Origin: Gautieria morchelliformis
Taxonomy: Eukaryota > Basidiomycota > Agaricomycetes > Gomphales > Gomphaceae
NCBI GenBank assembly: GCA_015179125.1
Contig: WHVA01000068.1
Coordinates: forward strand, 186,001 to 250,000
Direction: 5' to 3'
Length of the DNA: 64,000 bases
In this document: positions 1 through 64,000 of the stretch, piece after piece
How positions within the stretch are numbered: the first letter of the stretch is position 1
How the letters are laid out: every line of letters starts with the position of its first letter
The notes under the pieces: model-generated
What the model was told of the DNA's origin: nothing
Databases searched by the model: none
The model's input: only the letters and a program-made list of their open reading frames with translations
Position numbers and translations under genes: made by a program

Positions 1-73
1 GAAGTGATTCAAGATCGTACAGAAGCGAACTGACCTTACCGCACCTCATGATAGCCTCTCCAATGATCCACCT

Positions 74-298
74 ATGGATTGGGAGGCAGATCTAGATGCT
101 GGTGGGCAGGCCGCCTTGCAAGAAGCGGCGCATGAGCACCATGAAAGCCAATGGGGGCATGGTGCTATGGGGGAAGCGCCTCTCAATGCACCCTCTCCTC
201 AGACACACCCCCAGAAGTCCGATGAACAGGTTAAGGAGGTTGGGGATGATGTTGATGAGCTGTTTTCCCGAGCTTTTGATGAGCCTGTGGGGACATGA
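74..298 (+). CDS. unassigned short open frame
   Basis: An ATG-started frame of 74 codons, acidic and rich in His, Glu and Ala, ending just before AT-rich DNA. No domain, signal peptide or membrane segment is recognisable and no splice partner is evident. It may be the 3' end of a gene or element that starts left of the window, or a chance frame. Nothing in the flanks supports a function. Confidence 0.12.
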   Translation: MDWEADLDAGGQAALQEAAHEHHESQWGHGAMGEAPLNAPSPQTHPQKSDEQVKEVGDDVDELFSRAFDEPVGT

Positions 299-954
299 TT
301 AGGTACGCACCACACAGTCTTTGAGCAATTGCAACAGCAGCAGAAAGCTGGCGATTTTGGCATGTTCGGACCTTTCCTGGACCAACAGGAATGGGGGATG
401 GTTGTAACTCTCATATATATGTATATATAACTTAGCTCACCTATATTTCATAAAATATATCACAATTGAGACAGTTGCCAGCATTTGTAAGGCATGCTTA
501 ATCCTAGTCCTAAAGTTCTTTCTCACAGTCTGCTGCTCCCCCAGGAAAAGGTGTATACCCCATTGTCTAAACATCAATAGTTACCTATCTTTGTACTATA
601 CATGCATATTATTTTAAACATACCTTCTAATCAGATCTCTCAACCATATATAATAATATAGTACAGGTATTGTCCATACTTGCTTCTATATTCTGTGATT
701 GTACATCTAACATGTTTCATATATACTTCTAACATGTACTCATATGGTCCATACTTGCCTCTACATTCTATCATCATACATGTAACAAGCTTCATATATA
801 CTTTTAATATATAGTCATCCAAATCCTATCTGAAATTGCTCTGTCATCTGAATACACACTATGCTTTAGCACATACAACCATATTTTTAAAATATCAGAA
901 CATTCAAAAAAATTTAGGATATCCACAATATACAAGTTGCTCAAAATGATGGAC
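299..954. other. AT-rich spacer
   Basis: No gene is recognisable. Short imperfect repeats of a CATACTTGCYTCTA-like motif occur around 670-780, spaced about 75 bp apart. Otherwise the stretch is A+T-rich spacer leading into the MITE that starts at 958. Confidence 0.4.
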
Positions 955-957
955 TAT

Positions 958-1355
958 CACTGGAGGCATATAAAAATTTTCTGGTCTGAAAAACTGTTCA
1001 AAAAACTGTAAAGATATTCCAAATTTTTTTAATGTTTTTAATGTGAAAAAACTTTAACATAATTTTGTGTTTTTGTTAGAATTTGTTGAGCAAAAAAATT
1101 GTAAAAAAGTTGAAAGTTTTTTGCAGGGTTTTTTATGTCTTTTTATAAGTTTCTTTGTGAAACACAAAGAAACTCATTAAAAACCCTGAAAAAAACTTTG
1201 AATTTTTTTACACTTTTCTTGCTCAACAAATTCTAATAAAAACACAAAATTTTATTATAGTTTTTTTTACATAAAAAACACTAAAAATATTTGGAATAAC
1301 TTTACAGTTTTTTGAATAGTTTTTCAGACAAGAAAACTTTTATATGCCTGCAGTG
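958..1355. mobile_element. palindromic CACTG-ended MITE (CACTA/CMC-like), copy 1
   Basis: The whole 398-bp element is an inverted repeat. The ends read CACTGGAGGCATATAAAA and, reversed from the other end, CACTGCAGGCATATAAAAG. The arms are about 185 bp, with the centre near 1150-1165 (TTTCTTTGTGAAACACAAAGAAA). It is flanked by the 3-bp duplication TAT (955-957 and 1356-1358). CACTR ends and 3-bp duplications are typical of the CACTA branch of CMC DNA transposons. There is no coding capacity, so it is a non-autonomous foldback derivative. A second full copy lies at 24388-24747 and a half copy at about 23405-23611. Confidence 0.8.
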
Positions 1356-1457
1356 TATGAACTCAGTTATGGTTGATTTTTTAAAAGATATCTAATATAT
1401 CCTAGAAGAATGTTCATTGTTGTCAATGTGAACATCCTCCGTGGCGAAGTGCAGCAA

Positions 1458-1765
1458 TGAACGCAAACCACCGTGATGCACCCGGGCCGCTGCCATAAGA
1501 GCATGACACTCGTATCTGATACACAACAATCAGGCGGCTGTTCGAGAGAAGAGGCTACCTTCATGATAAGGTGTGTTTCGTCAGTTACTAGTTGAGTACA
1601 GAGTAAAAAGACAATGAACGCGAACCACATGCACCCGGGCTGCTGCCATAAGAGCATGATACTTGTATCTGATATGCAACAATCAGGCGGCCGTTGGAGA
1701 GAAGAGGCTACCTTGATGATAAGGTGTTTCCGTCAGTTACTAGTTGAGTCCAGAGTAAAAAGAAT
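1458..1765. repeat. tandem duplication of a ~155-bp unit
   Basis: Two adjacent units (about 1458-1612 and 1615-1765) each run from a GAACGCRAACCAC motif through GCCATAAGAGCATGA, CAACAATCAGGCGGC and AGTTACTAGTTGAGT to AGAGTAAAAAGA. They differ at perhaps one base in twelve, so the duplication is not very recent. No coding frame continues across both units. Confidence 0.7.
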
Positions 1766-2083
1766 GTAGTACTTATCGCCGGATGTCTATGTGGTATCGA
1801 CCTACACTCCTTCACCTTATCCAAGCAACTTGCACCTGACACCCCTTGCCAATATTGGTTAGGAGGGGTGTTGCCACTGCCATACGGGAGTTATAGAAAG
1901 GTAGAAAGCTGTAGGTCTACCTAGTGTGGGCAGCAGCGCCACATAACGATCTGTGGTGCTATGTGGAACCCAGAGTCAGCTACGTAGTTGATGTAGGCTA
2001 CTAGTAGCACCGGTGGCGCTACGTAAATACAGCTGAATTACAAGCCGGAATCGGCCGTTCCTGATGGGAGATCTCAATCTCAC
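1766..2083. other. unannotated spacer
   Basis: Nothing recognisable except short GTAGC/GCTACGT palindromic motifs around 1990-2030. The right end meets the target duplication of the hAT MITE. Confidence 0.3.
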
Positions 2084-2091
2084 CTGACAGG

Positions 2092-2636
2092 TAGTGTTCT
2101 GCAAAGCTCGGCTTGGGCCACGGCTAAGCCAGGGCCGAGCCACCAAAAGCCCAGCCGAGCCAGGCCAAAGCTGTCCTGATGCCAGGAGCTAGGGCTCAGC
2201 CTGAGTTTTGGAGAGCTCAAGCTGCGGCTCAAGCACTTACTCGAGCGCTCACCGGTTATGTGCGAATTGGGTGACAAGTGCACTCCAAATGCGGACTCAA
2301 GACAAAGATGATCTATGGGATTCAGCTGTGTCATCTTTGCATGGGCTGGAATTAATTAAGGAAGGTCCAGAGGTCCCTCAGGTGATCTAGACACCTGTCA
2401 ATCTCATTGACCTCTCCAGTGACTGTGAGCTCATGGTGGGGGAGAGTGACTTCAAAGGAATATCTGAGTATGTAGAATACAACTAGTTACTTAAAATTAT
2501 GTAGAATTTTTAGTTTGGAATTGCATCCCCTCAAATGATGTGCCCACCCACTCATGAGCCCCGTCCCAGGCCAAGCCAAGCGTGAGCTGAGCTGAAGCCG
2601 TGGCTTTTGAGCTGAGCCGGGCTTTGCAGAACACTA
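2092..2636. mobile_element. hAT-type MITE with perfect 8-bp target duplication
   Basis: A 545-bp element bounded by inverted ends TAGTGTTCTGC and GCAGAACACTA and flanked by the identical octamer CTGACAGG (2084-2091 and 2637-2644). Eight-bp duplications and TAG-type ends are hallmarks of the hAT superfamily. Subterminal regions are rich in GGCCGAGCC/GGCTCAGCC motifs shared with hAT-like copies at 30827, 41932, 42240 and 48770. No transposase coding is visible. It lies inside an older reverse-oriented LTR, breaking it. Confidence 0.82.
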
Positions 2637-3090
2637 CTGACAGGGGAAATCTGAAGAGAAAAGTCTAATAACCGCCCCTGCAGGGGGCGGGTTAGCACAG
2701 GTGGAACTAACCCAAACCAAGCGCCCGTTTGGGATAACGCGAAGGGAGAGCCTCCGGTTCGAATCCCCCCCCTCCACATTTGTAGCAGTAATTACTACAA
2801 TGTTTCTCCCCACTGATAGGTGTTGATAAATGTTAGGATTACGAGGCTCCTGGACTTCCATCCGGCATATAAGACCTACTGAAACTGATCGGTACTGGTA
2901 TGTATCTAAAGTGATTAGGCATTGTAAACAAACAGGAAATATCCTATGTTGGTGCCAGCATATCTCTGGCTTACTTCGGTAACTACGATACCCTAGCATG
3001 TAAAACACTTTGATTACTCTATTCCATGTTCCGGGTAGAGACTGCCTATATAGGGCCTTGCCCCAAGGTGGCAGTATAATAAACGGAATT

Positions 3091-3123
<33 letters not shown>

Positions 3124-3430
3124 GCCCCTGCCAGCAAGCCTGTGTTATACTATGCTAGAGGTCATTGCCTGGCACTCACCACTGACCCTGCTCCACCCTG
3201 GGACCCCTTGACCTTTGACTGACCCTTGATGCCGCATACTACGTGAGTCACTTCACTTCTGACAATGTTCCAAAAGTAGAAGTCAGAAGCTAAGCAGAAG
3301 TGGAGAAGCAAGCAGAACTGGTGGAAGTGCTTCCAGAAGCAGAAGTGGAAATAGAAGCAGAACTTGGGGTGGTGTCGGAACTGGTCAGAATGGTGTTGAA
3401 ACTGGAAAAGAGGGTGAGTGTCCCCTCACA
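2637..3430 (-). repeat. LTR remnant, reverse orientation, with nested SINE
   Basis: The right end, read on the minus strand, begins TGTGAGGGGACACTCACC and carries the same TTCCGACTCC-like tract and TAGACTTTTCTCTT stretch as the solo LTR at 58161-58593. It is interrupted by the SINE at 2682-3120 and bordered on the left by the hAT MITE, beyond which its remainder is not found. Retrotransposon fossil, incomplete. Confidence 0.6.
2682..3120 (+). mobile_element. tRNA-derived SINE, apparently full length
   Basis: A textbook short retroposon of 439 bp. A tRNA-like head carries an A box (TAGCACAGGTGG, 2693-2704) and a perfect B box (GGTTCGAATCC, 2756-2766). Next comes a body of about 310 bp unrelated to tRNA, then an AATAAA-like motif near 3080 and a pure A tail of about 30 nt (3091-3120). 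The 11-bp direct repeat ACCGCCCCTGC flanks it exactly (2671-2681 and 3121-3131). A pure tail and identical flanks suggest recent insertion. RNA polymerase III would transcribe it; a LINE must have supplied the reverse transcriptase, and none is visible in this window. Confidence 0.88.
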
Positions 3431-4350
3431 GTCTGTTTGTTATGCCATGGTGGGAAGGTTATAAAAGATCATGCAGCTTGTGTGGTAGTGTGATCTCCTA
3501 ATGAGGGTTTCCCCTACAGCAGAAAAGTCTCCCACCAGAGGACCAGCAATTGTACTGCACATCGCACTCACCATAAGTATGTTCAGAATTGGAGATAGCA
3601 ACTTGGAGATCACAACCTCTTCCACATACATGGTGTTCCCAAAGCTCCACAATCAGCGGTCTCTGCCCTGTAGACAGTCAGCATGAAAGACTCTTTCCTT
3701 GAGATCCAATGTATATGCATCTGCATATGCAATAGATCTCAGTGTCCCTTCCAAAGGACAGTCAAATATCTTTGACTAATTGTAGCACTTGATCAAGACA
3801 CAAGCACTTCACCCAACTAGATCCATTGACTGATGGTCAGCCACTGTCTGAGTGTCTGTGATGTCATGACATCACTAGTACTCTACCGGTTCATTTAACC
3901 AGCAAACACACTGGCTAATCCATTAGATAATTTGTAAAAACCCTGTAAATATTTTTGTAATATGTTTTTGACAAAGGACTGTGTTCGTTGGACTCAGAGA
4001 GTCCAGTGACAAGGCATCTATCACAACAGCATTCGCCTCGGTCCTGAGGCCAAACTACCGAACCTTCAGCTTGAGTACCATCCCAGAATGGTGTCAGGGT
4101 TGGTACACAGTAAGCCATCACTGGAGGTATCAGGGTTGATGTTAGTTGGGAAGTGTGAGTCCCGGGCTGTGGTCGGGGGTGTATGGTAGCGCAAGGTAAA
4201 TAGGTAGTTTGCTGGTAGCGGGTATCCTTAGCTTTCCCTCTTTGAATCCCTCTCTGCCATGTGAGACCCATGTCATATAGATAGTCTTGTATTCACTCTT
4301 TGGATCCCTCTCTACCAGGCCATGTGATATTCCACTGTCTCAGGGAGTTG
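3431..4350. repeat. mosaic of retrotransposon-derived repeat fragments
   Basis: About 4055-4150 resembles 19990-20090 (CCATCACTRGAGG, CAGGGTTGAT), and about 4195-4345 resembles LTR-end sequence near 21440-21602 (a ...GTTGCCCTTACACTT junction). These are old Ty3/Gypsy-related fragments; no element boundaries or coding frames can be defined. Confidence 0.45.
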
Positions 4351-5035
4351 CCCTTACACTTCACATAATACACCATTGAGGAACATAAGCCATTTGCTTT
4401 GACTGTAGATTATAGTACTTCAGTTCTATCACCCTCTACCCTGTATTCTGTACTGGTTCAGCATTCTTCACCAAATTACATGCTTTTCCACACAAGGCAT
4501 TCAGGTATTCATTGTTGGGTGCATTTATGCTCCTGCACCAAAATCAAGCATAATATATTCAATTTGTTGTATGATTTCTCAATCTCTTCTCACATTGTTC
4601 TTGTACCATGCATCCATTTCTTTGATAATTTTCGAAGTTTTCTAGCCACTCCCTGCCTCTCCATTTCATTTTGTTATTTCTACTTTCGCAGGCGGCTGCA
4701 CCCAGCGGAGTCTGAAATGACTTCGACGCGCGAGCTCTTGGGCGCTAAAGGGCCGGGTAGTAGTACATGCACAGTGAGACAGATTTCCCCCTCTCTCAGT
4801 GACAACTAAATTCACTGAGAGAGGCAAGTAAATTAGTCTAGTGTTCCTTCGATTTATTGACCTAGAAATGCTCTGTAGTGAATTAATTTCTAGGTAGTGT
4901 ATAATATATTTATAGTGACAACTAAATTCACTGAGAGAGTGAATTAATTTCTAGTCTATTCTTTTGAGCAACAAGTCCATACCTACTGCCTATAATTCCT
5001 GTCTACTACATTCATTGTGTTCATGTATCCAGTAT
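4351..5035. other. spacer with short inverted repeats
   Basis: No gene is recognised. A perfect 11-bp-arm hairpin (CTCTCTCAGTG / CACTGAGAGAG) lies around 4792-4824, and the same TGACAACTAAATTCACTGAGAGAG segment recurs near 4916-4940. Frames over 100 codons here have no domain and start from T-rich DNA, so I do not call them genes. Confidence 0.35.
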
Positions 5036-5089
5036 TCACTGACACACAATATTAACACCCAAATCCAACCCTGACAAGAATCTCATAAG

Positions 5090-5285
5090 CACAGTGACTT
5101 ACTACCATTGTCATTCCCTTGTATACTTGTCTATGTAGACATGAATTGTGAGCATGATGAAAACTGATGCATTTCCTCATATGGCGGCTGCATGTATTCC
5201 AAGTTATGCATGACGTACAGCAGTTGCTACATCCCATGGTACTTATTTTAGAAGCTGATGTGAGTCTGAATCTATCATCCCCAAC
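5090..5285. repeat. dispersed repeat; paralogous empty site for the 30.8-35.4 kb insertion
   Basis: Similar to 30720-30826 (CAGTGACTTA, GATGAAAACTGA, CATTTCCTCATA, CGGCTGCATG) and then, across a short join at about 5216-5222, to 35446-35510 (TAGAAG, TCTGAATCTATCAT). The two flanks of the hAT-like element are contiguous here with one copy of ACAGCAG. This is therefore a related uninterrupted copy of the sequence into which that element inserted. Confidence 0.65.
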
Positions 5286-5789
5286 TCTCTCCGAAGGAGA
5301 GGGAGGGTTGCACGACTGTGAATGACTGTGAACACAGCTATGCAGATAAATTAGTATTCATTTAATTGGATGCCCTTTCCTACCGGCTTCTTCCCTGGTG
5401 GCCTCTCCTTTTAGAGGGGGGGGGGGGGCATTTTCTCCGTGTCTCACAGGGGGGTAAAAGGTATCCCGAGTCTTGAGTCCTTTGCATTGCTGCCACGGTT
5501 TTTCTTTGTCATCCCCTCCCCACCCCTTCGCATACTCCATTTTCACAGTGGGAACTCTACCGGTGCCTTTTTGGCATGGTGTTCAGAGGGTGTTGCTTTG
5601 GCCACGTTCCCCAGCCTGGCTGGGGACCGTCTCTAACCTCAATCTTAGGGGTCAGGCCCCTCCCCGTTTCTCTCCCAAGGATAGGGGTACTTGATTCAAA
5701 TATGACCAACAACAACACCTCTTTCGCTCTGGATATCCTCTCACCATCCTTACCTTTCGCGCTTTCGAATTTATCTCATTTTTTCATAA

Positions 5790-6240
5790 TGCAGTTCTAT
5801 CATACTGACTTCTGGTGGGTGTGCGTCATGCTTCCTCTACTCTTTCTTTATCTGATGCTGTCTACCATTACCTTTCCTGTTTTCAAATCTATCTCAGTTC
5901 TCTTTGCCCTACACAAACTTCTATCATATACCCTTGTGGTGTGTGTGAGTCATGCATGGTTCATCTACTTCCCTTTCTTTATTTGATTCGCTTTATCCTC
6001 AGCTTTCACGTTTTCCAATATATCTCCTTTTTTCATATATGCTGTCTTATCGTTGTCAATTCTAGCACGTGTGAGTCATGCTTCACCTACCCCTCATGAT
6101 CTTCTATCATATTCCCTTGTGGCACATGTGAGTCATGGTTTGTCTACTTCTCTTTCTTTATCTGACACTCTTCATCCTCAGCTTTGGTGTTTTCAAATTT
6201 ATCTCCTTTGTTCATATACACTGTACTATCATTGTCCACC
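5790..6240. repeat. pyrimidine-rich tandem repeat, about three units
   Basis: Units begin with TTCTATCAT (about 5797, 5922, 6101) and contain GTGAGTCATG, CTACTTCYCTTTCTTTAT and GTTTTCMAAT motifs. The period is irregular, about 125-180 bp. The frames of around 100 codons here are by-products of the T/C-rich repeat and have no recognisable domain. Confidence 0.6.
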
Positions 6241-6342
6241 CCTGTTCCAAGAAGTCGGAAAGAGGTAGAAGAAATCATATTGGAAACCTGCTCGACTTGT
6301 TATGGTTTAAATCTCCCATTTACACGCATCTAACCAACCAGG

Positions 6343-6630
6343 TGTCATGACCTGTCTATTTCTCTTACCCCACTGCCCCTATGTTCCCCCTCGTCACTCC
6401 CTAGCATCTTCGCCAGAGTTCACCTCACCCTCCGACCACTCCTCCTCTATGTCCACTCTATCCGCTGTTCGCCCCATTCTCCGAACCACTATTCGCTGCT
6501 CGCATATTTCACCAGCAGGCACACCATCAAATACGATCGATACCATTTACCCGGCATGATGGTTCATCACTAACCCCATCATCTTCTTAATCCAACCCCT
6601 TTGGGTGTTCATATGGCCAAAGTGTGTTCG
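6343..6630 (+). repeat. truncated LTR (family A, see 43954-44983)
   Basis: The first ~285 bp of the family-A LTR (TGTCATGACCTGTCTATTTC onward to GCGGGAC); the remainder is absent. It joins directly to a Harbinger-derived fragment. Retrotransposon fossil. Confidence 0.7.
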
Positions 6631-6659
6631 CGGGACAAGGGTAAGGAGGTGGAAGATGG

Positions 6660-6835
6660 TATGGCTATATTGCCGGTTCCGTGAGTTCCACTGCGTTATT
6701 CAGACTGTATCTGTAGCTGACGTTCCGGTCAGTTGGGCTAAGGAGCATGACCTCACAGACCTACTTCTTACAGTCCTCGAGGATGATCCAAGTGATGCGC
6801 GCTTCCCTAGGGATGGACAAGGGGGCTGAGATATG
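6660..6835 (+). pseudogene. fragment of Harbinger accessory gene
   Basis: A short reading frame containing WAKEHDLTDLLLTVLEDDP matches the second-gene product of the complete Harbinger element, where it reads WAKEHDLTDMLLTVLEDDP (minus strand near 18050-17990). After about 50 residues the similarity stops at GATGGACAAGGGGGCTGAG. It is a detached exon-size piece of a related Harbinger element, lodged between an LTR fragment and the NLR relic. Confidence 0.7.
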
Positions 6836-6849
6836 TAACAAAAGCTAAG

Positions 6850-8660
6850 CCGAGGTGCGTGATAGCAATCAGGCACCCGAACCGTACCAATCGACTATAA
6901 ACTCTTCGAAGTGCTCTCTGCTCCCCGACCACTTTCAGCAACGATGCTTTTCGTTCTGGATCCAGATCAGCCAAATCACGAGCAATCATGCTAAAAAGAT
7001 TATCGGGGGTGCGCTGTGCCTGAAAAGCGCGGTCAAAAAAGTACGACGACCCGAGACGTTTGATGCTACTAAGTCGTTTGGCCACCTTGAAAAATATGCG
7101 TGGCGTGTCCTCGCTATCCTTGTTGATCCAATCCCAGATCTCCGCAATCACTGTTTCCCTAAGTATCCCGAAGACATCCTTTTTCAGGATTGAACTTAGC
7201 ACCGTCTGCATTGGGCATGTCAATCAGCAGAAGTGCTCCAGCTGGTTGCAAGGTGTACTAGGCTCGGGAAAAGTCTCAAACCAGAAAACTCACAGATGTC
7301 GCCGACGACATACAGAACGCGTAGTACAGTGATTCTGTATGAATCATGGCATGTTGTTGTAAATCCGACTGGAGCTTGTGGAAAGATTGCCGGTATCGTT
7401 TGACCTTGCTGTCGACATCCGACACTAGATTTTTCACGGTTCTTTTCCATGAACAAAGATGATCAGCTATGTCCACTTGACAGTGGTCCGACATACAAAA
7501 AAAAAAAATTTTTTTTTTTTGCGTAGGCGCGGATAAAGTAGCTGCACTCTAACGTCTGTTGCGCCAAGGATAGGATAATTAATTTTACGATTCAATTATC
7601 TTCAACGGCTCTGCCAGATGGACGAATGCATAGGTGTCGCCAATAGTTTTCGCCAGAACATGGACGCTATCGTCCCGGTCCATCTGATCAATGATCGTCT
7701 AGAACACCAGATGTGAGCTATGTCTCCGGTTGGTGTATGTCATAGACGTACCTTGTGTGCAAGAGACAGGATAGACCATGGCATATTTGCGTAAGGATGC
7801 ACCGAGAATAAAGCAAACCTTGTCCATGAGATGACCTGGGAGACCCCCGGCATTGAACTAAACCTCTGAGGCCTCATCCACGATCTCGATAAACCGCCTG
7901 ATATTCTGCAGGAGGGGGGCCCAAGTCGCCGATATTGCCTTGAAAGTATCGATGGCGGAAGTGGCGGCATTGGCCCCAGCCCCTGCATCAACAATTAGGG
8001 ATGGCAGCGAGTTCATATTATGGATCTCTTTCGTTCCACTGACTGCTTCGCTCCATTCGACCTCCTGCACCTCGTCGGATGTCGCGAAAGACGGGAGGGT
8101 GAACTCTAGGGAAGTTAAAACTTCATGCATCTTCCCTGCCTTATCTGATTTTTGCAGTTTGCGAACAATGGCTGCTATGGTCGATGATTACGCGTGCATT
8201 CCGTCGATGAGCGAAAAGCACTGACCTCCAGTTCCTCCTTCTGCAAGCAGCAACTCAATCCGGTCCCGAGCAGTGCCTATGTAGTCATCGCATGTAAAAA
8301 TACGGTGCCCGTAGAACTCGATTACTAATACGGAAGACACATGGAAGTCCTTGCTGGGCATGGGTTTAAGTCGCGTGAAGATGATAACATTGGAATTAAA
8401 CGCACAAATAGAAGGACTCATTCCACAAGGCAGCATTGCCTCTCGCAGCTACCACAATCTTCTTGACATTGTTATCGACAAAGAGTTTTACGTAGTAGTT
8501 ACCAGGACGTTTGCAGAACAGTCCGACATTGGGAAGTTGATCGCATTTCAGGTCTGTTGTCGATCGGCAAGAGTCAGTATGCCATAGGCAGCGCCGACGA
8601 AACTGAAACTTTGATTGCTGCAGGAATACTTCGAGGTGGAGAGTTAACCGTTGGCTCACT
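6850..8660 (-). pseudogene. C2-NACHT NLR-type protein, degenerate
   Basis: Minus-strand frames give, in order, a C2-like N-terminus (VGLFCKR..YVKLFVDN, then FTCDDYIGTARDRIELLL; about 8650-8190), a linker helical region (ATSAIDTFKAISATWAPLL; about 8130-7860) and a NACHT region (IWDWINKDSEDTPRIFF.. then SYFFDRAFQ.. and DLADLDPERKASLL; about 7223-6900). This is the architecture of basidiomycete NLR-like NTPases, thought to act in non-self recognition and programmed cell death. The NACHT Walker A segment is missing: RIFF is followed directly by KVAKRL where family members have a P-loop of the AGSGKS type. The C-terminal half is absent, cut near 6900 by SINE- and Harbinger-derived DNA. It cannot encode a working NTPase. 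Confidence 0.72.
6866..6915 (-). repeat. short SINE-head-like segment
   Basis: On the minus strand TAGTCGATTGGTACGGTTCGGGTGCCTG closely matches the tRNA-like head of the retroposed sequence at 57173-57447. It sits at the exact point where the NLR relic loses its NACHT similarity. Confidence 0.45.
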
Positions 8661-9177
8661 ATAGAGAAGTCATCGTGGACTTACGCTACTGTGCCACTAA
8701 CGTTGCCTTTGTTGTTCATTGTTCGCAGTGTTCGAGGTGGGTGGTAGGACGAGAGAGGCGCCGCATGGCACTGCGCACTTCGGACGTTTCATCGAAGACG
8801 CTTCCCACGTGTTCGCGGCGTCACGGTCGATGTAGTTGGCCAAAGTCCATTAGGCGCCTCTAGGAAAGAAAAGGTAAAACGACGCACGTAAATGTTTTCT
8901 GAACGCTGTGAGATAATAGCAAAAGACGCGAACCCATTATCTCAGGGTTTCAAGCGGTGACAGTACTTTAGGACCTCAGTGCTAGTAGCGGGTCACGTGG
9001 CTCCCGCTTTCGGGTTGATTCGCGCCCGAAGCTAATTAGCGCGCTAGAAGGCAGATTATTTTGATCGTAGCCCTCTTGAACCCGAACTCTCGTTTTCCAC
9101 TTGTCATCTCTTGAATTTGAAGTCACTTCGCAGTTTCACCCCAACCTCTTACCGATCACTGGACGGCGTCGTCCATC
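8661..9177. promoter_or_regulatory. intergenic region upstream of the kinase gene
   Basis: About 500 bp between the NLR relic (leftward) and the APH-like gene (rightward). A GGGTCACGTGGC E-box-like site lies near 8990, and a C/T-rich stretch ending at the ATG (9118-9177) is typical of a fungal promoter and leader. No TATA box stands out. Confidence 0.3.
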
Positions 9178-10631
9178 ATGTCTCAAACTACGACGTCTCC
9201 ATCCACAAGTGAAGATGTCGACAAGGAGACTCGTGTAAAACATACCCTTGAAGCCGTGGCTTGGTCTGAGATAGCTAGCCGTGTCTGCCCACCCTATGGA
9301 ACCGAGTCGTACGAGTGGGGAGAAGTCCGCGCGGGAGGCTACAATGTCGTCAGGTTCCTTCGCCTTCCCGATGCAGAGTCAACCGAACTCGTTGTCCGTG
9401 CCCCCTACTACCCTGCGGAAGGATGGACTCCCACCCATTCTCTAACTGCCTTCAAAGGATCTCCAGCGAAGTCGCCACAATGAGATACGTTGAGAAGCAT
9501 ACCACAGTGCCTGTGCCTCGTGTCATCGAGTACAGCGCCGAATCAAAAGGACTAGTAGGCTCCCCTTACATTGTCATGAGCAAGGCGGAGGGTGTCCCAC
9601 TGTCCACGTTGTGGGATGACATGGAGGACGAGAAGCGCAATATCCTGCTCCAGCAGGTTGTCGACATATTCATAGAACTTTCTTTGCATCGTTTCGACAA
9701 AATTGGTTCTCTGGTGGAGGTCGAAGTTCCAGGTAAAACCGGTTCTTCGCATGAAGGGTGGGCGATCGCCGAGAAAGTTCCTGTGGAGACTGAGGACGAT
9801 ATCGAACCCGTTCTTTCCTCTCGCGTGTGGACCAATGCCGCAGACTATTGGATAGCATACGCCAATGCCCGAATAGCCAGAGTTGACGAGGAGTGTTTCG
9901 GGAACCCAAGCAAAAATTACCACTACGCGCAGTATTGGCTCATTCGTTCGCTCATCCCGGCCTTGTATGATACATCATTGGACGAGGCCGGATTTCCCCT
10001 TGTTCCATACGACTTTCACACGCAAAACATCATGGTTAAGGAAGTGGAGGGCCAGCCCTGTATCACAGCTCTTATTGATTGGGAGTTCTCCTGCACCCTG
10101 CCGACATCTAGCTTTGCACAGTATCCTATTTTCATCATGGATCATCCTGCCTGGGACGACGACGATCCACGGCGTCAACGCAATGTTCTAGATCGCGAAA
10201 CCTTCGAGAAACTTTTTCGCCAGGTGGAGGCCCGGGTCTACCCGAGCAGCAGATCAACGCTCACAGACACATTTGCATCCAGCAAGGGTGTATATCTCTT
10301 TGAGCAGATGATACAGTACCCAGAGTTCTACTCGGAGTTCTACCCGCAATTTCTCGAGCACGTATTTGGACAAAATTCGGATTGGATCTTGGTAGAATAT
10401 CTGAGTGCGCTATTGGAAACGGGGCTATTGAAGGAGTTCAATGCGAAGTACGAGGAGGAACATGAAGTAAGGGAGGCAGTCGCGGACGTCCTGGGCGACG
10501 ATATGCCAGATAACAGGTTGGAGCGCAAGAATTTTGTGACGCTGATACGGGACCGTATTGTGGAATTCCCCGAAGATGGAACAGTACGAAAGTGGTTGGC
10601 AGACAGAGCCAAGGTAGAAGGGGACCTCTAA
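9178..10631 (+). CDS. APH-family (aminoglycoside phosphotransferase-like) kinase, one frame break
   Basis: Encodes an intronless protein kinase-like fold of the APH/choline-kinase superfamily, widely expanded in Agaricomycetes; substrates are unknown. From the ATG at 9178 the frame reads an N-lobe (GGYNVVRFL, ELVVRAPYY). The C-terminal part continues in another frame: SEVATMRYVEKHTTVPVPRV, VMSKAEGVPLS, a Brenner-type catalytic segment YDFHTQNIMV, and LIDWEFS for the metal-binding Asp. The protein ends at 10631. The two frames meet near 9445-9465 (CTGCCTTCAAAGG); family logic expects continuous reading there, so one base is missing in this copy or in the assembly. No intron of sensible size fits. 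The catalytic loop has His where many APHs have HxD, with Asp one place earlier. Total length of about 480 residues is normal. Confidence 0.75.
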
Positions 10632-10659
10632 TTTGATCACCTGTGCTTCAGTCGTCATG

Positions 10660-11040
10660 GGTTGAAGCGGATAGGCCTACCGCCGCCCAACAGTTGCAGC
10701 AACCATACGATGAAGGGAAAACTTTGCCCAACTTGTATGGATATCCAAGGTGAGGCCTATACACAGTGAATGTCCATGTTCACCCTTCTGACTGCAATGT
10801 GTTAGAGCCCAGGGCAACGGAGGCGGCGAGGGCGAGACGGGCGGCGGCGGCGGCAGCAGCAGCAGCAGAAGATAAAGCTAAGAAGACTAAAGCAAAGCGT
10901 CGCTGAGGCATAATCTGTATCGATGCACTTATGTAACTTGACGCAGGTTTGAAGTGAAGGAAGCGGTTGTCAACCGTGAGGCAGGCAGCTTTGTGACTCC
11001 AAGCCAAGTCTACAAGCAAATGGCGTTAGAGGATTTCACT
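10660..11040 (+). other. possible 3' exon remnants, unassigned
   Basis: Short frames rich in Ala/Arg/Lys (around 10805-10905, ending KAKKTKAKRR and a stop) and a DRPTAAQQLQQPY segment (about 10670) look like the tail of a host gene, but no splice model joins them convincingly. The DRPTAAQ motif is reminiscent of the end of a Ser/Thr kinase domain; that is a guess. Confidence 0.15.
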
Positions 11041-11145
11041 ACATAGGAAGAAGGCTCTGGGAGAGAAGATGAATGTACAACATCACATGCATGAAATTTA
11101 GCGTCTCGTACATGTCAACCTCTGAGCGTGCAAGAGTGATGTTTT

Positions 11146-11430
11146 AGACTACCAATTGCGTCCCGACCTAATTTGGCCTAAAACCCTGGTAACGCAAGAT
11201 GGCTCGCTCTCGCGGCGGCTCCCCACCAGTATAACTGACGGAGCGCGAGCGGTGTGGAACGCGAGCGGCGGAATGTCAGCGGGGGACAGTGAACGGGAGC
11301 GCGCACCTCACAGGGAGCGAGCGGTGACGAGATGTAACTGGACGGCGCACCAATGGCCGCTACTTTGGCGTTGGGCGCGAGCGAGCGATGCAGATCGAGG
11401 GTGGGTGGGAGTGGGCGCGAGTGCTTGAAA
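11146..11430. repeat. GC-rich dispersed repeat upstream of P450 gene, copy 1
   Basis: About 285 bp (GACTACCAATTGCGTCCCGA ... GAGTGCTTGAAATGG) closely resembling 38517-38795. Its ends are weakly inverted (ACTACCAATT and, reversed, ACTACCATTT), which suggests a small transposable element. It lies about 360 bp before the P450 start codon. Confidence 0.6.
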
Positions 11431-11791
11431 TGGTAGTTGTGCGCCGAAAGTCGGCGGCGTAGCCCGCGGGTAGCGCCCACTCCGATCGGGGGATTACTGG
11501 CTGTTTCCGGATGTGTCGTGTCGAATCCTTGGGCCCGAACCAGGGTCGGCTTAGAGCAAGATATAGTGTGCCGGCGCCTAGCGAGGTCGCCATGATGTCG
11601 TGTTTAATTGAACCGAACCGCTGCCCTGGTCAGGCACTACCTCGGCTTCTTGCATATGGGGATTGGGCTGCTTGCGGCCGCCGGCGTTGACAGATATTGC
11701 CAATAACATTTGGCTGTAGTAGTGAGATAATAACTGCATTTTACATATATAACCACTCGTTGACAATGCCACAGACGTGCACGTCAGCGCC

Positions 11792-14078
11792 ATGTCTTCC
11801 GCATCTGTTAATGTTACTCTCTCGGCTCCCCTTGAACCTCCCAACGGCTTATGGCGAGTCAGCCTTCTTCCTCTGACTACTCTGGCAGGCCTATATGGCC
11901 TCTACATTTTGTCTACCTACGGGTCAAGAGCGAAACATCTACCTCCCGGTCCGCCCACGCTCCCGGTCATAGGGAACTTAGCTGTATTTCCTAGAGCATT
12001 CTTGCACTTGAAGTTTACCCAGTGGCGTGCGCCCCTCATTGTGCCTTCATGAACTAAGAAGTCCTAATCAGTTGACTGTTGTCTATGCCACCACCAGAGA
12101 AACAGTATGGCGAGGTGTTCTCGCTCAAAGTCATGGATAACACTATTATTGTCCTCAACACACCATCTGCAGTCCGCGAAATCATCGACAGACGTAGCAT
12201 CTCAAGCAGCAATCGCCCCAAGTCCATCATCGCTGACATGATCACACATGGTCTCAACTTTGGAACCTGCCGCTACCGTAAGCGTTCACCCTAAACCAGC
12301 CTTTTGGGCTGATTCCTGTGACGCCAGCGGATGAGAGATGGAGCGTGTTACGCAAATCTGCGATGCGTGTACTCAACAACCAAAACATACGAAAGCATCG
12401 AGATTATCACCGCGCAGAAGCGAGCCAGCTTATGTTCGACTTGGTTCACGATCCGCAGGTGCGTTGCCCGCCATGCCATTAGTCAGAGGTACCTTGAGCG
12501 ATGTGAAAATATGCATAATTTTATTCAGAATTGGTACACTCACATACAAAGAGCAGTCTTCTCCTTCGGTTTCGGGATCGTATACGGCTGCCGCTCGCCG
12601 CTTATTACGTCCGAAGATGTATCCGATATCATTTACGTTCATCCACAATTCATCGATGCCCTCGAATTTGGACGACTTCCCCCTGTCGACCTCTTCCCTA
12701 TATTGAAGCTGGTTCCAGAACGCTTCGCAAAATGGAAGAGAATAGTGAAGAATATTGGGAGGTAACAGATTTATTGATGTGTCTTACAACCAATTATAAA
12801 CTTATTCAACTTGTCCTTGTTATTCAAACAGCCTACACGACACCATGTATGACCGGCTGCTGCGGAAGGTTGAGTCACGAATGGCGAGAGGAGAGAGCAC
12901 GCCTGGCTTGATGGAAGAAGCAATAAAAGAGGCTGACGAATGGGGATTGGACCGTGAATTACTGATGTGAGTGACTGAACCATTGCATTAGAGATATTCT
13001 CAGCTGCGCCTTCAATTACAGGCACCTCGGAGGTGTGCTCCTCGCTGGAATGGATACGTCATCTGCCGCGCTACAGGTCGTTATTCTCTCCCTAGTCAAC
13101 TTTCCTGATGCTCAGAAAAAAGCGCAAGAGGAGATTGACCGTGTTGTAGGGAGTGATCGGGTACCTACTTGGCGTGATATTCCCGATCTTCCGTATACGA
13201 TGGCGTTTTTGGAGGAGGTAAGCTTGTATCCCATCCCTGGAGTTCAAGGCTACGCTCGTCATTGATTTCATGAAGACGATGCGTTTCAGGCCTGTGGGTC
13301 CACTGGGTCTTCCCCATGAAATGGCACAAGACGAAAACGTTGACGGTATACTTTATCCCAAGGGCGCAGTGGTATTTATCAACACCTGTATTGTCCTTGC
13401 TTAAATGTCTATCTCTATACTACTGACGATGCCTGCAGGGGCAATGTTTCACGATGAACGTTATTTTGACGATGCTGACGAGTTTATTCCTGAACGTTTC
13501 CTGAAGCACGTGTATGGCGTGAAAGACCCTAAAAACGACGATGTCGCTCGTCGCCCTAACATGTTGTTTGGTGGAGGTCGACGGGTCTGTCCAGGTGATT
13601 CTTCGTGTTTCGTCTGACGAGAGATTACATAAATGGTGACATTCATCTTTCCAGGCATTGCTCTTGCAAGGGATAGTTTGGTAAGAACAAGATAATATTA
13701 TATCGATCATGCGTCCAGAGACTTACTGTAACACCAAAACCTAAATCACAGGAAATGAACATCTGTAACCTTATTTGGGCATTCGACTTCCTGCCTGCGC
13801 TTGACGCTACCGGACAACCGAAGTTCCCTGACATTAATGGTTTCTCACCCGTCAGTACTGGAGTGCCCGTCCTACGTCCTCTGAATTAACGTAGTCCATA
13901 TGCGTAGGGCCTTACAGGAAATCCTTTGCCCTTCGATTGCAAAATCAACCCTCGCTCTGCTCAACGTGTCGAGATGATCAAACAGGAATTTACGAAGGCT
14001 TCCGAGTTTTTGGCCCCATATGAGCTCGAGCTCTCTGATAAAGAGACCTTGTTTAATTCTACTTATCGTGGTTCGTGA
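11792..14078 (+). CDS. cytochrome P450 monooxygenase, complete, ten introns
   Basis: A membrane-anchored haem-thiolate monooxygenase of the endoplasmic reticulum, inferred to oxidise a small organic substrate with electrons from P450 reductase. By splice-site reading the exons are 11792-12026, 12098-12277, 12328-12458, 12529-12761, 12832-12966, 13022-13217, 13276-13387, 13439-13594, 13655-13680, 13752-13850 and 13908-14078. They total 1674 nt, or 557 residues. Landmarks are an N-terminal hydrophobic anchor (about residues 22-42), the hinge LPPGPP, I-helix LLAGMDTSS, the K-helix ExxR as EETMR, a PERF segment, and the haem loop FGGGRRVCPG with its Cys ligand. All splice phases agree and no internal stop is needed, so the gene looks functional. 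The sequence recalls the O-methylsterigmatocystin-oxidoreductase-like P450s common in Agaricomycetes. The CYP family is not assigned. Confidence 0.92.
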
Positions 14079-14410
14079 ATTTTAGGGTCGACTGGCCCAC
14101 ATGTATGTATATAACTGAACCATCAACGGTTGAATCATGACCGGACAAAATCAGATCAATTGTCTAAAATCACAAACAAATTATCCATAATTTGTTAAAA
14201 TCACTATGCAGTTGCGGGCAATCAAAGTCAACTAACTTGGTGACCCCATTTACGCACATTGCCACAAACATTCAGAATGCTAAAACATGTATATTAGACC
14301 TTGATGAACATAATTCAACAAGCCAATTTCTATATATCACTGTAAGGGTAGCTCCCACAACCAAATATCATGCAGCCTGGCAGAGAGATCCAAAGTTAAA
14401 TACAGGATTA
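14079..14410. other. 3' flank of P450 gene
   Basis: An A+T-rich stretch with no recognised gene. It probably contains the P450 polyadenylation region. Confidence 0.3.
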
Positions 14411-14418
14411 ACTATCGT

Positions 14419-14650
14419 AGGGGCGGCGGCTGCCGCCCCAGTCCCCGACTCTCTCTGACTTTAAATCTGTCAGAGCTTAAAAAAAAGAAATCATAATAGT
14501 TGTTTCTGTTGACAGAATTGATGGCGGAGCATTGTAAGACTGTAAAATACAAGGAGTACAAGGGTGGGAGAATGGGAGGGTAGATGAAATGACAACAGTC
14601 AGGGAAAGAAAGGATTGATGAAATACAAGGAGGTTTTTTTTAGTTATACA
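14419..14650. repeat. dispersed repeat, copy 1 (other copy 48860-49085)
   Basis: Both copies start with GGCGGCTGCCRCCCCAGTCC, then CCCGACTCTCTCT, ATTGATG, AAGACWGTAAAATACAA and GATGAAATACAAGGAG. They are about 230 bp long and in the same orientation. No coding frame or terminal repeats are evident, so the class is unknown. Confidence 0.6.
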
Positions 14651-15004
14651 GAGACAGACAAAATAGGAGGTGCGCAGCCGTGATGCTGTGGATGCAGGAG
14701 GCGGTGCTTAGCGATCAGTAGGATGCCGTGCTGAGAGGTGCGTTCCGGAATACTGCAATGGCCGGGAAATGCAGAAGAAGGGCGTTTTCTCATGAATCTC
14801 GGCTCATTAAACGCGTTTAGATACCAGGCATTCCTGAGATGGAGAACGAGACCTTAACGTGCGAGGGTCAACTTAACCGCACACTTACGGACACATCCTA
14901 ATCGTGTCGTTATGTCCAGTCATCATCATATATAGCAATCAACGTACAAGATAAGGGAGTTTTCTGGTGTCCATCATCACTTCTTTATCCTGCAACAGAC
15001 AGGG

Positions 15005-15096
15005 AAACCTCTCGGTATTTTAGATACCTTTAGTAATCACATTGCCTGGGATAAGGTCATCCCTTTGGGGACTGACGTTGCAAATCGCGACTACAA
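15005..15096 (+). pseudogene. open frame split by the Harbinger insertion
   Basis: A frame reading GILDTFSNHIAWDKVIPLGT continues up to the target site and resumes right of the element (18616 on: NYKA, a stop, then REVAAKRMHPWTT). The Harbinger element therefore landed inside a sequence that was once coding. I do not recognise the protein. Confidence 0.35.
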
Positions 15097-15314
15097 TAAG
15101 GCCTATCACAGTAGCGGTTTTGATGGGGATTTGGAGCGGATTTGGACGAGGATTTGAAACATTTATAATGCTCCGACAAAGCCCCGAAAACCGGTTTTAA
15201 CTGTGATAAGCTAGTTTTGAACTCACGTTTTGATATGATTTCGATGGGGCTTTTGTTGCTCCTGCCGTCACCGGCCAGAGCGGCTCTAGCTTCTTGTTCT
15301 CTGCTGCCAACGCC

Positions 15315-16755
15315 ATGACAAAGACTGATAGGATGGAGCTCAACGATGCCCTCCTTCAGTGTCTTATGTTGGAGCTCCTTCTTGAGGAAGATGCTGAGCT
15401 AGATGTCTACCTTGAAGACACTACTGATTCTGAGACTGGTGCAAGTTCAGATGAAAACATGGAATTGCGGTTAGAGTCAGATGAGGTTCTCGAGATGATG
15501 GCCGACCTCCACTCCAGACGATACCTTCACTCCCGGGTTAAAGTCAACAAGCCGATGTCGCTCCTTATGACCACCCTCTCCGACTACAGATATAGCCGGC
15601 CCGAGATATTTCGACAATACTTGCGGGTTTGGCCTCAGACGTTCGATGCCATCGTTGAAAGGATACAAGGTGACACCGTATTCCATAACAACTCTCACAA
15701 CGCCCAGCTCCCCGTTGCATATCAGCTTGCCGTAGCACTTTATCGCTTTGGCCACTTTGGGAATGCAGTGAGTATGCAGGAGGTCGCTCTGTGGGCCGGT
15801 TGGGGTTTTGGGACTGTCGACCGAAGCACACGCCGTGTAATCAAGGCTCTATGCCGCCCTGAATTCCGCCGTGTAGCTGTAAAGTGGCCAACCAATGAAG
15901 AGAGGGAGAGAGCAAAGCAGTGGGTTGAGGAAGCTTCAGGCCCCGAGTGGCGTGACGGCTGGTTGATGGTTGATGGTACGCTAGTGCCCTTATTCCAGCG
16001 ACCAGGGTTCTACGGAAATACGTGGTACGATAGGAAGAGCAATTACTCAATGAACGTGCAGGCAAGTTCTCTCATAAATAAATAGGTGTATAGCTAACTG
16101 CTACTCTAGCTCATCTCTACCCCTGACCTCCGCATCATTGACTATGGTGTTGGATTACCAGGAAGTCAGCACGATGCTCGTGCCTGGAACGAGACTCGCT
16201 TACCGAAGGAGCATGCTACATTATTGCGGGAAGGTGAGTGGATATGGGCGGACTCTGCGTATCCATTGCAGAAGTGGCTATGCACGCCGTACAAGAAGTA
16301 AGCTACCAGCTCAATCTCTAAGCTGTACCTTACAAGTGCTCTTTAGACCTGAGAAGGATACCCCAGAGAATGCACGGTTCAATTACTGGGTTTCTCGAGT
16401 ACGCGTGAAGTCTGAGCACTGCGTTGGATTCATCAAAGGGTGGTTCGGCTCCCTGCGAGGCCTTCGTGTACAAATAAACCAGGTTCACCAATTGGGTATC
16501 GCCACATTTTGGATTACTGCGTGTATTGCAGTTCATACGTATGCTATGTCACATGAGGCAGGCACAGACATCACAAGCGATGATTTCTTTCGTGAGGGAC
16601 TACGAATTATAGAGGAGGAGAGTGTTATAGGGATGGGTGGAGAAGCGGCTCTGGCAGAGGTACAGGAGGCAACTCGGGAGGTAGCTCTGTTGGAAGGAAA
16701 AGTTAAACGAGAGGACCTTAAGAACACTCTGTTAGCACGACTAGATTATGAATAG
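15315..16755 (+). CDS. Harbinger DDE transposase
   Basis: Catalyses cut-and-paste transposition of the surrounding element. Three exons (15315-16061, 16110-16297, 16347-16755) give 447 residues. The start is the first ATG (MTKTDRM). The first intron uses a GC donor (GCAAGT...CTCTAG), a minority class; the second is a normal GT-AG. The DDE_4-type nuclease core has its first Asp in MVDGTLVPL, the second in WADSAYPLQ, and the Glu in VKSEHCVGFIKG. An HTH-like region (LPVAYQLAVALYRFG, SMQEVALWAGWGFGTV) precedes the core. The C-terminal 60 residues form a charged helix. No stop or frame break is seen. The stop overlaps that of the convergent accessory gene. Confidence 0.93.
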
Positions 16756-18381
16756 ACATACCATACTCCTGACATACCTCCAGGGAAGTCCGCATGCCAA
16801 TCTTCCCCGGTAAAAGTCTCCGGCATGTCTGACGTTCCGTGGTTAGCCATGCTTTGTCCATCCCGGGAGCTCGACGCTGACAGGGGAACTCGGCTACTAG
16901 ACCTGATAGTTCCATATCGTGCTGACATCTCTAACTCATAGCGCTCCCGCTGCATAGTTAATGCATGTGCACGGTCTAGCTCCTCCTTGTGGGCTTGGTG
17001 TTCAAGTTTTAACTTCTCCTTCTCAAAGTCAGCTAGTACCTGTATTCTCACCCACTCCTCCCTGGACCGGTTTAGCTGTCCTGCAAGTCGCTCCGTAGTG
17101 GCTCGCCGTGCCTCCTGCATTTCTGACAGACCATCAAGCAGACCCTTGCGACGGGTTGCCGTTGTGGAATTCAATGCCACCCGTGTGACAGTCTCGGGCT
17201 TCATGTTAGCCTTCTGCATAGATACAGTCACCTGTTTGCTTCTGCTTGAGGAGCCGCTTTGTTCATTGTAGGTATCGTTGGGATCCTCAGAGGGAAGGTC
17301 GGCATCAAAGGAAAAGGGTGAGTACCGTGTGTTATCTTCGCTTGTTTCAATACTGGGTTCGCCATCGTTGTCTATTACCTTCATTATTGGTTAGTTATCT
17401 CAATAACCACAATTCACACTGTGACATACCAACAGAGAGCTCTCTGCCGGGCTCTTCACTACCTCTGATGCAGACACACGGTCAAGGATGTCTAAATTGA
17501 GCTGCGAGGTGGAATGCGCAACGGCATCCCGAATAACCAAGGGACTAGTGCCCATAAGCCGCTGCATTCGCCGAAACCAAGGGAACCGGATCTTGATTTC
17601 CCCTGCAGGCAGTAAGAACCCAATCAGATATAGGTAAAGTTAGACGCACCCCACAAGTTGTCGATAGCACTACCTACTATGATTTCCTTTTCCGTATCTT
17701 CGGTCTCTACCAGACCAGCACCAGTCTCACCAAGCAGTGTCTTTTCAGACATATAAGACTTCTTGATCCTAAATCAAGATATTAGTTTACAACGGCTACC
17801 TGAACAGAAGAACTTACGCATTGACACGGTTTTTAACTACATTCCCCATCTGTACCAATGACGCATCTTTCCAGCGGCCTGAGTGATGAGGGATAAGGAC
17901 TCGTAATGCAAGGGAGTGATGATGATCAGCAACAGTCTTCGCACTGCTCTTGTTCTTGCTCTCGGCGCCCTTGTCCATACTGAACGCTGCTCGCATGACT
18001 GGGTCATCTTCAAGGACCGTTAGGAGCATGTCTGTGAGATCATGCTCCTTAGCCCAGCTGGTGGCAACGTTAGTAACAGGGCTTCATTACAGAAGATCGC
18101 ACTCACGGCACTGGGGGGATCGAGGCTTCATCTCCCCTGAGTTTCTTGCCCTCCGCCTTATGTCCCGGCTTAACAAGGGCAGGTTTTGCTTCGGGTTCTT
18201 CGATATCGTCATTGGTCATAGCAGCGGCCTTCGCACTGGGCTTACGAGGCCTTTTGTTCACGGAGGAGTCAGCTTTTTTTACCTTAGCTGCATGGAGCAG
18301 AGCTTCCAGCTGTGGAACAGAAAGGGTGTCTATCGTAGCTGTTGTGACAGGTTCAGCACGTTTGCGCTTCCTGGGACTCAT
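16746..18381 (-). CDS. Harbinger accessory (Myb-like partner) protein
   Basis: PIF/Harbinger elements usually encode a second, Myb/SANT-like DNA-binding protein needed for nuclear import and end binding; this gene occupies that position. Splicing by eye gives five exons from MSPRKRKR (18381; the ATG chosen because upstream codons lie in the terminal repeat). They carry a basic nuclear-signal-like N-terminus, a conserved WAKEHDLTDMLLTVLEDDP block, a tryptophan-containing segment (IRFPWFRRMQRLMG), and a long charged coiled coil near the C-terminus (ATTERLAGQLNRSREEWVRI onward). I do not see a textbook Myb repeat, so DNA binding is inferred from position. All intron phases join without stops. 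Confidence 0.82.
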
Positions 18382-18618
18382 ATCTCGGAAGGCGATGCGA
18401 TGATGTGGCAGCTCAGAAGGTGTAGCAGATGGCGACAGCCTTTGGAGCTCCGCTAGGTGTGCCGGCCGAAATCCAAATCCAAAATGACGCGACTTTTCCA
18501 AATCGCCTCCAGAGGCGCTTTGGGAATTTGGGTCGGTTTCGGGCATGAAACGCCTTCTCAAATCCCCATCAAAACCACTCCAAATCCCCATCAAAACCGC
18601 TACTGTGATAGGCCCTAA

Positions 18619-19690
18619 TTACAAGGCGTAGAGGGAGGTCGCCGCCAAGAGGATGCATCCATGGACCACGCCGCGTATGATGTGAATGAGTGTACCCGTA
18701 TCAGGTTTGTGCGTGGGGGAGAGGCTTTACGCGTTAGCACTGAATCCCTGTAGTTTTCCATGTCACACGGTCTGTTTTTTGCATTCCCAGCAGGACCTCC
18801 TCTACCAGTCTATGCTGGCGTAGGTACAGGTCTTCATGATGCCTATAGCCCCATCGTTGTCAACCATGATTGCCCTCAGTAGGCACATAGGGAAGATGGC
18901 TTTAAGATGGTGGATTATGCGGCATAGCGTGAAGACAACTGTGTTATTTCGTTATTTCGTTGCCTTGCCAAAATGGGAAGGACTCGGAGGGGGCTGCGCA
19001 TTAACTCGAGCGCAGGAGATGTAGGAAAAGGAACTTGAGACTGATAGTGAGGACACTGTTAACTCACTCAACCGGACTCAACAATGTGAGTGAATGGGCT
19101 GAAACCAATGATTTGTTGTTGCTAAAGTCCTAGCCAATTATACAGGGGTGAACAGGGGTAAAACCCTATGGAACATTGGATTAGGAGTGCGTACATTACC
19201 AATGATGTCAATGATGATGTATGCCCCTAGGAAATGTCCCTCTAGAATCCAATAACAAACTGCAGCCCCATCAGCTTTCTGGGTGAGATACATGGTGTTT
19301 TTCATTCACCTGCTAGGAAAGTGTTTCAAAGGTTAACAATACATTGGGCACAGGCATCGGAGGACACGTTGAAAGAGGTCAGCCAATGAAAGGACACAGA
19401 AAATGCAGTCAGGCCAAGGAAAGGATGTGGTATGCGGGGAAAAAAAAAAGAAAAAAAAAAAAAAAAAGGCGGAGGGAGGGGAACCCACGCAATGGAGAGC
19501 AACTGGTGAGGGAAGGCGTGTCGGAGGGGAAGGATACCCGGGACAAGGGCGATAAATGCCAAAGATGCGCAAACGTTTAGCGGCGGAGAGACAAGGGGCC
19601 CCTAACAGCCACAGACAAGAGACCAATAGGAATGCCGGCCAATGAAATGAATACAAATTCATCCGCAAAACCACATCCACACATATTTGC
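18619..19690. other. unannotated region with A-rich tract
   Basis: No confident gene. An A-rich tract (AAAAAAAAAG plus more than 15 A) lies at about 19440-19467. Frames here have no recognisable domain. The first ~70 bp continue the reading frame interrupted by the Harbinger element. Confidence 0.3.
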
Positions 19691-19699
19691 GTACATGCA

Positions 19700-20133
19700 A
19701 CCCTCCCTCTCCTTTGGAGAGAGTCGGGGATATGACATGGGTCTCACCTGGCAGAGAGGGATCCAAAGAGATAAAGCTAAGGATCCCTTCTTCCAGTGAA
19801 CTACCTACATACCTGTCATGACTCATTTATTCCATCTCCATCCAACTCATCACACTTCGACATGTCCATTCACTCCATTTGCCATTTAATCAGTTCGCTG
19901 AGTTCCTTCATTGTTTGCATCATTTGCCTTTGAATCCCAAACCACTGGGCTATGCTTGTGCCCATCTTGGTCCCAAATCCATGCCAAGCTCCCCAACCTT
20001 CAGCTTCAGTACCCATTCCAGAATGCTGTCTGGGTCAGTACATGGTAAACCATCACTAGAGGTGTCAGGGTTGATCTCAGTTAGGAAGCAGAGGCCCCTG
20101 GATGGCCAGGGGTGCCTGGGCATTGTGAGGTAT
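19700..20133. repeat. retrotransposon-related dispersed fragment
   Basis: Contains segments matching 4055-4150 and an LTR-end-like stretch (CACCTGGCAGAGAGGGATCCAAAGAG, partly shared with 4240-4270 and 14376-14395). Old and without defined ends. Confidence 0.45.
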
Positions 20134-20410
20134 TGTCAAGATTGGATTTTGGGCGTTTAGTATTGTGTGTTGGTGAATCACAGATGTGCAAATGCAGTGA
20201 ATGCCCAAATGCTTTGTGTGGCAAAGGACATGGTTCGGTGAAGGAAGCCAAACCAGTAAGATGTACAAGGTATAGGGTGATCTAAGTAAAGGACCCTAAT
20301 CTACAGTCCAAGCAAATAGCTCATGTAGCTCAATGATGTAATGTGTGAGTGCATGGAAATGCCATTTTGGGGATGAACAATCCTTTTGTTGGCAAAATCT
20401 TTCCTTCAGA
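20134..20410 (-). repeat. truncated LTR (family A), reverse orientation
   Basis: Begins TGTCAAGATTGGATTTTGGG, the reverse-strand start of the family-A LTR, and follows it for about 275 bp before meeting another LTR-like fragment (TGTCAGGGGACACC at about 20418). Fossil. Confidence 0.65.
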
Positions 20411-20417
20411 GACCTTC

Positions 20418-22094
20418 TGTCAGGGGACACCCTGTTTTCCAGTTCCGACACCACACCAAGTTCCGACTCCATTTCCGACTCCGCTTCCGGTTCTGACTCC
20501 ATCTCTGACCTTTCAGAAATGATTCTGCTTCTGGTGTGTCAAAGAGGACACAGTCACTGACATTGTATTGGGGGGCAGGGACTTGGCATTGGGTGTAATA
20601 CTGAACCATGTTATCCTTCTCCTTGATGAGTGCAGACCATGCTTGCAAGAGCAAGGCCTCCATTCAGTCCCTGAACTCTCTTATGGATTCCATCCAGGAG
20701 TTCAGGTGGTTGGGGTCTCTTGCATTGTGGAGTGGACATGGTTGTCGTACTGGAACTCAACAAGTGGTAGGAGTTTGTCCCAGTCATCCTGTCTCTTGTT
20801 CATGAAGAGCCAGAGATGATGTTCAAGCTCCTGGTTGACATATTCCACCTCGCCATGCCCCTGCAGATGGTATGCCATGGTCATAGTGAGCCTGATCCTG
20901 AGTATCCAGTATAGCTCTTGGGTAAGCTCAGCTATAAACTGCAGGCCTAGGTCAGAAATAACTTGGTGTGAAAGCCCATGCTGCTTCCAGACATTCCTGA
21001 GGAACAGTTGCGCTGCCATCATGGTGGTCATCATGGGCATGAAGTGGGACTGTCTGCCCACCCAGCCCACCATGTACATGACCACATCATACCCATGGGA
21101 TTCTAGGGCCTGACAGTGAAGTTGACACTAACTGTGTCTCACTAAGACTCTGGAACCGGAAGTGGGACAAGCTTGCCCATCATTGGCCATTGGGCCTTGG
21201 TGTCATGGGAACCCCCTCCTGAGGATATTTCCAGTCTCAGCTTTGGTTTCAGCCAGAGATCCAGATCTGACCCAAGCACATCCTGAGGTCCAGGCTGAGT
21301 TCCAGAACCTTCAGCCTCAGGAATTATACTGTAATGGTGCCAAGGTTGTGGGTTGAGCCATGCATGTTAAGCAAGTGCCACAGAGGCATGGACTTGTGTC
21401 AGGAGTGGAGCGGACATCCCTGACTTCAATCAGGGGTGTGAGGTATATAGGTAGAGCACTGGCAGGGGAGGACCTTAGCTTTTCCTCTTTGGACCTTCCT
21501 CTGCCAGGTGAGTTGTATGTCATGTAGATAGCCCTTATTCATCTTTGGACACTCCTCTGCCAGACCACATGAGTTCCACAGTCTAGGGAGAGTTGCCCTT
21601 ACACTTGGTGCCAGGCAGAGGTTGTAGGTATTCACATACTGACTGATGTAGCATGAAATCTGTGGCCACCAGTAGTTCTGTGCTACCAAATCCAGTGTCT
21701 TTCACTCCTGGTGTGCCTGGCAACCCAAGTGTCATGTGCTGAGACATGATATCGCAGTGAAGGTCCAGAATATTCAGGACATAGATCTTACCCCAGAACT
21801 GCAGCAGCCCATCACTTTCTGACCACTCAGCACTTAGTACTGAGCTGGAATGGCCCTTCTGAAACTCCTCCACCACCTTTACTACTGACTCCTTGTTCCC
21901 TCCATCTCAGAACCCCTGGTAGATATCCCAGAGGATGTCCAGCTCTTCACCCATGGCTGTGGTGCCTTCCAGGGCTTGGATTGTGAAGTGCTCAGGCCTG
22001 AGCTGGGTCAGGTCAGTGTTGTCCCCCCTCACAGAGTCCTGGTCCACACATCAAGACAGTGTATTGGGTTTGCCCATGGACCTGCCAGTAGGTG
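20418..22094 (-). mobile_element. Ty3/Gypsy retrotransposon fossil (integrase region)
   Basis: Minus-strand similarity to a Gypsy integrase: a zinc-binding/H2C2-type region about 21876-21610, the catalytic core about 21085-20700 (RQSHFMPM, VISDLGLQF, AYHLQGHGEVE), and a C-terminal part about 20663-20530. A different LTR-end-like repeat lies inside it at about 21130-21604, and an LTR fragment abuts its left side. It is broken in several places and lacks gag, protease and reverse transcriptase here. Old. Confidence 0.75.
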
Positions 22095-23400
22095 TGTCAA
22101 GATTGGTTTTTGGGTGTTTAGTATCATGTGTTTAGTGAATAATGGCTATGTGAACAAAGGGAATGCCTGAATGCCTTGTGCGGCAAAAGATGTGGTTCAG
22201 CCAAGGGGGCCGAATGTCATGACCTGTCTATTTCTCTTACCCCACTGTCTCTATGTTCCCCCTCGTCACTCCCTAGCATCTTCGCCAGAGTTTGCCGCAC
22301 CCTCCGACCACTCCCCCGCTACATCCACTCTACCCGCCGTTCGCCCCATCCTCCGAACCGCTATTCGCTGCTCGCGCATTTCGCCAGCAGGCACGCCATC
22401 AAATATGATCGATACCATTTACCCAGCATGATGGTTCATCATTAACCCCATCATCTTCTTAATCCAACCCCTTTGGGTGTTCGTATGGCCAAAGTATGTT
22501 CGCAGGACGTCCCTTCCATAGGGTGTGTGGGATCAACCCAGTAGACGAAGAGTCCGTGCAGGGTAGCATGTATGCGGGTCCCAAGACATGGTTTTGGACA
22601 TAAGTGCCCTCACCACCTTTACTCTCCGTCGTTTCATGTTCGCACTCTTCCCTCACTCTATTGTATGTTTATTCCATCTACTTAGTATCATGACTGCGCA
22701 CCCCTATCCAACCCTGACTCACGACAGCCTCTTTCCTACTCGCTGTTGCCTTACGAGCATTCGATATAAGTAGTTTACATTTGCATGTATATTCTCCAGT
22801 TCAATTATCATACGTTGTCCATCTTGTGCAAGCTTGACCTCGCTGTGATCATCGTCTTGAGCCTTCTCCTGGAGATTTCTATCTTCGACCAGAAGAGGAC
22901 TTAGGCATCACTGGTGAGTCCTTATACTTCATCTTCGTTACCTTAGCCTTTGAACTATTTTCTGTTCTGATGGCGAAGGGATTGTCACTACTTAGACAAC
23001 CCTTCCGTGACGCCTTGCACGTTACATCGTCAAGTGCCACGGGCTATTTCGCTACGACTGTAGATAGGGCGAGCTCCGCTCGGGCAGCCCTCTTATCTTG
23101 TGAACATTTATTGGTTCACCTATTCGCCGAACGGCATACTTATTCGCACAAGCCATTCGGGCATTCGCTGTGTTCACTAATACACGATATTAATGCCTAA
23201 AAAAACAATCTTGGCACCGAACCAGTGAAGATACATAAGGTATAGGGTCACCTAAGTAAGGGGCACTTGTCTACAGTCACATGAGTAGCTCACCAAGCTC
23301 AACAATGTAACATGCGAGGGCTGTGTGGAAAGGTTGTCCAGTGACAAGTGATCCCTTCATCAGTGAAGACTCATGAGTGAAGTCCCAGTCCTTTCTAAGA
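22095..23400 (-). repeat. truncated family-A LTR split by a later solo LTR
   Basis: The reverse-oriented copy (TGTCAAGATTGG at 22095) runs to 22214, is interrupted by the forward solo LTR 22215-23216, and resumes at about 23222 to fade near 23400. One family member has inserted into another. Confidence 0.7.
22215..23216 (+). mobile_element. solo LTR, family A, with 5-bp target duplication
   Basis: A 1002-bp segment from TGTCATGACCTG to ...ATCTTGGCA (TG...CA ends), flanked by CCGAA (22210-22214 and 23217-23221). It matches 43954-44983 over its whole length. No internal region, so it is a recombination remnant of an LTR retrotransposon. Confidence 0.85.
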
Positions 23401-23404
23401 GGTT

Positions 23405-23611
23405 AGCAGTTTTCTATGTGTTTCTTTAAAGTTTTTTGCACTTTTTTTTTCTCACAATTTTATCACACTTTTTTGGGATTAAGAAAGCTTTGAAAAACCC
23501 AAAATTTTACCAAAGCTTTTTTTACATAAAACACACTAAATATTTTTTGGAGAATCTTTACCATTTTTTGAACAGTTTTTTGGACCAAAAAAACTTACTA
23601 TGCCTCCAGTG
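23405..23611. mobile_element. half copy of the CACTG-ended palindromic MITE
   Basis: Carries only one arm, ending in ATGCCTCCAGTG at 23611, with the TTTTTTGAACAGTTTTTTGGACC segment of the MITE at 958-1355. The left half is missing, so no target duplication can be read. Confidence 0.65.
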
Positions 23612-24387
23612 TTATGCGTCTGAGGCTTCTCCTGGCCTTTGGCTGCTGCAAGAGTGCAAGAGTGTTCTTCTTGGCTGTCAGCTGACATTCTTCAATAGCT
23701 AGCTGCCCAAACTTATTGATGAGTTCCAATGACCTGATCTGGCTCTAACTTGGCTTTAGCATGTGCCATGGACATCATGATTGCATTGATGAGTGGGCTA
23801 TATGACTTAGGGAGTGTGTCAGGGGAACCGTGATCACACCCTGCATTTATCGCCACATATGTTATTGCAGTGTGCATAATTTCAAGACCAATTAGCTACG
23901 AAATATCAAGGGAGAAATTAAGGTCTATGAGAAACACATCGGACCTGCTGTGCATAGGTGCAGAGGCCCCACTTTCACATGTATATAACAGTTGGAGGAC
24001 ACTGAGGAGCTGTCTAGCACATCTTCAGCCAAATTTCAGAGGTGAGGCTTGTATAATTAAAATCACACGCCATGATCTGTGAATAGGTTTTCCGCTGGTA
24101 TCAGCCCCTTTTGTAGGGTAAACAAGTTAAATTTAATCCATGTTTAAATAGGTACATCTTTACACAGGGCAAATTCCGCCCCAGCCTGCAGGCTTAGTCG
24201 TCACATCGACAGTTTCTCTGCACATGTCTTTCGTGCTACTTCACACAACCCTTTTCAATCTTATTCCTTTTTGCCCTGGGTATGCTTCACCCCTCACCGC
24301 CGCTGATTCGCATTCCGCTGAACATCTTTCACCTGCAGGCCTGAGTCCCGCTTTCACACTGCTGGACCTGCATCATCGGGCTCGTCA
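23612..24387. other. unannotated region between MITE copies
   Basis: The minus strand at about 23830-23640 reads a plausible peptide (SPLINAIMMSMAHAKAKLEP) that I cannot place; it may be transposon-derived. The remainder shows no features. Confidence 0.2.
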
Positions 24388-24747
24388 CACTGGAGGCATA
24401 TAAAAATTTTCTGGTCTGAAAAACTGTTCAAAAAACTGTAAAGATTTTCCAAATATTTTTAGTGTTTTTTATGTAAAAAACTTTAACAAAATTGTAAGAA
24501 AGTTTAAAGTTTTTTACAGGGTTTTTTATGTGTTTTTATAAGTTTCTTTGTGAAAACACAAAGAAACCCATAAAAAACCCTGCAAAAAAATTTGAATTTT
24601 TTTACAATTTTCTTGCTCAACAACGTCTAATAAAAACATAAAACTTTATTATAGTTTTTTTACATAAAAAACACTAAAAATATTTGGAAAATCTTTACAG
24701 TTTTTGAACAGTTTTTCAGACAAGAAAACTTTTCTATGCCTGCAGTG
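24388..24747. mobile_element. palindromic CACTG-ended MITE, copy 2
   Basis: A 360-bp foldback element, ends CACTGGAGGCATATAAAA / TATGCCTGCAGTG, flanked by TCA (24385-24387 and 24748-24750). It shares nearly its whole sequence with 958-1355, minus about 40 bp inside the arms. The different 3-bp duplication at each copy confirms independent insertions. Confidence 0.82.
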
Positions 24748-24750
24748 TCA

Positions 24751-25353
24751 TCGTGTCTCAGTGGGGGGCTCACCCAGGCCCTTTTTCTATTTGTTGCGCC
24801 CCTACGCTTTCTCCCTCGCTAGCTCTCTCCGCGCCCTTACCTTCGCACAGGTGATTAGTCGCTGGCTCGCTTGCCCCGCGCATACTGACTTCACGCAGCC
24901 TATTTTGCGTCGCTTTTCGTCTCCCCACCCACCCCTCTCTCTTCGTTCGCATCCCTGTGCGGCTCGAATGCTTTTTCTCCTTTGGGGTTTTTTAATGCCT
25001 CCTGCCGTCATCAGGTATCTATTATATGTCGTTTTACTTCCCGCTTTTTTGCACACTTGTATATTACAGCGTACCGGCCTTCGATAAACTTTTTCTTGCG
25101 CGGCAGGCTCGCTCGGCGCCGACGTCCCTTTACCACGCTACCCTAAGCCAGTCGCGCCGCTCAAGGAATTCGCGTGTAATAAAATGTTTTAATAGTGGCG
25201 GCCAAAACTAAATGGTAATAGAGCATAGCAGTGACTGTGCGAGTGTGAAGATGAGGTTCAATATAATAAATTACAGTGGATTCCGATCAAGCTCGAATTG
25301 AATCCAATGCTTGCATGGTCTTGAGTGCTTGTGCGTGGTTTCGATATGGAAGG
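24751..25353. other. spacer downstream of 7TM gene
   Basis: A C/T-rich plus strand with no recognised gene. The frames of about 127 codons here are low-complexity. Confidence 0.25.
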
Positions 25354-26686
25354 TTATAGGTCGGATGCAGACAAGTCTTTCAGTTCGAGCGTCCCACCCG
25401 ACCATTCCTCATCACGGTGAGTCATGACCGTCTTCGTCACGGGCACGCTCAAGATGGTCGCGTTCATATCTCCAGGCTTCGAATCTAATGCGGAGAAGTT
25501 GCCACCTGCAGCTGTACGGAACCTCATACCATTGGGTGTGCGAGGGGCGTTACCAGTGTTGTCCGCTGATTCTACGGCGTTACCGAGACCGACGCGTACG
25601 AATATAAGAGTTGGTGCTATGCCCTAGGTAATTTGATATAAGCAGATTTTTCTTAATGTGAAAACCACAAATGAATGGACGTTCTACTGACGTAGACTTG
25701 GGTCGCGATGTCGGAGACCAAGATCTGCGCTGGATGGTTCATCGCAAAGAGCACCATGAGGACGAACTGCACCAGCAGGTATAAGCCGCCTGATTCGACG
25801 ATCACGATCATCGCCTCCCAGATATAGCTACGGGGGAACACGGTCTGGCCGGAATTGAGGTGTGCATTGTGGCGTTGTCTCCCGAGATACCAGATGCGGC
25901 CGATGATCAATGTCGTCACTATAAAGTTGAAGGCAAGGGGAACGGCGAAGGCGGACGTGCCAAGTGGAACGAGGGAAGGGGGTACAATGGCGGCTGCTGG
26001 GGTGGACACTAAGATACCGATCGTGGCCATCGCACAAGCTAAGACATGAACAGCATCAATAACTGTTCGTGGAAACAGGGAACAGACGTACAGACGAATG
26101 CAAGAGACACGATGACAGGAAGGATAATGATGTAATAGTTGCGGTTCCATATTGCCCAGACGCGATATATCTATGCACCATTCAGTGCATGATGCTGGGT
26201 TAACAAATTGCACTTGACAGAAAACGAACCCAGACGAGTTCCCCGAAAAAGTCTGTTAGAGTGACGAGCGCATCAGCAACCCTTAAAGCGGGCGTGCCCG
26301 CCTCAAGTGTTCCATTTGGGTTCGGGTGCTCGATCTGCATGTATATTAGGTCGATTGTTGGGATTCAAAATCAGTAAAGAATGCGACCCCGAATTTTGAA
26401 GTTATACAGTACCACATCTTTGAACATGTACCTGAACTTGATGAATACGTGGATCGTGCAGCAAGAGAACAGGAAGAAGCAGAAGAACAGGTAGAACTTC
26501 TGCACTCTTAGAGTTTTGCGCCAGACCGTCAAGGAAAGAGAAGCCATGATGAATAAAACAATATAGATGCCTAGACAGTTATGAACGGAGAGGAACACGG
26601 TTGAGACAAAAACCTCCCAGCTCACCGTAGAGTATTAGTTCAAAACCGAGGCCAAGGAAGCTAGACTCGTTTGGTGTGATCGTCAT
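25354..26686 (-). CDS. seven-transmembrane-type fungal membrane protein
   Basis: Belongs to a large group of uncharacterised multi-pass proteins of Agaricomycetes that resemble receptors; ligand and role are unknown. From MTITPNESSFLGLGFE (26686) the exons join through short GT-AG introns. Successive hydrophobic helices are visible: GIYIVLFIMASLSLTV, FYLFFCFFLFSCCTIHV, a TM around ILPVIVSLAFVC, ACAMATIGILVSTPAAAIV, PLAFNFIVTTLIIGRIWYLG, and AMIVIVESGGLYLLVQFVLM. The hydrophilic C-tail ends GTLELKDLSASDL and a TAA at 25354. The GIAPTLIFVRVGLG motif after the last helix is typical of this group. No frame break is evident. Confidence 0.72.
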
Positions 26687-26689
26687 TGC

Positions 26690-28464
26690 GCCAGTCGCAC
26701 CTGCTGGTGTCTCCACAACTTATGGCAGCGGTCGAGAGAGAGAGAGGGAGGGAGAGAGAGCGTGGAAATGATTGATAGCCGCCTTATTGTCTTCTGTCAC
26801 TCATGGAGGTTCATTCGGCATACCTTGAACTCAATGTTCCTGAAGGGAGCCTGGTGTCATTGATGTAGTAGGTCATGGATTCATGAATGGGGCTAAAAGC
26901 GGTGTCTGCCTTGATCAAATCACAGCCTTGGGTGGCAATTCCCCTTCTGGATCAAGCTTATCATGATGTAAATGGTAGTTAGCACGCCCGCCGGTTGTAC
27001 CCTACTCCGACTGAGGCATCATTTGAGTATCTGTCGAATGTGTGATGCTCTTGTACTAGTGTTTCATTCGATTAGGTGCGGTAGTTGTGCATATATAGGA
27101 TTCACATGGGCGGCCGCTAGTTGGAACCTTGTTTGTACGCCGATTCCTCCTGATTCCGATCCTCCACTCAGTGGGACTCCCGCTGAGTGGAGGATCTGGA
27201 AGGCCCGGGATCTGTCCAAGAGAGGTATAATTCATGGACGACATATGGTAGTTATCATCTGTACCCTGGTTTTGTATCCCCGAAAGACGTCCTCAGTAGA
27301 CATCTGTCGAAAAGGACACAGGGTCAGTCAGTGATAGGATTTGTTGTCCCCTGAGGGCTGTACCTGTAAGCTAAGTTACATAAAGTTTTGTAAATTGACG
27401 AAATCAGGTGGTAGTTCTGCCAAACCTTATATATTACTAGTGGTTCACGTGCCCGATGTAGTTCAATAGTTGTGTTAGGACTGCAACAGGCGCTGGATCA
27501 GCGGATACCAGCGAAATAGGCGCTGGATAGCTGTTGCGGATAGGAGTCAGACGTCGGCTGTTGTAAACATGTACAACCTACCTGCATATTCTATTCATAC
27601 ACTCATTCCTACGCCTCCACATACGAATCACCTGAACCGTCCCCTCGCCTGTAGGCTTATGGTGCACATGCACTGTCCGTCCTTTCTTGGCTCACGGTCT
27701 GCCTGCCTCCAAATTCAAGCCAAAGCCGATATCAGTGATCACGCCTTTTTGCACTTGCCAGACATTACTTATTTCTAACAAAATTTCAAATAATATTAGC
27801 TGTACTGATTTTTGAACTAGCAAGGCCAAAAGCATAAGATGTAACTGGCACCCTTGGCCGCCTCTTTATAGTCTTCATCATCCATGGGGTCAACGAACAC
27901 TGCGAGCAAAGTCGCGAGATAATGCACCACTGATTGACGCATTGGGGGTGGACCACAATGTAATCGACCGTCTGAAGGTCAATGATTTTTGCTGTGGTTG
28001 TATTTGACTAGTACATGGAAAGCTCCCGTGTTGCATCACGTCCTCCAGTTGAGCATGGAATCACCATGGCGAGTAAAATCACGTGGGTCCTGCTAGGTTA
28101 AATGTGCGCGAGGCCGGCAATTTGAGGTCAAGAATACAGTCGAGTTGTCCATAGAAATCTGATCGACATGCGGGGGATGACCACAGTACACGCCGACTGT
28201 TGCCAATAACCAATGTCGCCGTAACAGATACGTGTGTGTTATAGCCATGGCATCTAACATGTCCATCAAACGTGAAATAGAGAGTATATGCTGGCTGACA
28301 TTTATCAAGTCATCGTCCTATAATTTACATAAACTCAGCAGGGAGAGTTGCGCTCGGACTCGTTGTAAAGTATTTGTGAAACAATCATCGAAGCTACTCT
28401 AACAGGTTTCGTAACGAAGAAGAACAAGTCCGAGGAGGTATGTATGGTATGTGATCAAATGTGA
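26690..28464. other. intergenic region, no gene recognised
   Basis: About 1.8 kb between the 7TM gene and the methyltransferase. It includes a (GA)n run near 26735-26760, a perfect 14-bp-arm hairpin at 27158-27196, and GCGCTGGAT repeats near 27490-27530. No frame with a recognisable domain was found on either strand. Confidence 0.35.
27158..27196. repeat. perfect hairpin
   Basis: GATCCTCCACTCAG is followed after 11 nt by its exact complement CTGAGTGGAGGATC. Nothing nearby identifies it as a transcript terminator or element end. Confidence 0.7.
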
Positions 28465-30442
28465 TCACGCTTTCGAACAAACGATCTGGCTCAGACAACT
28501 CCCTACTGTCTGATACACTATTTCGATTTTCCACCCAGCGGCCGCCAGCATTTCCTCGAATTCTCCTAACGTGCGCTCCTGGGCATTAAGAAGCACCGCC
28601 ATAGTGTAATCGGTGGTATACACATCCGAATTCGCCTCTCCAAAATTCGTCAACAAAGGCGGTGGAGCAGTGGAAGCCCCCTTGATAATGCCACGACCAA
28701 GAGACGCTGGCGTTGGGCATGCATATGGCACGAGTTGGTCAACTAACATCACTTTGGTCTGCGGAGACGCTGCAGCATGCAGCTGTGTCAAGATCTTGAC
28801 GCACTGATCGAATTTCCAGTCGTGAGTTATGAACCGGAGGAAAAACATCGAGACTTTTTGAGCAATATGCGATGGTTGAGATTCAAAGAAATCTTGGGCT
28901 AGTTAACCAGATATGGAATATTGAGCGAAGGCATATCACGGCAAGCGGAAGAGACAGAGAACCTTCAAGTTTGACTTGCCCTGACTTCAGCATGGCTGCT
29001 TGTTCGGAATTGCCTTCCCATGTCTGATAGAGGAGTGATAATGACATAAGACTAACCTACCCGTGCGCTGACTTACTGGTACTGTGACTTGCTGGATCGT
29101 CTGTTCCCGATCTTGAACGATGATCTTAAGGTGTGGAGCCTTCTTGGCAATTTCGAAAGCCTCTGAGCCATTCCCACCGCCGAGATCTACGACCAACGAA
29201 TCCCTAGGCAATTTAGACCAATCGAAACCTATTATCAATCAGTAATCATTTAGTTCCCAGTCAACGGCGAAAAAGAAGCCACATCGTATCGCTAGCCCTC
29301 ACCTTTGAATAACTTCTGCTGAGGTTGGAGCTTCGTCCATGCGACCATCGCCATCTGGATGCGCTGCAAATATCCTGGATTCTTCTCAAAAAACTCCCAC
29401 ATCGTGCCATTGAACTGCAGGGCTTTCTGAAAAGACGTCTTGGAAAAGTCATTGGAGAGGACAACGCTGGGAAGGAAAGCGGAAGATTTGAAGACTTCGT
29501 CGGTGCTGTAATATGCATCGGTATTTCATCAATACTCAAACGACAGGGTCGGTTGAAGGCCGTACCATTGCTCGACGAGAGCTGGCACACCGCTCGTGTT
29601 CAAGTATTTCTCGCCTTGTACATTGCTCACCCCGTATCCCATATTTGCAGAATTTTCGAGCGTTTTCCTGTAGTAAAAACAGATCGATGAGACGACCTTG
29701 TCCCTTGAGAAGAGGGCAGGCGTTTTTGCACTAACCTGCTGATAGCCAGAACATCTTCACTACTTTTGTCAGTGTCCATCATGGAGCTGATGCGGTTGTT
29801 GGCGAAGACGTTCGGCTCAAGCTTAAATAAAGACGACGTTAGAAAAGAAAATATCAGTGCACTGTGGCTCATCTGCAGTTCACCTCTCTAAACACATAGT
29901 GAGTGGCGAGGAGACGTAATGTACGACCTGTGAATTTAGGTGCATAAATAGTAGAGACGACGGTTCATGAATGTCGGAGTTTTAGTTCTCACTCATTATA
30001 ATTGGATCCGTGTTTGACTTAAGGGCAATATCCTTAGCGTGCATGCCCTTGGGACCAGCCTCACGGAGAATCTCGACCACACATGCCTCAGAGGCGATCC
30101 GAAGAGCGGATGGGATGTGAAACTATTCAACTCGAGTTCAGCTCCCAATACCCTAATCTAGGAGGTTCTTATGATGCTTACCGCGTTTGCGCGATCCAAT
30201 AAAGACAATCCGGGAAGCTTCAGGGTCGCAACGAGTTGAGACGCCGCAGACGTCGCCAGCATCGCCGAGCTGAGGACCTCCTGCCTTATGGTAAACTGCT
30301 CTGCCTTGCTTTCTGGATCATACAGATCATTAATTGACGGATGGTTTATTCCGGTTTGCTGGGAAAGCCGCTCGATGGCGTCGACGTTCTCAGTGATGAT
30401 CGCTGCGAGTGCTTTCAGATCTGACATGGTGGCGGCCGCCAT
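28465..30442 (-). CDS. S-adenosylmethionine-dependent O-methyltransferase
   Basis: A family-2 (plant/fungal small-molecule) O-methyltransferase that would methylate a hydroxyl on a secondary metabolite, in the cytosol. Read from MAAATMSDLKAL (30442; the next Met at 30427 is also possible), the exons give an N-terminal dimerisation/winged-helix domain (FHIPSALRIASEACVVEILR, RTLRLLATHYVFRE), then DEVFKSSAFLPSVV. The SAM-binding loop is VVDLGGGNGSEAFEIAKKAP. The block RFITHDWKFDQC holds the catalytic His, followed by ILTQLHAAASPQTKVMLVDQ, and the protein ends SQIVCSKA. About seven short introns join without breaks. It is the leftmost member of the possible terpenoid cluster; the P450 lay about 0.6 kb away before the hAT insertion. 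Confidence 0.86.
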
Positions 30443-30499
30443 ATTGGAGAGCAAGATGTTAATATGAGGGTGAAACTGAGGATCACCGATCTTTCAGTG

Positions 30500-30826
30500 G
30501 CGGGTACTTAAGGCGTGCCTGAAAGCAGCACGGAATCAGATCAGATGCGGCGCCACCCTCAAGCGCGCCAGACTATGCCAAGAGCGGTGGCCATACACTC
30601 CATGGGTCTCGATCGATCGGATTGATAAATACGGATCACTCCATGCACTCCATGGTGTGCCACAACAGCGCCCAAGTAAGCAGGGTCATGATTATCAGGT
30701 GTTTCCGTCGTTCTCAGAATCTCATCAGAACAGTGACTTATCACTACGTAGACATCAATGTGATGAAAACTGACCCATTTCCTCATACGGCTGCATGGAC
30801 GCCTGCCTTCTATTCTATACAGCAGC
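30500..30826. repeat. left half of the dispersed repeat that hosts the hAT-like insertion
   Basis: Resembles 5090-5222 and is continued at 35446-35510 on the other side of the insertion. It sits in the upstream region of the methyltransferase, so it may form part of that promoter. Confidence 0.5.
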
Positions 30827-31739
30827 TAGTGATGGGCATGGCCTGGCCCAGGCCGTGGGCCGAGCCAGGCCGAGCCGCCAATAGGCCGGGCCAAGCCAGG
30901 CACTGCAGAAAGCGCCGGCACCTAAAAATCAGATGAAACGGAACTTGATTTTCAGTACAAAACCAGCTAAAAATCAGTACTTGAGCACTGATTTTTAGCT
31001 CCCGAAGTGTTCCCGGCCCCTTCGACCATGAACTGATTTCTAGTAGTGAAAATGTCCCACTTTGTACTGTTTTTTTAGCTCAAAAAGAACTGAATTCCAG
31101 CTTGTTTAGCACTAATAAACAGTACATTCAAAACTAATTTTTAGGGACATTTATTATTGCCTAGCGAGCGGATATGAATGGGTACCGGATGGAAACAGGA
31201 CAGAAACACTGAGATATGCAGCCACAATGAACTGAAGTATGAGCTGGCGCAGCGCCTGACAGGACTGGTAACAAATCGACCCACAGGAATTCCAGCGTCC
31301 ATTCGAGGGAATATGTGGGAAACCCCTGCGAGTACGAGTGGCATTGCATCCATCAGCCGAAGGTCTTGGAGGCAGCATTAAGCGCAAAGGTGGGTCCCCA
31401 GTGGAGGTAGCCACGGATGAATTTGTGGCCTCTGGACGAGGGGAAGACAGCAAGGGCAGACAAGAGAGGCGGTGTCGAACTCAACACTGAGCAGGAGAGG
31501 AATCAGGGGTGGACGCACTGCGCAGGGTACTGTGGGCCATTTCCTTGATATACAACGACGCAGGTGAGTGACGGTGCAAATAGATAGGAGCTGCGTACGT
31601 CAATTTCGCCTGAGAGTAGAACATCGTATAGGAAGGGACATCCACACACACGACACTACAAGCCGAGCGCTCCGTCTCGAGCGAGGTGCGCTGCGAGTCC
31701 ACGTCGCCATCCGACGGCGCGCACTGGGGCTCCCCCTCC

Positions 31740-32580
31740 GCACCCGCGCCGTTCGTGCGCGTCGTGCGCTCGTGAGTATTCGTCATGGGGTCGTGTGGTG
31801 TTGCTGTGGGCCCTGTCAAGTCATCAGGTGTCCGCGTGGCTGCGTCTTGAGTCCTCGATGCCTGTGCCGCCGCTGTCCCCCTCCTCACCATCTCTCTGTC
31901 ACTCATTCCCATCCCCCTCGTCTCCCTTTCCCTCGGCCGCTTGTTACTCGTCTCCTGGGCCTGCTTCACGGCGTTTTTCGTCGGTGCTGTGGGCTCGCGA
32001 GTCGTCGTGGCGGTCATGGCGATAAGGGTGTGCTTTGCGGGGTCATCTAGGGGTGCTGTGTGGATGGCACTCTGGCTCTCCGGCTCCGTGATCTCGCATG
32101 TCCCTGTCACGTCCTCATTGGTCTTTCTGGCCGCTTCTGTCCCTTTTCTGTCCCTATCCCTCTGCCTGGTCCCTGTCTCCTTTGTCCCCATCATCTCGTG
32201 GGTCTGTGCTGCGACGTCGTTCGTCTGTGCCGCTGTCCCGCGCGTCAGCGTGTTCTTGGGTGTTCCCTGCCCTGCGTTGCGTCTCTGTGACGCGTCCTCG
32301 CATGTCCCCGTCGCCGCGTCGTTCGTGCGCGTCATGCGCTCGTGAGTATTCGTCGCGGGGTTGTGTGGGGATGCCGTGTGGGACTGGGTCATGCTCTGGA
32401 CCGTCTATGTAGCTTCGTCCTGTGTCCTTGCCGCCTCCGCCGTCTCCCCTCTCTGCCTTGTCACGCTCTCCCTTGTCCCGTTCACTCTTCCCTCGTGCTC
32501 CCTTGTTCCCATCTCGTTCCTGTTGTCCCTCGTCACCATGATCTTGCGGGCCCACGTCGCGGCGTCGTTCGTCTGTGCCA
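31740..32580. repeat. GC-rich degenerate minisatellite
   Basis: Recurrent CGTCGTTCGT, GCGCTCGTGAGTATTCGTC and CTCGCATGTCCC modules without a strict period. The long frames on both strands (up to about 300 codons, rich in Thr/Arg or Ser/Val) are products of this composition; I do not call them genes. Confidence 0.55.
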
Positions 32581-32599
32581 CTGTCGCGTAGGCGTAGGC

Positions 32600-33070
32600 A
32601 TCGCTGGGGCCTCCTGCGTTGGCACGGCGCCCGCGGTCCATTGCAACGTGTCGCTCCCCGTGAGAGTGACGCCGCTCTGCGGGCGGCCGTCCTCCCAGAA
32701 GCCGCTGCCCGTCTGCACGCTCGCGAGCGCGCCCGTGCCCGCGGCGGCGTCCCACGCGGGGCCGGACGGCTCGACCCACCCGGAGCTCTGGAGGTACTTG
32801 CACGTGGGGACGCTGAGGAGCGCGGCGCCCTGGGTGCCCCAGTCGGCGACGAGGAGGGCGTGCAGCACGGCGTGGGCGGACATGGAGCTGAAGAAGGCGC
32901 GCAAAGGCGCAGGGGGACGCGGTGGCTTACGAGAAGAACACGACGTCGGCGTGTTGGATGAGCTGGGCGGCGGCACGGTCCGCGGGGTCAGCGTCCGTGA
33001 TGACAGGGGATGGGGGAGACGACACACCTGCTCGATGCCCGCGCGGGTGACTCCGAGACTGAACACACAG
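32600..33070 (-). pseudogene. captured host-gene fragment, possibly a PfkB-type sugar kinase
   Basis: Minus-strand reading gives VITDADPADRAAAQLIQHADVVFFS, a plausible GTAAGC...TTCAG intron, then SAHAVLHALLVADWGTQGAALLSVPTCKYLQSSGWVE and a Gly/Thr-rich tail. The ADVVFFS and WGxxGAALLSVP pattern recalls the C-terminal lobe of PfkB/ketohexokinase-like proteins, but the identification is weak. There is no start and no complete domain. It lies wholly inside the CACTG-ended element, as expected for transposon gene capture. Confidence 0.35.
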
Positions 33071-33620
33071 CGGCAACAACGACAACAACAAAAATCCGGA
33101 CGCAAGCTGAGTAAGCTATCACTGGGGTGAACAGATGACGTACCACTCATTGGCCATGGCCCGTACGTCTACAGGAAGCATCCATAGGGCGGGTCACAGC
33201 CAGTCGCTGCGAAGATTATAAGTACGATGTCATGTCCATCAGTGAAAGAAGAGAAAAACATAAGAGGTCACAGTTCGTACGCGATGGTTTGGTAGCGACC
33301 GCAGAGGGGCGCCCACTGCGAACACACGACGTGGAAGGTGCGTAGAATCATAAGGATCGAACCGTGGGTTCTGACGAATCCGATAGAGTCAACGCTCGCG
33401 CGATCCCAGAGAGGTGTCCTACTTACTGATACTCTGATAAGTCAGTGTCAAAATAGACCGCCTCAGCGGCGACAAGGTCGAGCTGCTCGTCGGCGACAAC
33501 AGCGCACAGCTGCTTGGTTGCCAACTCGAGACCAAGAAAATGGGTGGGTTTACCAGCTGGGGGCGTCTTGGAAAGCATGTTTGAGCTAAGAGAATGTGTA
33601 GAGTATGAGAAAGAGAAATA

Positions 33621-33770
33621 AAGTGATGAGAAAAGAAAGTGATGAGAAAAGAAAGTGATGAGAAAAGAAAGTGATGAGAAAAGAAAGTGATGAGAAAAGA
33701 AAGTGATGAGAAAGAAAGTGATGAGAAAAGAAAGTGATGAGAAAAGAAAGTGATGAGAAAAGAAAGTGAT
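33621..33770. repeat. 16-bp minisatellite, about nine copies
   Basis: The unit AAGTGATGAGAAAAGA is repeated head to tail with one shortened unit near 33707-33720. The high identity suggests recent expansion by slippage or unequal exchange. Confidence 0.85.
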
Positions 33771-34650
33771 GGGTATCGAGTGGAGAATGCAAAGGCCGGT
33801 CAGCACCCCAACGCCCCAAATAATCAAAAAGGGGACAAAGATGTACCCACCCAAATCTTCCAAGATCGACCTCCCTCATCCACGTCACTCCCGAGGCATC
33901 ACGCTAAAGTTGTCAAGGACGTCTGTCAGAGTCAGAGAATAGTTTAGCGTCGATGGCGGATTCCGCGTGTCTCAGCACCGGTGTGTTGATCCGCCCAAGG
34001 CAGCAGATGTATGCGCTTGCAATGGGGTTGAGGAAGGAAGGCTATTAAAGCGGAGAATCAAAAGACTTGCGGAAAAAAAGCAGTGACGCGTACACAAGCA
34101 GCCGTCTGCAGTCGACAGAAGCGGCGATTTCGAAGACGGCGTTTGTGGACCCGGAGATTGATCATGATTAGGTAGAAAAGATAATTCATTGGTCATTGGT
34201 ACTGTACTGTTTGACTTTGCATTTTGTCCTGTACTTAAATTTCAGTACTTGTATAGTACTGATTTTTAGTGCTCTGTGAAATTATTTTTTGGGGACTAAA
34301 TTTCAGTACAAGTCGGTACTGTAATTTAGCTGTAGTGCAAGCGGAACTGAAATATAGCGCTTATTCTTCCTACAGTGCAGGCCAAAGCCGTTGGCACAGC
34401 CGGCTCCATGGCCCGGCTCAGGTTTTGCCAGGCCAAAGCCGAGCCAGGAAGCCGTGGCCTGGCGAGCCTAAATACAAGATCTTCGGTCACAAAAAAGGAT
34501 ATGTATGCTCTGATACTGGCAGCGAATATTTTTTTTTTCGATGATAGCGTAGTTACAGTCTCCATATCTCTTACTCTTTACCCCACTTGCTATGCCCCGC
34601 CCTCGCATTGCTGATTCTGATTGCGAAATTGAGGCAGTTAACGGCGCCGA

Positions 34651-35149
34651 CAGTCACAAGCACTGGACGTATGGTGAAACCCAGTGCGGCGTTGGGTGAT
34701 CCCCTAACGATCAAAAATGTCCCGCTCATGCTGTTTCTCCTCCCCGCGCGCGACACCTTGAGCTTCTTCCTAATCGCTGCGCGCTCCCTCTCGCGCTCCT
34801 CGCCAGTCTTCTCGTTCTCGCCTTTGCCGCGCTCCCCGTCCTCCTCGTCCGCGCTGGACGCGTCGATGTCCATGCCCGCGCCTGCAGCGCCCAGCTAGCC
34901 GCGCGTCGCCGCGCTCCACAGTGCTAATCCGCACACGCTTCATCTGCCTGCCGTCCGCGTCCCCGCGCGCGGCCTCTGCGACCCGAGCAGCTCGTGGCTC
35001 GTCCCCGGCGCCCCGCCGCGTTCCGTGCGTCGCGGATGCGCACTGTCCGGACCGTGGGGTTGTGCTCTGCGCGATGGGCCCGGGCACGCGTCGCAGTCAC
35101 AAGCACCGGACGTGTGGTGAAACCCAGTGCGGCGTTGCGTGATCCCCTA
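34651..35149. repeat. pair of 56-bp direct repeats inside the hAT element
   Basis: 34651-34706 and 35094-35149 (CAGTCACAAGCACYGGACGT ... GATCCCCTA) differ at only a few bases. The first lies in a short ATG frame starting MPRPRIADSDCEIEAVNG (34592) that could be a relic first exon of a transposase. Confidence 0.6.
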
Positions 35150-35681
35150 AATGTGACCCGACAAGCACCAAGAAGACAGGTGCAGGAGACAAAACAGCCC
35201 CGATGATATCATCGACAACGAGGAAGAGCTTTAATACCTTTTGGTACACTACATACAATATAAGAATGATATCTTGTCTACAAGGCTATTCCCCCACCAA
35301 CAGGCCACGGCCCAAGCCAAGGCCAAGCCGGAGCCGAGCCAGGCCAAGTGCTAATGGCCTGGCTCAGGTTTTTAGCAAGCCAAAGCCGGGGCGAGCCAGG
35401 CCAAAGCCACGGCTTTCAGGCCAAGCCAGGCCGTGCCCATCATTGACAGCAGCTGCTGCATCCTAATGGTATCTTAGAAGATGTTGTGTCTGAATCTATC
35501 ATTGTAAATGTGAGTATGGCGCACAAACGGTGACATGCTTCCAGTGTATTGACTTTTCTCTCTTATAACGCAAGAGACACATCATAGCATCAATAAATTC
35601 GTCTGGCGTCGATGCCCAGCGCCTGATTGAAAAATAGCTCATACAACATGCAACAATCAACAGTCCTATGCACTTTCTGCT

Positions 35682-38192
35682 TCATGCCACAGGTGTTACA
35701 GTAAGGGGGAGCTCCGTACGCCCCGAATTCGAGCCTTTGACCCTGCATATACGTATCAGTCACAAACTGAACAATAAACATCCCTTGGCAGGGAGATCAG
35801 ACTCACATTGGGCCCATGGTGGCCGTGGCCGCTCTCAGGATCTCAATATTTCCATGCGGGGGCGAAAATTCAAAGTTCTCAATAAGCTCTGCGAGCATCA
35901 CTTGCATCTCCAGCATCCTGGTTGTGCAACCGTGAGGCAAACAGAAAACATAACGCTGGAAAACAACACGACATACGCATACCGCCATCTAAAACAATCA
36001 ACACAAATACTCAGCTATTCCAGATTCTGTATTCCACCGACTGCAATTGCAAGGCTCACCCGATGCAGGTGCGTCCACCACTGCTGAAAGTGGCCCTAGA
36101 AGAAAGAATTAATTCGTCGCGTAGAAGAAACCTCATTGTCGCTTAGCCGGTACATGTTGGCATAGACCCCCACGGGAGTCTTCTCGTTCTCGGCGATATG
36201 TGTCTCAAGGAATCGTTGTGGCCTCCATATGTCTGCGTCCTCTCCCCACGCCGACTTCAGTCTGTAGACGGAATGACCAAAATATTGCAGAATCGAGGAA
36301 AGCTGGAGATGGTACTTGCCTGTTGAACGCCGCAACTGATAGGAGGATGGTCTGTCCCTTGCTGATAGGAATGCCAGTGATAAACTGACCGGTCTTCGTT
36401 CGCAGTGGTGTAGATAGCGGTATGACAGCATCACAGCCAGCTATGCGCTGCATTTGTGGTAGAATAGGGTGAAATCTAAGGGTCTCCTGAGAGGAAACAA
36501 ACGGAGAAAGTCAGAGTCAGTGGTGAAGTTCCGCAGTCGCGCACAACAGAACGAACCTTCAAGACCGCCCCCAAGAGTCTCATCGAATCCAAAGCCGCGG
36601 CAGTCAGCTCTTCCTCTCCGCGCTGTACAGCCTGTAGACGTGTCGCTTTAATTTCTTGTCTGAGCTCGTCTTGGACCTTGGGGTGAATGGATAGGCAGTA
36701 CAATGCCCACGAGATTGTAGTCGCACTTGTTTCATGGCCTGCTACCATCAAGGTCCTTCATATTTTTCAGAATCCTGCACACCACGAGACGGAGAAATTT
36801 TGTCACTCACGTGAGCTGGGCCAGAAGTTCACCATTCGACAGTTTATTGTAGGTAGTCGCTGAAAGGTTTGCCCTGACTACCCCAACAGGTGCAAATGAG
36901 CGGTCGGGTGAAACATTCTGGGGAAAACACTCACCAATCCGGCTGAGAATGTCTTGACAGCTGTCCTTGCTGTTGATCTCTGAGTGGAGATGTCTATCCA
37001 CCAGTGACTTGCCGACACGTCGTGCTATTCGCGTGTAATTCTGCACCTGGGAGATGGTCTTATTTGGAAAAATTTTCAGGAGGACAGAGAGCACCCATTT
37101 GGGGAGAATGCCGCAAATGGCCTCAAACGCGAGTGTGAAGTCAGAACGCTGCAGAAATGTGTCGGCACTTTGATCTCCCCGTGAATACGCGTAGACGTAT
37201 ATTTAACAATTACAGAGCTTACAAAAGGTTGTCATAAGCCTGATACAATTCGTTTTTGGTAGAGTCCCCTAACGCCCCGAATGGATAGTCAAATGCAGCT
37301 AATGTTTTAGGCAACGGGTTAGAACAAATGTCTATAGAGGTGAATGGGCGCTCACTGGCACCAAGTATATCCATAGCGGTGCGATACATCCATGGTAGAA
37401 CGTCAAACTCAGCAGACGGATTTCCACCCTCCGTGACTAAATCCTTCCAGGCTGACACGGTCTATGGACGCATACTCTAGTCAGGCATAATAAGGTGATA
37501 ATGGCGCAGATCAACCTGCTGAACTGTCTGTCTGAACAAGGGCAGGTGTTCTTTGATTGCAGCAGAAGAGAAGGCGGAATCCATGATTTTTCTGTGCCGG
37601 GAGTGCTGAGCCCCTGTCAAGGAAAACAACAGTACATCCATATGAATATTCTAATAAATAGTATGAAACAACAAACCCTCAGCCCATACAAGACCTTGTC
37701 CCATAAAAAGCTCCAGGAGGAACCTAAACTCAGGAGCTTTGGGAAAATTGTAACACGATGTATTAAGAATATAGTGAAAGGCCTTTCAAGTGTGCGAACT
37801 AAGTAAATCCGAGGACAAGGCCAAATTGCTAACCTTGGGGTCCGTAGTAAACAATACATCGCGCTACATCTGAGAGTAAGGCTCCTCGTTCAAACCGATT
37901 GCTACAGACTTACTCCAAAGGTACCTTTTATTCGCACAGCATTCCCAAAGGCGTTCGTCCACGAGAAATCTGCGTCTCCCACATTTACGGGACGGAATAA
38001 TGCTGGAAGATTCCCTTACAAAACTCTTGTGAGAGGCGAAATTCTCTCTTGTAGAACAGCTGCAGGCTCACCGACCAGCCACGAGCCTGGTGGCGGACCG
38101 AAAAGATTTGAAATGGGTCGAAGGCGGTGTCGACGGAAAGCTATAAAGAGCACTGGGACCAGAAAAATTGCACACAGGGAAAGATGTAGCAT
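35682..38192 (-). CDS. cytochrome P450 monooxygenase, complete, about twelve introns
   Basis: A second ER-anchored P450, unlike the first in sequence, close to P450s abundant in wood-decay Agaricomycetes; CYP family not assigned. The start is the ATG at 38192 (MLHLSLCAIFLVPVLF, the membrane anchor). Splice reading gives GPPPGSWLVGNLPALFRPVN, TNAFGNAVRIKGTFG, YILNTSCYNFPKAPEF, I-helix MVAGHETSATTISW, the K-helix ExxR in ETLRFHP, a WRPQRFLE segment, haem loop FSSGGRTCIGW with the Cys ligand, and the usual TELPLTVTPVA end (stop at 35682). All phases join without stops. It is transcribed away from the terpene synthase 1.9 kb distant, and its product probably oxidises that enzyme's terpene (inference from position). 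Confidence 0.9.
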
Positions 38193-38406
38193 GAGGTAAT
38201 ATGAGGCCCTGGGGACGGTCACGTGAACAGTTGAGCGGTGGCTCGAGACGCTGGATGTGGTTCACGTCGGATAGGACGCTCTAGCTGCAAAATATGACAG
38301 TGGGTGAGCTATGGACACCTATGTATAGCTGGGCAGAAATTCTGCGTAGTATCACGCCGGCGCCCGCAAGTAGCCCAACCCCATAAGTATTGATAAAGCC
38401 GGGATA

Positions 38407-38460
38407 GTGCCTGACCAGGGGCAGCGATCTGAGCTCGATTCGGTTCAATTAAACACGACT
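38407..38460. repeat. short repeat shared with 11597-11640, inverted
   Basis: GTGCCTGACCAGGG...CGGTTCAATTAAACACGA is the reverse complement of the segment 150-200 bp before the first P450 start (11597-11640). Here it lies 215-270 bp upstream of the second P450 start. Relative to its gene it has the same orientation in both cases. Confidence 0.6.
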
Positions 38461-38516
38461 GAATTGGAGCGGACGGTCCCCGCTATGGCAGTAACAGTGA
38501 TGTTCGGGCTCGGCGA

Positions 38517-38795
38517 CTACCAATGGCATCCCGACCTATTTGGCCTACACTGGTAACGCAAGATGGCTCGCTCCGGCGGCGGCTCCCCATCAGCGGAGCG
38601 GTGTGGAACGTGAGTCGATGGCGGCTACGCGCGCGCGAGCGGCGGAATATCAGCGGGGGACAGTGAACGCGCACCTCACAGCGAGCGAGTGGTGTCGAGG
38701 GTCTTCACGGCGTTGGGTGTGGGTCGTGTTGAACCACGGTGCCACGCGTGACAACGCGCACAGCGTGGGTGAGAGTGGGCGCGAGTGCTTCAAAT
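38517..38795. repeat. GC-rich dispersed repeat upstream of P450 gene, copy 2
   Basis: Matches 11146-11430 from ACTACCAAT..GCATCCCGACCT through AACGCAAGATGGCTCGCTC and ATCAGCGGGGGACAGTGAACG to GGGCGCGAGTGCTT. It lies in the divergent interval between the P450 and the terpene synthase. Confidence 0.6.
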
Positions 38796-38799
38796 GGCC

Positions 38800-40083
38800 A
38801 CGGCCGCTGATGTACGTCCGGTGAAGCATGTATTACTGAGGCATTGGAAATTCTGGGTAGTCTAGTAGCCATGGCCCCGGGTTGCATTGGCGCCCGGGCC
38901 AATCAGTGGGGACATGAGTAATGGGGATATTACTGACCCTGCGTCTAGCGCCGGCCGCCACGAACCAAGCGCATCGTGCCTAGCCTGTCGAACAATGTTG
39001 CTGCGTTAACTTCGTGGGAGATTTCGCTTTAGTAAATCAGATGCAGTCTCGCTGACCAACAGGGCTCCTACATCACACAACGTGCTTGGTCACCTCTGGG
39101 TCCGGCCGCCGCCTGGAATGCCCTACGAAGTAAATGGTGCGACATCTCAGCTTTATTGTTACAGAGTGAAGATAAGAAATCAGCAAAAGGTGTCTGTATT
39201 AGTGGGTCTGTCTACGAAGAACACAGCTCGACAGGCTGGCACGGCTTCCGGCCTCACCTCATTTCCGTTGATGCCGCGGTCAGAGAATAATGATTGTCTA
39301 CGAAGCTAACGCAGCAGCACAGCATGAGTTCCTGCCTCACCTAATGTCCGTTGATGGCGTCAGGGACAGTGACTGTCAGAACCCGAGGGATGTGTCACTA
39401 TAGTGTCATGGTCCTACCATGGGATCTAGGTATGCCTTCTCAGAAACTAACAGTGACCTGACACGATGCTCATAAGCGCCCTGTTGCGGGTTTCAGGGGG
39501 TTCGTCACCGAAACAGTGCTCGAAGAAAAAAAAAACGAAAGGGGACAGCAAAACAGGAGAACCGAAAATTCTCTTTCCCAAGACCGTTTGATTGATTTCT
39601 GAATTAGCGCAGGCAATGCTTATTGTCAACGGCTGAATTAGTGTGCATGCAGGTTGATGTCTCCAAGCAGTAGCAATTCATAATTACACTCCCAAAGTTG
39701 GCGGAGAAACATGAAGGTAAATGATGTAGGTAAAAAAACCAACTGTATAACTTATCATTGCCAAAACAGGCATATCAAAGTAGACTTTTGATGGGGATTT
39801 GAGGATGATTTATGGAGGATTTGATACTCAGTGATTCCAAACAGGGCGCCGCGTTACAGCAAGTGGGTGCCGTCCACTTGGGCTCCTACTTAAGGATGTT
39901 CAAAAAGCTGAATCCGTGGAACTTCCTTGGTCTTAACTAATCCATTCAAACTACTCCCCAATGCCCGGGTTTTCTCGCTTAACTCGTGATGAGCCAGAGG
40001 ATTCCCCACATGACAAGTTGTGATGTTGTTCGCCGTGTTTTTCTCATCCATCTGACAATAGAGCCCCTTTCCCCAGTGGTGCG
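38800..40083. promoter_or_regulatory. divergent interval upstream of the terpene synthase
   Basis: No gene is recognised in 1.3 kb. It includes a diverged Harbinger end-like segment at about 39776-39835 (TTTTGATGGGGATTTGAGGA). No conserved regulator site can be claimed. Confidence 0.3.
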
Positions 40084-41114
40084 ATGGTCACTGAGATGAC
40101 TCGCAATGCGATTCGCTCGTTCCTCAGGCGGTGTGACATCCCTTTGCCTGCCGTTGACTATGATTACGACTTCGACGCTGCCTGCAGAGCAGAAGCTGTT
40201 CGTCGCGGTTATCCAATGGAGGGCCCTAATTCCCTCGCGCCTTTCATTCCAGGCGGAGTCGCGATGGTCATCACCGCATACGCGCACCTCACAGACGAAT
40301 CCATACGGCTTTTCATCTCATTGTACACTGCCTTCTTGATCTATACCGACGATGTGTTTCAGTATCAGGTCGACGCCGTGCGAGAGTTTAACGAACGATT
40401 CGTCGCACAAAAGCCGCAGCAAGACCCTGTTCTCCACAGTTTCGCGAATTTGCTTCCAGAATTTTCCCGACACTTCAGCGCCGTAGCATCGAATATTATG
40501 ATCACGTCCACATTGAACTTGATTACTGCACTCTTATTGGAGCATGACACGCGGGGTATGGCGGTAATTGGAATTCATTCATCCCGGAATTCCACTCGTT
40601 GTATGGCACTAAATTCCTCCTGTTAGGTCCGACAAGCTGCAGGCAGTTATCCCACATTTTGTCGAGCCATGTCCGGAGCTGCAGATGCATATGCACTCTT
40701 CGCATTCCCGCCCGAGCTTGCTCTGCCAACATACATCCAGGCATTTCCTGATGTGCGAATCTACATTGACGATGGAAAGTGTGTCCTCCCTCCGAACAAC
40801 TAGTCCCATTCACAAAGTATAACTGCGAACTCTTTTCCAGCGATGTCTTCTCCTTTTACAAAGAAGAGCTTTCGGGAGAGTGTGGAAATCGCATATGCCT
40901 GCGTGCCGATATCCAGGGCACATCGAAGCACGAGGTGCTCCAGCAGCTGGTGGACAGTGCTGTCGATGCTCACCACCGGGTGATCCAGATCCTCAAGCCC
41001 CACCGCGTGGCTCTTGATGCATATCGGAGTTTTGCGAATGGATATGTTGGGTTCCACGCTGTTTTACCACGCTATAAGTGGAAGGATTTGGAGTTACAGC
41101 GGGATTTGATCTAA
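40084..41114 (+). CDS. trichodiene synthase-family (TRI5-like) sesquiterpene cyclase
   Basis: A class I terpene cyclase expected to turn farnesyl diphosphate into a sesquiterpene; the product is unknown. Three exons (40084-40563, 40627-40778, 40841-41114) sum to 906 nt, or 301 residues, slightly short of the ~370 usual for ascomycete trichodiene synthases but common for basidiomycete members. The family layout is clear: LFISLYTAFLIYTDDVFQ supplies the aspartate-rich metal site, ALLLEHDTRGM follows, and IDDGNDVFSFYKEELSGE is the NDxxSxxKE second metal site, created by correct splicing of the second intron. Then come DAHHRVIQIL and the C-terminus YVGFHAVLPRYKW. No defects are seen. It lies beside a divergent P450 and near an O-methyltransferase, the layout of a biosynthetic cluster. 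Confidence 0.92.
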
Positions 41115-41931
41115 TTTATGGGACTAGAACGACCACATCAGTACCGACTTGTACTATAGAGTAATGTAACGACCCGGCCTTATTCCGAAGCCGGCCAGGA
41201 CTAGTGAATCTGCCAGTGACACCTACTCTAGGGTGGGTGCCCGTGCTTCGCGCCGGGATAGGTCAAACACATGAAGGTAAATAAAAAGTATCAAGTAAAC
41301 CCATCAAGTAAAACGTATCAATTAAAACTCATCAAGTAAAACACATCAGGATAAGTAAGGCGTATCTGCTAGTGAATTTGCAGCCTCGGCTTCATCTGAG
41401 AAAAAAATAGGGTGTTACTTAGCTTTATGTAGTGTATGTAGGACATATGGTGTTGTAGCAACCCCTCTGTCATGTAGCCCTCTGTAGTTGACCTACTGTC
41501 TACGTAGCACAGCATAGTGCATTTTAACACTCCACCAAGGATGCGTAGGATATGTAGCCTGCTGAGACCAGCCAGTATAGTTGTGTAGAACAGCATCGTA
41601 GTGCACCGTAGCACTCCCCCATGGCTGCATAGGAGTCTGTAACCATGGCAATACCAGCCTATATAGTTGCATAGAACGGTGTCAGAGGCTTTTCAGACAG
41701 GTGTACTAGTAACATGCAGATAAAGTAAAATATGTTCATTAGGATTTGGGAAATGGAACAATTACATAGTTGACTTGTGTTACATGCTCCATATGAGCAC
41801 ATAGGATGCGCCTAGTGTCAATTAACTATCCAACTCCCCACCATCGAGTGAATTTTGTTGTGAACTGGTATTTTACTTTATCTCTGCTATGTCAGTGTCG
41901 TCTATGTTGTGGACCGGCACTTTCCCAGGTA
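41115..41931. other. spacer with short tandem repeats
   Basis: A CATCAAGTAAAAC-type repeat (about 17-18 bp, four to five copies) at about 41285-41350 and GTAG-rich degenerate repeats at about 41430-41680. No gene is recognised. Confidence 0.35.
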
Positions 41932-42420
41932 GTGATGTGCATGGCCCGCCCAGGCCACGGCTTGAGCCAGGCCAGGCCCAAGCTGTTGGTGCACTGGGCT
42001 TTGTGGCCTGGCTTGGGTTTTGACGAGCCTGAGCTGAGCCAGAAGCCATGGCCTCATAGGTGCCTGAACCCCAGGATCTTCAATGGCCAAAAAGGAGACT
42101 TCTACTCAGTTATGGGCATTAAATTATATTTTCTTACTACTCATAGTGTAGTTACAGTGGCCCTACATTTTTATGTTTATTGTTAGATAATTCAGAATAG
42201 ATATTATTCTGAACTCAAGGAGTAATGGTGCATGTTGTGCACCCCTTGTGTAGTGTTCTCCGGGCTTGGGCTCAGGCCCGGGCTGAGCCTGAGCCCAGCC
42301 CTAAAAAGCCCAAGCCCGGCCCGGCCCAGGCCTCCAAAAGCCCTAGGAGGAGGGCCGGGCTTCGTTTTCAGAAGCCCTGAGCCCAGCCCTTAAGCCCGGG
42401 CTTTTGGGCACCATTGTGGA
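41932..42420. mobile_element. hAT-like repeat relics
   Basis: At 41932 TAGTGATGTGCATGGCCCGCCCAGGCC is close to the left end of the hAT element at 30827. A second GC-rich palindromic relic spans about 42244-42414 (TAGTGTTCTCCGGGC ... TTTTGGGCACCA). Clean duplications cannot be read, so both are treated as decayed copies. Confidence 0.5.
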
Positions 42421-42866
42421 TCGTCATTTGTGAAGTCCAAAAGAGTGAACTGCAGTTACAAAAAGCCTTTTGAATTAGCTGAAAAATTTCTCAACTGTTT
42501 TTTCATCCCTCCACCTATCCTCACACTCTAAATCCCAATGCCTCACGTGGTCATCGACAGCTCCGAATATGAAACCAAAGCGCTCGACCGCATACCGTGA
42601 TCAATGATTGACTCTGGGTGTTGCAAGTAGCATCACAGAGATTCAAATATTGAAGCTTGAACGCCGGTTCACCGATTCCGCGTTTCTGGCGGCCACGCAG
42701 GCATGCTGCTGCAATGTTTGCGTGTCCGACAGGCCTGGGGCTTTAACTTTTCAGGCCACAGGGACGCGCCGGATGCAGAGGAGGTGCGTGCATTGGACGT
42801 TTAGTATAATTATGGCGGCTTGCCTGAGGCTTGGAGCCAGGGTGCGTTCAGTTGCGCCGTCATTGC

Positions 42867-43330
42867 ACCGCAGCCATGAGTGCGTGGGTCCTGCTGTTTC
42901 ACCATGGCACCGGGGACCTGTACATCTGCAGCCTGTGCTTCAGCCCCGACGGGTGCCCCTCGCTACAGCGACAGTGGCGGTGGATAAACAAATGGGGGTG
43001 AGTGGTGCGACGCAACGCGGCGCATCACTGGGCACTGACTTTGCTTCCGGCGCTGACCGCCTTTGCCTTTGGTTTTCTGCATTTTACCTGCGTCTCACGC
43101 ATACCCTGCGCAGGCGCAGGACAAAGCGGGCGCGATCTCCTCGGATGGGCGGCTTGTCGCGGCAGACTCGCTCGACACCATCTTGCGCCTGTGTGACGTG
43201 CAGTCGAGGCAGCTCATTCCACTGTCTCGTGTGGCACAAGGACAGTGTATACAGCGTCGCGTTCACGCCCAAGGGCAACGACGACTTCCCACACCAGCAG
43301 GCCCGGGCTTGGAATTCGATGGGCCCGAGC
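42867..43330 (+). pseudogene. WD40 (Tup1-like co-repressor) gene fragment
   Basis: Frames include GTGDLYICSLCFSPDG, then SSDGRLVAADSLDTILRLCD and WHKDSVYSVAFTPKG. The order and wording strongly recall WD repeats of the fungal Tup1 general repressor (TGDLYIRSVCFSPDG.., ..GHKDSVYSVAFTPDG..). Reading requires changes of frame within 450 bp, several blades are missing, and no start or splice model restores a propeller. It is a non-functional piece of a conserved host gene, cut on the right by GGGCCCGAGCCCGG repeat sequence. Confidence 0.62.
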
Positions 43331-43953
43331 CCGGAAGACACTACCCTTGTGCAGGGTATATATATGCACAGGGTGACAAAGCTTGGTGATGTGTCCGGCA
43401 GCACGTGAGGCTGTTGGTCATGTGACTGGGTTGACAAGAGAACAGGGAAGAGTAAAGGAATGGTGGACCCAAAGTGTTTGCTTTTAGGTCAGTGTAGAGT
43501 AAGCAATAGTAGTAGACTCTCAACAATGAACTAGAGAAAACTATCTAGAAGCTCTATAGGAATCAAACATGCATATAGGTGCTTCAGCCATGAAACAGTG
43601 TTTTTCTGGATGATTTTATTGTACATTTGATAGTAGCCACTTATACTACAAAGTTAGTAACTACTAGGATTTGAAATAGTGGGAAAATGGGTTGAGATAG
43701 TGAGTTTTGATATAGGAAATGCTTCACAGGCTGCATGCAGCTGTGGAGCAGGAATAGACTTGTAGATAGTGATCCTACTGATCATTATCCAAGCAGGGAC
43801 CTGGGAATGATGTACAAAGACCCTGTCCACATGAAACATAGCTTGTAGTCAGTGGGACTATTCAGGGGAATTGAATAGAGAATAAATCTTTATGTGTCTT
43901 GTCCTGCATGCATGCAACACACTTGGCAAGGCAATTGACATCTCTGTACCTCT

Positions 43954-44983
43954 TGTCATGACCTGTCTATTTCCCTTACCTCGCTGTCTCTACGTTCCCC
44001 CTCATCGTTCCTCCTGCATCTTCACCCGAGTTCACCTTACCTTCCAACAACGCCTCCTCTATGTCCTCTCCGTTCGCCCTTCGCCACATTCGCTGAATGA
44101 CCATTCGCTGCTCGCATCATTCGCCAGCAGGCATGCCATCAAACGCGATCGACATCCTCTACCCGGTGTGATGGTCCATCACTGGCCCCATCATCTTCCT
44201 AATACAACCCCTTTAGGTGTTCATATGGCCGGGATGCATTCACGGGACATCCTACCCGTAGGTCGTGTGGGATCAACCCAGCAGGCGAAGAGTCCGTGCA
44301 GGGTGGCGTATATGCAGGTCCCAAGGCGTGTTTTCGTACATAGGTGCCTTCGCCCTCTTTCCTCTCCATCATTTCATGTTCGCACTCCTCTTCCATTCTA
44401 TTGTATGTTTATTTCATCTATTTGTATCATGACTGCGCACCCGTATCCAACCCTGACTCATGACGGCCTCTTTCCTATTCGCTGTTACCATACGAGCATT
44501 CGATATAAGTAGTTTACATTCGCATGTATATTCCCCAGTTCAATTATCATATGTCCATCTTGTGCAAAACTTGACCTCGCTGTGACTATTGTCTTGAGCC
44601 TTCTCCTGTAGATTTCTATCTTCGACCAGAGGAAGACTTAGGCATCACTGGTGAGTTTTCATACTTCATCTTTGTTACCTTAGCCTTTGAACTATTTTCT
44701 ATGCTGTCGGCGAAGGGCTCCGAAGGAGCGCCTTCGCTGGTGAAAGGATTGTTGCTACTTAGACAACCTTTCCGAGACAACTTGCACGTTACATTGGCGA
44801 GTGCCACGGGCTATTTCGCTACGACTGTAGATAGGGCGAGCCCCGATCGGGCAGTCCACTTATCTTCTGAACATTTATTGGTTCACCCTCTTCGTCGAAT
44901 GGCATACTTATTCGCACAAGTTATTTGGGCATTCGCTGTGTTCACTAATACACAATATTAATGCCTAAAATCCAATCTTGACA
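43954..44983 (+). mobile_element. solo LTR, family A, with 5-bp target duplication
   Basis: 1030 bp from TGTCATGACCTG to CCAATCTTGACA, flanked by CCTCT (43949-43953 and 44984-44988). The ends form the short inverted repeat TGTCA/TGACA normal for LTRs. The ~200-codon frame inside has no domain. Parent retrotransposon not present in the window. Confidence 0.88.
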
Positions 44984-45076
44984 CCTCTCTCCTGAGGTAC
45001 CCACTTGGTATGTCCCTCTATGGGACTGTCTTCTGCAATTTCCATTGCATCCAATGTCTTTGTATGGGCTTCTAGG

Positions 45077-46047
45077 TGTCAAGATTGGATTTTAGGCATT
45101 AATATTGTGTATTAGTGAATACAGCGAATGCCCAAACGGCTTTTGCAACGAAGTGTGTAATTCGGTGAATAGGGTGAAGCCAATAAAGGTTTAGAAGGTA
45201 ACCGGGCTACCCAAATGGAGCTTTCCCTATCTACAGTCGTAGCGAAATCACCCATGATACTTGACGACGTAACGTACAAGGTCTCACGGAAAGGTTGTCT
45301 AGTAGTAACAATCCTTCCGCCAGCGAAGGTACTCCTTTGGAGCTCACTGACAGCACCGACAATGGTTTGAAGACTAAAGTAGTGAAGGTGAACTATGGAA
45401 ACTCACCAGTGGTACTCAAGTCCTCCCCTGGTCTAAGATAGTAGTCTATAGAAGAGGGCTTAAGACGATAGTCACAGTGAGGTAAAGTTTTGCACAAGAT
45501 AGATGTATGATAATTGAACTGCAGAATATACATGCAAATGTAAACTAATACCGAATGCTCACATGATATCAGTGAATAGGAAAGAGGCCGTCATGAGTCA
45601 GGGTTGGATAGGGGTGTGCAGTCAGGATACAAATAGATGAAACACATATACAATGTTGGAAAGCGAATGTGAAACAACGGGGGGAGAGAGGACAAAGGTA
45701 TCTATGTAAGAAAACACGCCTTCAGACCTGCATACATGTTACCCTGCATGGACTCTTGGTCTGCTGGGTTTATCCCACATGATCTACGGGTAGGACATCC
45801 CACAAATGCATCCGGCCATAGGAACACCCAAAGGGGGTTGAATCGAGAAGGTGATGGGGCCAGTGATGAACCATCACGCCGGGTAAAGGATGCCAATCAT
45901 GTTTGATGGTGTGCCCACTGGTGAATGATGCAAGTAGCAAATGGTCATTCGGTGAATTCGGCGAAGAGTGATTGGGGCGAACATAGAGATGGAGGGATGA
46001 AAGGGAAAATGGGGGTAACTGGATACAAGAATAAACGAGTCATGACA
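45077..46047 (-). mobile_element. solo LTR, family A, reverse orientation
   Basis: 971 bp, TGTCAAGATTGGATTTTAGG to GAGTCATGACA, flanked by CTAGG (45072-45076 and 46048-46052). It lies 93 bp from the forward copy, so the two form a 2-kb inverted pair. Confidence 0.87.
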
Positions 46048-46249
46048 CTAGGTCCTGTAGTATTTTATTTTCTAACCTGGCACCAGGCACCTGCTTTCGG
46101 AGACAGGCACCAATGCCGGTGCAGTGCATCGATTTCTAGACTGAGACTCCAGCTTGAGTTGAATGTTATCCAGGTTAGCAAAACCATTAGCTATGTATTA
46201 AACCAATAGAATATAATGAAATTGATTCATCACATTTATTCTAACATTG

Positions 46250-46880
46250 TTGGAAAACGACAAAGTTATGGTGGGTTACAATGGCATGAGGGCGTTATCT
46301 ACATCAAGTACCAACTAATATACAGTGTCTCATCTTGACACAATGGTTGACGCTGATGATGCTGACATGATGTTGCTCGTACTTCAACACACCTCCTTGA
46401 GCAACGGAGAGTCCAAAGCACCTCCTCTGAAGCACCTCCTGAAACTTGGAACACAACTCTTCATCATCCTCTGGAATGATCAAGCACGCTTTCGTTAGGT
46501 GTGGCGCACTTTTGGTATATGCGACTTCCACTGGTTTAGCACACTTTTGGTAGGCATGGCGCACTTTTGGTAAGTGCAACTTCCAGGGGTCCAGCACACT
46601 TTTGGTAGGTGTGTCTATGTGCTTTTGTTAGGTGCGACACGCTTTCAGTAGGTGCAGTTTTCAACTGTCGACTTTGGCCTAGACAAGGCTATGGCATCAA
46701 ATTCTGCCTTGACAGGGCAAGATTTGTGTGCAGTTGTGTTGGAAAACAATAAGGTTATGGTGGGTTACAACGGCACAAGGGGTGTTATCTACATCAAGTA
46801 CCAACTAATATACCGTGTCTCATCTTGACACAATGGTTGACACTGATGATGCTGACATGATGTCACTCGTACTTCAACAA
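46250..46880. repeat. ~140-bp direct duplication about 490 bp apart
   Basis: 46250-46390 and 46738-46875 share TTATGGTGGGTTACAAYGGC, TATCTACATCAAGTACCAAC and GATGCTGACATGATG. The interval is filled with CACTTTTGGTAGGTGYGAC repeats. Confidence 0.65.
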
Positions 46881-48290
46881 ACATACATAAAATGGTTGCT
46901 TTTTCTGCAACAGCGACCGCCACCACCAACTGGCTGGCTCTTCTCCTTCTCCTTCTCCTTCTCCTGCTCCCTCCACCCCCCCGCCAGCACCTTGAAAAAT
47001 CCACCCACACCCTCACCGCACTCCTTCTCATTCTCCCTCTCCTTCACACCTGCACACACTGTGCCCCCCTCCCCCTTGCCCCTGGAGCACAGGGTTGAAC
47101 ACCACATGCGACTTACAGAATGCCTGGTGCATGTGCATGTACTTGCTGAGGTATGCAAGGAGTTGCAGCAAGAGCAGCACAACCTCCTCATGGTAGGGGC
47201 CTTGCTCCTCCACATGTGTGTGCGGCTGGGTATGGGTGGGCACATGCAGCTGCAGCTGCATGTGCATATGGTGCTGCATGTGCAGGGGGTTGTGTGTACA
47301 GTGGGTTCTGCAGGTGTGGCAGCAGTGGCAGCCAATGTGTTGATGTTTTTGGTTTTGTGAGCGGTGTCGAGTCATCGGCATATTGAGTAACCATGCCGTG
47401 ACTTACAAATACATGTATTTGTCACATCCGTTTGTAACTTGCTACAACACCAAGTCGGTGCTGTCCCTTTCCCTTGTTGGAATTTCGGGGAGAGAGGACG
47501 CAAGGGAAGGGGACAGCACCGACTTGGTGTTGTGGCGGGTTACAAACGGATGGGACAAATACATGTAAACTACCATATTTGTCAGTCACGGCTCGGCGAC
47601 TTGATATGCCGATGACTCGACACTGCTAGCAAACCCAGAAATATCAACACACCTCCTCGAGCAGGGGAGAGTCCGATGCACCTCCTTAAACCTAGAACGC
47701 AACCCCTTCGTCATCCTCTTCTCCAGTATCTGCCAAGATGGTGATACCACGCCTCCTCATTCAATAGGCAGGTGATAACGACATCGAGAGTTAGTTCATC
47801 GGTCAGAATGCTGTCAAGAGCGATGGCGAATATGGAGTATGATTCAGGATGCGAAGATATGATGATCCTTGCATGGGTAAGCTTTGCAAATGTGCGGACG
47901 GCTTTCGAGCTTGCAGATCCGGTGGGTTGGGTCTCTGTGCCACCACCAACATTCCAAAGGCCCTTTTCAACGAGTAGAGTGTCCATCAGGTACCGCCAGT
48001 TGGGTTTCTTGAAGTTCTCGAAGTTCGAGTCGGGCATGGTGTGTGAGGCCGGGTCGATACACTTTTGGTAGGTGTAAAAAGAGTGTGTGGGGGGGGGGGG
48101 GGGGGAAGAGCTTTCGGTAGGCTCAGGCTGTGTGCTTTTGGCAGGCACAAATATGGTCAACAGATCAGTTTGGCATGCTTTCGTTATGCGTGGCGCACTT
48201 TCGGTAGGTGCGACTTTTGATGGGTTCGGCACGCCTTCATTAGGCGTGGCGCACTTTCGGTAGGTGCGACTTTCGGTGGGCAGCGCCTAG
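46304..48290 (-). mobile_element. Ty1/Copia gag-region fossil with internal repeats
   Basis: The minus strand 48232-47711 reads a Copia-type gag N-terminus (WRYLMDTLLVEKGLWNV, ALDSILTDELTLDVVITCLL). A related small piece lies at 46597-46400. CACTTTCGGTAGGTGCGACT-type repeats surround both parts, and MITE palindromes and the duplication lie between. No pol region. Broken and old. Confidence 0.55.
47338..47650. repeat. large near-perfect palindrome (two fused MITE halves)
   Basis: Arms of about 140-150 bp (GTGTCGAGTCATCGGCATA ... GCTGTCCC and complement) separated by a 24-nt centre (TTGGAATTTCGGGGAGAGAGGACG). The centre plus one arm recurs as the MITE at 48309-48521, so this is two inverted copies sharing one end. 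Confidence 0.75.
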
Positions 48291-48308
48291 GCAGAGTTGT
48301 GATCCGTT

Positions 48309-48521
48309 TGTGTTGGAATTTCGGGGGGAGAGGATGCAAGGGAAGGGGACAGCACCGACTTGGTGTTGTGGCAGGTTACAAATGGATGGGACAAATACAT
48401 GTAAACTACCGTATTTGTCAGTCACGGCTTGGCGACTTGATATGACAATGACTCGACACCACTCACAAACCCAGAAATATCAACATCCCTCGCATCCTCT
48501 CTCCCCGAAAATCCCAACACA
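48309..48521. mobile_element. short MITE with ~33-bp inverted ends
   Basis: Starts TGTGTTGGAATTTCGGGG and ends CCCCGAAAATCCCAACACA. The interior matches one arm of the palindrome at 47338-47650. No clear target duplication, so superfamily is unassigned. Confidence 0.6.
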
Positions 48522-48749
48522 ATGTGGGTGCTGTTGAATAACACGGCACTTCAGTAGGCTGACATAAGCTAATGACACATTATAATTAGAGTAGCAACTC
48601 CTGTATTTAAGGCAGCAACTTGTGTTGCTGCAAATCATCGAATTGACTACACTACCAAATCTTACTTGTGAGCATCTTTGACCTATAGGTGCAGCCACTG
48701 GGCATGGTGGGCTGTGCGGGTGCATGCTGGTGTGGGTGCAATATAAATT

Positions 48750-48855
48750 TCTAGTTCCCCACCCACAGGCTGTGGCCCAAGCTGGGCTTAGCCTGAGCTG
48801 AGCCAGGCCTGCTGTTAAGGGCCTGGCTCAGGATTTGGCATACCATTTGTCCACA
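48750..48855. repeat. hAT-like GC-rich repeat relic
   Basis: Contains GGCTGTGGCCCAAGC, GAGCTGAGCCAGGCC and GGGCCTGGCTCAGG, the composition of the hAT repeats at 2092 and 30827. Ends unclear. Confidence 0.4.
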
Positions 48856-48859
48856 CTAA

Positions 48860-49085
48860 CAATCTTAGCGGTGGCGGCTGCCACCCCAGTCCCCGACTCT
48901 CTCTCACTTGAAATTTGTTACAGGTTACAAGTTGTTTTTGTCCATGGAATTGATGCTGGACCATCGTAAGACAGTAAAATACAAGCTAGGAGTACAAGTT
49001 GGAGAACAGGAGGGTAGACAAATTAACTACAGTGGGAGAAATAAAGGCTTGATGAAATACAAGGAGTGTTTGTTACTTGTACAGA
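48860..49085. repeat. dispersed repeat, copy 2 (other copy 14419-14650)
   Basis: Same order of motifs as the first copy; see that entry. Confidence 0.6.
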
Positions 49086-49154
49086 GAGAGAAGCCAACTG
49101 TAGACAGTTCACGAATGCAAACTGAGAAGCGAGCACATGGTGGGAGGTCCCTGG

Positions 49155-49895
49155 TGTCAAGACTGGTTTTTAGGCGTTAATATCGTCTATTAGTGAACAC
49201 AGCGAATGCCCAAATTACTTGTGCGAATAAGTATGCCATTTGGCGAATAGGTGAACCAATAAATGTTCACAAGATAAGAGGGCTGCCCGAGCGGAGCTCG
49301 CCCTATCTACAGTCGTAGCGAAATAGCTCGTGGCACTTGATGATGTAACATACAAGGTGTCATGGAAGGGTTGTCTAAGTAGCGACAATCCCTTTGCCGG
49401 CGAAGGTGCTCCTTTGGAGCCCTTCGCCGTCAGCACAGAAAATAGTTCGAAGGCTAAGGTAACGAAGATGAAGTATGAGAACTCACCAGTGATGCCTAAG
49501 TCCTCTTCTGGTCGAAGATATAAATCTCCAGGAGAAGGCTCAAGACGATGATCACAGTGAGGTCAAGTTTGCACAAGATGGACGACTTATGATAATTGAA
49601 CTGGAGAATATACATGCAAATGTAAACTACTTATATCGAATGCTCGGAAGGTATCAGCGAATAGGAAAGAGGCCGTCGTGAGTCAGGGTTGGATAGGAGT
49701 GCGCAGTCATGATACTAAGTAGATGGAATAAACATACAATAGAGTGAGGGAAGAGTGCGAACATGAAACGACAGAGAGTAAAGGTGGCGAAGGCACTTAT
49801 GTACAAAACCATGTCTTGGGACCAGCATACATGCTACCCTGCACGGACTCTTCGTCTACTGGGTTGGTCCTGCACGACCTACGGAAGGACATGCC
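49155..49895 (-). repeat. truncated LTR (family A), reverse orientation
   Basis: Begins TGTCAAGACTGGTTTTTAGG and follows the family-A LTR for about 740 bp before ending at CGGAAGGAC, close to the same internal point at which the 6343-6630 copy stops. The far end and duplication are missing. Confidence 0.7.
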
Positions 49896-49981
49896 AACAC
49901 CAGTTACTAGCTGTTCAGTGTCTAGTGGAGGCTATTTCATGGTCACTCAATCCTGCCCTCTCCTTGGTTGTCAATGCTTCT

Positions 49982-50064
49982 GCTTATGGCATTGTCTTCG
50001 CGTTCCAAAAGGCTATAGACAGTTTTTCTATAGGGTTCTGGAACATGAAGACAATGCCATAAGA
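49982..50064. repeat. imperfect 37-bp-arm hairpin
   Basis: CTTATGGCATTGTCTTC ... CTATAG is followed after about 8 nt by its complement ending GAAGACAATGCCATAAG, with a handful of mismatches mid-arm. It lies between the LTR remnant and the MULE-like locus. Confidence 0.7.
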
Positions 50065-50495
50065 CTCATGGTGCACTACTGTCCTGTGACGCTTTCTACC
50101 CAGGACTCTCTCACTTGTGGCTTTCTCTCGGTGACCTCTCATATTTCCCAGAGCCTCCAAGGGCTCGGACGCTCCCTCGACCTCTAGTATATGGAGATGA
50201 CGGTAAGCACAAACCATCCCCTCCTTGCACAGGTTGTTTTCTGGGTGGCGTTACTTGATTTCAGTCTGGACTAGGACAATTTCGTGCCATTGCACAGTAC
50301 AGGGCTGAGTCGCATGTCCACGGTTGCCAATTACTCATAGTATGATTCACACACGAATAGCATGTCTCACGGTTAACCCATCGCCTCCTGCTAGATCAGA
50401 CACTTGTAACTATTATTGTTTCTAATTACAGGCACACAACTTAACCACCTATACCCTTGAATCTGAGCCTATGGCTTGTAAGCACGACCGGTCAA

Positions 50496-53400
50496 CTATC
50501 TATATGAGGTGATGCAAGGCCCTGTCCTCATGTGTGGACTGGGTTGGCTGTGTGTGCGTTGTAAGTGCTGCGACAGAGGGGATGTCAAACACGCATGACT
50601 CTCTGAGATTCTGCAGAGGTATGGCCCAGAGCCATGTACTGAGAGTGCTTTGGCCTCTCTGCGAAGGTTTTCATACTGTACATGTAGATCTTGGAGTTTG
50701 TGTGCCATCTCACGCTTGGTTTTCTTGTTCACATGAGGTGTCTGCCACTGGTCAAAAGCCTTGTGTGCGTTTAACAATACCTCATCATATCGCTGATATG
50801 TGTTGGCTATTTCAGCATCTATGGATGCCAGTTTGCGCTTCTGTATGTTGACTAGAAGGTTTTGAGCGGGGGGTGTGAAGAACACCTGGGGATGACTGAC
50901 CTTGGCGCAAGACAGCACGCCCAGCCCGGCGATATTCAGTGGGCAGCTGGTCACGCGGATGAATGCCGGCGGTGTCCATCAGCTGCAGGGCTGCCACCGC
51001 ATGCTCATCATACTGCAGGCCACGCATGATGGCTGCCAGCAGAGTGAGATATGTGCTGTCACGGTTAACATTGCAGTGGGCCTTCTCATTGCCATTGGAC
51101 ATAGAAGGTGAGGCCTGCCAGATTGCCAAGGGTATCTTGTTAGCAGGCTGATAAATGGCAGGGATGACAAACGGAGAGGAGACTGTTTTATCTTCCAACC
51201 ATGCTGCAGGATGTGAATAATATTGTCTAAGATAACAATCATGAGAAATACCTGCAGCTTTCGGACCACCTTCATGCACCACCCGCATGGTATGTGACAA
51301 GTCTGGCAGCAGGTAGGCCATGGCAAGACTATGCATGGCGCATCGAACATCATCTGAAATCATGTTGCCCAGTTTATGAATACCTCTCTGGAAATGGTTG
51401 GTGCACATAATGAAGAAATGTTGGAGGTGCTTGTAGGCATTCAGATTATTGAGTTGGCAGGCGCAAGAGTATTGACATTGATGTGGGATGTCCTCGCTCA
51501 ATTTGATGCAAAATTGACCGAGGCCTGCCAGGCAGTCAGTGCATGCACATTCCATGGGGTATCCACGAACCTAGTGCCTGCCCCTTGTGTGTGTCAGCCA
51601 CAAAGGTCTCGTAACCAGCCCCATGGATGTGTCGAAACTGGGCCTGATGGCCGGTGTCTTGTTTGGCAATAGCAAATAGGTGTTGGAACATATGCAGGTG
51701 GGCAGTGGCAGACTGAGACATCACAAAAACACGTGCACACACGATGGCTGATGGAGCATGGGTGTTGGAGAGCATAGGGGGCACAGTGAAACTCACATTT
51801 CATGACATCTGGAAACCAAGCTTCAATTTCGAATTCCTCATAACCATCAGCTCGTTTGAAGGACGTGTCAATTGATGTGTGGCAGGTGCTCAAGAGAAGG
51901 GCACTCATCCTTGGCAACATGCAAATGATGATGCTGAATGGATCATGCCCTGCCAGCTCAACCGTTTCCACAACACGCACATACTGGCGCTCATGGGGGA
52001 GTTCAGCATGTTGCTCCAGCAGGGCAACAGCACCTATGGGTTATGTCAGTGCTCAGGGGACATGCGAATCTGTGTCTGGAAATACCTGGTAGTCCAGTTC
52101 CATGAGGAAAAAATTCATTTTCACCACGAAGTTCATTGATGAGTCGTGAAGTGTGGTCCAGGTTGCCAAGGGAAGGATGGAGGTCCAAGAGGACTGGGTC
52201 ATGGAGCCCCTCCCAATGGAGGTGCCTGCGTAACGAAGACATGAAGGCCACATCCAAGGCCAGACGACGAGGTGTGGCATCTGTGAGGCGCCATCCTAGG
52301 TCCCTGAGCATACCATTGAAGGCATGGATTATAGCGAGCGGGGTGCGAGTTGGTTTGGGGTCTGGGTGTGAATGGGGGTTGCGTAAGACGATGAGAATCA
52401 CAGGTGTGGCATCGAGGTCATTGGGTACATAGATCTCAAACCTGGTGGGACACCGCGGGCTAGGGCGCAGGACGCCACGCTCTAGCTTGCCATTGCGCAA
52501 GCGGTGCCAGTGTGCTGGGAGTGCTCACAGTCAGAGGTGACCTGAGAAGGGACAAGGGGCGTTACTCATGGCAGAGATGTTTCTGTTCGCGATGAGCGGC
52601 CATGAAGGGACAAGAAACAAGGGGGCCATACCCTAGGATCGCAGCGGCCTCTTCGTGGTTTTGGATTCTTGGGGACTTGTTGTTGAGTAGTGCCTCGAGA
52701 TAGTCGATATGATATTTGGTGAGCTTGTGCATGATGAAATGGGCATGCCGGCTGGGTTGGTACTTGGTGCATCTGGTATGGAGCTATGTCATCTCCATAA
52801 GCATGGTGGGTAAACAGGGGCTTACTGAAGGTAGGGGCTCTGGCTTTGGCTCCAGCTCAGCACGATTCGGCCGTGGCAGACAGGAAGGATGCACGCACGA
52901 ACATCGACGGGCAACCCATCTCCATTAGGAGGCGTGTCAGAACGCCGCGGGTCGAGACCGGATTCTGCATCAGGAGCCAGTAAATTGGGTGCAACATCCT
53001 GGACCTCTGTGCTGAGCGTGCATCCCCGCATGACAATCGCACAGTAGAAACCCAGCGTCTTCTCGAACACATCACGCGTGGCATCACGTGAGTGATGCAC
53101 ACTGTCTGTCGCATTGACCGCCTTTCCACAGGACACAGTTGCGGCCGTTTGTGCGCCCTCCCACCAGCTACAGTACGTGCATGCCTTCACGGACCGACCT
53201 GGATGAAACACATGACTCGTGAGTGATCCAGAAGCGTGCACCCAGGTTGAACGAAGACTAACTCACAGTTGGTCTTCGTTTGATAGCAAGCAACTGGAGA
53301 ACCACCCTCATCATCAGTGAGGAGGTGACACTGGATGTCATGGTGACTTCCATGCATGTTACCCAGCGAGTATTGGAGGTTGTCCTTGTGGTGGATGAAC

Positions 53401-53714
53401 ATGGCCCGATAAGTTGCAAATCAATGTGCGACTGTGTCTCCCAGGTGCATGTTGGTTTGAGGGTATTCGAGAATAGCGTGGACGGGGTGGTCGATAACGA
53501 TGTTCACAGTGGTTTTGCAAGTCACTCGCACAGGATGCCGCTCTGGAGTCCACGCCATCACCTCCTCAACACGCGCCGGTTCGTACGGCTGGTACCCATG
53601 ATCACTCCGGGAGGGGGAGCTTGACAACGGGCCATGCGACTCCCAGAGCTCTCTGGACTCTCGTGGGGGATGGACGATGCCCTGCTGAATCGCGCCGTCA
53701 TTCTGGACGTCCAT
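50496..53714 (-). CDS. MULE-like DDE transposase, multi-exon
   Basis: I read this as a cut-and-paste transposase of a group common in Agaricomycetes, closest by motif to Mutator-like elements; that placement is inference. From MDVQNDGAIQQG (53714) the exons give a Cys/His-rich N-terminal part (ACTYCSWWEG, HHSRDATRDVF), then PTRFEIYVPNDLDATPVIL, RNPHSHPDPKPTRTPL and DATPRRLALDVAFM. A first catalytic Asp lies in SIDTSFKRADGYEEFEIEAW and a second in FVADTHKGQALG. The C-x2-H motif MCTNHFQRGIHKLG is typical of MULE cores, and a candidate Glu lies in NGNEKAHCNVNRD. A C-terminal coiled coil (KRKLASIDAEIANTYQRYDE) ends at 50496. Most frame changes coincide with GT-AG introns, so the gene may be intact. 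No terminal inverted repeats were found. Confidence 0.6.
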
Positions 53715-53769
53715 CGTGTGGATAGGACGGTCACACGGCACAGGTACGGGTGGGGATGCAGGACGCGCG

Positions 53770-54020
53770 TGTAGGTTGGGAGTAAGGCGAGGGGTCTGAC
53801 CTGACTCTTCACCTTATTCCCAACCTACACGGCCGTGCCACACGGGAATTATAGGCCAGCGCAGGCGCACTAATTAAGCCAGCGACGCATCTGGCCAATC
53901 AGACGCGTCGCTAGCTTCAATCACAGGTAAGTGCACTCGGCACTTATGATTGGTATTAGTGCGCTCAGGGCACACTAATACAACCGAGCCTGGGTGTCCT
54001 AGGGCATTTAAATCAGAAGC
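53770..54020. promoter_or_regulatory. hairpin-rich divergent promoter region
   Basis: Between the two head-to-head genes lie a 19-bp-arm inverted repeat (GTGTAGGTTGGGAGTAAGG, about 53770, with its complement ending at about 53830, one mismatch), AGCGACGC/GCGTCGCT arms (about 53880-53914), AAGTGC/GCACTT and TTAGTG/CACTAA pairs. It could hold binding sites for the element's own proteins. Confidence 0.45.
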
Positions 54021-54023
54021 CCA

Positions 54024-55219
54024 TGATGGATGCCTCGGACCCGTTCTCACATCCTTGCCTCCACGATCCCACTGTTGACGCCATGAAGAAGCTCTCCTCC
54101 GCTCAACACGCGGTCCTGGAACCTGCCCGCTTGTTGGCCAAGAAGTCCGCTGAGGTGGTCATTGGGGTTCCAGGCCTTGGAGCCATGGAGATATTTTAGT
54201 ACGTGCCATGGCAATGTCTTAGGCGAGTCCCACGTTGACACCTTGCCTCATCAGTCTGATTACCGGTACAGACCATGCGAGGGTCGAACCCCACAAGCTC
54301 GCCAGGCACCTGTCCCGGCTGGATATCACTTTGCACTGCTTGTGCATACTGGTAGCCCAAACGGCCGAGGACGACCTGTCTTGCGTGCTTCGCTTCACGA
54401 CTACGGCGGGGGGGCTCACCACATCCAGCTGCCACCATTGCAAACTCCATGGTAAGCATGGTGCCTCGGGTTCTATTGGCCACTGCTCCTGACTGAAACC
54501 TTAGTCAATTGGACACGCAAGTACATGTCGGCCCAACAAACACGGGATTTCAGTGACCCTCAATGGGCCGCACTTGACTTTGGTGAGTCATCCAGTTCTT
54601 CCACTGGCTCAGATGGGATATCAATACACACACAGTCTATTGTATTGAACAGCAAAGCTCGTGTACACGACCAGCTGAGGTTGGGGCCGTGCGGCGTCAG
54701 GGCAAGGCCACTGCGTGCATGCGCCCACCTTACCCGCCCCCCCATGGTAGGTCTGCATGAGACTTTCGGGTGTGGTACTCATGTCCGTCATGGCCAGCAC
54801 GCCCAAGCATAGATACAGCCATTGAGAGGCTCGTGCAGTCCATGCGGGATGACCAGGGGGAATGCTATCTCACACTGTCCCCTACCCCGTCTACCTCATC
54901 AGTGGATGCTTACCGCATGTCCAGCGACCGCATCCCTTGGAAATCGGTCAAGCCTGTGAGTCACAATGCCAGCTCTCCCTCTCCAGGGCTGTCCACCCCT
55001 GCCGCGCATGTGCATCCTCATGTACCTCGGCACAGCCAACCAGAAGGAGAGCCCGAGTCCAAACCGACATCACACTATGAACACATTGTCCAAGAAGCTG
55101 ACAATGAGTATGTCGGGATAACAGAGTGGGAGTGCTCTTGCCTGTTTGAGAAGTGTGACTGGTGCGCGCGCTGGTTCAGCATGCAGGCATTGCGTGCCCA
55201 CATTCCCACCCATGATTAG
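54024..55219 (+). CDS. zinc-finger protein divergent from the MULE-like transposase
   Basis: Function unknown; possibly the accessory DNA-binding protein of the same element. The best start is ATGGATGCCTCGGAC (about 54024). A GTACGT...CATCAG intron joins GLGAMEIFY to LITGTDHARVEPHK and RHLSRLDITLHCLCIL, followed by HHCKLHG and a further GTAAGC intron. The last exon (about 54790-55219) is Ser/Pro-rich and ends in a C2H2-like finger, CDWCARWFSMQALRAHIPTH, at the very C-terminus. The middle (54500-54790) is harder to splice. It starts head to head with the transposase gene, about 310 bp away. Confidence 0.5.
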
Positions 55220-55369
55220 TTTGGTTCCCTTGTGAAATAGGTTGCCCTTGTGAGACAATAATATACCAGGCCGGTGTCCTTTACACATATCATATGTTAA
55301 TACAATGGAATCAATTGGTGTGACATGTAGCAATAGCCAGGTTGACTACCATTCTTTGGAAACACTATC

Positions 55370-55770
55370 AGAATCCTGGCACTACTCTGATGAAACACTG
55401 TCAGGGAGACTGGCTTGGACCAGTCGGGTTGACCATGAGTTCTACGAAGGACTGTCAGAAATTGTCTCGCACCACTGTTACAGACACTGTCTGGCATGAA
55501 TTCTCTCACACTCTCAGGGTGTTGGAGAAAACCGGTCAACTATAATTTCTACAAAAGCCAGTCAGATGTCTGGCACGACTCTCACAACACACTCTCGGGG
55601 TGTCGGAGAAATCCCGTCAACTATGAATTCTATGAAACCCAGTCAGGTGTCTGGCATGACTCTCACAAAACACTCTCGGGGGTGTCGGAGAAATCTGGTC
55701 AACTATGAATTCTACGAAACCCAGTCAGATGTCTGGCATGACTCTCACAACACACTGTCGGGGTCCATGG
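55370..55770. repeat. ~80-bp minisatellite, four to five units
   Basis: Units built of TGTCTGGCAYGACTCTCACAA, ACACTCTCGGGG, GTCGGAGAAA and GTCAACTATGAATTCTA recur with spacing 79-82 bp (about 55491, 55570, 55651, 55733), with a degenerate first unit from about 55376. The later units are most alike. The three overlapping frames arise from the repeat. Confidence 0.8.
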
Positions 55771-56585
55771 CATTTTCCCTGCTGTCCTTAAGAATATTTA
55801 CAAATTTGATAATCTGGAGTAAAATATTACTTGGTAATATTTTGTGAAATAGAAAGGTTATTTGGCAACACTGGACAGCCTTTGATTCCCTGTTATCTTT
55901 GTTTGTTTTTGGAGTGTCTACTGGTGAGGCGCGGCCATCATCTATGACATGATGCTTGTTGTGAAGTGGGCTAAAGAAAAATGTTTACTCATTTCAAGCT
56001 CCGACACTAAGCATTTTGCATCTCTTGGCCACTCCCACCACCACCATTCAACCCTTCTGTTCCTACCGCTTGCTTTCCCCCCACCTCTCAATAACACCTC
56101 TAGAACACCGTGGATCTATCCATGCTCAGTGATCCACGTGTTCTCGTGGACTGACTGGTACAATGTTCAATGCTCACTAATGTCGTATATCAGAATGGCA
56201 ACCTATGATCTGGTGACGATAACATACTCATTAGCTCTGGGGAACCATTTTAGCACCCCCATAGTGGATGCCTAGGTCCTACTGGGATCACTGAATGCTT
56301 GTAAGTTTTTTCCAAGTCGATATGCCAAAGTGACTGTATACGTACTTAATCCCTCTATTTCAATACAGTCCAACAATCTCAGAATAATATAGAATGTCAC
56401 CTCATTCCCTCTACCGATAAATCTTCCTCTCTGCCTCCATCCTCGGATCCAGCACTACAGCCCATCATCGAACGCGCTCAAGATCACTCTGCTTGTCGAA
56501 CCTCTGCTGCTAGCTCTCGGCTCGGCCACTCATCATTCTACCATCTGCTTCTGACAGCTTTTGCTATCTCTGCCTCAAGTGCATT
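55771..56585. other. unannotated spacer
   Basis: No gene is recognised. Short frames (for example 55949-56275) lack domains. ABC-transporter similarity begins at about 56588. Confidence 0.3.
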
Positions 56586-56587
56586 CG

Positions 56588-57160
56588 TCAAATGGCTCCG
56601 TGGACAAATCAGCCTCGTCTTGCAGAAGCCCATGCTCTTCACCACCACGATCGAGGGGAATGTTGCATGGGCTCATTGGGAGAAAGTGGGAACACGCATC
56701 ATGGGAGGAAAAGTCTCGCCTGATCAAAGAGGCATGTGTGAAATCGATTGCGGATGGATTTGTTTCCAAGCTGCCGAATGGATACCAGACTATGGTGGGA
56801 GAGCGGGGTTTCCTGTTGAGTGGAGGACAGAAGCATGAGTAGTGTATGTGCATGTGTATGGTGACTGAGCGCTGATTTCATCGCAACGCAGGACGTATTG
56901 CGATTGTGTGCGTGATTGTGGCAGACCCGCGCTTCCTCCTCCTCGACGAAGCCACCAGCGCACTCGACACACAGTCTGAAAGGGTCATGCAAAATGCTCT
57001 GGACAAGGCCGCGGCGGGACACACGACAATTATGATTGCACACCGGCTCTCCACGATCAAAGACGCGGACCAATTTTTTGTTATGGGAGAGGGCGTCGTG
57101 TTGGAGTGGGGGACTATATTAATGGCATTGGGAAAATTTCAGAAACTTTTTGGTAATTAG
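56588..57160 (+). pseudogene. ABC transporter nucleotide-binding domain fragment (MDR/ABCB type)
   Basis: The C-terminal half of an ATP-binding cassette: Q-loop region [16 protein letters not shown], signature LLSGGQK, Walker [14 protein letters not shown] and H-loop [15 protein letters not shown], the wording of P-glycoprotein-type multidrug exporters. Walker A and all membrane spans are missing upstream. The first part changes frame near 56660, and the stretch after GGQK (56835-56890) is not a clean intron because the junction lacks a usable donor in phase. It is a relic of a host transporter, ended on the right by the A/T tail of a retroposed sequence at about 57173. Confidence 0.78.
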
Positions 57161-57172
57161 AAGTTTATAACA

Positions 57173-57447
57173 AAATTTTTTTTTTTCAATTTGTTTATTA
57201 TAGAGTTAAAGCATAAGATACCCGGTGGCCACGCTGGCCACTAGTATAAAGGCTGGACGCAGCTGTGACTGGGAGCCAAACCCGGAGAGATGCTGTGGTA
57301 GCAAGAGCAAGCACCACGTGATTTATTTTGAACAGTGGTCCTGGGGGACTTGTGCTGACAACGACTCGGTCTCCCGAGCGCTGGAGGGCAAGCGCTGGTG
57401 ATCCCATCGCAGGCACCCGAACTGTACCAATTGACTAATCACTGCAC
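57173..57447 (-). mobile_element. probable tRNA-derived SINE or retropseudogene
   Basis: On the minus strand a tRNA-like head (A-box-like TAGTCAATTGGTA, then GGGAGACCGAGTC) is followed by about 190 bp and a terminal A run (plus-strand T run 57176-57186). Part of the head recurs at 6866-6915. The B box is degenerate and no direct repeats were found, so this is an older or different family from the SINE at 2682. Confidence 0.5.
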
Positions 57448-58155
57448 TTCGAACCACATGTGTACCTCATGAACAGTTCCAAAAGTTCATCCTAGACCCC
57501 ACCCAGTGTTAGGAAACGGACTGTACAGTATTCAATGACCCACTCACCCTTTTCTGATCCACCAGTCACTTACCACTCCTTCCCCTCCATGAGCTTCCAC
57601 CATCCCGCGAGTCAAATGAGTCCACTGAGGCGTGCACGCGCGCACTGAGTCGAGTCGATTCGAGCCAAGTCGAGTCGAGCCGAGTCGAGGAGCCACGCGA
57701 TCTCATGGGCTCACAACACCGCATATACATCGCGGATCAGCCGGACGATCGAGTCCCATCTTTTTTCTTTTCCCCCTCTTCACCTGACCTGACCCTGTTC
57801 CATTTCGTGATCACATCATGTTGCTCCACAATATGTACACATAGGTAGTTCCATCTTCCCGATCTACCCCACGAACGCTCTAAGCCCATCTCCAACCCTC
57901 AGTCCACCACCTTCTGACCTTCCTCTCGCCCATGCCCCCTCAATCTCACCGTTAGTTACCTTAGATATGCTTGTATAAAAGAGCGAACACTGTTCCCAAT
58001 TAAAACTACCACTTCCGCTGGTCATTTCCCCCGGTGCTTGAGTTCTAAGCACATCAAGTCCAAGCTAAAGTATCCTGGGTTACTCCAGACCCTAATTCCC
58101 TAGCTACACTTAGTAGCACACCCCATAGTTACTTAGTATTCTTTAGACCCAGGAC
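57448..58155. other. spacer with (GAGTC)n-like microsatellite
   Basis: An imperfect GAGTC/GAGCC pentamer array at about 57645-57692. Otherwise C/T-rich with no recognised gene. Confidence 0.4.
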
Positions 58156-58985
58156 CTAATTGTCAGGGGACACCCTGTTTTCCATTTCCAGTTCCGACTC
58201 CATTTCCGACTCCGCTTCCGGAAATGATTCCGCTTCTGGGAGAACTTCCACCAGTTCTGTTCGCCTTCCCAGTTCCACTCCAATTTCCGAGTTCCACCCT
58301 CGGAACAGTGTCGGAAATCAAGCGACTCGCGTAATAGGTGACATCAAGGGTCGATCAAGGGTCAGGGAGGTGCAGGGTTGATGGCGGGTGCCAAGTGTTG
58401 TCCCTGGCTGCGCAGCGTAGTATAATACGGGCTCGCTGACATTGGGGGTCCTTAGACTTTTCTCTTTGGATTTCCCCTTGTCAGGTGAGAATCCCCTCTC
58501 TTGTATGCTCTGTTCGTTTATACAGACTTTGGATTTCCCCTTGTCAGTTGTGTGGTAGTGTGATCTCCACAACTAGCCAGGGTTGCCCTTACACTAATGG
58601 TCATTGGACCGGTCACGATCGTTATTGATGCATTGTATGAGAGTGGAGACCTGGAATCTCACCAGGCTCTCTTGTCTGTCTTGGGCAACGAAGCAGCACA
58701 ATTGCTGTCTAATTTCCATCTTCTTATCACTTCCCACGCCAAACGAGACATCCAGGATGCCCTACACCCCTCTTGGGAAGAAGCACATCCTTTCCAGGTC
58801 CTTAAAGGATATTGACCCGAACCCTGCCAATTCTGTCACATGCTTTGTGAAAGACCAGCTGTAACATTGCAGCCCTTGAGCGCAAATGGCCCAACAATGC
58901 CTGGTGTCGATTATTAGTTGAGAAGTCTGAAGGTCACTTTCAGTGGGCGTCGACTGCTTGTGGGTTTGTCAAAGGAGATGGGAAG
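58130..58985 (+). pseudogene. NACHT-NLR fragment interrupted by a solo LTR
   Basis: Right of the LTR the frame reads MVIGPVTIVIDALYESGD (Walker B-like region), LLITSHAKRDIQDALHPSWE, and then on to about 58985 in changed frames (ERKWPNNAW.., ..FQWASTACGFVKGDG), all characteristic of basidiomycete NACHT NTPases. The segment left of the LTR supplies a few codons before the target site. The middle loses its frame near 58810, and the 3' side joins Gypsy integrase sequence at about 58986. A dead host-gene piece, separate from the one at 6850-8660. Confidence 0.68.
58161..58593 (+). mobile_element. solo LTR (TTCCGACTCC-bearing family) with 5-bp target duplication
   Basis: 433 bp, TGTCAGGGGACACC to GTTGCCCTTACA, flanked by CTAAT (58156-58160 and 58594-58598). 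Shares the TTCCGACTCC tract with 3280-3430 (reverse) and 20418-20530. No internal region. Confidence 0.85.
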
Positions 58986-59395
58986 TATGGTCAGTTCCTG
59001 AGTCCCGGTGGGATATGGTTAGCATCAACTTCATCGTTGAACTACCAGACTCCCATGGGTATGATGCAGTCATGCGTGTAGTAGACCTAGTGAGCAAAAG
59101 GTCCCACTTCAGAATGTCTGGAAACTGCACAGGCTCCCACACCAGGTAGTTTCTGACCAAGGCCCCCAGTTCATGGCGGAGCTCACACGAGAACTGTATT
59201 GTATGCTTGGGATCAGGCTGGCCAAAACCACCACGTATCACCTGCAGGGAGACGGCCAGATGGAATGTGTCAAACAGTACCTTTGGCTCTTTGTGAATGA
59301 GAGGCAGGATGATTGGGATGAACACCTTGCAGAGTTCCAGTACAATAACCATGTCCAATCCTCAACCCAAGAAACTCTGTTCATGCTCGACACTG
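58986..59395 (+). mobile_element. Ty3/Gypsy integrase fossil fragment
   Basis: Integrase core similarity (DAVMRVVDLVSKRSHF, then AELTRELYCMLGIRL, AYHLQ-type and FQYNNHVQSS segments), ending abruptly at about 59395 where a different Gypsy element begins. Broken; no other domains remain. Confidence 0.75.
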
Positions 59396-62300
59396 GCCGT
59401 GTAAATAACCTATGTATCTACATGTACAATAGTTATTACGTAATCCCAGTGGGCCCCTTAGGGACCCACTGTATAGTTTATGTGTGGGAACCGGCCAGCG
59501 GTTCCCATCGCATCTTACTCTTACCTGTCACTACGTAGCATTCAGAATACCACTCATTGGTCAAGTTCTGCAGTGCCCTTGTGATACAAGGTCCTAAGAT
59601 CAACATCTTTACACCTTTTTGAACTATCCTGCGGTTGATCGCCACATGACCAACCGATAGTGGATTCGAAGCAATCTTGAAAAAGATCGCTGCGTGGACG
59701 ACTAAACATCGTTGAGACCCTCCAGTAGACCCTCTACTGTCGGCTGCGAGCATGATGATTCCACGCAGTCGAAGACGGACACGAGCGACGAGCTTGAGGT
59801 CCACGCCTCAGGCACAGCCCAGCGACACGACGGCTGACACTACCCTGGACCAAGAGTCCAGGACGATAGAAGACGGAGAGATCATAGATCTCACCGCCCT
59901 CGTCCCCCCAGTAGAGGACGAGGAAAACCCCGACCACGTCTCATTGAGTGTGGCCGAGGAAGAGATGACGCCGGGCAACGAGCCGGCGCTGCCCCCCCAT
60001 TCCTCTCTGCCCAGAGACAAAGGAAAGGGCAGATAAGTCTCGCCGTCGTCAGACGGTAGAGCAACAATGTCGAGGCGGGCACAAAGCCATGACTCGAACC
60101 GACGCTCACGAAGTAGAGCGACGACGATCGTCCCTGAAGGAGGACGATGGCAAAAAAGACGAGCCCCAGACGATGGTCAGGACTCGGAATACTCGAGCTC
60201 TAGTCGCAAGAGCTCGAGGGCTCACGCCATCGACCATGAGACAGCAGAGGCCCTGAACAAACAGGTGCAGGTTGCGCTGCACCGAAGCATGCTGACGTGC
60301 CACAAGCACGATCAGCTGGCATCTCAGCTTGACAACGCCGCTGCCGCCCTAATGGCAATCGGCAAGGAACTCCACAAGGTGAAGGAGATCAGGCTGCAAG
60401 ATGCAGCCATGCTGGAGGATGTCCAGAAAGCCCTCCGCCCATGTGGGGAACATGACACAACTCGTCCGAGCTTGCGACAGTCTGCAGCCAACGAACGCAG
60501 TCATGATGTGGAAGACCCACGCCGAAAGGAGCGGGACAAGCAGCGAATGCCACCGCCAGCCATCCCAGTCGAACAGGACGTAAGGTTCAGGAACGAACCT
60601 CAAGAGCAACCAGCTGCCCCAATGGACAGCTGTAAGATGATCCAACAGATCGTTAGGGAACAGGTCGCCTCAGAGCCTGACTCTGAAATGACGACCGAGA
60701 GCTTAGAGCTCGAAGTCGCACACTGGCAGAGTAAAGAAGCCGCAGCCATGCACCGCCACATGCGGGCACTCGAGCTACTAGCGAAGAATGCTGAAGAAAC
60801 AGTGGCCCACAGCCACACCGCTCAGCTGCCCGATGAGCAGCTCACGTGAGCCGTACAGGACGCACGGCAGGCACGCGCAGCCTACAACAGCAGGCTGCGG
60901 ATCCGCAACGTGGGACTGACCGGGGACACCAGGCACAAAATGCCCCCGGAACCGAGAGCACAAAATGCTCCCGATCCCGAGCCCGATCCGGGCCCGGGGC
61001 CCGTCAGGGCATACAACAGCCTGCCCCGCGTGGTGTCACAGCCGCGCAAGCGATCCATGGCCCCAACGGAAGGCCAGGGAATCCCTGACCAGGCCGACGT
61101 CGTACCAATGGAGCTGTAGGACGGGATCACATGGATGATCCACGTGGCATTAGCAGACGCCGCGGACACAGACCCGGAGAAGTCTGTGCTAGCGAAAGCC
61201 GGCGTGAAATTGGCTCACCCCGAGCCATATGCCGGGGGATCTGACCTCGAAGAGTTTGAAATCTTCATGGCAGCCATCCTACGATGGCTGAAAATGAATT
61301 GCCTCCTAGGGCCAACCAGCATAGACATGCAGGTTGGCTACGTGGGCACTCGCCTCACTGGCAAAGCCCAGGAGTGGTTCCTTCGAAACGTAGAACACTT
61401 TGATCGCCAGGTCCGCAGCTGGACGCTGGAAACTGTGATGCAAGGCCTTCAAAAAAGGTTCCTGCCACACACTGACGTACCATCATGCATCGAATAAATT
61501 CGACGTGGTCATGTAGGGCATGAAAACCGTTCAGGAAATGCTGAATGATCTCACAAAATACGCGGCACGTATGATACAGCCGCCAGATGATTACACATTC
61601 CGGAGACGGTTCGTGTCAGGGCTGCATGAAACGCTGTGCAACGAAGTCCTCAAAAAGGGCTATAATGCCAAGAGCAGCTCAATAGAGCAACTCTTCAAGA
61701 TGGCCCGGATGATCAAGGAGGCATCCTGATACAACATGGGAATGCACCGCGCAGAAAGCGCAGCAGCAACGGCAAGCGCTGCCCGGCTCACAGGGAGCAA
61801 GCCATCGACACAAACGGGCCTGACCAGGCCCAGCAAGTTCTCAAGAAGCGGAACAGGACGACGGCTACCGCCCCCACACCCAGCACAAGCTGGATGCCTG
61901 CCTGAAGCTAAACAGCCTCAAGCATCAGGGTCGTCCCCACGACCTGCCCCACCAGTGAACGCATAGGCCGACCTAACGATCGGCCCAGCAGCGGCCAAAG
62001 CAGCACCACGTGCTTCGAATGCGGCCAACCTTGCCACAAGAGGCGGAATGCCCCCGGCTTAAGTCCAGTATCAGGGCAGTGGCCACGAGGCACGAAGAGG
62101 AGACCAAAGATCCGGAGACGGATCTCGGTCAAAATTCTCTCCATCAAATTGATGAAGAGGGGGAGGGTGATCCCCAACCCAACGACACTCTGGACAACGG
62201 AGACGTGCCCGCTGAAGAGTGGGACCCCGAGCCGTCCCAATACTAAGAATGGGACGAGGAGGTGGAAGACACCACCTACAGGTCCAGTGCGATCAGATTC

Positions 62301-64000
62301 GCGCCGGAGGACGAAACCGCCACGAAAGTCATGGCGACACGCATGTCAGTCACGCCAGACAAGGCGGCCGAGCCAGTGTATCACCACCGAAGCAAACACA
62401 GGACGCGGCCAACGCGCCCGCGCAGTGAGAACCGTACCCTATCGGGGTACTGGGAAATAAACGGCGTAAAAGCCCACTGCCTGCTAGATAGCGGCAGCGA
62501 AGGGGTACTGCTATCCCCCGAATTCACACGAGCTACAGGGATGAAGACATTCTCCCTGGAGCAGCCAATCGCGCTGCAGCTAGCCTGCATAGGCAGCCAT
62601 TCCACGATCAACTATGGAATGAACACGACCATCAAATTTGGTTGTGAGACATACGACGAATATTTCGACATAGTGAACGTTGAATATTACGACGCTATCT
62701 TAGGGACACCGTTCCTAAGGAGATGCAGCATAACCCTGGACTTCTCGAGCCCAGGGACGATCCGCAAGGGGAACGAAGTGATCCCCACAGGCAAGGTCTC
62801 GTTCGACGATGACGGATCGATGAACAAGGACAAGGGGCCACGGGTGAGCAGGATCACCCAGGCACTGAAGCCTAACCTGGCTCATTGAAGCCAGGAGGAC
62901 GAGTCATGGGACGACTTGTCCTCGAACTCACCCTATAACCGTAGGGAGAGGCGCTCTCACCTAACGGTGAAAGCGATGGGGAAGAGGAAAGCAGTTCCGC
63001 GTGCCATGGGACCTCATAGACGCCCACAGCGCCTAATGGCTTCTAAGCCAACCACCACCATCGTCCTCACGGATGATGACCTTCCTTGCCTCCACGAGGA
63101 ATGGATGGAATGAATCACTGACTTAGTCAGTGGAATTCCATTAGAACTCCCACCACTACGGGAGATCAACCATGAGATCAACCACATCGATCCCAACAAG
63201 CACATGCAGTATCGACTACCGAAATGCCCCGAACACTTCCAAGAGGAACTGTCGGCTAAGATAGAACGATACACCACTGCAAAGTGGTGGATCCTGGCAG
63301 TCACGCAGCAGGCCGTGCCCATGCTGTGTGTGCCGAAGAAGAACGGTACATTGCGAACCGTCTTCGATCTGTGCCAGCAGAACGAGAACATGGTGAAGGA
63401 TGTCACACCCTTCCCGGATCAGGATATCATCCGCAGCGACATGGCTCGCTGTCGGTATCGAACAAAACTTGATATGTCAGAAGCATACAAGCAGATCCGG
63501 ATCCATCCGGATCATGTAGCAAAGACTGCCCTTGCCACAATCCTTGGCACCTTCAGGAGCCAGGTGATACAGATGGGGGACTGTAACGCCCCATCAACAT
63601 TCCAACGGCTGATGACAGCCATTTTCCGTGACTGCATAGGTCACTTCGTCCATGTATACATGGACGGCATCTTCGTATTCTCGCTCTCAATACAAGAGCA
63701 TGAAGAGCACCTCTACATCGTCTTTGACAGACTGAGGAAGAATCACTTTTTCTGAGCAAGAAAAAGGTGAATCTATTCCATCCGAATGGAGTGTCTCGGC
63801 CATATCATCAATGGCCGAGGGGTACATGCCAACAAGGACAAGATGCAACACATCCGCGAGTGGCGTAGGCCACGGACGTTCAACGATGTCAAGCGTTTCC
63901 TCGGGCTGGTACAGGATCTGGCACACTACATGCCAGATGTTAGCGCATATACCACCCCACTATCAGGCTGTGCGCGTAATAACCATCCATTCGAATGGAC
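59396..64000 (+). mobile_element. Ty3/Gypsy retrotransposon fossil, runs off the window
   Basis: Probable 5' LTR/leader about 59396-59755 (ends not exactly defined), then a gag region about 59752-61730 (charged coiled-coil N-terminal part; capsid-like EEFEIFMAAILRWLK and LTGKAQEWFLRNVE), an aspartic protease about 62400-62740 (LLDSGSEGVLLS), and reverse transcriptase about 63130-63760 and beyond (YRTKLDMSEAYKQIRI). RNase H, integrase and the 3' LTR lie outside. The coding region is broken at roughly half a dozen places, so it is inactive. It inserted into an older Gypsy integrase. Confidence 0.85.

Follow-up and report, generated by a model that had tools for sequence, protein, structure and literature searches.

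Organization of the locus

The 64,000-bp stretch of DNA analyzed here, referred to as the window, carries genes for a TRI5-family sesquiterpene cyclase, a cytochrome P450 and an O-methyltransferase (OMT), all of which fall within 28465-41114, an interval that runs exactly from the stop codon of the OMT to that of the cyclase. Exon borders were chosen by hand from the DNA of both strands, and the introns and reading frames were verified by script. The resulting spliced models are predictions; each is intact and free of internal stop codons. The cyclase and P450 genes are divergent: they lie head to head, and their start codons are 1,891 bp apart.

Features of the locus (positions refer to the window; strand given where assigned)
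Feature	Position	Strand	Description
O-methyltransferase (OMT) gene	28465..30442	-	9 exons, 490 aa, intact spliced model
hAT-like non-autonomous element	30827..35445		4,619 bp; target duplication ACAGCAGC at 30819-30826 and 35446-35453
Xylulokinase-like first exon in element	33426..33578	-	ATG at 33578, 50 full codons into GTAAGT donor-like site
Cytochrome P450 gene	35682..38192	-	16 exons, 541 aa, intact spliced model
Degenerate repeat in P450-cyclase spacer	38354..38797		related to 11147-11687
TRI5-family (PF06330) sesquiterpene cyclase gene	40084..41114	+	3 exons, 301 aa, intact spliced model

The OMT and P450 genes are separated by an inserted element. On one side it is 384 bp away from the OMT start codon, in the upstream region of that gene; on the other it is 236 bp beyond the P450 stop codon. 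Discounting the insert, the OMT directly adjoins the P450, with 620 bp (384 + 236) between the start codon of the former and the stop codon of the latter. An earlier first-pass annotation of this DNA had proposed an intact TRI5-like cyclase, an intact divergent P450, an intact OMT, an insertion of 4.6 kb and a distance of about 0.6 kb between the OMT start and the P450 stop without it, all of which agree with our models and measurements. Its description of the cluster as split by a transposon is too strong, because the insert lies upstream of the OMT start in intergenic DNA and leaves all three genes unbroken; the cluster should rather be termed lengthened.

The sesquiterpene cyclase

The cyclase matches the Pfam profile PF06330 with an E value of 6e-16 (58.7 bits, cut-off 25.2). 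An RY pair is present, and the second motif, NDVFSFYKE at residue 211, fits the pattern NDxxSxxxE. The first motif, DDVFQ at residue 89, departs from the canonical D(D/E/N)xx(D/E). This canonical form is not a strict requirement of the family, since the active PF06330 enzymes Cop6 (DDAFQ) and LbSTS6 (DDVFQ) also lack it, as tabulated in PMC10608071. By sequence, the closest solved structures are longiborneol synthase CLM1 (1.5e-21), SydA (about 2e-20) and trichodiene synthase (2.9e-8), which belong to the same family but are remote and differ in their products. No relatives of the cyclase were found in the scanned viral and prokaryote contig collections, a result of little weight since these hold viruses and prokaryotes.

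For comparison we used the 20 mushroom enzymes with PF06330 alone, as counted in Table 2 of PMC10608071. In two of these, Cop6 and LbSTS6, the first motif ends in FQ, and alpha-cuprenene is made by both; the motif pair DDVFQ/NDVFSFYKE of the cyclase is closest to this pair of synthases. Compared by motifs alone, LbSTS6 from Laccaria bicolor, which yields alpha-cuprenene and alpha-cuparene, has an identical first motif and a second motif, NDVLSFYKE, that differs at one position (PMC10608071). The same table lists three alpha-cuprenene makers without FQ (Fompi1, GS11330 and PoSTS16), barbatenes as the product of 5 of the 20 enzymes, delta-cadinene as that of AbSTS07 and acyclic nerolidol as that of LnSTS19. 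Nearly all of the 20 are placed in clade IV in Table 1 of that paper, and the available part of PMC9501842 gives 1,6-closure from nerolidyl diphosphate as the usual route of this clade. Because of this placement, the cyclase quite probably closes its substrate by 1,6-cyclization. A cuprenene-type product is a reasonable single guess, which we put forward tentatively and at somewhat less than even chances.

The P450 and the O-methyltransferase

Introns of the P450 gene are of the GT-AG type in 14 cases and of the GC-AG type in one. The gene product matches PF00067 with an E value of 6.5e-64. The I-helix motif AGxxT, the ExxR motif and the heme-loop cysteine are all present (AGHET at residue 318, ETLR at 380 and FSSGGRTCIG at 474), together with an RPQRF sequence and a hydrophobic N-terminus. 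Among the matches listed to 1e-20, animal CYP4B1 (6.8e-27) and others are the closest solved relatives, a likeness that says only that the protein looks like a typical microsomal P450. The scanned viral contig collection held no relatives of the P450, which carries little weight because the collection covers viruses only.

Eight introns, all GT-AG and 53-74 bp long, interrupt the OMT gene. Its product matches PF00891 (Methyltransf_2; E value 1.1e-16, 61.3 bits, cut-off 22.3) and contains the dimerization domain PF08100 (7.5e-10). As expected of a PF00891 OMT, the SAM loop is found as DLGGGNG at residue 290 and the histidine of the HDW motif at residue 372. The best structure matches are PDB 8pha (1.1e-49), an entry named simply as an O-methyltransferase domain protein, and GedA (2.7e-37). 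LepI and HpiI, which have the same fold and act as pericyclases, appear in the same list of matches. Since neither the SAM loop nor the HDW histidine has been lost, the plain reading of the sequence is that the enzyme would carry out methyl transfer rather than a pericyclase reaction.

The intergenic insertion

The element is flanked on both sides by a perfect 8-bp duplication, ACAGCAGC. Its ends are 21-bp inverted repeats, TAGTGATGGGC at one side and CAATGATGGGC when the other is read inward, alike at 18 of 21 positions; by uniform-base arithmetic, such a pair is expected by chance about 8e-5 times per 64 kb. The element thus shows the 8-bp target duplication and the short inverted ends by which hAT elements are recognized, and duplications of this length are usual for hAT. 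The transposase that would complete a hAT assignment was not recognized in the element: its 34 stop-to-stop pieces of at least 70 aa all failed to match a transposase in Pfam, and the best matches (E values 0.067 and 0.085) fell far short of the cut-off. Zisupton elements also make 8-bp duplications, according to the available part of PMC12730594. The first-pass label of hAT-like therefore stands as far as ends and duplication go and falls short as to transposase; because no Pfam transposase matched and Zisupton elements share the duplication length, hAT-like, and nothing firmer, is the right strength for the name.

The ratio of observed to expected CpG is 1.01 in the element, 0.75 in the whole window and 0.79-1.07 in the three genes. 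Together with the perfect duplication, the CpG ratio of the element suggests a recent arrival, although base composition does not itself date the insertion because the genes lie in a similar range. Two stretches elsewhere in the window, 41930-42179 and 48751-48836, are relics that are 68-80% alike to the ends or the interior of the element. Within the element, a direct repeat of 64 bp (34644-34707 and 35088-35150, 92% alike) frames a G+C-rich segment.

Possible gene capture by the element

The element contains an exon-like open stretch on the same strand as the OMT. This was suspected, before any search, to be the start of a xylulokinase. The best match of the exon among 177,635 PDB sequences is human xylulose kinase, and the two N-termini align in register; the E value of 0.2 is not significant alone. 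The alignment covers 36 residues with 14 identities, and its score was reached by none of 20,000 shuffles, a comparison that is not a free test because the target segment was itself picked by the database search. The exon has no match in Pfam or NCBIfam. Just upstream of it, 33616-33771 holds a 16-bp tandem repeat of 9.8 copies, and the upstream tract is CT-rich. Another stretch that looks like an exon, at about 32590-33000, is reminiscent of fungal pfkB sugar kinases; sequence searches gave this identity no support, and we do not claim it.

Because it has no recognized transposase and carries the xylulokinase-like exon in the orientation of the OMT, the element may belong to the Pack-type hATs, which capture genes. 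Pack-TYPE elements are chiefly familiar from plants. In common with them and with fungal TET-carrying elements, the insertion has terminal repeats around what appears to be host-gene sequence. The fungal elements of PMC12730594, as far as described in the available part of that source, encode TET/JBP dioxygenases and in several cases a transposase, whereas no transposase was recognized here. Among the matches listed in a literature search, many of them off topic, none was a Pack-type hAT from fungi as judged by title or abstract, which does not prove absence.

A real capture would make the element one of the Pack kind, with a captured 5' region pointing at the OMT. A more far-reaching version, in which a fungal Pack-hAT recently took up the first exon of a xylulokinase gene together with that gene's promoter, and the promoter now faces the OMT on the same strand and influences the terpenoid cluster, we regard as very improbable. 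Were it true, the locus would offer a recent and concrete instance in which a promoter captured by a transposon, here one from sugar metabolism, has rewired secondary metabolism. Should pieces of metabolic genes truly have been captured, one would have to ask how widespread such gene-capturing hAT elements are among fungi.

A candidate sesquiterpenoid pathway

Taken as a whole, the locus is best explained as a small sesquiterpenoid cluster of the Agaricomycete type with an intergenic hAT-like insert, an explanation that we hold at a little better than even. In such a pathway, the PF06330 cyclase would ionize farnesyl diphosphate and, through 1,6-cyclization, most likely release an alpha-cuprenene-like hydrocarbon. 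The divergent P450 would then hydroxylate this hydrocarbon, and the OMT would methylate a resulting hydroxyl group. The non-autonomous element would have jumped into the region upstream of the OMT, leaving all three genes whole.

A precedent for part of this scheme is the synthesis of lagopodin in Coprinopsis cinerea, in which two clustered P450s, cox1 and cox2, act alongside the cyclase Cop6 (PMC8594250, available part). In both systems, a PF06330 cyclase with a first motif ending in FQ lies beside P450 genes. They differ in that Coprinopsis has two P450s and our locus one, and in that an OMT is present here while none is named in the part of PMC8594250 available. A sequence of cyclization, oxidation and O-methylation is reasonable by analogy, because Cop6 works with two clustered P450s in Coprinopsis. 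A cuprenene cluster with a methyltransferase was not among the results of our literature search.

Judged from gene position and enzyme logic, a joint pathway of all three genes is slightly favored. Three intact genes that make up a sensible pathway count for it, as does the head-to-head arrangement of cyclase and P450; the repeats in both spacers, OMT-P450 and P450-cyclase, count against it. That arrangement and the lagopodin pathway would also suit a functional pair formed by the divergent cyclase and P450 alone, with the OMT as an unrelated neighbor that the insert sets apart from both. This seems rather unlikely, given that the OMT comes to lie merely 620 bp from the P450 once the insert is removed and is itself unbroken, SAM and histidine motifs included. 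In a repeat-rich window, in which both spacers contain repeats, the genes could also be chance neighbors, three members of large families placed side by side with no common pathway; the P450 and methyltransferase families are indeed large in such fungi. Mere chance is decidedly unlikely: a cyclase found together with an oxidase and a methyltransferase in 13 kb is typical of terpenoid gene sets, and none of the three models is broken.

The three-gene cluster would add to a well-known kind, its gene set being ordinary for Agaricomycetes. If it works, it extends the list of mushroom sesquiterpenoid pathways by one; the guess as to the product, which would be methylated and of the cuprenene type, is testable, and the effect of the insertion on the neighboring gene would be measurable.

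Other features of the window

The first-pass annotation had placed a 7TM gene on the left edge of the cluster. The 7TM-like gene, at about 25354-26700 on the minus strand, lies outside 28465-41114; its pieces have no Pfam match and its first exon does not splice in frame in our reading, so that we do not call it intact. Having no match to a Pfam family, it was set aside as a cluster member, and a link to the cluster is unsupported.

On the plus strand, an open frame at 9279-10631, 450 aa long, matches the phosphotransferase family APH (PF01636; E value 1.7e-9). A nearly palindromic fold-back repeat of 1.9 kb at 44057-45988 has arms that are 79% alike, and related copies, with about 82-92% identity among them, lie at 22215-23218, 49153-49888 and 6343-6636. 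A second inverted-repeat element, at 958-1356, has a copy in direct orientation at 24388-24748 that is about 85% alike. Transposon genes are found at 16078-16755, 61120-61497 and 63114-63752, all on the plus strand, with matches to DDE_Tnp_4 just under the cut-off, to a Ty3-like capsid under the cut-off and to a reverse transcriptase over it.
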